Shown here piece after piece: positions 1 to 26,482 of a stretch of DNA of 26,482 nt. The DNA is from a virus. Positions within the stretch are counted from its first letter, which is position 1. Every line of letters starts with the position of its first letter. The stretch lies in the IMG/VR virus record IMGVR_UViG_3300029258_003539, positions 1-26,482 of that record, one strand, 5' to 3'. The translations under genes and the position numbers were made by a program. The notes under the pieces are model-generated. The model had not been told where the DNA came from. It saw nothing but the letters and a program-made list of their open reading frames with translations, and made no database searches.

Positions 1-227
1 TGATAAGCGCATATGGAATTTTTATTTTATTTTTTATTTCCTTATATTTAATTATATCATACTTTGAAGCATTATAAAAATAAATTTTTCTCCAAACGAA
101 AAAAGAGGGCCATGAATTCTCCATGATACCCTCTTAGGCTTTCGTATTGCTATCGTACATCGACTTTTTTGTCATTAGTATAGGTTATATTGTATTTCAA
201 TTAAACTATTTTTAAATTTAAGTGTTT
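1..227. other. AT-rich intergenic edge of the window
   Basis: Apart from the terminator at 98-136 I see no gene here. The stretch is much more AT-rich than the structural genes and marks the boundary of the late module. What lies to the left is outside the window. Confidence 0.5.
98..136 (-). terminator. Rho-independent terminator at the end of the late operon
   Basis: On the minus strand the arms AAGAGGG and CCCTCTT (129-135 and 103-109) pair, with an inner CATG/CATG pairing at 122-125 and 111-114. The arm is followed directly by a run of six T. It lies about 90 bases downstream of the holin-like gene and is the natural end of the long minus-strand transcript. Confidence 0.8.
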
Positions 228-434
228 TCAGCTCTGGTGCTTCTTGGCGGTCCCTCTACTCAGGCTGTACCCGAATTGGGCCGCTACCATAGCCACTATG
301 CCCCCGAGCTGGGTGATGGCCTCAATGATCGTGCTAGACTGCTCTGGCGTGAGATACCCCAATGCGGCCACCAAACCTACGACCTGTATAAATATAGTCA
401 CCCAGAATTCTGTAGTCTTGTGTCCTGGCTTCAT
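228..434 (-). CDS. Holin-like small membrane protein
   Basis: This 68-residue protein has a short charged N-terminus (MKPGHKTTEFW), a hydrophobic segment at about residues 11-27, a polar turn (LTPEQSS), a second hydrophobic or amphipathic segment at about 36-55 and a basic, polar tail ending KKHQS. Two membrane segments, this size and a position at the end of the tail module fit a phage holin, which makes the inner-membrane holes that let an endolysin reach the wall. A GGAGG ribosome binding site lies about 10 bases before the ATG. No endolysin gene is in the window, so the lysis role is inferred from architecture and position. A small non-lytic membrane protein cannot be excluded. Confidence 0.65.
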   Translation of the reverse strand: MKPGHKTTEFWVTIFIQVVGLVAALGYLTPEQSSTIIEAITQLGGIVAMVAAQFGYSLSRGTAKKHQS

Positions 435-437
435 CCT

Positions 438-623
438 TTACTCACCTCCTCCATACTTTATGATTTCGCTGTTCATCTGCTCCATGGCCACGGCGAACCG
501 TAAGGCGTCCTTTCTAGCCTGCTCCTTGATCTGCTCCTCAGTCATCTTCTTCTCGTTCATTAGCCTTATGGCAGTCTCTATTCCGTAGATAATCACTGCT
601 ATCGCTTCTGGGCTCATCTTCAT
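438..623 (-). CDS. Small hypothetical protein of the lysis-end module
   Basis: This 61-residue protein is probably mostly helical: a hydrophobic N-terminal stretch (AIAVIIYGIETAIRL, about residues 7-21) is followed by a charged amphipathic helix rich in Lys, Glu and Met. The start codon overlaps the stop of the upstream lipoprotein gene as ATGA, and a GGAGG motif sits about 8 bases upstream, so the two are probably translationally coupled. The holin-like gene follows after 3 bases. I do not recognise the family. Position suggests a lysis accessory or regulatory role, but nothing in the sequence proves it. Confidence 0.6.
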   Translation of the reverse strand: MKMSPEAIAVIIYGIETAIRLMNEKKMTEEQIKEQARKDALRFAVAMEQMNSEIIKYGGGE

Positions 624-976
624 TTCTCCACCTCCTCGCTCTCAGCCGCCATCTTCAACAGGAGTAGCTCGAGCTGATCTTTTAGGGTCTCCCAGAGAAT
701 GGCCTTCGCATCGTCGTCCGGGCTCTGTCCCCAGGTCTGAAGGAATACCCCGACCTTCTGGAACTGCCTGTGGTATTTGTTTACCCACTCGGTCTTCTTC
801 TCCTCACTGAGGGTGAGCCATACCTTGTGGTAGCTTTCCCAGGCGTCGGCGAAGAATGCTACGGCCTGGTCGTACGGGGTCCTCGGGCTGTTCAGATTAA
901 GGTTTAGCTCCGTACAGGCCCCCAACGAAAGGGCTAGAATTAGTAAAAACGATAATACTAAAGTCTTTCTTCTCAT
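620..976 (-). CDS. Phage-encoded lipoprotein
   Basis: This 118-residue protein has a clear lipoprotein signal: basic MRRK, a hydrophobic core, then the lipobox LSLGAC with the acceptor Cys at about residue 21. The mature part begins with an Asn/Leu-rich tether and continues as a helical charged domain with several Trp and Tyr and an acidic Lys/Glu end. It should be lipidated and membrane-anchored. An AGAGGAG site lies 8 bases before the ATG. It lies between the tail hub-like gene and the holin-like gene. An outer-membrane spanin-type lysis role or superinfection exclusion are both possible. It is longer than usual for Rz1-type spanins, and no partner inner-membrane spanin is visible. Confidence 0.7.
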   Translation of the reverse strand: MRRKTLVLSFLLILALSLGACTELNLNLNSPRTPYDQAVAFFADAWESYHKVWLTLSEEKKTEWVNKYHRQFQKVGVFLQTWGQSPDDDAKAILWETLKDQLELLLLKMAAESEEVEK

Positions 977-998
977 CTCAAATCTCCTCTTAAGTCTG

Positions 999-2165
999 TT
1001 AGTTTGTATTTATACGCCACCATCTCTGCTTTACGGCGGACTGCGTGAATGTCCTATCTAATAATAGGCACTTCTCGTCTACCCATCCGCCTCCGCTCCC
1101 TTCGTCTATCGTCAGGTCCGCTATGTCACCCTGCTGGATATCGAACCCGATGTGGTAGGGCACGGCTACCGTTATGATATCATGCCTCATTGCGTTCCAG
1201 TCCAGGAACCTACTTAGGCAATTCTCGGCCTGAGCCTGTGTGGCACAATCCGGGCACTGGAAGGTCCTCTCTGGCTGCTCCTCGTAGGTAATATAGCTCA
1301 GTTTGCACTCCCTGTTATTAGTCCAGTCCCTTGTGAAGTTCCCGCTGTAGGACCCACCTGAAGGATTGTAGTGGATCTTCACCCTGTTGGTTACTAGGTC
1401 GAACGGGCTAAGCTCTATGATCGGGTTTGAGGCCAGATCCTCCATGACGATCCTATGACCGCTCTCCCCGAACTTGTCAAACGAATCCACCGCTATCTTT
1501 CCGTTTTTGTTGATCCTGACCGCGGACACCTCGGCCAGTATCCTGTCGATTACGTCGAAGATATCGGCCCCCTCGTCGATGGTCGTTGAGAAGCTAAATC
1601 CAGTTAGGAAGTCTTCCAGGTCTGCCAAAGATCCATGGTCGATCTGATCGGCATCCAACAGCGTTTGGGAGTCCAGTAGGTACTTGACGATAGCGGCGGG
1701 ATTCCCACTTATTGTTAAGTTATCTACCCACTTACCCTTAGTGGAGGCAAAGTCCAATATCTCGAAGGTGTATCGATCTTTCATATGGCTGATCTTGCGG
1801 AATGTCCCCTGAAACAGTGGGTAATCCTCCACGTCCGAGAAGTCCAGGCTTTTCGACCATGCCCAAATAGTCCCGTTGATCTCATGGATATACATGAACT
1901 TCTCGTAGTCCTGGAACCGTCCGTTGTTGTTCATAACTACACGGCACTTGGTCGATGGACACCTCCTTGAGCTTAGGTTAAAGCTGTTCACTACCTCTAT
2001 GCTATTTAGGATCAGGTCCTCAAACAGTAGGGAATCGTTTCCCGAATAACTAACGGACAGACCCCCACGACAGTTAGTCAGTCTCTTATGCCATCCGTCC
2101 AGTTCCAGGTCGATCAGGAAGAAGACTTCCTTGTCTTTCTCGAAAGCCGTACTTATGGTACTCAT
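999..2165 (-). CDS. Tail hub / tail-tip protein
   Basis: This is a protein of 388 residues if translation starts at MSTISTAFEK. The frame stays open 30 codons further upstream, but 2165 is preferred: its ATG overlaps the previous stop as ATGA and has GGAGG about 7 bases before it. The sequence is beta-rich. The C-terminal third resembles tail hub proteins, with an Ala/Gln-rich helix (about 300-320), then a stretch containing HIGFDIQQGD and a final strand ending RWWRINTN. A CPDC pair lies just before that helix, and SRRCPSTKC occurs near residue 70. It follows the large tail protein and precedes the lipoprotein, the normal place for a tail-tip or hub component in a siphovirus. No peptidase or lysozyme motif was recognised. 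Confidence 0.6.
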   Translation of the reverse strand: MSTISTAFEKDKEVFFLIDLELDGWHKRLTNCRGGLSVSYSGNDSLLFEDLILNSIEVVNSFNLSSRRCPSTKCRVVMNNNGRFQDYEKFMYIHEINGTIWAWSKSLDFSDVEDYPLFQGTFRKISHMKDRYTFEILDFASTKGKWVDNLTISGNPAAIVKYLLDSQTLLDADQIDHGSLADLEDFLTGFSFSTTIDEGADIFDVIDRILAEVSAVRINKNGKIAVDSFDKFGESGHRIVMEDLASNPIIELSPFDLVTNRVKIHYNPSGGSYSGNFTRDWTNNRECKLSYITYEEQPERTFQCPDCATQAQAENCLSRFLDWNAMRHDIITVAVPYHIGFDIQQGDIADLTIDEGSGGGWVDEKCLLLDRTFTQSAVKQRWWRINTN

Positions 2166-5100
2166 AGAACTTCCTCCAGCGTGATGTCTATCTCCTGAAC
2201 CTTCAACCACTTCGGCATCTGGCCCGCATCCCCCGTATGCTTTACTAAATAACAATCATACATTGTGGTACTGTCAGGGATCAGGGCCATATTCTTGCCC
2301 TCGGCGCAATTAAGTAATGACATGATCTCCCTCTTGATATCCTCGCTAGCCGGCCAATGTAGTGTGAAGATCCTTTTCCTGCCGGAGCCTCTTACCGGAA
2401 CCAGTCCACCATGCGGACTTCTTAGCATGGTTACCCCAAAGGTCTCCGCCCTGCCGTATCCGGCCATAGCGAATCCCCTGGTAGTCTCCACGGTCCTTCC
2501 AATAACCATTGCCCCAATCTGATAGTAGCCTTCCACTGTCTTCTGAGCCGGTATACTGATCCTCATATAACGGTAGTTACCTCCAGTAAATGTAATGGAC
2601 ATTTTCTTCTGGAAGATTGAGAATAGCCTACCGTTCTGGAACCTCGGACAGCCCTCCGCATCTACCATAATATGGTCCCCGTAGTTATCAAGAATCTTCC
2701 ACATCACTGTCTCGTCGCTACTCGCACTAGAACTACTACTCTGGCTGCTGCTTCCACTCGAGGAAGAGGAGCTCTCAGAGGAACTACTACTAGATGTACT
2801 GGAGGCCTTACTCGAGGAAGAGGAGCTCTCACTAGAGCTTGAACTGGTAGAGCTACTGGATGAACTGGTAGAGGAGCTACTCTCACTCGAAGAGGAACTA
2901 CTCTGACTACTACTCTGGCTACTGCTACTCGAAGACTCTGAAGAAGAACTCCTACTAGAACTACTGGACTTAGAGGAGCTGCTCTGACTTGAACTGCTGC
3001 TTGACTGCGATGAGGAGTATCTCTCGTCTCCATGCAATAGTAGCTTGGTCTGGGCGTCGGCAGTATGCGAAACTGTAGGAATAGTGATCGTATCGGTCAA
3101 TCCGCTATTCGGGCTTGCGCTGAATGGATTCCCGTGATAGATCCGGATGTCATGCATGTAGCCATCGAAATAGCTACTGCCACCACCGTATCTGCCAATT
3201 TCTAAAGGTCCATCAAACGTTGCCATGTTGGCATCACTTGTGTAAGCAGTCTGTTCACCATCTAAATAAATCCCATATAGATTCCCAACTTTACAAAGTG
3301 CCACATGATGCCAATTCGTATCTGTTATTTCTCCTCCATAACCAGTAGAAACAATGTTTGCCGCTCCATCTCGTATCCAAAACGCCAATCCGCTTCCATG
3401 CAAATGTTCAAATTGCCATCTATTATCGGCATCTTCATACTGATGAATATAATATTCTGCCCCCACATGATCTGTATGTTTTACCCATAAGTCAATAGTA
3501 AAATTAGTCTGAATATCCCAATCGGGACTATCCCCTCGAGTAATATAATCAGAAACTCCATTAAATGAGAAGAATCTTGAGGCCCATTGTGAGCTTGAGC
3601 TACTTGATTGGGAGCTACTGCTATGAGCGCTAGAGGAGGAGCTACTTGTTGAGGAGCTACTGGATTGAGATGAAGAGGAGGAGCTTACTGAACTTGATGA
3701 GGAGGAGCTCCTTGAGCTACTGCTTGATCTAGAACTGGAGGATGAGCTCTGTGACGAGCTGTGGCTAACTAATTTCAGATAGTAGTCGTCCATTAGTTCA
3801 TGCGCCTTGTAATCTTCTAATAGGGAAGAGTCAGCCAGTGTATTCCCGGCGTATGAGTCAATGGTGCCTAAAGCCAGGTCGAAGACTACAGCCTCGTCCA
3901 CTGGGGTGGTGGCGAAGTTGTCATCGCTCATCTGGAAGCGAAATCTTCTTATATTGCAGTTGAAGAACGCGGCCCCGTCGGCATAGAACTTCTTGCAGGC
4001 GCCCATATCTATAGTGATAGTACAGGCGATGTCATCCTGTTCACTCCTCCAGGGCTTACTCGGGCTGTCGGTTATCAGTTGCCGCATGCTATAATGGTAG
4101 TCCGGGGTGAAGGCCCAGTCGTCCCCTATAATTCCTTCTCCACCTCTCCAGGTAATCCAAGCATTACAGATTAGATGTTGGGGAATCCTATCAGTAGATA
4201 CATAGGTAGTGGCTGCATTTAGAATGGAGATAGCTTGCCATGCCCCAAATCTTTCTAGATAGATAGTATTACCATCAGTTTCATAATAAGCTACCCACAT
4301 TTCATGACCACCAACGAGGCATATATGTGGGTGTTTTTGATCACTGGAATGAGTAGTAAGAGATCCTTTCGAAGTCCAATTTGCTCCATTATCATTTGTT
4401 GAAAAGAGTTGAACCTGAGAAGTTGCAGTATCTATATATATAGCACAGAATATATCTTCATTACAATCCTTATAAAGTCTTGGCTTAAATAAATCATTAG
4501 CTACAAAATTAGCTACATTAATAGCTGCACCCCAAGTAGCTCCGTTATCCGTAGATATTTTACTTTTTATTTCAACATCATCAGCACTATCTTCATCAGT
4601 TTCATATACACATATGACCCATCCATTACTAGCTTGTTCGATAACAGGCCATTCCTGTTCATTAGCATCAGTAGCTATCTCTACAGCGACTCCAAATGTA
4701 AAACCACCATCATAGCTCTTCTTACATTTTATCTCATCACTATCCTCGTATACCCCTATAATTTGCCCATTATTTAGTTCAACTAAATCGTTAAAGGCAG
4801 AGCCATTTGTAGGAGTAATTTCCGTCCAACTATCTGCATTATTATCACTATAAAATATATTAGTTATATCTGAAAATGATAATAATATTCTCCCGGATTT
4901 AAGTACTATTAGACCACCAGGTTCATGATCCCCGGTATCTAATTGTATAGAAGATGACCAACTTAAACCTACTCCATTATCAGTAGTTGTCATATAATAG
5001 ACATTGGAGCCATCATTATATACACACAAAACTTCCTTATTTTTCATTTGAACTATAGCTACCGGATGAACTCCATTATCAGCCCCAGTTAATATAGAAC

Positions 5101-5629
5101 TACGACCGATTGCTTCGCCATCTCCATAATTTCTTCTTTCAAAGTAGACAGTTCCACCGTCATGGCTCCATTTAAAAGTGGCAGTACCTGTATCTCCTCC
5201 TGTTACTATCTCTATCCTGAAATCCCTGGTAGAGAAGGGAAGTGTCAAGGTATAGGCTATTCCATCCGTGATCTGCCCGCTGAAGGCGGCAGATACCGTA
5301 ACTGTTCCTGTACCATTGTCAAAGTCAGATATGGTCCTACTCTCCCCGGCATGCGGACCAGACGTAATCTCCACGGTCGCCCCTATCAGGAAATCATCTC
5401 CAAAGATGGTCAGATAGCTACTGACTATAGTGGTCCCACCAGCATTCCCGTTACCGGTGGCATACTTCCTGACAACCAGATCCTCGGGAGTCCTACTGGT
5501 GAAGGGAATTAACTGCCCGCTGTTATCACTTGCGGGAGTCGGCTGTGGCCAGAATTCCCCCTCTTGTTCTGTCGCTGAGGAGAAGTGGCTCTCTTCCAGT
5601 ATGTCTTCTGTGATTAGTTTTACGCTCAT
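2162..5629 (-). CDS. Large mosaic tail protein with Asp-box propeller, polyserine linkers and LamG-like domain
   Basis: This 1155-residue virion protein is probably a tail-tip receptor-binding or glycan-binding component. In order: an N-terminal beta domain (1-165); a region with Asp-box motifs spaced through about 155-420 (SHDGG, TTDNG, YSDNN, SYDGG, STDNGATW, STNDNGANW), as in sialidase-like beta-propellers; a discoidin-like segment (about 500-570, RFRFQMSDDNF); a Ser-rich linker (about 624-680); a LamG/concanavalin-like domain (about 681-850, FSFNGVSDYI and FTIDLWVKH); a second Ser-rich linker (about 872-971); and a C-terminal tail domain (973-1155, RYMRISIP and GYYQIGAMVIG). It starts after the tape measure gene and its stop overlaps the next start. 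Sialidase catalytic residues could not be assigned, so enzymatic activity is not claimed. Confidence 0.75.
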   Translation of the reverse strand: MSVKLITEDILEESHFSSATEQEGEFWPQPTPASDNSGQLIPFTSRTPEDLVVRKYATGNGNAGGTTIVSSYLTIFGDDFLIGATVEITSGPHAGESRTISDFDNGTGTVTVSAAFSGQITDGIAYTLTLPFSTRDFRIEIVTGGDTGTATFKWSHDGGTVYFERRNYGDGEAIGRSSILTGADNGVHPVAIVQMKNKEVLCVYNDGSNVYYMTTTDNGVGLSWSSSIQLDTGDHEPGGLIVLKSGRILLSFSDITNIFYSDNNADSWTEITPTNGSAFNDLVELNNGQIIGVYEDSDEIKCKKSYDGGFTFGVAVEIATDANEQEWPVIEQASNGWVICVYETDEDSADDVEIKSKISTDNGATWGAAINVANFVANDLFKPRLYKDCNEDIFCAIYIDTATSQVQLFSTNDNGANWTSKGSLTTHSSDQKHPHICLVGGHEMWVAYYETDGNTIYLERFGAWQAISILNAATTYVSTDRIPQHLICNAWITWRGGEGIIGDDWAFTPDYHYSMRQLITDSPSKPWRSEQDDIACTITIDMGACKKFYADGAAFFNCNIRRFRFQMSDDNFATTPVDEAVVFDLALGTIDSYAGNTLADSSLLEDYKAHELMDDYYLKLVSHSSSQSSSSSSRSSSSSRSSSSSSSVSSSSSSQSSSSSTSSSSSSAHSSSSQSSSSSSQWASRFFSFNGVSDYITRGDSPDWDIQTNFTIDLWVKHTDHVGAEYYIHQYEDADNRWQFEHLHGSGLAFWIRDGAANIVSTGYGGEITDTNWHHVALCKVGNLYGIYLDGEQTAYTSDANMATFDGPLEIGRYGGGSSYFDGYMHDIRIYHGNPFSASPNSGLTDTITIPTVSHTADAQTKLLLHGDERYSSSQSSSSSSQSSSSKSSSSSRSSSSESSSSSSQSSSQSSSSSSESSSSTSSSSSSTSSSSSESSSSSSKASSTSSSSSSESSSSSSGSSSQSSSSSASSDETVMWKILDNYGDHIMVDAEGCPRFQNGRLFSIFQKKMSITFTGGNYRYMRISIPAQKTVEGYYQIGAMVIGRTVETTRGFAMAGYGRAETFGVTMLRSPHGGLVPVRGSGRKRIFTLHWPASEDIKREIMSLLNCAEGKNMALIPDSTTMYDCYLVKHTGDAGQMPKWLKVQEIDITLEEVL
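2717..3016 (-). repeat. Second polyserine linker of the large tail protein
   Basis: About 100 codons encode runs of two to six Ser broken by single Gln, Glu, Lys, Arg, Thr, Ala or Gly. Both AGY and TCN serine codons are mixed. It separates the LamG-like domain from the C-terminal tail domain. Confidence 0.9.
3590..3760 (-). repeat. First polyserine linker of the large tail protein
   Basis: About 57 codons encode Ser runs interrupted by single residues (Gln, Arg, Val, Thr, Ala, His). It precedes the LamG-like domain, so that domain is held between two flexible linkers. Confidence 0.9.
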
Positions 5630-5630
5630 A

Positions 5631-7973
5631 TTATGGTCCTAACCCCGTATCTGTCCCTACTGAATAGTAATCCTTGTACTTGTTGACGGACTTCTTCGCT
5701 GCCTTCTTTCGTTCGTACTCCTCCATCACCTGTGCGATCCAATCGCTGGCATCCTCTGTCGTGGCCACGTTGGCATACATAGAGAAGTTCATTCCACTGT
5801 TGGTAGATCCAAGCTGGATGCCAGATGATTCACTACCAAGACCAAGGCTCCCGCCCACCATATCCAATGCCCCGCTGATACCCGAAAAAGCCGGCTGTAA
5901 GGCCATGGTCAACGAGCCTATACTCGACAGCCAGGGCTGCATGTAGGCCATAAACTTATTAACATTGAAGCTCTTTATATAGTCGATGGCCTTTCCCCCA
6001 GGCCCATACTTCCCACCATAGGGAAGACCGATCTTCCCCATCTCGGAGGCCATCTCGAATGCCTTACTAAAACCTTCCTGGAACGGTTTAATGATGCCCT
6101 GTATGACGGACGAGGACAGCATGGCTTCTATCATTCCGCCCTTGACCGCATCATAGACACTCTCTTTCAGACCCCTGGTGAAAGAGGTGAAGTCCCCACT
6201 GTCTATTGCATCGGTGAATGCCCCAGATATGATACTAGAGATGAAACCCATGGTTTCTCCGGTCTGCGTCTCATATTGGCTTATGAGCCTCTCGGTCTTC
6301 CGGGTCCTCTTCTCCACATGCCTGCGGTGCTTGTTGGCTTTGGCCTGCTCTAAAGCTTGTATCCCCATCATGCCAACAGCGGCTACTCCCCCAGCAACCA
6401 TCATTCCAGTGCTTTTAGTAACACCTAACAATCCCCCAATGCCCTTACCAGCCCAGTCCATGACCTTCTTTCCAACCATTGATCCGGCCATGCTAGCCAT
6501 CGGCTGTGCTATTGCTCCTAATAGTCCTTTCCCTATCCCCCCGAGTCCCTTGAAGTTCCCACTCATCAGATCCTGGAAGAACTTGTTCCAGACATCTGTA
6601 ATATTATCCAGCTGCTCCTTGGTGATGTCCTTTATTTCCTCGGTCCATGGGGTGACGGCCTCTTGGGCATTGATCCTGGCCATGCCGGCCTGCTGTTGGG
6701 CTTTAGTGCTGGTTCCCACCCCAGTAGTCCACCCAGTGCCCCACCGCTGCCACATATCAGGAGCAGCCTTTCCATAACCATGCTCCTGCCTCCACCAGGC
6801 ATCCATATTGGTGGCCTTCTCATAGAATGTAGGCCTCTTCTTGGTTATGGTAAGCTTGGTTCGTCCACCACCACCTTTAGTTCCTCCTATTGAGGCTACA
6901 TAATCATTGGCTGCCTTTCTAGCCAGTTCATCAGAACCGGTCTGCATAAAGACCTTCCAATAGATAGTATCCCAATTAAAGAATTTAGCCAGTGGATAGG
7001 CATATTTTTCGTTATACCACTGCTTGAACTTCTGCCATTTATTATTGGCTGTGGCTATTAATCCCATAGCCTTGGCGATGCCCTCCATAATATCTCTGAA
7101 GGTCTTCCAGGCATTCAAGGCCGACTCGGATATAATCTCCTGATTCGCTATGGCCCATTCACGGAATTGAAATACCATACTTTTAGCGTCTGATACTATA
7201 TCCTTGACTATTGGTAGGAAATACTCACCAATAATGGTTTTTGTATCTACGATATAACGCTTAAAGGACAGGATCTGCTTACCGGCGGTGGACATAGCCG
7301 CCTCGTAGGCTCCCTGTATCTTTTCGCCCTTTTCGAAGACCTCGTTGGTCCTCGCCTGCTGCTTTTCTAGGGCATCTAGATCCTCTACATTCTTGTTTAG
7401 GGTCTCAGCAGTCTTCTTATAGGCCTTTTCGAAGTCCACCTGAAGGCCGATCATCCTCAGGACCCTTGGTTGTGCGGTCACCAAACCGTGTATCAACCGT
7501 TCGAAGGATTCCGTGGAGTTTATATTCCCGATTACGGCGGCATCCTGTGCAATTCTTGCCAATCTATGAGCCTTGGCCAGGTCCACCTGAGCTTGTATCA
7601 ACCGGGCGGTCATCTGTCGGGAGATATTCATTTCGATGCCAGCGTCCTGGATAGCATATGCAGCCCCCAGCACCTGTTCCTTCGAATATCCGGCGGTCTT
7701 GCCCAATTGCTCAAGGACTACGCCCAGGGTCTCCCACCTGGCGCCGAGTAAGGCTGATTCCTTCACCAGTCCGGCGAATGTCCTGGTTAACCGGGCTGTG
7801 CCGAGGGCAATCCCCATGGCTATGGCGGCCTTGGCGACCTTGCCCATCACGGAGCTGGTTTTTGTCAGATGTGTATTTAAAGCCTTGGTCTGTCTGATAG
7901 CCGACTGCGTACCCGTATTATACTTCTTGGTATCAAGGGCGAGTTCCGCTACCATGCTCCCGAGTTTGCGCAT
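5631..7973 (-). CDS. Tail tape measure protein
   Basis: This 780-residue protein determines tail length and is threaded through the tail tube. The N-terminal 300 residues are helical with long charged heptad-like stretches. Residues of about 485-560 are Gly/Ala/Met-rich and hydrophobic (for example GLLGAIAQPMASMAGSMVG), typical of tape measures, which must cross a membrane on ejection. It begins directly after the tail chaperone stop (TAGATG), with an AAGG motif in the A-rich end of that gene. At about 1.5 angstroms per residue it would predict a tail a little over 110 nm. The position between the chaperone pair and the tail-tip genes supports the call. Confidence 0.88.
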   Translation of the reverse strand: MRKLGSMVAELALDTKKYNTGTQSAIRQTKALNTHLTKTSSVMGKVAKAAIAMGIALGTARLTRTFAGLVKESALLGARWETLGVVLEQLGKTAGYSKEQVLGAAYAIQDAGIEMNISRQMTARLIQAQVDLAKAHRLARIAQDAAVIGNINSTESFERLIHGLVTAQPRVLRMIGLQVDFEKAYKKTAETLNKNVEDLDALEKQQARTNEVFEKGEKIQGAYEAAMSTAGKQILSFKRYIVDTKTIIGEYFLPIVKDIVSDAKSMVFQFREWAIANQEIISESALNAWKTFRDIMEGIAKAMGLIATANNKWQKFKQWYNEKYAYPLAKFFNWDTIYWKVFMQTGSDELARKAANDYVASIGGTKGGGGRTKLTITKKRPTFYEKATNMDAWWRQEHGYGKAAPDMWQRWGTGWTTGVGTSTKAQQQAGMARINAQEAVTPWTEEIKDITKEQLDNITDVWNKFFQDLMSGNFKGLGGIGKGLLGAIAQPMASMAGSMVGKKVMDWAGKGIGGLLGVTKSTGMMVAGGVAAVGMMGIQALEQAKANKHRRHVEKRTRKTERLISQYETQTGETMGFISSIISGAFTDAIDSGDFTSFTRGLKESVYDAVKGGMIEAMLSSSVIQGIIKPFQEGFSKAFEMASEMGKIGLPYGGKYGPGGKAIDYIKSFNVNKFMAYMQPWLSSIGSLTMALQPAFSGISGALDMVGGSLGLGSESSGIQLGSTNSGMNFSMYANVATTEDASDWIAQVMEEYERKKAAKKSVNKYKDYYSVGTDTGLGP

Positions 7974-8246
7974 CTACTTTACCTTTTTCTTCTTTTTCTT
8001 CTTGTTGAACTTCTGCTTCCAGTCGTCAAGCTTATCTACCTTCTCGTCGCCTTTCAGCTGCTCCAGCTTCCAGTTTAAGCGATTTAAGACATCCTGTCCC
8101 TCGCTGGACATGGCTGCGTTGACGGAATGTATACGGTCCATCTTATCCTCTATCTTAACTATCTGCATGTTCCGGTACTTCCCCCAGAAGCGATCTGTCG
8201 GTAGGTCTAGGAGGAAGTCCTCACTGCACCCGTAGAAGTACTCCAT
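7974..8246 (-). CDS. Tail assembly chaperone T-part (frameshift extension)
   Basis: This reading frame holds 90 residues from the first ATG, but it has no ribosome binding site and stays open upstream to the slippery site at 8300-8306. It is therefore more likely made as the C-terminal part of a -1 frameshift product of the preceding gene: 115 codons of the first frame then 108 of this one, giving about 223 residues. The pair would correspond to lambda gpG/gpGT, which bind the tape measure and recruit tail tube subunits. The part is charged and helical and ends in a Lys-rich tail (KKKKKKK). It abuts the tape measure gene. No family was recognised from sequence alone; the call rests on position and frameshift geometry. 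Confidence 0.72.
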   Translation of the reverse strand: MEYFYGCSEDFLLDLPTDRFWGKYRNMQIVKIEDKMDRIHSVNAAMSSEGQDVLNRLNWKLEQLKGDEKVDKLDDWKQKFNKKKKKKKVK

Positions 8247-8269
8247 CTCATCAAGAGCCAGGGAAAGAT

Positions 8270-8644
8270 CTATTCGGTCTCTTCCCCGACTCTTTCTAAG
8301 TTTTTTCGGTATTCGTCCTTGTACTTCTCACGGTAATACTCCAGCTCGGCATCCTGCGGCTCGCCGGAGAGGACCTCACGGATCATTTCTTGGATCCTCC
8401 TGATCTGAGGCATCTTCGTCTCCATCAGGACTTCCTTCGTCATCTCCGGAATGACCAGATTAATATACTCTATCTGGAAGTTCAGTATTTTCTCGGCGTT
8501 TTGCTCCTCCTCAATACTGTCCTCTAACTGGCTCATCCTGATCGTCTGCCTGTAGGATATGGGTCTGATCTGGTAGACCTCTCCCCTTAGGGAGAAGTCC
8601 TTTACGTTCTTCTCTATCAATTTATCTAGATCTACTACTGCCAT
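8270..8644 (-). CDS. Tail assembly chaperone (G-like)
   Basis: This 124-residue, highly charged and largely helical protein begins MAVVDLDKLIEKN and contains a short beta stretch (FSLRGEVYQIRPIS). Such small acidic/basic helical proteins between the tail tube and the tape measure are tail assembly chaperones. An AAGGAG motif lies 8 bases before the ATG. The slippery heptamer in its last codons allows about a tenth of the protein to be replaced by a longer C-terminal part in the frameshifted form. The family was not recognised by a specific motif. Position, size and frameshift together make the assignment good. Confidence 0.75.
   Translation of the reverse strand: MAVVDLDKLIEKNVKDFSLRGEVYQIRPISYRQTIRMSQLEDSIEEEQNAEKILNFQIEYINLVIPEMTKEVLMETKMPQIRRIQEMIREVLSGEPQDAELEYYREKYKDEYRKNLERVGEETE
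8300..8306 (-). promoter_or_regulatory. Probable -1 ribosomal frameshift slippery heptamer A AAA AAC
   Basis: In the frame of the G-type chaperone the codons are CGA AAA AAC, giving the canonical X XXY YYZ heptamer ten codons before its stop (8270-8272). Slipping back one base enters the frame of the downstream gene, with no stop until 7974. About 10 bases downstream, TCGG and CCGA could form a weak 4-bp stem. Confidence 0.75.
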
Positions 8645-8674
8645 CTCAATTTCTCCTTACCCAGAATTTGTGAA

Positions 8675-9178
8675 TTAACTCATGCTACCGAAAATATGAA
8701 ACACCTTGTCACCATTAGAACGACTATCGTCTATTAGGCCCTGCCAGTGGGCACCTATAATCCTGATCCCGTCGTTAGTGTACCCGAGGTCATCAATCGA
8801 GGCGCAGAAGGCCTTGTAGATCTGAATACCATCCGTATCACCACTCATCGGATCCAGGGTAAGTTTGCCAGTTGTAGCTGATGTACCTACTCTCTTACCA
8901 AAAGTCAGGTGTCCGGTCGGTGCGGCTACTGATTTCCCAGTCCACAATGTATCTGTATAATTCAACAGTGTGGCCTGCGCCAGTGGCGTAAAGGCTTCTA
9001 TGGTCGTTCCCATATCGACGCTATCCACGGGCACCATCCCATAATCGTCAACCATAATAGGGACCTGCTCCATGGTGATCGTAACAGTCACACCCCCTTG
9101 GGTATATCCCATATTGTGGTCACCGAAGTGTACCCGGCAGGTTCCAAGCTTTTTAATCTCTGTTATATTCTTTGCCAT
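8675..9178 (-). CDS. Major tail tube protein
   Basis: This 167-residue, beta-rich protein has the length and position of a siphovirus tail tube subunit. It opens with MAKNITEIKKLGTCRVHFGD, then a Gly/Thr/Val-rich strand region (GGVTVTITMEQVPIMVDDYG) and a Thr/Asp/Gly-rich middle, and ends with a conserved-looking strand (RIIGAHWQGLIDD). It would polymerise in hexameric rings around the tape measure. AAGGAG lies 6 bases before the ATG. A strong hairpin (9204-9223) lies between it and the upstream Ser-rich gene and may stabilise or process this highly expressed message. No sheath gene precedes it, which supports a non-contractile tail. Confidence 0.8.
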   Translation of the reverse strand: MAKNITEIKKLGTCRVHFGDHNMGYTQGGVTVTITMEQVPIMVDDYGMVPVDSVDMGTTIEAFTPLAQATLLNYTDTLWTGKSVAAPTGHLTFGKRVGTSATTGKLTLDPMSGDTDGIQIYKAFCASIDDLGYTNDGIRIIGAHWQGLIDDSRSNGDKVFHIFGSMS

Positions 9179-9203
9179 CTTACTCTCCTTCGCTTATTGT
9201 TCT

Positions 9204-9223
9204 GGGGCCTTTTTACAGGCCCC
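9204..9223. terminator. 7-bp GC-rich inverted repeat before the tail tube gene
   Basis: GGGGCCT (9204-9210) and AGGCCCC (9217-9223) form a perfect stem with a 6-base loop. On the minus strand no T-run follows, so it is a poor terminator there and may act as an mRNA stabiliser or processing site. Read on the plus strand it is followed by TTTGTTT and could stop antisense transcription. Confidence 0.5.
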
Positions 9224-9235
9224 TTTGTTTAATTG

Positions 9236-10858
9236 TTATACAGGCATCGGCCAGTTCGAGCTACTTGAGGAGCTCTCACTCGAGGAGCTACTCACGCTAC
9301 TACTTGAGCTACTCTCAGAGCTGCTGCTTGAGCTACTCTCTGAAGAACTGCTTGAACTTCTAGATGAAGAGCTCTTACTTGAACTACTCTGACTACTACT
9401 TGATTGTGAAGAACTACTCGAACTACTTTCAGAACTCGAAGAACTACTCTCAGAGCTAGAAGAACTTTCTGAACTCGAAGAACTGCTCTCCGAGGAACTG
9501 CTTGAGCTTCTAGATGAAGAGCTACTCTCACTTGAGGAGGAACTACTCTCAGAAGAGCTACTTGTAGAACTACTAGATTCCGAGGAACTGCTACTTACAC
9601 TCGAGGAGCTACTCACGCTACTACTTGAGCTACTTACACTTGAAGAACTACTGGATTCTGAACTACTCGAACTACTTTCTGAACTCGAAGAACTGCTCTC
9701 CGAGGAACTGCTCTCTGAGGAACTGCTACTCTCAGAGGAAGAACTACTCTCAGAGGAACTCGAAGATTCAGAAGAACTACTCGCAGAACTACTAGATTCC
9801 GAACTACTACTTGAACTCTCAGAGGAACTACTTGCTGAACTTGAAGATTTTGAAGAACTAGATGAGCTCTCACTTGAGCTGCTACTCTCTGAGGAACTGC
9901 TCGATTCTGAACTACTAGAACTACTCTCAGAACTTGAGGAACTACTCTCACTTGAGCTGCTACTCTCAGAACTACTACTTGAACTCTCAGAAGAACTACT
10001 ACTTGATTCTGAACTCGAACTACTCTCACTCGAGCTACTGCTCTCAGAACTACTAGATGAGCTTTCACTTGAACTACTACTTGACTTCGAAGAACTGCTA
10101 CTCTCTGAGGAACTGCTACTCTCTGAACTACTCGAGGAACTACTAGATTGAGAACTACTACTAGAGCTCTGGCTTGAAGAACTACTCTTAGAACTACTAG
10201 ACGAACTACTTTCACTCGAACTACTCGTAGAACTCGATGATTCTGAACTTGAAGAACTGCTTTCACTCGAACTACTCTCGCTAGAAGAGGAGCTACTCTT
10301 GCTCGAAGAAGAGCTCTTACTTGAGGATGAACTGCTCTCTGAACTGCTTGAACTACTCTCTGAAGAACTACTACTCTCACTTGAACTACTCGAACTCTCG
10401 GAACTACTGCTTGAACTCTCTGAAGAACTAGAACTACTTGAGCTACTTGAGCTACTTTCACTTGAAGAACTACTTGAATATTTAGAACTAGAAGAAGAAC
10501 TCTGTGAACTTGAAACACTACTAGAACTACTTGGATTAACTACCGTTACATTATTAGAACAGACATTACACCAGGCCCACCCATTCCACATATAGCAGGC
10601 CGAATCATGAACAGCATCGAAATCCACCAGAAGGGGTGAATTCAGAACATGATTGGTAATCGTCAAGCGTGCTCCATTCGTCGCATCGCTCATCCATATA
10701 CATTTCGTCTGCCCCCCAAAATCTCCATCCGGCAGAGTACAGTTAGGGGTATCTGAACCGGAATCGATCTCAGACTCACCGTAATTATTAAGGATCGTTC
10801 CGTTATACCTAACCAACTCATAATGCCAACAGGAAGGAGGCGTTATTTCAATCGACAT
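9236..10858 (-). CDS. Mucin-like Ser-rich repeat virion protein
   Basis: This 540-residue protein has two parts. Residues 1-109 form a possible folded domain with six Cys (10, 40, 53, 88, 97, 100) and Trp/Tyr-rich ends. Residues 110-534 are almost entirely Ser runs of three to eight, each broken by a single residue, most often Glu, also Lys, Gln, Val, Thr, Ala or Arg. It ends NWPMPV. AGGAGG sits 5 bases before the ATG. It lies between the tail terminator region and the tail tube gene, so it is probably a virion component, such as a tail or capsid fibre. Ser-rich tracts of this kind are classical O-glycosylation acceptors in bacterial Ser-rich adhesins, and a glycosyltransferase island lies in the same operon. 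Its exact role is unknown. Confidence 0.85.
   Translation of the reverse strand: MSIEITPPSCWHYELVRYNGTILNNYGESEIDSGSDTPNCTLPDGDFGGQTKCIWMSDATNGARLTITNHVLNSPLLVDFDAVHDSACYMWNGWAWCNVCSNNVTVVNPSSSSSVSSSQSSSSSSKYSSSSSSESSSSSSSSSSSSESSSSSSESSSSSSESSSSSESSSSSSESSSSSSKSSSSSKSSSSSSESSSSESSSSSSESSSSTSSSSESSSSSSSKSSSSSQSSSSSSQSSSSSSSSESSSSSESSSSSKSSSSSSESSSSSSESSSSSESSSSSESSSSSSESSSSSSESSSSSESSSSSSESSSSSSESSSSSESSSSSESSSSSSKSSSSASSSSESSSSSSESSSSASSSSESSSSSESSSSSESSSSSESSSSESSSSSSESSSSSSESSSSSSVSSSSSSVSSSSSVSSSSSESSSSTSSSSESSSSSSESSSSSRSSSSSSESSSSSSESSSSSESSSSSSESSSSSSSQSSSSQSSSSKSSSSRSSSSSSESSSSSSSESSSSSSVSSSSSESSSSSSNWPMPV
9257..10531 (-). repeat. Long Ser-rich low-complexity coding repeat
   Basis: About 425 codons encode degenerate units such as SSSSSE. 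AGT/AGC and TCN serine codons alternate irregularly, so the DNA is not a simple tandem repeat even though the protein is. This composition keeps other frames open, producing long spurious Leu/Glu-rich and Val/Arg-rich frames. Confidence 0.95.
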
Positions 10859-10867
10859 ATTAACCTC

Positions 10868-11203
10868 CTATCCCATATTATAAGCTATCTGATAACTACA
10901 TGTTCCACCACCCGCAACCGCTATAAGAACGGCTATTCCATGATTAACAAGAATGCCTGGATCAACACTGATCACATGCTTCCTATCGGCCCCGACCACT
11001 ATATAATTCGTGGGCCAGATCCTCCTTGCACTTGCCACCGCTGTGTCATTATCATAGACATTGACGGTTATATTATTATGATTGTCTGTAACGAAGACTA
11101 TGCCGTTCCAGATGCACCTCCTCGCCACTGCGAAGGAGGCCGTCAGTACGGCCGTCATCTCATAATAGTTTAATTGCTGATTCTTCAGTCTCGTAGTACC
11201 CAT
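10868..11203 (-). CDS. Hypothetical structural-module protein
   Basis: This 111-residue, beta-rich protein has no motif I recognise. It contains a stretch of alternating hydrophobic residues (IVFVTDNHNNITVNVYDND) followed by an Arg/Trp/Pro segment and a Gly-rich end (VAGGGTCSYQIAYNMG). GGGAGG sits 5 bases before the ATG, and the Ser-rich gene follows after 9 bases with its own ribosome binding site. The pattern (small single beta domain, strong translation signal, next to a fibre-like protein) would fit a decoration protein or the base of a fibre, but this is inference from context. It starts after a 65-base gap carrying a short direct repeat. Confidence 0.6.
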   Translation of the reverse strand: MGTTRLKNQQLNYYEMTAVLTASFAVARRCIWNGIVFVTDNHNNITVNVYDNDTAVASARRIWPTNYIVVGADRKHVISVDPGILVNHGIAVLIAVAGGGTCSYQIAYNMG

Positions 11204-11228
11204 AAAAACCTCCCTAATCGCTGTAACG

Positions 11229-11258
11229 CTCTATCCACTGCTACACTCTATCCACTGC
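11229..11258. repeat. Short direct repeat, 13 bp with period 17
   Basis: CTCTATCCACTGC occurs at 11229-11241 and again at 11246-11258, in the gap between the tail terminator gene and the hypothetical gene. Two helical-phase-spaced copies could bind a protein, but the element may be incidental. Confidence 0.5.
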
Positions 11259-11268
11259 CCGAATATCA

Positions 11269-11718
11269 TCACCACTCACCCTGCAGCTTTTTCAGGATAT
11301 AACTGGCCCTGAACCTCATTACCTTTCTGAATGAATCTATTCTGCCGGTGGTCTCATGTATCTCGACTATATTGTCGTCGTACTCCTTCACTACTCTCAG
11401 GACCCTGTAGCTTGAAGTCGTAAAAGTACGATCCTTTAAGATTACTGTTATCCGCTCGGCCATATTGTCCCTATTGTCGGCGCTACTGCCGAAGCAGTTT
11501 ATGTCTATAGTCTGATCCTCATACTGGGTCGTCTGAATGTACTCGCTATCTATGATAGCCCCCGCTGAACTTACATTAAATGTGATAAATGGAGGAGTCA
11601 GATCCTCCGGTGGAAACTCATCATACAGTCGTGGATCAGAAGCGCTCCACCCCGTATAGGTCCTCAAAGTGACATCAGCCACCAGTGTATCATATATATA
11701 ATTCGCTATCTCTTTCAT
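11269..11718 (-). CDS. Tail terminator / tail completion protein
   Basis: This 149-residue alpha/beta protein has the size, order and layout of the family of proteins that cap the tail tube (gpU/DUF3168-like): an N-terminal helix (MKEIANYIYDTLVADVTLRT), then a strand with PPFITFNVSS, a turn, a middle strand (YEDQTIDINCFG), a helix (DNMAERITVILKD) and final strands (YRVLRVVKEYDDNIVEI). Its start overlaps the stop of the upstream gp10-like gene as ATGA. It lies at the end of the neck gene block, as expected for a protein joining tail to head. The family call rests on order plus the helix-strand layout. Confidence 0.7.
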   Translation of the reverse strand: MKEIANYIYDTLVADVTLRTYTGWSASDPRLYDEFPPEDLTPPFITFNVSSAGAIIDSEYIQTTQYEDQTIDINCFGSSADNRDNMAERITVILKDRTFTTSSYRVLRVVKEYDDNIVEIHETTGRIDSFRKVMRFRASYILKKLQGEW

Positions 11719-12335
11719 TTGAACCTCGTTCCGGTATGGCTTTTAAAAGTCCTCTTAAGTGACCTTATCATCAATTTTACTACGTTGTTCTGGTTCTCTC
11801 CCAAAGTCACCATGAACCAGGGCCTGGGCAATAACTGCCGCTTGCCTATATTCTTATTGCCGTAGGGCCAGATTTTGGCCCCCACCTCTAAGAAATATCC
11901 ATAGGCCACATTCGTTCCTATATAGCCCTTTATCTTATGGAAGATCCCTCCAGGCCTCGGAAGTGGCCTTCCATCGGACGGAGCCCCCTGCCTGTAAGTA
12001 GTATTATGGGTGATAGAGGCCCTTAGCCTTCCAAGGTCAGGAGCAGGTGGTTGGCCAGGGACAGAGGCCACGTGAAAAGAGTACCTACTTCTCTTCTCCT
12101 TTGTATCCCCTTTAAACAAACCTCTCTTCCCCTTCATGGAGGATATATAGGTCTTACCGCTTCCCGGCTGACTTAGCTTCCTCTTCAGCTTCCTCTCTAA
12201 GAAGTTCCCGGCCTCCCAGATGGCTTCCTCGGAGGCCTTCTTCACATCGGCATCCGCAGCCTTTAGGGCGGCTATTACCTTGTCGATCCCCTCAACCCTA
12301 AAGCCTTCTCCCTTTATCTTCTTTATTGTTGGCAT
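11715..12335 (-). CDS. HK97 gp10-like neck/tail-completion protein
   Basis: This 206-residue basic protein has the familiar layout of the HK97 gp10-like family: an N-terminal segment with VEGIDKVIAALKAADADVKK, a helix with EEAIWEAGNFLERKLKRKL, a Gly/Ser/Lys-rich loop, then HNTTYRQGAPSDGRPLPR and a strand with YIGTNVAYGYFLEVGAK. That last motif (GTN-x-YA-x-x-x-E-x-G) is typical of the family. The end contains LLPRPWFMVTL, also conserved. It is longer than the usual 120-150 residues because of extra loops. Its start overlaps the previous stop as TAATG and its own stop overlaps the next start, so the neck genes form one coupled unit. Confidence 0.82.
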   Translation of the reverse strand: MPTIKKIKGEGFRVEGIDKVIAALKAADADVKKASEEAIWEAGNFLERKLKRKLSQPGSGKTYISSMKGKRGLFKGDTKEKRSRYSFHVASVPGQPPAPDLGRLRASITHNTTYRQGAPSDGRPLPRPGGIFHKIKGYIGTNVAYGYFLEVGAKIWPYGNKNIGKRQLLPRPWFMVTLGENQNNVVKLMIRSLKRTFKSHTGTRFK

Positions 12336-12685
12336 TATTCAACCACCGAGAGCCTGACCTCCATATGATGCCCCCTACCGACGACATCCAATGGATTAGA
12401 AAGTATTATAAATGATCTTCCATCCTCATCGACTATCTTATCGTCCTTTTGGATATTAGCCCCTAACATAAAAAAGCCCATCCACCCGCCCTCGGTCTCG
12501 AAACCATGTCCAGTGACTTCCCTAGTTCCAGCTGCTACTCCGCCACCAAATACATACTGGATATTACAATGGATATTTTTGGCCGTGGCTGTAGTAGGAT
12601 AGGTCACGGTTGATCGGCCCTTGGTATAGGATACCGTTGGCCGGTAGACACTTATTGTATTAACTAAAAGAGATTCGTAACTCAT
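12335..12685 (-). CDS. Head closure / head-tail joining protein
   Basis: This 116-residue beta-barrel-like protein begins MSYESLLVNTISVYRPTVSYTKG and ends with the pattern of head-tail joining proteins (gp16/SPP1-like or HK97 head-tail adaptor): a strand region with DDKIVDEDGRSFIILSNPLDV, then HHMEVRLSVVE. It would close the portal-adaptor channel after DNA packaging. The start codon overlaps the connector stop by 4 bases, and it is followed by the gp10-like gene through a TAATG overlap. Size and position agree with the family. Confidence 0.75.
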   Translation of the reverse strand: MSYESLLVNTISVYRPTVSYTKGRSTVTYPTTATAKNIHCNIQYVFGGGVAAGTREVTGHGFETEGGWMGFFMLGANIQKDDKIVDEDGRSFIILSNPLDVVGRGHHMEVRLSVVE

Positions 12686-13305
12686 GCCCAGCCCACCACC
12701 TTCCGTCTATACCTATCTATAACGTTTTTCTGCCATTCCTCCTTTAGATCACCTCGGCTGTAGCTATAGTTTCCGATCCTCTCACTTTTAAATCCCAGAT
12801 TCTTCCGATGACTGTAGACCCATCCGACCAGGCTATTGCAGAGCAGTTTCAGATCATCCAACTCCTTAGTCCCAGAGGCATACCCGGCATTAAAAGTCAC
12901 CCTAACATTTTTAATTCCGACATCGAAGCCGTAGTCATAGAAAAGCATCCCACGGCTCTTATAAATCACATAGCCAGTGGAGCCATAGTAGTCTGTGTCA
13001 GTGGCAGCAGTGACTGTATCTCCACTTATAACCAGGGTAGTCACGCTGTTTATCGGGTACTGCCTGAGGTGAAGCTTCTTCTTCCCGGTCCCATCATACC
13101 TGGCGTTCTCATAATCTGTATCAGGATCATAGTCCTGGGCCACCAGATTCCTGTCGGTCTCCTTTTCTATGAAACTACTACTCTGGTTGATCAGCTTCCT
13201 GAATAGCTCATGATCACTATCGTCAACATCGCTCAGTCCCAGGAACTCCTTCACGTCATCTATATCGGACAGGGCATTATCATTAAGAGTTGTTGGTACA
13301 CCCAT
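12682..13305 (-). CDS. Head-tail connector (gp6-like adaptor)
   Basis: This 207-residue protein has an N-terminal helical part characteristic of gp6-like/adaptor proteins (DIDDVKEFLGLSDVDDSDHELF, then a helix with NQSSSFIEKETDRNL), a beta middle (KLHLRQYPINSVTTLVISGD) and a helical C-terminus with KLLCNSLVGWVYSHRKNLG. Such proteins sit under the portal and connect the head to the neck. GGAGGAG lies 4 bases before the ATG, inside the end of the upstream GT9-like gene, which it overlaps by 23 bases. The sugar island is therefore joined tightly to the neck block. Confidence 0.8.
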   Translation of the reverse strand: MGVPTTLNDNALSDIDDVKEFLGLSDVDDSDHELFRKLINQSSSFIEKETDRNLVAQDYDPDTDYENARYDGTGKKKLHLRQYPINSVTTLVISGDTVTAATDTDYYGSTGYVIYKSRGMLFYDYGFDVGIKNVRVTFNAGYASGTKELDDLKLLCNSLVGWVYSHRKNLGFKSERIGNYSYSRGDLKEEWQKNVIDRYRRKVVGWA

Positions 13306-14425
13306 AGGTCTCCTCCATCAATTCTTTCTTCCATGGTCTCCAGTGGACAAACTTCATCCTTTTTACTGCAAGCTGCTCGGATAGTGAACCTGAAAAATCA
13401 GATTTGATCAGCTCGGGAAGGTACTCCCGGACCTCGGTAAACACCATCTCAGGCTTCAGGGCCTCCATACACTTCCACTCCTCACAGACGTGGAACCTCG
13501 GGCTGGCCTGGCAGGGAGCACACGGCATCGGACTCCTTATGATCCTATGATCCTTATTGTAAGGACCATTCTTACTGACCAGAGTAGGCCCGAATAGTAC
13601 TATCATCGGGATATCATGAGCATCAGCCACATGCATCAGGCCGGTGTCCGTAGTGATGAATAGGTGGCACTGCCTAAGCATATGGATGGTTTCCATCATA
13701 TTCATATTATTCACGCAGTCCACCACATTGTAGGCCCTCTCCGACATCTCCCTGCCCCATTTCTTCTCCCGGTCTCCTTTTCCGAACAGGAAGATCCTAA
13801 ACTTGCTATGTCCGAAGAATCGGTTCAAAAGATCGATCAGCTCGCCGAAATAGGGCCAGCCCTTCCTCTCCCACTTCCAAGTAGAGCCCTCAAATAGGCC
13901 ATTACACAGTCCTACTTTCAGGCTCAGCATATCTTTGTTGGTGGGATTCTCATAGATATTCAGACTTCTCTGACCCTTCGGACAGTACAGGGAGGGGACA
14001 TCCTTAATGTATCCCAGCCTGTAGACCTCGTTCATGTAGGAGTCTACCTCGTTCAGCTTCTCTGCTCTCCAATTTACTGGCTCAGCGTCATATCCTGCAT
14101 ACTTCTCGAAGTAGTAGTAGGCATCCGATGTCTCGCCATGCCTCGAGTAGAACAACTGCTCATACTTATCCTTATTGAAGGTATTATCGAATTCGACTAT
14201 TTCGTTTACCAGGGGCCATTTGTTGCACAGCTCCCTCACGGAATCGGTCCGGCTGTCTGACCAATTAGGATCCAGGACTATGTCGACTTTGGCATTGTGC
14301 ATTTCGCACAGGGCCTTTATCGCCGGAGTCAGCATGATGAAATTCCCGATCCCATTCCTAAAGTAAACAGCCACTAAGTTCTCAGGAGTACTTCCAGGGA
14401 TCTTCCTTGTCCTTCTCTTAGGCAT
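13283..14425 (-). CDS. GT9-family (heptosyltransferase-like) glycosyltransferase
   Basis: This 380-residue protein matches the ADP-heptose:LPS heptosyltransferase family (GT9, GT-B fold). The N-terminal domain has VYFRNGIGNFIMLTPAIKAL, the family's glycine-rich start, then AKVDIVLDPNWSD. The C-terminal domain has the donor-binding signature FITTDTGLMHVADAHDIPM followed by IVLFGPT (about 250-280). A Cys-rich segment (CAPCQASPRFHVCEEWKC) follows. GT9 enzymes add heptose or related sugars to an acceptor from a nucleotide-sugar donor. In a phage head operon the acceptor is unknown: virion protein or host surface polysaccharide. Its start overlaps the preceding GT4-like gene by 8 bases. Confidence 0.88.
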   Translation of the reverse strand: MPKRRTRKIPGSTPENLVAVYFRNGIGNFIMLTPAIKALCEMHNAKVDIVLDPNWSDSRTDSVRELCNKWPLVNEIVEFDNTFNKDKYEQLFYSRHGETSDAYYYFEKYAGYDAEPVNWRAEKLNEVDSYMNEVYRLGYIKDVPSLYCPKGQRSLNIYENPTNKDMLSLKVGLCNGLFEGSTWKWERKGWPYFGELIDLLNRFFGHSKFRIFLFGKGDREKKWGREMSERAYNVVDCVNNMNMMETIHMLRQCHLFITTDTGLMHVADAHDIPMIVLFGPTLVSKNGPYNKDHRIIRSPMPCAPCQASPRFHVCEEWKCMEALKPEMVFTEVREYLPELIKSDFSGSLSEQLAVKRMKFVHWRPWKKELMEETYGCTNNS

Positions 14426-15521
14426 CCGGAGCCCCGTACCTGCGGCCTCGGGCTATCATGGACCTTCGTCTATTGATATCCTCTGTAGATTGAAAGACGT
14501 TGTTATCCCTCTTCCTGGATAGCAGTCCCTTAAACAGATCTACCATCATCTTCATATTGATTTTCCGATCCCCCAGGCTTCTTATCTTCTTTCTTCCCTT
14601 CATCGATATAGTCTCCAGCTTCTTACGTCCCTCTTTTGATCCAACAAGGCTCAGGATCTTCTCCACAGAATCCGACACGGACTCTATAATAAAACCCGTC
14701 TCTCCATCCTTCAGGTAGTCGACCATCCCGCTCAGTTCCTCGTCTGCCCCGAATAATACGCATCCGCAGAGCATAGCCTCCTCGGGAGGCATATGGAGCC
14801 CCTCACTCTTAGTTGGAGCCAGCCATAGATCAACCTTGTTGTAGAAGACCTTAAGCTCATCTGGTGTTGGCTGCATCAAGTAGCTACTGCATTCCAGATC
14901 CTCCGGCTTCTCCTCCGTCCCGAATAGATGAAGCCTGACGTTCAGGCCCTGATCTTTCAATCCCTTGACTATCTCCGGAACCCACTCAAACCGCTTCCTT
15001 GGTTTACCATTATACAGAGCCCCGATGGACCACTGCTTCTTAACCGCCCAGTTCCTAGTCCTCGTCGGCTTAAAGAGATCAGTATCTGTCCCCGGCCTAA
15101 TGATCGGGCAGAACTTATTCATCCTTGACTTAATAAACTTCTGTAGACACAGGCCATTAACTATCAGATTTATATTCGAGTTCCTGTAATTGGCAAATAG
15201 CTGATTCTCGTCAGCGTTCCAAGTCTCATGTGCCCGTATCCACCAGTACTTCTCGCCCTTCTCTACCGGGGCTCTTACTACATTCCTGACTGACTTGACA
15301 CCGGTGGCTATTAGTATATCAGCGTCCGGGTATTCCAAAGTAGATCCAGTCTCGAACCACTTGGGTCCATTAAGCTTAAACCAAGTAAACTCATTAGGCA
15401 TGTTGGATACTACAAAGACCTGGTGGCCCAATGAACTCAGGGTATTGGCCGAATGGAACAGTGTGGCCGTACCCCCATTATTCCCGGCGCCTACGCTCTG
15501 AAGATTGAATGTAATTTTCAT
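14418..15521 (-). CDS. GT4-like glycosyltransferase
   Basis: This 367-residue GT-B fold glycosyltransferase starts MKITFNLQSVGAGNNGGTAT, a typical N-terminal acceptor loop (GG-x-A), continues with a Rossmann-like strand (HQVFVVSN), and carries the GT4 donor motif at about 239-250 as APTKSEGLHMPPEEAMLCGC, where the two Glu residues lie about seven apart. A C-terminal basic extension of about 40 residues (RRRSMIARGRRYG) is unusual and may bind a partner or membrane. A GAGGAG site lies 6 bases before the ATG. The enzyme transfers a sugar from a nucleotide donor; donor and acceptor cannot be told from the sequence. It is followed closely by the GT9-like gene. Confidence 0.82.
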   Translation of the reverse strand: MKITFNLQSVGAGNNGGTATLFHSANTLSSLGHQVFVVSNMPNEFTWFKLNGPKWFETGSTLEYPDADILIATGVKSVRNVVRAPVEKGEKYWWIRAHETWNADENQLFANYRNSNINLIVNGLCLQKFIKSRMNKFCPIIRPGTDTDLFKPTRTRNWAVKKQWSIGALYNGKPRKRFEWVPEIVKGLKDQGLNVRLHLFGTEEKPEDLECSSYLMQPTPDELKVFYNKVDLWLAPTKSEGLHMPPEEAMLCGCVLFGADEELSGMVDYLKDGETGFIIESVSDSVEKILSLVGSKEGRKKLETISMKGRKKIRSLGDRKINMKMMVDLFKGLLSRKRDNNVFQSTEDINRRRSMIARGRRYGAPDA

Positions 15522-15531
15522 CTTATTCTCC

Positions 15532-16203
15532 TCATAAAATTTTATTTGAATTTTTCAGCCCATCATAATCATAACTCAACTTCAACAGGCTGATCGGGCA
15601 TCCTCTCCACCGGTACATGAAAGCCCTGGAGGAGTTCACCCTTCCCCATCTCTTTCCGATCTTACTCCTTGTTATCTCACTTGTATAAAGAGGATCCAAA
15701 TTGCAGAATTCGAAGATCCTTCTAAGCGTATAGAAAGTCCTTGTGACCAATGACTCATAGGAGACGATCAGGGTATCCTTTATCTTGCTTAGATCCTTTA
15801 TTATTGTCGGGATAACGAAGTCCTGAATCCTCATGATCTCCTCTTCATTGTAATTATAGCCCCTCTTCCTTCCAAACTTGCCATTACTGATGGCCACATC
15901 GATCGGGTGCCTGACTAGGTATATGATCCTGGTCCTATCCTTCCATAGTTTTCTCCACTCCTTGATATAGTGAAGTATACCATTAGCTGAGTTTGAGAAG
16001 AAAGGGACCTTATCTCCCCATGTGGTATTATATGGGTCCACGATCTTATTCTTCCTTAGATAGGATTCTCTCTGCCGCTCGTCAAAGCCCTTGTTTAGAA
16101 TCTTCTCTTCATGAAAGATCTTTATTATATCAGGATGCTTCTCCATCAGCTCCCTAGTTAACGTGGTCCCACTACGCTGAAAACCGGCGATCAATATAAT
16201 CAT
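15532..16203 (-). CDS. Sulfotransferase-family protein
   Basis: This protein has 223 residues from the ATG at 16203, which has GAGGAG about 8 bases upstream; the frame also has a TTG one codon earlier. It has the PAPS-binding signatures of the sulfotransferase superfamily: the 5'-phosphosulfate loop GFQRSGTT near the N-terminus, WGDKVPF with the conserved Lys about 80 residues in, and the 3'-phosphate motif YLVRHPIDVAISNGKF (about 124-140). It is basic and short compared with many carbohydrate sulfotransferases, so some acceptor-binding elements may be missing. It overlaps the end of the upstream glycosyltransferase by 32 bases. The target is unknown; sulfated glycans on the virion are one possibility. 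Confidence 0.82.
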   Translation of the reverse strand: MIILIAGFQRSGTTLTRELMEKHPDIIKIFHEEKILNKGFDERQRESYLRKNKIVDPYNTTWGDKVPFFSNSANGILHYIKEWRKLWKDRTRIIYLVRHPIDVAISNGKFGRKRGYNYNEEEIMRIQDFVIPTIIKDLSKIKDTLIVSYESLVTRTFYTLRRIFEFCNLDPLYTSEITRSKIGKRWGRVNSSRAFMYRWRGCPISLLKLSYDYDGLKNSNKIL

Positions 16204-17230
16204 CAATTCTGCTCCTCAGGTAGTCGGCTGCATGCTTAGTAGTCAGATTGTTTTCATAGTACTTCCTTGGGCTATACTGATCCCGACTAACGAGGACCTC
16301 CTCTACGGTCTCCCAGAAATTCACTTTACTAGCTATCTTTCCTGTCTCCGGCGTAATATACTTCTTATATAGAAACTCAAGTTCATTCAGTACCACTATC
16401 GGAATATCAGAGGCCAGTAACTCAGGAATTACTCTTGGATTCGAATCCCAGGACATACCGTAGAATCCAGTCTTTCCCTCAGATGCTACAATACCTACCT
16501 CGCACTTCTGCATATTCCTACTGACTTCCTTTCTTAATACTCTCTTACTCTTTACATTAGCTGGCACTTCTATATTCTCGTCCATTACCGGGCCACCTAA
16601 GTTCAATACCCTAAGATAAGAAGGAACAGTAGAATATATAAATGAATGACCCTTCCGATTTGAGCTTCTTCCATCGGCCGGATAGCAGACATTGTACTCC
16701 TTCACTACATCATCCATCTTATAGAATAGGTTATCGGCGGCCGGCTTAAAGAATATCTGAACCTCAGCGTTCGGAAATTCCCTCTGTGTAATTTCCTTTT
16801 GTCTCATGGAGTCAACTAGGATCATATCATAATCCATGAAGGACTTGAAGATAGGCAGAAATCTCTTTCCGGCCCCATAGTAGATCTTGATAGCCTTCTT
16901 GTACCTCTGTAGTACCGGATGATAGTCCCTAAATCCTCCCCTGCAGAATATTATGTCGGGCTCTATGCCACTCTCGAAGTTGTCAAACCAAGTCGTAAAG
17001 TATTCTTTTAAGTTGGGCGTGTACTTCTTCTCTCGGTCTTCCTGCCAGTAGTACTCTTCACCCTTTTTCGGATCACCCCTCCAGTACCAGATCTCCCCCT
17101 TATCTTCTCTCTTTAATAGTCCATTAAAGAGATGGGTCCACATATCATCACATTCCTCAAGAGAATCAAATATGATCTCACTTGGATCCCTGTCCTGAGG
17201 AACCTGGCCCCTCAGCATCAGAAAGTTCAT
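16172..17230 (-). CDS. Probable GT-B glycosyltransferase (CgeB/GT1-like)
   Basis: This 352-residue protein has a GT-B-like layout. The N-terminal half holds a Trp/Tyr-rich part (WYWRGDPKKGEEYYWQ) and a Rossmann-like strand (PDIIFCRGGFRD). The middle has YDMILVDSMRQKEI, then EVQIFFKPAADNLF. The C-terminal half has YNVCYPADGRSSNRKGH, then VGIVASEGKTGFYGMSWDSNPRVIPELLASDIPIVV, the donor-domain pattern of family 1/CgeB-like enzymes (given here only as key blocks). The start overlaps the WbqC-like stop as ATGA and its end overlaps the sulfotransferase start. I regard the GT call as likely but the family as unproven. Confidence 0.68.
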   Translation of the reverse strand: MNFLMLRGQVPQDRDPSEIIFDSLEECDDMWTHLFNGLLKREDKGEIWYWRGDPKKGEEYYWQEDREKKYTPNLKEYFTTWFDNFESGIEPDIIFCRGGFRDYHPVLQRYKKAIKIYYGAGKRFLPIFKSFMDYDMILVDSMRQKEITQREFPNAEVQIFFKPAADNLFYKMDDVVKEYNVCYPADGRSSNRKGHSFIYSTVPSYLRVLNLGGPVMDENIEVPANVKSKRVLRKEVSRNMQKCEVGIVASEGKTGFYGMSWDSNPRVIPELLASDIPIVVLNELEFLYKKYITPETGKIASKVNFWETVEEVLVSRDQYSPRKYYENNLTTKHAADYLRSRIDDYIDRRFSA

Positions 17231-17913
17231 TTCTCTCCTCTGATAATCCCCAAACTACTTCCACCATGATTAAACAATAGATCCAGTATAGACATATGAG
17301 GCTGGAACTCCCCATACTGCTGCTTGTACTCTGGATGGTTAAAGCTCTCAAAGATTACCTTTATACCGGCATCCTTATAGGCATCAAGGTCCATATAGTT
17401 CTTCCCTCCAGGACCAGATAGATAGGCGTCCCCGCCGACAGCCTTGATTAATTCTATGATTCTTTTATCCGGCTGCCTCGTCTTCACCTCCAGGTCGCTA
17501 GCCTGGTACTCGTCAGTGACGATCCCCAGTAATTCCTTGATCCTATTGATGACCTCTATATTTAGAATGGACAGCCTATCCCACTTCTCGCTGAAGGCCC
17601 ACCTGATTGCAGACATAATATCATTGTAGTACTCGGACTTACTGTAATACTTCTCTATAGACTTACGGTGCTTACTCTGCCACTTGATTCCATCGTCTAT
17701 CTCTATATCCTTTATAAGCGACTTATAGCTATTGTAGACTACGGGGACAGTCAGCCAGTGCCATCCATTCTCGCTCTTGATCCTGTTCCTATTCTGGAAC
17801 TCACTCTTCCTGAACTGCACCGTATCCAAATGGATGAAGGCGTCTGCCCTATCCATCTTGTAGAAGTATCCCAGCCAGGGCATGTACTGTGGCTGATGTA
17901 TTGCTACTATCAT
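17227..17913 (-). CDS. WbqC-like protein
   Basis: This 228-residue protein begins MIVAIHQPQYMPWLGYFYKM, the hallmark of the WbqC family found in O-antigen and other surface-sugar gene clusters. It continues with FIHLDTVQFRKSEFQNRNRI and, later, a glycine-rich segment AYLSGPGGKNYMD (about 170-183), both typical of the family. Length is normal for the family. The biochemical role of WbqC proteins is not well defined; an aminosugar acyl-transfer function has been suggested. Start and stop codons overlap the neighbouring genes as ATGA, so it is co-translated with them. Its presence supports surface-sugar biosynthesis as the purpose of the island. Confidence 0.88.
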   Translation of the reverse strand: MIVAIHQPQYMPWLGYFYKMDRADAFIHLDTVQFRKSEFQNRNRIKSENGWHWLTVPVVYNSYKSLIKDIEIDDGIKWQSKHRKSIEKYYSKSEYYNDIMSAIRWAFSEKWDRLSILNIEVINRIKELLGIVTDEYQASDLEVKTRQPDKRIIELIKAVGGDAYLSGPGGKNYMDLDAYKDAGIKVIFESFNHPEYKQQYGEFQPHMSILDLLFNHGGSSLGIIRGEK

Positions 17914-18617
17914 TTCTTCGGCTCCTCTAGTTTTCCCCTCACTCCGTATTCGACTATGTCAGCCACAACCTTCCCCATCTTCCACTTCTTCCATTTTATA
18001 TTCCTATTGATCGCATCCCACTGGGTCGTAAAGAAATGACGGACTGCTACATTAATGTCTCTCATATTGGGAACGGCTTTCTCATTATCCGTTATCCCAG
18101 GATTATGAGGATCATATAGAAATCCAGTATGCGGAGGCAATGCAGGCACATGCTGCCTCACCCGATCATTATATTGATAGGCGCACTCATGACATCGACA
18201 GACATATTCGAGCATAGCCTTTAGGTAGCTCTCGCTTATATAGGTCGACTTCATGTTTCTGTAAGCCCCAATAGATTGATTCTTATGCTTGACATCGTAG
18301 AACTCCAAGACATCGAAATCCTTTATATAATTCTCTATCTCCTTAAATGGATCTCTCTCTGGATGCATAAACTTCATATCATCATGCATAAAGAAGACTC
18401 CACTCTCTCCATTCCAGGCATTCTTCAGGTAGAAATCATACTTATACATATCTAATCCTATGTTAGCAGCCGGAATAAAAGTGACATTCTTATATGATTC
18501 AGCGGGATTCTCTCTATCGCCACTGGCAATCGAATGAATATTATGGTCAGGAGCATATCTATCTAAGACCTGATAGACATCTTCCCAGAAGTAATGACCT
18601 ACAGCGCATACGTTCAT
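17910..18617 (-). CDS. Probable glycosyltransferase (GT-A-like, HDD motif)
   Basis: This protein has 235 residues if translation starts at MNVCAVGHYFW. The frame extends 5 codons further upstream to a GTG, but the GGAG motif lies about 9 bases before the ATG at 18617. It has alternating hydrophobic strands and helices, an internal GVFFMHDDMKFM block whose DD may coordinate a metal and nucleotide sugar, as in GT-A folds, and a helix-rich end. A block SIASGDRENPAESYKN precedes it. I do not recognise the family with certainty. Its neighbours (WbqC-like, GT-like genes) and the ATGA overlap with the next gene point to the same pathway. Confidence 0.6.
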   Translation of the reverse strand: MNVCAVGHYFWEDVYQVLDRYAPDHNIHSIASGDRENPAESYKNVTFIPAANIGLDMYKYDFYLKNAWNGESGVFFMHDDMKFMHPERDPFKEIENYIKDFDVLEFYDVKHKNQSIGAYRNMKSTYISESYLKAMLEYVCRCHECAYQYNDRVRQHVPALPPHTGFLYDPHNPGITDNEKAVPNMRDINVAVRHFFTTQWDAINRNIKWKKWKMGKVVADIVEYGVRGKLEEPKK

Positions 18618-18644
18618 CTCAAATTTCTCCACTTCTTACTGTTT

Positions 18645-19196
18645 TTATAGTGCAAGGCCTTGGCAGTCAATCCACCAATCAGTTCCAGTATGTTGTCTCC
18701 TCTTTCTAAAATCCCTTAAGACCTTCCAATTCAGCTTCTCCTTGACTTGCTTCTTTATATAGTTCAAGAAGTTATATGTCCTATCATTATACACAAAGCC
18801 CCAGAAGCAGGCGATGACCGGCATCTTATCGAAATGATCCCTTGTGCTGAGAAGGACATCCCCATCGAATAGGTCAAACACCCTGAATGGATCTTCTTTT
18901 ACGACCATATCGGCGTCCATCGAGAGTACCCTGTCACCCTCTTTATAATCAAATTTTAAATAACTCTCTACCCTTATCTGGGCTCTCTTCCCGTCCCAAT
19001 CCCTATCGTTGTAGGTGATCTTCTTTTTTGGCCCAGAGAGACTATCGTAGAAAGGGATATTTCCAAGTTCAACTAGATGAAGCTCAAATTTAGAATACTT
19101 ATATAGGCTCTCTATAAGATCCTGGAAAGGCTTCTGGTAGTTTGAGCTAACCATCACATGAATGATATTACGGCTTAAACCATTTTCCATCTTCAT
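18645..19196 (-). CDS. Probable GT-A glycosyltransferase (GT8-like)
   Basis: This 183-residue protein resembles the N-terminal part of a GT-A transferase: a strand and helix with IIHVMVSSNYQKPFQDLIES, a second strand with FELHLVELG, and the metal-binding DxD block VLSMDADMVVKEDPF at about residues 90-105, followed by a Phe-rich segment with VIACFWGFVYND. It is short for GT8, so the C-terminal domain may be reduced. The start is uncertain: ATG at 19196 has only a weak motif, and a second ATG at 19190 is also possible. It overlaps the upstream sulfotransferase-like gene by 29 bases. Confidence 0.65.
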   Translation of the reverse strand: MKMENGLSRNIIHVMVSSNYQKPFQDLIESLYKYSKFELHLVELGNIPFYDSLSGPKKKITYNDRDWDGKRAQIRVESYLKFDYKEGDRVLSMDADMVVKEDPFRVFDLFDGDVLLSTRDHFDKMPVIACFWGFVYNDRTYNFLNYIKKQVKEKLNWKVLRDFRKRRQHTGTDWWIDCQGLAL

Positions 19197-19713
19197 CTCG
19201 TATGAACTGCCTGATACTTGGAATATTAAGATTGAGTCCTGACCACTCCGATAAACTCGTAAGAGCCCTCTCAGGCTTTACCATCAGTAGTGACGTAGAT
19301 ACGACTATAAAATCATTTCCAGCTACGTCATAAAAGATCTTCCTGTATTCTGCCTTTGCCGCCTCCCTCGGATCGTCCATGGAGCAGTGATTTCTGGACA
19401 CCATACTCCTGGTATGACTGTAGAGTTCCCTGACAGTAATTATATACCTGACGTTAAATCCCAGGTCCTTAAGGCCATCCCTCGACAGTGATAGTGGCTC
19501 CCACCTACTCTCGTCCCTCTCATGTGGCATACTCCTCCAGATAACAATGTCTCCATTTTTCGGGAGCCTATCCTTTATGGTCTCTACCAAGATAGAATTA
19601 TAGATCCTTCTGAGACCAAACAGTGGATCAGCTACTCCTGCGGACCTGAAAATCTTGGTCATCAGCCTCGTACCGCTCGACTCTGGTCCTATAACGAAAT
19701 AGGCAGTCCTCAT
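19168..19713 (-). CDS. Sulfotransferase-like P-loop protein
   Basis: This 181-residue protein starts MRTAYFVIGPESSGTRLMTK, where PESSGTR fits the 5'-phosphosulfate-binding loop of sulfotransferases. Further on, RYIITVRELYSHTRSMVSRN (about 90-109) fits the 3'-phosphate motif with Arg and Ser. It then has a strand with DFIVVSTSLLMVKPE. It is shorter than the second sulfotransferase-like gene and lacks the obvious WGDK block. The start overlaps the upstream glycosyltransferase as ATGA. The function is predicted from two motifs only; another P-loop transferase or kinase is possible. Confidence 0.68.
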   Translation of the reverse strand: MRTAYFVIGPESSGTRLMTKIFRSAGVADPLFGLRRIYNSILVETIKDRLPKNGDIVIWRSMPHERDESRWEPLSLSRDGLKDLGFNVRYIITVRELYSHTRSMVSRNHCSMDDPREAAKAEYRKIFYDVAGNDFIVVSTSLLMVKPERALTSLSEWSGLNLNIPSIRQFIRDEDGKWFKP

Positions 19714-20819
19714 ACTAACCTATCCAATCCATGATAATAATACCATATGGCCTTCCAGAATGAGTAAGGCCCCTGCTCTATAAAGTACCGGAACTTATCC
19801 CTTGACCACTCCTCGTCCTCTATGTGAAACACCTTGAAACTCTTTATTCCCATATTCTCGTTCATGATGGGCTTACACCCGCACAGGAGCCCCTCGGCTA
19901 TCGTCCTACCACAGGCCTCATAGGCCCTTGGCAAATGCATTGTATAAGTGGCCCTGTTGTATATCTCCGGAAGCTGTTCGTTCTCCACTAAGGGAAAGAC
20001 CTTCACGTTGTCCAGCTGCTTCATCGCGTCAGCTATGTTCTGGTGCTCCCTTGTGTAGATCTCGAACTTCAATTTCTTCTTCCCCATGATGAACTGGAGC
20101 ACATTGTAATAGCCCTTCTGGGCGTATAATCGCCCGCAGGTGTTGACAACCAGCTTGGGGTCTCTCTCTATACCCTCCAGAATCCTGAACTTCCTTGTAT
20201 CAATCGCTGGAGGTAATAGATAATAAGGATCGATCCCATCCCCCAGCTTTTCCCTATGATTCCTCTCCTGAAAGGGACTGATGAACACATTTAAAAAGGA
20301 ATGCTTAAACAACAGTCTAGCCAATTTGATCCTGCTATCGGCTCCTATAATCTCCCTGTGATCATGCTCATATTTGACATAGGGCTTTTTGTACTCGAAG
20401 ATCAGATCCAGTATAAAGTGGAACTGATCAGGCTTAAAGAAGAAGAAGTTGTTGATCACCAGGAAGTCGCAGGCTATCAGGGCTTTCTTGTCGAAGTTAC
20501 TCGGCGTGAAGGTCTGGAACAGATAGCCGAACTCCCTTCCGGCCCTCTTCACCACCTCATTGCTCAATTCGGCCCCACCGTAAACCTCCGTGTCCTGTAC
20601 CCATCCTACTAAAGGTCTCTTCCCCACCAGCTTCCGGCTTTCGGGTCTCTCCCTCTTTTCCTTCTCCCTTAGATTCTTATCAACCAGAGGATTATCGAAG
20701 CTGGTCACCGGGATGGCCTTCCCCTGTCTCATCAGGTTGGCTCCGGCCGTATCCGACACCTCATAGAGGTCCAGGCCGAACCGCTGGATCATGGCCCTAT
20801 CTGTATATCGAATCTTCAT
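19710..20819 (-). CDS. GT4-like glycosyltransferase with unusual N-terminal extension
   Basis: This 369-residue GT-B-type protein opens the sugar island. Residues 1-40 (MKIRYTDRAMIQRFG...GKAIPV) look unlike a GT start and resemble small phage head-module domains; the transferase begins at about residue 70 with GWVQDTEVYGGAELSNEV (GGAE loop). The donor-binding domain has VVNTCGRLYAQKGYYNVLQF and then a pattern with HLPRAYEACGRTIAEGLLCG (about 300-320), where the two Glu residues are about seven apart, as in GT4 enzymes. The next gene starts in its stop as ATGA. Donor and acceptor are unknown. Confidence 0.82.
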   Translation of the reverse strand: MKIRYTDRAMIQRFGLDLYEVSDTAGANLMRQGKAIPVTSFDNPLVDKNLREKEKRERPESRKLVGKRPLVGWVQDTEVYGGAELSNEVVKRAGREFGYLFQTFTPSNFDKKALIACDFLVINNFFFFKPDQFHFILDLIFEYKKPYVKYEHDHREIIGADSRIKLARLLFKHSFLNVFISPFQERNHREKLGDGIDPYYLLPPAIDTRKFRILEGIERDPKLVVNTCGRLYAQKGYYNVLQFIMGKKKLKFEIYTREHQNIADAMKQLDNVKVFPLVENEQLPEIYNRATYTMHLPRAYEACGRTIAEGLLCGCKPIMNENMGIKSFKVFHIEDEEWSRDKFRYFIEQGPYSFWKAIWYYYHGLDRLV

Positions 20820-20945
20820 AAAACACCTAAAATAAGCCTACTTTCCTAAAACTATATAATATCCCATTACTTTCCTTAAAACATCGATGTACGACCCCTT
20901 TACGGAGTTCTAAGGCGGTTTCTAGAGAATCCTCTGCCCCTGTTT
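20820..20945 (-). other. Gap between the Gly-rich mini-gene and the sugar island
   Basis: The part closest to the glycosyltransferase is AT-rich (for example ATATTATATAG) and could contain a weak promoter, but no convincing -35/-10 pair was found. One minus-strand frame is open from 20997 to 20827 without any ATG, GTG or TTG; see the rejected list. Confidence 0.4.
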
Positions 20946-21077
20946 TCAGCAGGTGCCTCTTCTTCCACCCGTTTTCGGCCCACGGCCCTTGCCGGAATTA
21001 TTCCCTTTCCCCCCTCCGTGTCCGTCTCTCGGTCCTCCCGATCCCTTCGGTGGTCCGCTTCCGTCTCCCTTAGGCAT
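20946..21077 (-). CDS. Gly-rich mini-protein (DUF5320-like pattern)
   Basis: This 43-residue protein starts at MPKGDGSGPPKG. An in-frame ATG two codons upstream is less likely because AAGGGG then lies only 2 bases away, against 8 for this start. It is almost wholly Gly, Lys, Arg, Pro and Ser and ends GGRRGTC, so it is basic and disordered. The opening GDGSGPPKGSG and the closing RGPKTGGRRGTC recall the DUF5320 pattern (GDGTGP...GPMTGRGAGYC). It lies between the capsid accessory genes and the sugar island, with a strong terminator-like hairpin upstream. Function is unknown; it might bind nucleic acid or a virion protein. Confidence 0.6.
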   Translation of the reverse strand: MPKGDGSGPPKGSGGPRDGHGGGKGNNSGKGRGPKTGGRRGTC

Positions 21078-21091
21078 AATCATTTCCCCTT

Positions 21092-21125
21092 AAAAATTTT
21101 ATTGGAGGCTGCCGAAGCAGCCCCC
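21092..21125 (-). terminator. Terminator-like hairpin after the second decoration gene
   Basis: On the minus strand GGGGGCTGC and GCAGCCTCC (21117-21125 and 21104-21112) pair over 9 bp, with one G-T wobble, around a stable TTCG loop. A short A/T tract with five T (21092-21096) follows about 8 bases later. It could reduce transcription from the strongly expressed capsid block into the sugar island. Confidence 0.65.
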
Positions 21126-21133
21126 TGTTAGTA

Positions 21134-21592
21134 TTAACCGGTAGCCGGATTCTTATTGTAAGTAACCGTGCTCTCGTTGGCTGTCTGGTAGATCGGCTCA
21201 CGCCTTGACCTATCAAAGTTGCCGTGGCAAGTAAAGGCCAGACTGGCCCCCGCTACCGTCATCACTAAGTGTATGTATCTCTGGAGGTCCCTGATCTCGG
21301 CGATCCACAGAGTATTGGTATCCCAAGCCATCTGACTACAGGTGGCAAAGGAAGTCAGAGCTCCTGAAACATCCCCGGTATGGATCACTATATCCAGGGT
21401 AGCACCCGTTGTAATGGTACCACTCATATTTACAACCAGGAGCATGTTGGTGGGGATCTCCCTACCACTCCAGACCGCTCCGGCCGGTCCGGCCCTGAGG
21501 TCAAACTCGGTGCTGGTATAGGCAGCAGCAGTCCTCGTGACCGGATGCTCAAAAACTACTATTCGCTCATTGGCGCATCTATCTCTTCTCAT
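21134..21592 (-). CDS. Probable capsid decoration protein, copy B
   Basis: This 152-residue beta-rich protein is closely related to copy A: roughly 60% identity by eye, with identical ends (MRRDRCANERI at the start, SRREPIYQTANE and TVTYNKNPATG at the end). The middle has GREIPTNMLLV, GATLDIVIHTGDVSG and IAEIRDLQRYI in conserved order. Two copies right after the capsid gene suggest small, abundant capsid proteins that cover or stabilise the shell. The ATG at 21592 has AAGGAGG about 10 bases upstream, better placed than the GTG three codons before it. The family is not named; a Bbp16-like stabilising protein is one guess. Confidence 0.6.
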   Translation of the reverse strand: MRRDRCANERIVVFEHPVTRTAAAYTSTEFDLRAGPAGAVWSGREIPTNMLLVVNMSGTITTGATLDIVIHTGDVSGALTSFATCSQMAWDTNTLWIAEIRDLQRYIHLVMTVAGASLAFTCHGNFDRSRREPIYQTANESTVTYNKNPATG

Positions 21593-21692
21593 AACTATCA
21601 CCCCTCCTTAGGGTCTTCTTTCCGTTTGCAGTTTGATCAGTGCGGGCCGGAACGAAAGGTCAAGAAAACAACCCACACTGATGCACGATTGC
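21593..21692 (-). promoter_or_regulatory. Structured leader of decoration gene, copy B
   Basis: This is a 100-nt leader, homologous to 22162-22261 with no gap. On the minus strand an 11-bp stem pairs ATCAGTGTGGG with CCCGCACTGAT (21672-21682 and 21636-21646), including one U-G pair, around a 25-nt loop. A second small hairpin, ACCCT/AGGGGT (21600-21614), holds the AAGGAGG site. The loop contains CCTT, which could pair with the AAGG of the ribosome binding site. A translational control element is inferred. Confidence 0.7.
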
Positions 21693-21699
21693 GTTAATA

Positions 21700-22161
21700 T
21701 CATCCAGTGGCCGGGTTCTTGTTATAAGTAACCGTAGCCTCATTAGCAGTCTGGTAGATCGGCTCCCTTCGGCTCCGCTCCAGATTACCAGTCAGTCCAA
21801 AGTATAGCGTCTGAGTTCCCACCGTATAGGCAATACGCACATACCTCTGTAGATCCCTGACCTCAGCGATCCAAATGGTGTTCGTACTATGGGCCATTTG
21901 GCTTATGGTCGCGTAGGAGGTCAATGTCCCCGACACGTCACCAGTATGAATGATCAGGTCCAAAGTGGCCCCGGCAGTGACCGTGGTAGAAAAAATCGCC
22001 ACCAGGAGCATGTTGGTTGGAATCTCCCTTCCAGCCCATATGGCCCCAGCCGGTCCCTGACGCAGGTCCACCTCGGCGCAGGTCCAACCGCTTCCGGCCT
22101 GCACTGAAGTCGGTGGCTTAAACTGTATGATTCTCTCGTTAGCACATCTGTCTCTTCTCAT
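21700..22161 (-). CDS. Probable capsid decoration protein, copy A
   Basis: This 153-residue beta-rich paralogue of copy B has the same start and end sequences and the same conserved blocks (AEVDLRQGPAGAIWAGREIP, then LDLIIHTGDVSG and IAEVRDLQRYV). Its stop lies just upstream of the leader of copy B. The two copies arose by tandem duplication that included the leader, and they have diverged in the N-terminal loop and in the strand near residue 115. The ATG at 22161 has an AAGGAGG site; the GTG at 22170 lies within a hairpin and is less likely. Capsid role inferred from position and copy number. Confidence 0.6.
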   Translation of the reverse strand: MRRDRCANERIIQFKPPTSVQAGSGWTCAEVDLRQGPAGAIWAGREIPTNMLLVAIFSTTVTAGATLDLIIHTGDVSGTLTSYATISQMAHSTNTIWIAEVRDLQRYVRIAYTVGTQTLYFGLTGNLERSRREPIYQTANEATVTYNKNPATG

Positions 22162-22261
22162 AATTATCACCCCTCCTTAGGGTCTTCCTTCTGTTCTTGG
22201 TTTAATCGGCGCAGGACGAAACGAAGGGTCAAGAAAAACGCCTACGCCGATGCACAATTGC
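22162..22261 (-). promoter_or_regulatory. Structured leader of decoration gene, copy A
   Basis: The 11-bp stem pairs ATCGGCGTAGG with CCTGCGCCGAT (22241-22251 and 22205-22215). Compared with copy B, three base pairs differ and all three are compensated, while no pair is broken. By hand count 21 of 100 positions differ, six of them in the stem arms. The HNH gene upstream ends inside this stem (stop 22242-22244). Confidence 0.72.
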
Positions 22262-23000
22262 TGTTGAAAGTGAAAAACTCCAACCAGGACTCCCTATTAA
22301 AGTTCACCCTGGTATTACAGCCCCTGCATAGAGTCAAAAGATTGTTGGGGCTACAGTTCTTCTTATCGTAATCCATATGGTGGATACAGAGATCTTCCTT
22401 GGAGCTACAAAGCTGGCAGGTGTAATCGTCCCGCCTCTTGATGTCCTCTTTGAACTCCCTGTCGGCCCATGCGTCACAATAGGGCTCCACGGATATTCCG
22501 CCTTGCCAGTTGAAATGGTTCTGGCCGCTAAGCTTCAAAGAATGTTCAGGTCGAGGGACTCCCTTAATGCTATCATAATACCATTGAGTAGATTTCCTCT
22601 TCTTAGCTAATGCTTGAGGACTAGTCATTTGTTTAACCCAATTTTTCTTATACTCCTTAGTACTACTTCTTATTTTAGCAGCTTTGGACATCTTCATTCT
22701 TGTTTCTTCAGAAAAGATTTTCCCTCTATGAGCTTTTGAGATTTTTTTCTTATGTTCCTCTGTAAATTTCTTTCCACTCATTTTAGAGGCCTGCTTTTGT
22801 ATTCCAGGATGGTCCTTCTTAGTCAATCCCTTATTCCAACCTATACAACCTGTACTTCTTTCACTTGTTAGCTTTCTATAAATAGGACATCTCATATAAT
22901 GAGCTTCACAGCACCACTTCTTAGCAGTTGTAAAGTAATACTTGGCTACTCGCCCACACCCATAATCACAAAATCTCGGAACTTTCTTTCTCTTTCTCAT
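22242..23000 (-). CDS. HNH homing endonuclease with NUMOD3 motifs
   Basis: This 252-residue free-standing homing endonuclease has an N-terminal Cys/His-rich finger-like part (CDYGCGRVAKYYF, CCEAHYMRC), then NUMOD3-type DNA-binding repeats (GWNKGLTKKDH, KKFTEEHKKKISKAHRGK, IFSEETRMKMSKAAK; about 55-110), and a C-terminal HNH domain (about 190-235): CQLCSSKEDLCIHHMDYD, then NNLLTLCRGCN, with Cys-x2-Cys pairs and the His-His pair. It would nick or cut a specific DNA site in phage relatives lacking it. It lies between the capsid gene and the decoration gene, and its last codons lie in the leader of copy A. The N-terminal half is visibly AT-rich compared with its neighbours. Confidence 0.9.
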   Translation of the reverse strand: MRKRKKVPRFCDYGCGRVAKYYFTTAKKWCCEAHYMRCPIYRKLTSERSTGCIGWNKGLTKKDHPGIQKQASKMSGKKFTEEHKKKISKAHRGKIFSEETRMKMSKAAKIRSSTKEYKKNWVKQMTSPQALAKKRKSTQWYYDSIKGVPRPEHSLKLSGQNHFNWQGGISVEPYCDAWADREFKEDIKRRDDYTCQLCSSKEDLCIHHMDYDKKNCSPNNLLTLCRGCNTRVNFNRESWLEFFTFNSNCASA

Positions 23001-23024
23001 TTTTTACCTCTATTCAGGTTAATT

Positions 23025-23081
23025 CTTAGGCAAGAGTAGGAGGAATAGCTCCTACTCTACCCTGTGCACGGGCTGCCTAAG
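23025..23081 (-). other. Possible three-way-junction RNA element after the capsid gene
   Basis: On the minus strand an outer stem, CTTAGGCA with TGCCTAAG (8 bp), encloses two hairpins: CCC-GTGCACA-GGG, and a perfect 10-bp stem AGAGTAGGAG with CTCCTACTCT and 6-base loop. There is no T-run after it. It begins 16 bases after the capsid stop and lies before the HNH gene. It could stabilise or process capsid mRNA. Confidence 0.65.
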
Positions 23082-23096
23082 TATCAGTTATTAAAA

Positions 23097-24383
23097 TTAC
23101 GAAGTACCTACGGCTGAGTTCAAAATTACGAAGGCTTCGGGGCAAGCTGGGATTCCATCCAACCGGCCACACACACGTAACGCCGTCTTATTATTACGAA
23201 AAAGGTAATGTCTACTTACGTCCATCGTAAACCTCTTACGATCACCGATGTAGTACCACGACCAGTTACCCAGGATAACATCCCCCGTGGTACCCTTGGT
23301 ATAGGTCTTGCCACCAGAGTGAATGACGGGGTATCCCAAGAGCATCGAGACTCGTTTCGCCCCGGCCCCAGGTGCCGTTTCCTGATAGAACTCCTGGAGG
23401 ATCAGATTCGCTGTCGTGTCCCTCTCATCCCTGAGGTTATTCATACAGTCTTTGTTCATAAACCATACTGCCCCATCGTCAAAGACGCTCGGCAATCTGG
23501 TATCCATGTTGATCGCATCCCTAAACTCGAAGGAGTTAGCGTGCTGCCTGTTAGTCGACAAAACCGCAGGATCAGGAACCACGCCGAGGGGCTGTCTTGC
23601 ACCGTTACCGCGGATAAAGCTTCGATCCGTGTACCACACATAGGCCCTTCGGAAAAGCCCGGTAAGGAAGTTCATGATGTTGATCGAACTATCCTCAATC
23701 AGCGTGTCAGTAATCGCGGTGTACCCTGAGAGCTCATGAGCAATCAGTTCCAAGAACTCGAAGGTAGGCTCCGTAGAGGTTTTCTCCCCACCTTCCTCCG
23801 TCCAGGTAAAAGAAACACCGGCGAAGTGGTCGAAGTGCTCGTTTCGCGAGCTCTCGTCAGGCCTCTGGGCCAGCTTGGGCATACCCAATTTGTCCGTTCC
23901 CATCGGCCATACGGTCGCACGAGGCCACACAATGGCGGGCTCCTCTTCGTACTGGATCAGCATGGCTTGGAATTCTTCCGGTACCAAATAACCACCAGCT
24001 GTATCTGTATTCTCCTGCAACAGCTTGGAGTACTCGGGGTCCATGGCCCTTCCACTCTTCTGCGCCCTGATATACTCAGTAAAGGCCTTGCAGAAATTCT
24101 CCATCTCCGGAGACAGGCGAACCCACGGATTGCCCTTCCTCGTTAGATCTATAACAGACCCCTGGATCGTCTTAACTAAATTATATCCACCACCGATGTA
24201 ATTCATATCGGCGACTATTCCTGTGTTGGCCAATTTCTCGGCCGTTTTCTCACGGGTCCTTACTTCCTTATCCTGGTCCCTTAAAGCATCAAGCAATTTA
24301 GGCAGGTTCTCTTTAGTCCTCTTATCAATGAGGTCATCGAGAGCCTTTTTACTCAGTTTCTTAGTATCTTTCTCTTCTTCCAT
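23097..24383 (-). CDS. Major capsid protein, HK97 fold
   Basis: This 428-residue protein has a charged, coiled-coil-like N-terminal delta domain (about 1-60: KKLSKKALDDLIDKRTKE), followed by the family start of the mature shell GGYLVPEEFQAML (130-142). Further typical blocks are HELSGYTAITDTLIEDS (about 219-235), RSFIRGNGARQPLGVV (about 255-270) and the C-terminal KRFTMDVSRHYLFRNNKTALRV. The prohead protease would remove the delta domain during maturation. An AAGGAG site lies 8 bases before the ATG. The gene follows the protease after 32 bases, the usual order. Confidence 0.93.
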   Translation of the reverse strand: MEEEKDTKKLSKKALDDLIDKRTKENLPKLLDALRDQDKEVRTREKTAEKLANTGIVADMNYIGGGYNLVKTIQGSVIDLTRKGNPWVRLSPEMENFCKAFTEYIRAQKSGRAMDPEYSKLLQENTDTAGGYLVPEEFQAMLIQYEEEPAIVWPRATVWPMGTDKLGMPKLAQRPDESSRNEHFDHFAGVSFTWTEEGGEKTSTEPTFEFLELIAHELSGYTAITDTLIEDSSINIMNFLTGLFRRAYVWYTDRSFIRGNGARQPLGVVPDPAVLSTNRQHANSFEFRDAINMDTRLPSVFDDGAVWFMNKDCMNNLRDERDTTANLILQEFYQETAPGAGAKRVSMLLGYPVIHSGGKTYTKGTTGDVILGNWSWYYIGDRKRFTMDVSRHYLFRNNKTALRVCGRLDGIPACPEAFVILNSAVGTS

Positions 24384-24415
24384 TTTATTACTCCTTAATC
24401 TATATTAAAGCGGAA

Positions 24416-26200
24416 TCAGTCATCGAGCCTTCCCAACGCTCCGGGCATATGCCTCATCAGGGCTCTCTCGAGCATCCTGTCGATGGCATCTTCATCGTAG
24501 TCGTCCTCTGGCTCATCCTCTAACTCCACTAAAAAGTCGTTGTCGTCTATCTGCTTCTCTTCCTCTTGAATGTCGAGCTCTATGTATTCACCGTCATCGT
24601 CCTCATCCTCATTCAGGGAGGACCTCACGAATTCCTCTAATCCCTCAAAGGCCGTCTCCAGCTCCTCGAGTCTCTCAATTAACCCTTCAAATTGCTTATC
24701 ACTAACCTCGCTGAATCTCTCTATTAATTTATCTACCAATTCCTCATTTATGGCTTTTTCCTTACCTGCGGCCTCGAAGGTACCTCCGGCGGTCTTACAG
24801 TGGGCGCTGGCGACCGAAGCCTTCCAAGCCTCCTTCGGATAGCGCATGGCCTGTAGCTCGCTCTTACCGCCCGAGATACCGAAGATGTAATCGACGCATT
24901 TATCGTCTGACTTCCTGTAACAGTTCTTGCGAGCGAACTTGTCATACTTCCCAGGATCGTTCAATCTACAGGCGTGCTCGTTGGGATAGGGCTTCACTTC
25001 AGCGTCGAACTCGTCCTTAGTAATAGGATCGCACATAATCCACTCACCCTCATAACAGACGCCAATCCGGCCGTCATCATACTCCTTAATATCTCCCTCT
25101 TCAATACCGTCCTTGTTGAGTTGTTTTAACTCGCCCTTCACTTGATCCATTATGTCCTTGAGCTCCAGCTCCAGGGCTTCGATGTCTATATTAGCCTCGT
25201 CCTCTTCCTTTTCCTCGGTCTCTTCCTCATCAAGGTCCTTATCCTCTACCTCAATAACGAATTGCTCCTCATCCAGTTCCGGAAGATCAACCATCACCGT
25301 ATCCTTAGCCTCATACTTGACCGGATCAAAGACGTTAAGGGCCGGAGGATCATCACTAACTTGCTCCTTCTGGACCTCACCGATCAGCTCATCGACTTCC
25401 TTCTTCAGCTCCTCAGGAACCTCCCCACCGAACTTGCTTACAGGACCGATTACCTTAAACAGGAAGAACTCATTCTCGTCGGCCTTTTTACCGAAGACTA
25501 CTATCATGTCGTCCACAGTCCTCTCATAAAGCTTGAAAAACTCGTCCTGTTCAGCAAACCTGATATGAACATACTCGTCATAAGTCTCCACCTCGGGCTC
25601 ATCCTCTTCCTTGAGATACCTTGCTGGGATGTATAGGCCACCCTTCTTCACCAGACTCCTAATCTCAGAAAGGGCATCCGGATGGGCAGGTATTGGGGCC
25701 ACACTAACCTCGAGGAGCTCGGTCTTTAGAAACCTGGTGGGAATATGCATAAAAGGGTTTTCCACATTGTCACCATCTTCCTCGATCCTCTCAGACTTCA
25801 GAGGAACAAAACCAACACTGAAGCCCTTAAGATAACCATCGCGGTACATCTCATACATCCTCATAGTCTCGGGATATACGGCGAACTGGGGTCTAAAAGC
25901 CAGTTGTTTTATACCATTCCTCGTCCTCTTAAATTCCTCCAAGGACCTTCCCACTGGGAGCTGTGAATAATTGTGGAAGCTCATTACTACTGGATTTTTG
26001 CGGTAGTTGTCCAAACTCCATCCCCTGACTAGGATTGTATCACCCATCCTATCTGGGCTTTCCTGATTGGCCACCGCCACAAAGGACCGCTCCCTATTGG
26101 AAAAATCCTTAATCTCACCACTGAAGTCATCCTGGCCCATCACTTTAGAGCCCTTGACTATCACTTCTTTTCCCTTATCATCTTTAACCTTATAAGCCAT
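24416..26200 (-). CDS. HK97-type prohead protease with long scaffold-like extension
   Basis: This is a 594-residue protein, against about 200 for a typical U35 prohead protease. Residues 35-175 form the protease: PDRMGDTILVRGW, VVMSFHNYSQLPVGR (His 76), YLKGFSVGFVPL (Ser 128) and LLEVSVAPIPAHPDA (Glu 164 region), the catalytic blocks of the family. The remaining 400 residues contain acidic Glu/Asp-rich stretches, a Cys-containing block (CYRKSDDKCVDYIFG, KAWK-type residues, HCKTAGGTFEAAGK) near 415-475, and a helical coiled-coil-like C-terminus. The extension probably acts as a scaffold or delta-like partner. AGGAGG lies 9 bases before the ATG. Confidence 0.9.
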   Translation of the reverse strand: MAYKVKDDKGKEVIVKGSKVMGQDDFSGEIKDFSNRERSFVAVANQESPDRMGDTILVRGWSLDNYRKNPVVMSFHNYSQLPVGRSLEEFKRTRNGIKQLAFRPQFAVYPETMRMYEMYRDGYLKGFSVGFVPLKSERIEEDGDNVENPFMHIPTRFLKTELLEVSVAPIPAHPDALSEIRSLVKKGGLYIPARYLKEEDEPEVETYDEYVHIRFAEQDEFFKLYERTVDDMIVVFGKKADENEFFLFKVIGPVSKFGGEVPEELKKEVDELIGEVQKEQVSDDPPALNVFDPVKYEAKDTVMVDLPELDEEQFVIEVEDKDLDEEETEEKEEDEANIDIEALELELKDIMDQVKGELKQLNKDGIEEGDIKEYDDGRIGVCYEGEWIMCDPITKDEFDAEVKPYPNEHACRLNDPGKYDKFARKNCYRKSDDKCVDYIFGISGGKSELQAMRYPKEAWKASVASAHCKTAGGTFEAAGKEKAINEELVDKLIERFSEVSDKQFEGLIERLEELETAFEGLEEFVRSSLNEDEDDDGEYIELDIQEEEKQIDDNDFLVELEDEPEDDYDEDAIDRMLERALMRHMPGALGRLDD

Positions 26201-26221
26201 TATTTTAGGCCTCCTACTATT

Positions 26222-26470
26222 CTATTTTTCCTTCTCATACTGTATTCCATTATCGCCCTCGTAGGGCTTTCTATGATCAATATCTCCATCCAAAATCTTC
26301 TTAGGTATCCCATCTTCAAAAGCTTTACAAGTAATAGGTTCTTTTTTTAAGTGCTTACAATTAAGACATTGAATAGATATTTTAATAAAGATATCCCCTA
26401 CTAATTCTTTATCTTGTTTCTTATCATATACAGGAACTAATAACCTTTTTACTTTATTGATTTTATCCAT
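26222..26470 (-). CDS. Small Cys-motif phage protein
   Basis: This 82-residue protein has a central Cys-x2-Cys (QCLNCKHLKKEP) followed by a third Cys (ITCKAFEDGIP), then DGDIDHRKPYEGDNGIQYE. I have seen the pattern Cys-x2-Cys...Cys-x-AF-x-GIP...DH..P..GD.GI..E in small proteins of the phage head region, but I cannot cite a named family. The three Cys plus the His may bind zinc. The visible bases before the ATG show no clear ribosome binding site, because the window ends 12 bases upstream. It precedes the prohead protease by 21 bases. Confidence 0.65.
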   Translation of the reverse strand: MDKINKVKRLLVPVYDKKQDKELVGDIFIKISIQCLNCKHLKKEPITCKAFEDGIPKKILDGDIDHRKPYEGDNGIQYEKEK

Positions 26471-26482
26471 TTTTCAATAAAT

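Follow-up and report, generated by a model that had tools for sequence, protein, structure and literature searches.

Our results revealed that an uncultivated tailed phage encodes a protein that is mostly serine and carries, in its structural operon, a cluster of sugar-transferring enzymes. The same pairing recurs in about ten unrelated lineages of uncultivated phages. This suggests that phages make their own sugar-coated, mucin-like virion appendages, although no glycan has yet been shown.

A Ser-rich protein among the tail genes

The window analysed here is one whole linear virus record of 26,482 bases, probably a fragment, with its convincing genes on the minus strand. Family searches placed it as a siphovirus-like head-to-tail operon: protease, HK97-type major capsid protein (23097-24383, phrog_10 1e-45), HNH endonuclease (22242-23000), a tandem pair of similar phrog_427 proteins of unknown function (21134-21601 and 21700-22170), a nine-gene sugar island, head-tail adaptor, neck, tail terminator (11269-11718, phrog_176), a 111-aa protein, the Ser-rich protein, an Ig-domain/tail-tube-like protein (8675-9178, phrog_2175 4e-15), chaperone-like genes, tape measure, a 1155-aa LamG protein and a probable hub. 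Note that the hub and the chaperones were assigned by position. A small ORF between the chaperone-like gene and the tape measure (7974-8246, minus strand) ends in a run of Lys codons (NKKKKKKKVK), a possible slippery site for a tail-assembly chaperone frameshift.

The sequence-only reading had described a 540-residue protein with a 109-residue Cys-containing head and about 425 residues of Ser runs broken mostly by Glu, in an operon with several transferases. This description was confirmed in both coordinates and content. The ORF at 9236-10858 (minus strand) encodes 540 aa and starts with ATG preceded by a strong ribosome-binding site, GGGATAGGAGGTTAATATG. Residues 1-109 (10532-10858) form a head with Cys at positions 10, 40, 53, 88, 97 and 100. 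Residues 110-534 (9257-10531) hold 359 Ser (84%), broken by Glu (42) and then by Lys, Val, Gln, Thr, Ala and Arg. The runs are mostly 4-7 long, 60 of 66 being of 4-6, and only six residues (NWPMPV) follow the tract. Scans with the tube, the adaptor or the head domain gave no relatives, and searching phage records with the Ser protein and its head gave none either; the single-sequence AlphaFold model of the head was too poor to use (pLDDT 46) and was not searched.

Next, we asked whether the tract could be a young microsatellite, and the codon diversity ruled out this possibility. All six Ser codons are used (AGY 56%), mixing AGY and TCN, which cannot be exchanged by one silent change, and identical neighbouring Ser codons are rarer than in codon shuffles (61 against 76, sd 6.6). 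Thus, the tract is a protein-level feature. However, the longest internal exact repeat (39 bp against about 20) shows that it grew by duplicating segments. Matches to the tract pattern were 0 in shuffled sequences.

Two further Ser tracts, missed by the sequence-only reading, are present in the 1155-aa tail protein encoded after the tape measure (2162-5629, minus strand). These tracts, of 61 aa (residues 622-682; 3584-3766) and 102 aa (residues 872-973; 2711-3016), flank a LamG domain (3134-3559; PF13385 2e-17) as a plain linker would. This protein may be a distal-tail protein with inserted carbohydrate-binding modules.

The sugar island

The nine genes of the island, all on the minus strand, lie between the capsid-side genes and the head-tail adaptor. 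Four families are clear. The gene at 13283-14425 encodes a GT9-family, heptosyltransferase-like glycosyltransferase (PF01075 8e-18, 65 bits against a curated cut-off of 22; PDB 1psw 2e-6) with a CxxC-x8-C-x4-C cluster at residues 302-319. The gene at 14418-15521 encodes a GT4-family enzyme (PF13692 1e-10), whose best but weak PDB match is Gtf1 (4pqg, 9e-4). A sulfotransferase is encoded at 15532-16206 (PF13469 5e-13) and a WbqC-family sugar-pathway protein at 17227-17913 (PF08889 4e-74). The remaining assignments are weaker. A second GT4-like enzyme is encoded at 19710-20819 (PF00534 1e-4, below cut-off) and a probable GT-A-type nucleotide-sugar transferase at 18645-19196 (PF03407 0.003, below cut-off; LSMDADMVV motif). 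The protein at 19168-19713 is only weakly sulfotransferase-like, with an N-terminal P-loop-like GPESSGTRL and no family match, and that at 16172-17230 (352 aa) has no family match and is of unknown function.

The gene at 17910-18632 also lacked a family match, but relatives were found with tblastn (6e-17 to 3e-9). The five-sequence alignment gave a usable model (pLDDT 71, pTM 0.77), which aligned to GT-A glycosyltransferases over about 175 residues (VIA Z about 12.5). Foldseek agreed, with low TM-scores. Note that a shared fold shows the class of the enzyme, not its substrate. The model also aligned with GtrB among many GT-A enzymes, and a lipid-linked seroconversion system was therefore considered, but no membrane partner was recognised.

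Co-occurrence of Ser tracts and GT9-type islands

Co-occurrence of the Ser-rich gene and the island across related phages had been proposed in advance as a way to challenge the pairing. To examine this, we scanned 2.9 million viral contigs with a codon-aware Ser-tract pattern; the first viral scan was not exhaustive. Twenty records with regular in-frame tracts were compared with thirty that matched the DNA pattern without such a tract. GT4 matches were found in 8/20 and 0/30, and GT2 matches in 7/20 and 1/30, respectively (Fisher p 0.0002 and 0.005). Since several of the twenty are close relatives and relatedness was not corrected for, these values are optimistic. In cellular genomes, a Glu-broken Ser pattern gave 89 stretches in 84,980 genomes, but only three held a regular in-frame tract by our test, against most of the 18 viral stretches. 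The Ser patterns are biased to the codons of this genome, and the thresholds for tracts differed slightly between scans (21/30 Ser, 19/30 Ser, or 24/30 Ser+Thr).

The GT4 matches led to one protein of 750-900 aa, with a GT9 half and a GT4 half, which occurs with poly-Ser genes in five records. This fused enzyme is 52-63% identical between phages (81% for one close pair), whose poly-Ser genes have different breaker residues. Across the records examined the breakers differ (Glu, Lys/Arg, His, Gln) while Ser is constant. The fused enzyme has no match in 50,697 deposited phage records, so the system would have been missed by work on isolates.

In the reverse direction, scanning with the fused enzyme found 22 close relatives, of which 17 lie in records with a Ser tract; the five without include fragments of 6.7, 10 and 21 kb. 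Clustered at 75% identity, these form 11 lineages, ten with a tract, or six of seven without the four seed lineages used to build the profile. Two of these records (G102 and G106) have irregular tracts, G106 a weak one, so a strict count is five of seven or fewer. Tract and enzyme are on the same strand in all 16 loci where both are within 10 kb, in some 0-11 bp apart, and in loci L249/L250 and L255 they abut or overlap. In L236 and L250, from two unrelated phages, the sugar island is sandwiched between two poly-Ser genes. In locus L235 (6526-7900), a head-only paralog lies next to the head-plus-Ser-tail protein, suggesting that the Ser tail is an add-on to a decoration-type protein. The structural genes of these records, all of them metagenomic fragments, belong to different head families, so the pair sits on unrelated tailed-phage backbones.

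As controls, we analysed eighty loci around related capsid genes (876 kb), in which only two, L122 and L084, hold convincing Ser/Thr tracts. In both, a relative of the HNH endonuclease of the window also lies downstream of the capsid gene. L122, the nearest capsid relative with a tract, has a Ser/Thr-tailed protein right after its capsid gene and shares its capsid with L293, whose record carries a GT4 upstream. Eight longer capsid relatives have GT4 islands without GT9 and without a tract (one of them, G054, reaches 23 Ser in 40 residues, below threshold). GT9 was also absent from 12 control records. Thus, the association is with GT9-type islands (17/22 records against 0/8), not with transferases in general. 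The converse exception is G011, a 54-kb record with recognisable head and tail genes, a poly-Ser/Glu tract between folded parts of a tail-spike-like protein, and no transferase family among 25 ORFs.

We next asked how the window relates to these islands. Its separate GT9 and GT4 genes are not orthologs of the fused enzyme: equating them was tested and rejected, since no significant profile match was obtained and they are only superfamily-level relatives. Equating the gene at 18645-19196 with a conserved gene found beside poly-Ser genes was likewise rejected by profile comparison, although both weakly match PF03407. However, accessory families are shared. Among 50 tested records, the GT-A family of the window occurs only in four, all carrying the fused enzyme (G107 by its GT9 half in an 852-codon frame) and Ser-rich tracts, and the only two viral WbqC relatives found lie in Ser-tract records, one of which (G007) was reached independently by the Ser pattern. 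The window therefore looks like a variant of the same kind of module.

Interpretation and comparison with known systems

The proposal of the sequence-only reading, a glycan-coated fibre on the virion, is partly supported. The pairing is more than coincidence. The outcome named beforehand as fatal to it, either part occurring alone as a rule, was seen only for the different, GT4-only kind of island in capsid relatives and in the one long poly-Ser phage without transferases. We consider it most likely, with a probability of about 0.58, that the gene encodes a virion appendage in which a small Cys-containing head docks to the particle (neck or tail) and carries a disordered Ser tail. In this view, the tail would be O-glycosylated on Ser in the host cytoplasm by the phage's own island: one transferase would prime Ser, the others extend, and the sulfotransferase(s) and the WbqC protein decorate. 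The result would be a stiff, hydrated, anionic glycan brush, up to about 150 nm if fully extended, useful for shielding, spacing, or weak binding to surfaces and mucus. What the analysis demonstrates is the sequence, the operon, the recurrent genetic pairing and the transferase families or folds of island genes; the location in the virion, glycosylation itself and the identity of the glycan, Ser as the acceptor, the order of sugar transfer and the benefit are inferred. Since no relative of the head was found, docking rests on gene position only, a fibre shape was not shown, and no mass or structure data exist. It is about as likely as not that a mobile module, poly-Ser carrier protein plus GT9-type island, is spread across unrelated uncultivated tailed phages and builds mucin-like glycoproteins on virions with a new cytoplasmic Ser-O-glycosylation machinery (the fused GT9-GT4 enzyme and the new GT-A family). 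Phages are usually thought of as bare protein. A recurrent phage-borne mucin system would bear on how they stick to mucus and surfaces, resist proteases and hold tail lectins at a distance, and would add a new set of candidate Ser-glycosylating enzymes. Searches of the open-access literature found no paper on phage poly-Ser proteins with transferases.

The main rival, which we consider unlikely, is that the tract is an unmodified, flexible and soluble linker or tail, and that the island acts on something else (capsid, tail tube or host envelope). In support of this, Ser tracts flank the LamG domain in the same phage, G011 has its tract without transferases, and polyserine regions separate domains in Saccharophagus enzymes (PMC2386152). 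In the 540-aa protein, however, the tract links nothing, and a spacer does not explain the recurrent, same-strand pairing with GT9-type islands. Linker and glycosylated-brush roles may coexist in this phage. Less likely still, the island could glycosylate other virion proteins (capsid, tail tube) as in mycobacteriophages, with poly-Ser proteins merely travelling with such phages. The position of the island would fit this, capsid and tail-tube glycans are reported for mycobacteriophages (Freeman 2023, as cited in PMC12619734), and GT4-only islands exist in capsid relatives without Ser tracts. Against it, only the GT9-type islands go with Ser tracts, and some poly-Ser genes abut or overlap the fused transferase gene. 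Finally, it is very unlikely that the island remodels host surface polysaccharide (superinfection exclusion or receptor masking) while the Ser-rich protein is an unrelated adhesin or decoration. GT9 and WbqC families are typical of LPS and O-antigen clusters, and the NCBIfam heptosyltransferase II model was matched (5e-17). However, the genes lie inside the late structural operon, no flippase, polymerase or membrane GtrA/GtrB was recognised in the window, and the pairing is not explained.

Among known systems, the serine-rich repeat adhesins of Gram-positive bacteria, with linked GtfA/GtfB and accessory transferases, share with the window a long Ser-rich tract and dedicated transferases encoded beside it. 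They differ in that the window pair lies in a phage late operon, and in that no Gtf model was among the NCBIfam matches of ten proteins, only the weak similarity to Gtf1 being seen. Read by eye, the N-terminus of the Ser-rich protein, MSIEITPPSCWHYELVRYNG, has no hydrophobic stretch, so that no signal peptide is evident, the C-terminus shows no cell-wall anchor, and no accessory Sec gene was recognised in the record. The BAHT family (TibC/AAH) comprises GT9-like enzymes that put heptose on Ser, not Thr, of autotransporters (PMC4358343). A four-Cys cluster is needed there for assembly; one follows the GT9 core in the window enzyme, in a comparable place, and a Cys-rich stretch does so in the fused enzymes. 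This is a lead only, since the spacing differs and such clusters may be common in GT9 enzymes. The window GT9 is not a member of that family (TIGR04414 score 16.8, cut-off 200), and the acceptor there is a beta-helix, not poly-Ser.

The transferases of mycobacteriophages (Che8, Rita and others) are also phage-encoded, as they are here, and are thought to act on virion proteins (PMC11256854, PMC12619734); glycans on virion proteins were not measured in our analysis. There the targets are capsid and tail-tube C-termini, and no poly-Ser carrier protein is described in these papers in the parts consulted. The polyserine linkers of Saccharophagus and Teredinibacter enzymes are likewise long Ser tracts, and the protein at 2162-5629 resembles them in that its tracts flank a carbohydrate-binding-type domain. 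The tract of the 540-aa protein, in contrast, does not separate two folded domains: it is terminal and Glu-broken, and comes with a transferase island.

Follow-up and report, generated by a model that had tools for sequence, protein, structure and literature searches.

Glycosylation of the phage virion has been proven in a few mycobacteriophages, and virus-encoded capsid glycosylation is known from the chloroviruses. In the cluster O mycobacteriophage Corndog, gp35–gp38 comprise an O-methyltransferase and three glycosyltransferases (GTs) encoded within the virion structural operon, with the GT genes sited between the portal and protease genes (PMC4351075, PMC11600133). The modification enzymes are present in infected cells but absent from virions, and were later reported to modify the capsid and the tail tube (PMC4351075, PMC11600133). 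C-terminal glycans on capsid and tube have been described (PMC12619734). Phage-encoded GTs have also been linked to capsid glycosylation in F1 mycobacteriophages of the Che8/Maravista type (PMC11256854). In 5hmC pathways several phage-encoded GTs act sequentially (Pyle et al. 2024, as cited in PMC12619734).

Here we describe nine open reading frames (ORFs) that lie head to tail on the minus strand, at positions 13283–20819, in a 26,482-nt stretch of DNA from an uncultivated tailed phage (the window). As in Corndog, GT genes are found inside the virion structural operon. The slot follows the capsid gene, whereas the Corndog GT genes lie between portal and protease, and the window has a GT9, sulfotransferases and a WbqC protein, none of which has been described in Corndog. 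The enzymes are also unrelated: the products termed GT4a, GT9 and U240 below have no match among 50,697 annotated phage records (zero tblastn matches for GT4a and GT9). The Che8/Maravista GT genes differ in being close to the right genome end, outside the head operon. Multiple phage-encoded GTs are shared with the 5hmC pathways, but the acceptor there is DNA, and the base-hydroxylating enzymes that are required are not consistently present in relatives of the window. The Ser-rich repeat glycoprotein systems (Gtf1/GtfA, Gtf3) resemble the island in having GT4-type enzymes and, as candidate acceptor, a poly-serine protein. However, the matches of the island represent generic GT4 similarity, most relatives have no poly-Ser proteins, and the accessory SecA2/SecY2 are not apparent among the nine island families. 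The island appears probable, though far from certain, to be a late, virion-directed glycan module with exchangeable tailoring that includes sulfation.

Layout of the island

The island is situated after two tandem, duplicated decoration-like head protein genes (21134–22170, minus strand, phrog_427) and before the head-tail adaptor gene (12682–13305, minus strand, phrog_442, 6.8e-25). The upstream side also carries a protease gene, the gene for the HK97-type major capsid protein (MCP; 23097–24383, minus strand, phrog_10, 1.2e-45), which is the synteny anchor, and an HNH gene. On the downstream side the adaptor is accompanied by neck, tail terminator and tube genes. Decoration-like phrog_427 proteins are also found in L001, L003, L005, L006 and L034 (L and G numbers are labels of related viral contigs or lineages in the comparison).

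From GT4a to the adaptor, successive ORF spacings are −4, −29, +12, −4, −4, −35, +10, −8 and −23 nt, the last being that of GT9, the ninth ORF, into the adaptor gene. Because genes overlap, the nine are probably co-translated. The initial annotation had proposed an inserted sugar-and-sulfate island of eight co-directional, mostly overlapping genes between the capsid/decoration genes and the head-tail connector. The flanks and the mostly negative spacings (−4 to −35 nt) bear out its position and arrangement, but there are nine ORFs, and 'inserted' is misleading, as the framing genes GT4a and GT9 are long-standing, conserved members of the head module.

No promoter or terminator signals above chance and no tRNA or Rfam matches were found, and none of the nine island proteins has a membrane segment (no segment above 1.3 mean hydropathy). 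Given that promoter signal is not above chance, late expression is judged from position only; the island genes would be translated late, with the capsid, decoration and connector genes.

Genes of the island

All genes in this section are on the minus strand. Family matches, relatives or fold secure six of the nine identities, namely those of three GT4/GT-B transferases, the GT9, the WbqC protein and one sulfotransferase. In Pfam searches, GT9, GT4b, WbqC and the sulfotransferase ST2 exceed the cut-offs, GT4a and a GT-A candidate fall below them, and the remaining three proteins have no match.

The 5′ frame gene, GT4a (19710–20819), encodes an N-terminal head-module-associated domain followed by a GT4/GT-B transferase. 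Its Pfam match is sub-threshold (PF00534, 1e-4), and the assignment comes from the AlphaFold model (pLDDT 88), whose Foldseek match to GT-B/GT4 structures (E ~1e-11) supports a predicted GT4/GT-B fold. Its closest structural matches in the PDB, generic GT-B enzymes, are uninformative on the acceptor; the fold also matches Gtf3 and, at rank 37, the T4 alpha-glucosyltransferase. The second gene proposed to be GT4-like, GT4b (14418–15521), is identified by PF13692 (1e-10). L001, G004, G007 and L059 carry homologues of GT4b in this slot (E 4e-110 to 8e-60), and the protein has a sole PDB sequence match to Gtf1 (8.8e-4) and one weak, partial match to annotated phages. A further transferase (16172–17230) had been read as CgeB/GT1. 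That it is a transferase holds, but not the family: the protein itself has no Pfam match, and it is placed in GT4/GT-B because its same-slot homologues, in the L001, G004 and G007 islands, match PF13692/PF00534 (up to 4e-14).

The 3′ frame gene, GT9 (13283–14425), belongs to the heptosyltransferase family (PF01075, 8.2e-18). Its score of 65 bits, where the cut-off is 22, places it in CAZy GT9, as had been proposed, and the closest NCBIfam models, below cut-off, are LPS heptosyltransferase II/I. The WbqC-family protein (17227–17913) was likewise correctly recognized (PF08889, 3.9e-74, 249.6 bits, over cut-off); another WbqC is found downstream of GT9 in L023.

Of the two sulfotransferases proposed, ST2 (15532–16206, TTG start as listed) is confirmed by scores over the PAPS sulfotransferase cut-offs (PF13469, 5e-13, 50.1 bits; PF00685, 1e-12, 48.2 bits). 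It has homologues in L001 and G004 and a weak PDB match, in the first loop only, to tyrosylprotein sulfotransferase. ST1 (19168–19713, 181 aa) reaches neither the PF13469 nor the PF00685 cut-off and has no PDB match. It is more weakly indicated to be a second, putative sulfotransferase, by the PAPS-loop motif GPESSGTRLMTKIF and by a homologue (E 4e-13) sited between GT9 and the adaptor in L108/L111.

Two GT-A-like proteins had also been suggested. The 183-aa protein with an SMDADMVV motif (18645–19196) is still a candidate, with a match to PF03407 (0.0034) below cut-off. U240 (17910–18632; 240 aa, GTG start, HDD motif) does not sustain the suggestion, having no match in families, the PDB or the phage records and a structure model of pLDDT 31. 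A search with PF08759 (GT-D) gave no match, with controls silent as well; a GT-D-like PF22882 protein is found in L023.

A conserved slot beside the capsid gene

A blind search, with context unused, found GT4a at 61 viral loci, and GT9 was found at 20. The MCP gene is directly upstream of GT4a, on the same strand, in 34 of 41 lineages, and GT9 follows GT4a in 23 of those 34. Overall, about 35 lineages carry the slot next to the MCP gene. The frame genes are recognizable at identity down to ~28%, and their divergence parallels that of the capsid protein (Mantel r 0.76 for MCP–GT4a, n = 30, and 0.77 for MCP–GT9, n = 20; p 2e-4). By these comparisons, GT4a and GT9 are old, conserved residents of the head module that diverged together with the capsid protein. 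The cargo enclosed by the two varies among the phages, from none to ~16 kb.

GT4a is nearly phage-specific. In contrast to the 61 viral loci, 84,980 genomes gave two matches, both to chromosomal GTs of Psychroserpens, 27–28% identical and in an ordinary setting. A prophage or host origin was considered and rejected: alignment of the MCP against the 84,980 genomes gave no relative, and the Psychroserpens matches have no nearby phage genes. The adaptor and tube as queries against viral sequences gave no confirmed match, nor did the initial GT4a alignment.

Residues ~1–40 of GT4a form a domain that other lineages encode on its own, in a small head-module gene immediately upstream of GT4a. This small gene and GT4a overlap in the −1 frame in two lineages, L005 and L034, where an AAA AAG tract is present. 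A profile of the fused N-terminal domains, run against 8,372 small ORFs, matched essentially only between the MCP gene and GT4a, and against Pfam/PHROG the small domain shows weak related models only (DUF7302 and phrog_2616).

Proposed role and alternatives

The virion-directed module can be pictured as follows. GT4a would be carried to head proteins via its N-terminal domain and, with GT9, would assemble a conserved core of sugars on one of the virion proteins, with nucleotide sugars drawn from the host. The middle genes (GT4b, the second GT4-like gene, the GT-A candidate, WbqC and the two PAPS-dependent sulfotransferases) might extend and sulfate the glycan and, being exchangeable, could give each phage a distinct surface. 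Virion-protein modification had been suggested from late expression of an inserted block. The suggestion is favoured by slot conservation, co-divergence with the capsid, the fusion or pairing of GT4a with a small protein encoded between the MCP gene and GT4a, and the Corndog precedent; the insertion is not.

Acceptors may be the capsid, decoration protein, tail tube or, where present, poly-serine proteins. The window encodes a poly-serine protein (9236–10858, minus strand), in which Ser makes up 358 of the last 430 residues and all six Ser codons are used, as well as a large tail/fibre protein that contains two linkers of poly-serine (2162–5629, minus strand; phrog_8510, 1.5e-15, residues 660–831); both are candidate acceptors. 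Ser-rich virion-module proteins are found elsewhere only in L003/G004, L004 and G013. Since most slot-bearing contigs have none, poly-serine proteins cannot be the general acceptor. A link between sulfotransferases and Ser-rich proteins is not claimed, as G007 encodes a sulfotransferase-like protein but no Ser-rich one.

Host-surface modification and DNA hypermodification are both disfavoured. The first, late remodelling of LPS, capsule or teichoic acid that excludes other phages or prevents re-adsorption of progeny to debris, is unlikely. The similarity of GT9 to LPS heptosyltransferases fits it, as do the occurrence of the WbqC family in polysaccharide loci and a cargo turnover like that of O-antigen loci. 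However, the island has no membrane protein or flippase, unlike the serotype-conversion gtr cluster, which has a flippase and GTs in the membrane; the frame genes go with the capsid gene and not with integration or early genes; and GT4a is tied to a small head-module protein. It should be pointed out, against the virion-directed reading, that a GT of a late operon could still act on the envelope. In addition, sugar genes are not always head-linked, because G005, with a capsid 48% similar, has a slot without genes and carries its sugar operon behind the lysis genes.

Glycosylation of a hydroxymethylated base in the DNA of the phage is quite improbable. The reported multi-GT pathways on 5hmC and the T4 alpha-glucosyltransferase match of GT4a are in its favour, together with thymidylate-synthase (TS)-family genes in G007, G016 and G019; at the TS Asn position, the sequence reads Asp in G019 and G016. 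But TS-family genes occur in 3 of 20 and C5-methyltransferase genes in 4 of 24 large contigs, compared with a slot in nearly all, and the genes are sited in the head module. Tet/JBP matches were 0 in 24 contigs, with the control silent as well. These counts concern related contigs, the window itself holding no early genes. We know of no precedent for sulfation of DNA sugars.

That the post-capsid gap merely tolerates insertions and gathers unrelated sugar genes with no shared virion role is very improbable: cargo content and length are highly variable, HNH endonucleases lie nearby and cargo GC3 is slightly below that of the frame genes, but the slot is bounded by one and the same pair, GT4a and GT9, at identities down to ~28%, and the two diverge in step with the capsid gene, which would not be expected of hitch-hiking cargo.

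Significance

Conservation of GT4a/GT9 on the capsid side in dozens of distantly related phages suggests, from gene content and order, that these viruses may decorate their own particles with sugars. The comparison shows a fixed genomic slot with Corndog-like logic, in about 35 lineages without annotated relatives, plus the sulfotransferases, for which we know of no phage precedent. 'Auxiliary' sugar genes in viral metagenomes thereby become a testable structural hypothesis. If the virion-directed role is true, modular glycans would govern the particle surface, how stable and adhesive the particles are, and how defences recognize them. The GT4a–GT9 pair after the capsid gene makes such phages simple to spot, including an isolate suitable for testing.

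A broader proposal, speculative and on balance doubtful, is that a large uncultivated tailed-phage clade covers its own heads or fibres with a sulfated glycan coat that differs between lineages, with a GT that a small head protein tethers, through programmed −1 frameshifting of the gene for that protein in some of the lineages, and with poly-serine acceptors in a subset. If the glycan coat is real, it would be a phage counterpart of chlorovirus capsid glycosylation.

Island layout and gene identities

The 26,482-base viral metagenome record carries a siphovirus-type module on the minus strand. A protease-like gene, an HK97-type capsid gene, an HNH gene and two decoration-like paralogues precede the island (13283–20819), and downstream of it lie the head-tail adaptor, neck, terminator, poly-serine protein, tube, chaperones, tape measure and fibre-like protein. 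Spacings between the nine island ORFs range from −35 to +12 nt; the 3′ end of GT9 overlaps the adaptor gene by 23 nt.

The initial annotation read the island as sugar- and sulfate-transfer genes. This holds for GT4a, GT4b, the ‘CgeB’ gene, GT9, WbqC and ST2, each firmly supported by its family, a homologue or its fold; ‘CgeB’ is GT4-like and makes a third GT4-type gene beside GT4a and GT4b. The family match of the GT-A candidate (183 aa) is sub-threshold, and U240 (240 aa) is an island member without a family assignment. ST1 is a putative sulfotransferase, on the evidence of its PAPS-loop motif and of a homologue that occupies the slot in the related loci L108 and L111.

The HNH endonuclease gene (22242–23000) is directly 3′ of the capsid gene, and HNH genes also occur in the island of G004, a related contig. 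The 314-nt gap between the decoration gene and GT4a (20820–21133) contains a GC-rich hairpin that is absent from the terminator scan's list; it is followed by AATAAAATTTTT and by a short ORF rich in Gly and Arg.

Conservation of the slot

Capsid relatives have the same gene order as the window. In L001 (capsid 58% identical), GT4a, an unknown 136-aa gene, GT4b, a sulfotransferase, a GT2-like gene, a CgeB-like GT4 and GT9 lie between decoration gene and adaptor. The slot spans ~16 kb in contig G007 and ~19 kb in G004, where its contents include PAPS-reductase-family, GT2, radical-SAM-like, epimerase-like, two sulfotransferase-like, GT4b, CgeB-like and GT9 genes.

A context-blind GT4a profile search of IMG/VR matched 61 loci, which at 85% identity cluster into 41 lineages, two bacterial ones counted and the window not. 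A same-strand capsid gene is directly 5′ of GT4a in 34 of the 41, and GT9 is downstream in 23, several contigs stopping short of its expected position. Within these lineages the distance from GT4a to GT9 ranges from an overlap (L108) to ~9 kb. Capsid divergence correlates with the pairwise divergence of GT4a (r 0.76) and GT9 (r 0.77; p 2e-4), although shared ancestry inflates correlations of this kind. The result fits the expectation of joint inheritance and would not be seen with a cassette that moves freely. The slot is real and is kept over large distances. It apparently has no prior description in the searchable literature, subscription journals being outside coverage, and tblastn against 50,697 phage records detected no relative of GT4a or GT9 among annotated phage proteins.

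The framing genes GT4a (19710–20819) and GT9 (13283–14425) have GC3 values of 0.66 and 0.64, similar to capsid and tail genes, and the middle genes are lower on average. Pfam finds sulfotransferases only in the window, L001 and G004, with a weak match in G013, a distant relative; by sequence, L108 and L111 have an ST1-like gene and G007 a sulfotransferase-like one. WbqC is found again in L023.

Several relatives have features of their own. The slot is empty in G005 (loci L009/L010; capsid 48% identical), which has a large sugar operon downstream of the lysis region, with NeuB-like, CMP-sugar-synthetase-like and several GT genes. The G013 GT4a (L047:5575–6667) consists of two overlapping ORFs split in mid GT domain, which may reflect gene breakage or faulty assembly. 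The G004 capsid gene (L005:5386–7464) is apparently interrupted by a 237-aa LAGLIDADG-type homing-endonuclease-like ORF, which suggests an intron or intein.

A small head-linked domain of GT4a

The predicted structure of GT4a has a compact N-terminal domain (residues 1–40, pLDDT mostly 83–95) joined to the GT-B core by a disordered linker. In L086, L076, L067, L068, L070, L080, L105 and others GT4a is without this domain, and the interval between the capsid gene and GT4a holds a separate small ORF. A profile built from 18 fused N-termini was run against the small ORFs of every locus (8,372) and matched 27 (E 8e-14 to 0.02), essentially all of them in this interval. When the fused and split forms were compared as profiles, the probability was 94%, the split set having been picked in part by position. 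L004 and the island-less G005 have small ORFs that are similar by eye and were not matched by the profile.

The small ORF overlaps GT4a in the −1 frame in L002, L003, L005 and L034 (L002:4723–5210, L003:7789–9032, L005:7975–9224, L034:11667–12931). Over this stretch L034 and L005 share 56% DNA identity, and a 6-nt indel between L002 and L005 keeps the frame. In these four loci the overlapping GT4a frame has no ATG, GTG or TTG 5′ of the conserved core, and a lysine AAA/AAG tract lies inside the overlap. This suggests that −1 frameshifting provides those phages with the fusion, which is encoded directly in the window and L001. The overlap is seen in separate assemblies, which makes sequencing error unlikely. 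An in-frame heptamer of the best-known form, A_AAA_AAG, is not present in the overlap, and programmed frameshifting is therefore a lead only.

Virion modification and its alternatives

We infer the function of the island, its acceptor, the host and the timing of expression. DNA hypermodification finds some support in thymidylate-synthase-family genes with Asp where thymidylate synthase reads Asn, possible dCMP hydroxymethylases, in contigs G019 (48325–49200, minus strand) and G016 (11175–11876, minus strand), but hypermodification genes are only sporadic among the large contigs. The G016 gene adjoins a C5-methyltransferase gene. There is no gtr-type flippase among the nine island proteins, since none of them has a membrane segment.

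For virion modification, candidate acceptors are found within the module itself. The poly-serine protein (9236–10858) has Ser at 358 of its final 430 residues; all six Ser codons are used, and it is thus under selection as protein. Long tracts, broken by single E, K, Q or V residues and likewise using all six codons, occur in this protein and in a second of the virion module (2162–5629). Ser-rich proteins are also present in L003/G004, in L004 (the C-terminus of a decoration-like protein) and in G013, where a 796-aa protein with SESASESAS repeats (L047:10418–12808) sits between sugar/sulfotransferase-like genes and head-tail genes. Most slot-bearing contigs have no Ser-rich protein, and these would thus be acceptors for a subset only.

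It is precedent that gives virion modification its strongest support. Between its portal and protease genes, phage Corndog encodes three GTs and an O-methyltransferase (PMC4351075), and its modification enzymes are reported to act on the capsid and tail tube (PMC11600133); by analogy, the island enzymes may modify virion proteins.

Follow-up and report, generated by a model that had tools for sequence, protein, structure and literature searches.

Two tandem cement-like genes in the virus record IMGVR_UViG_3300029258_003539 (26,482 bases, called the window here) are each directly preceded on the 5′ side by a 100-nt leader with a conserved, covarying stem, S1. We give about an even chance (roughly 0.5) to the reading that the leader acts in cis, as an element of the 5′ untranslated region that controls translation initiation of the cement gene; it would be a pseudoknotted operator or structural switch that sets the cement/capsid ratio, and its likeliest ligand would be either the cement protein or some other late protein of the phage. 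The genes lie on the minus strand, and the two cement-like genes are paralogs. The local features are as follows.

23097..24383 (-), major capsid protein gene, HK97 fold family (Pfam Phage_capsid, PF05065, 1.3e-39)
22242..23000 (-), HNH/NUMOD3 homing-endonuclease-like gene, after the capsid gene and before the leader
22162..22261 (-), upstream leader copy, before cement-like gene 1
22172..22178 (-), Shine-Dalgarno sequence AAGGAGG of cement-like gene 1
21700..22161 (-), cement-like gene 1, 153 aa, ATG at 22161
21593..21692 (-), downstream leader copy, before cement-like gene 2
21603..21609 (-), Shine-Dalgarno sequence AAGGAGG of cement-like gene 2
21134..21592 (-), cement-like gene 2, 152 aa, product sharing 68% identity with that of gene 1

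The elements of the stem and its loop in the two copies are:

22241..22251 (-), S1 5′ arm of the upstream copy, AUCGGCGUAGG
22228..22237 (-), conserved loop segment L1 of the upstream copy, UUUUCUUGAC, 10/10 identical between copies
22205..22215 (-), S1 3′ arm of the upstream copy, CCUGCGCCGAU
21672..21682 (-), S1 5′ arm of the downstream copy, AUCAGUGUGGG
21636..21646 (-), S1 3′ arm of the downstream copy, CCCGCACUGAU

The original prediction, which gave no strand, described the leaders as aligning without gaps at an offset of 569 and differing at 21 positions by hand count; they do so on the minus strand, and the recomputed difference was 21/100. The prediction also gave a stem of 11 bp in which three pairs had changed with compensation and no pair was broken; we found that 22 of 22 cells pair (columns 11-21 with 47-57), with double changes between the copies at columns 14/54, 16/52 and 19/49. 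The U-G pair is kept in both copies (columns 18/50), and the 25-nt loop does retain TTTTCTTGACC and TTCGTT. The 58-nt hairpins fold with z-scores of -3.3 and -4.0 against dinucleotide shuffles. For six random transitions in the 22 S1 bases, the probability that all pairs stay intact with three double changes was 0.0017, and when each leader was subjected to dinucleotide shuffling, 0.2-3.5% of the shuffles reached its best perfect helix.

The age of the duplication is the strongest single argument against chance for the likeness of the leaders. At fourfold-degenerate sites the paralogs are identical at 15 of 48 positions (31%), which is near saturation and close to random, and the leaders are identical at 79 of 100 (79%), a figure that gene conversion confined to the leader could inflate, but the leaders of other phages would then be unexplained. 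Because 79% stands against 31%, the leader has been under selection throughout. The Shine-Dalgarno region is unchanged between the copies (22/22), as is L1. Since the leaders belong to a tandem 569-nt repeat unit, their likeness might be ascribed to gene conversion or recent duplication alone, with the stem incidental. But the fourfold sites are saturated and the same structure is found with other stem sequences in three further lineages (L031, L038 and L039), so that this explanation is in effect refuted.

The products of the two genes resemble jelly-roll cement proteins such as that of BPP-1, judging from profile searches and a predicted structure. A profile of eight homologues matched one solved chain, the BPP-1 cementing protein 3j4u_H (E 8.6e-5). 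The predicted structure is a jelly roll (pLDDT 80) whose structural alignment with 3j4u_H gave Z 8.1 over 112 residues, and the top Foldseek match was a Carin1 phage capsid chain; the fold is supportive rather than specific, because several unrelated jelly rolls score equally high. Two PHROG families were matched, 427 and 5707, both of them carrying no function annotation, and a search of the phage record collection found no cement homologues. The likeness to the BPP-1 cement protein Bbp16 and PHROG 427 (PMC3863775) lies in the profile match, the jelly roll and the position of the gene after the capsid gene, which fits a cement role. Unlike Bbp16, however, the proteins here show low identity (16-18%) and miss the gathering cut-off of the Bbp16 family in Pfam (PF21190; 14.1 bits against 27.1, copy 1 only), and the gene is duplicated and carries an RNA leader.

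Related contigs in IMG/VR were reached via the capsid protein, and a homologue of the cement-like gene was found next after the capsid gene, or after an inserted gene, in more than 40 loci. The same type of leader precedes the orthologous gene in three close lineages, L031 (= L041), L039 (= L040) and L038, each with a perfect 12-bp stem of unrelated sequence and a 20-21-nt loop that contains the motif AAUCCUUUCCGUUUC or AAUCCUUUUGUUUC. L031 and L039 are nearly the same sequence, which leaves four independent leaders, two of which the window supplies. In the alignment of the five leaders, double changes were seen in 7 of 9 aligned S1 pairs, and the joint covariation score of S1 and the proposed second helix, S2, was higher than in all 500 shuffles and every slid register; this alignment puts the L038 stem one column off, which makes its percentage of paired positions too low. 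The stem did not vary without compensation in any of the three other leader sequences in which this was checked.

A covariance model gave strong matches only in the five leader loci and L040, and only before the cement-like gene among the 50 loci searched. Weaker matches (L070, L065, L057 and others) were ordinary hairpins without the loop and were rejected. Plain hairpins are found in the more distant L036, L054, L058, L065 and L070 at the same capsid-cement junction as the leader, but they differ from it in that the loop motif is not shared, the loops are short and the pairing with the tail is not conserved. Five other loci (L032-L035 and L043) have 18-24 nt between the capsid and cement genes and no leader, which means that the leader is dispensable for cement expression in general. 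The distribution of the leader class is narrow, and the remaining relatives have plain hairpins or no leader. Two pattern searches added no member: the loop motif over IMG/VR gave 28 matches, about the number expected by chance, with none in a comparable hairpin, and a combined loop-tail-Shine-Dalgarno pattern recovered L038 together with L166, which has neither the stem nor a comparable downstream gene and was rejected as a chance match.

The hairpins and short gaps of these relatives bear on a rather unlikely alternative, in which the leader is a passive structure that has no ligand (a shield for the 5′ end, an insulator or a ribosome standby site) and that makes a processed cement mRNA more stable and uncouples it from translation of the capsid gene. 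Simple unrelated hairpins stand at the same place in the five more distant loci, as if any barrier suffices, and the genes are tightly coupled in the lineages that have no leader. A barrier, however, needs neither a conserved L1 and loop motif nor a fixed spacing to the tail motif. The conservation of the unpaired L1 suggests a tertiary fold or a putative binding site, and so speaks in favour of a role beyond that of a barrier.

From sequence comparison, the leader is likely, but not proven, to be an H-type pseudoknot in which the S1 loop is paired with the tail, and the support for it is moderate. The proposed strands are:

22220..22227 (-), proposed S2 5′ strand of the upstream copy, CCUUCGUU
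22187..22195 (-), proposed S2 3′ strand of the upstream copy, AAC-A-GAAGG, with a one-base bulge
21651..21658 (-), proposed S2 5′ strand of the downstream copy, CUUUCGUU
21618..21626 (-), proposed S2 3′ strand of the downstream copy, AAC-G-GAAAG, with a one-base bulge

The tail AAC-GAARG complements the loop motif CYUUC-GUU and starts 9 nt past S1 in both window copies. The pairings are CCUUC-GUU/AAC-A-GAAGG in the upstream copy, CUUUC-GUU/AAC-G-GAAAG in the downstream copy, CUUUUGUUU/AAGCAAAAG in L038, and CUUUC/GAAAG in L031 and L039. Within the window 8 of 8 S2 pairs are present in each copy with one double change, and in all five leaders the core keeps 4 of 4 pairs, two of which show double changes. 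Column shuffles of the alignment gave P 0.002-0.004 for Watson-Crick pairs and 0.04-0.07 when G-U was allowed. The pairing energy alone was not significant because a pyrimidine-rich loop faces a purine-rich tail, so the support for S2 comes entirely from covariation. S2 has 8-9 bp, and in both window copies the pseudoknot ends 25 nt upstream of the AUG and 8 nt upstream of the Shine-Dalgarno sequence; L1 has 10-11 nt and is rich in U, while about 7-9 nt, rich in A, make up the strand that crosses S1. The geometry of the model is sensible, and short crossing strands also span an 11-bp stem in the IBV frameshift pseudoknot. An alternative 7-bp pairing in the window copies, UUUUCUU/AAGAAGA, was dropped after inspection showed that it is not retained in L031 or L038.

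The same loop could also be read as an anti-Shine-Dalgarno sequence, (A/U)CCYUU against AAGGA, that represses initiation and alternates with S2 as an on/off switch. UCCUU/AAGGA or CCUU/AAGG is possible in all leaders (-6.0 kcal/mol in L031 and -7.0 kcal/mol in L038). But the CCUU register of the upstream window copy is one base off that of the other leaders, whereas the S2 register is constant, and any C-rich stretch matches a Shine-Dalgarno sequence, so we consider this switch improbable.

A GC-rich hairpin between two late genes might also act as a transcription terminator or attenuator, or as an RNase III-type processing hairpin between the capsid and cement genes. This is very unlikely, since the window copies have no U-tract after S1, the search of the leader gave 0 terminator-like sites, the loop is 20-25 nt with a stem of only 11-14 bp and conserved loop and tail motifs, and the second cement gene is also preceded by a leader. 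The same search gave 0 sigma-70-like sites in the leader; the loop hexamer TTGACC, considered as a sigma-70 promoter, was dropped, as the leader has no promoter-like site and the other phages have TTAATCC. A riboswitch or self-cleaving ribozyme might further be suspected, given that the leader is probably pseudoknotted and that part of its loop is conserved, but Rfam, including its pseudoknotted ribozymes and riboswitches, gave no match, and a structural capsid gene is an unlikely target for a metabolite; we attach almost no weight to this explanation.

No covariance model of Rfam 15 matched the leader at gathering score, and a relaxed E-value returned chance-level hits far below gathering. 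With S1 covarying both in the window and across phages, the original prediction of a selected RNA structure of no recognised class holds; what it had left out were the cement-like downstream genes, the probable loop-tail pseudoknot and the narrow distribution. In the open-access papers searched, no comparable leader was found for a cement or decoration protein of any phage. We regard the leader as a probable pseudoknot of the phage-leader kind whose gene, architecture and lineage are new, and of which there are few examples so far.

Each cement-like gene has its own leader, the proposed pseudoknot ends 8 nt upstream of the Shine-Dalgarno sequence, and strong copies occur only before this gene in the loci searched, and from this we infer a cis-acting translation-initiation element. 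The loop of S1 (11-14 bp) would pair with the downstream A/G-rich strand to give the H-type pseudoknot, which as an operator or structural switch may tune the output of cement protein relative to capsid protein. By analogy, either the cement protein or a different late protein of the phage would be the regulator; we propose this because in T4 the gene 32 leader pseudoknot nucleates the binding of that gene's own product (PMC3014915, PMC535899). As the stop codon of the HNH gene (22244-22242) is inside the 5′ arm of S1 in the upstream copy, ribosomes terminating there would open the upstream stem. It is doubtful, but worth stating, that these leaders may represent a class of phage mRNA operators that is new: cement-leader pseudoknots, bound by the cement or capsid protein to set cement dosage and duplicated along with the gene.

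Like the gene 32 operator of T4, T2 and RB69, the leader would be an H-type pseudoknot in a phage 5′ leader, upstream of the Shine-Dalgarno sequence of its presumed target gene. A 2010 review of T4 considered the T4-type gene 32 pseudoknot as possibly the sole viral pseudoknot in translational autoregulation. In T4 the 5′ part also lies within the frame of segG, a homing endonuclease gene, and here the HNH gene ends inside S1; the parallel, although an analogy, is striking, and after T4 gene 32 this may be a second instance in which a homing endonuclease gene overlaps a leader pseudoknot. Unlike in T4, the target here is a cement-like jelly-roll protein and not a single-strand DNA-binding protein, S1 has 11-14 bp and its loop roughly 20-25 nt, where the T4 pseudoknot as a whole measures about 28 nt, and UUAAA repeats are absent between S2 and the AUG in both copies; protein binding here is a proposal.

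Tailed phages need matched amounts of capsid and cement proteins, which is mostly ascribed to gene order and ribosome-binding sites. In phage GP4, for example, 540 capsid copies go with 540 cement copies (PMC9698820). A conserved structured cement leader, present on both copies after an old duplication, is a concrete and testable candidate for dosage control at the RNA level.

Several minor observations were made around these genes. The capsid-cement junction looks like an insertion hotspot, because inserts are also present there in relatives, another endonuclease-like ORF in L053 and other ORFs in L072. Just past the capsid stop of L053, a hairpin (CCCGGTATTCTG...CAGAATACCGGG) reaches the AGG of the ribosome-binding site of the inserted endonuclease ORF, as if it held back translation of that ORF. 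At L035:5386-7464 (same contig as L044) a LAGLIDADG-like ORF (5853-6566) splits the capsid gene, which suggests an intron or intein; there was no Rfam intron match at gathering score. In the window, a long hairpin lies past the capsid gene and ahead of the HNH gene, at 23023-23065 (-), CUUAGGC...AGAGUAGGAG-CUAUUC-CUCCUACUCU-UGCCUAAG, whose sequence is unrelated to the leaders. Downstream of the second cement gene, a small glycine-rich ORF (MPKGDGSGPPKG...) at 20945-21076 (-) lies 3′ of a GC-rich hairpin (GGGGGCTGCTTCGGCAGCCTCC). Glycosyltransferase-like and other accessory-looking genes form a block (13283-20819, minus strand) inserted between the cement and head-tail connector genes; a glycosyltransferase search of viral contigs found none, and a glycosyltransferase adjoins the cement gene in L031 and L039 too. 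The tail-region proteins encoded at 2162-5629 and 9236-10858 (-) contain very long poly-serine repeats of the SSSSSE/SSSSSQ type.
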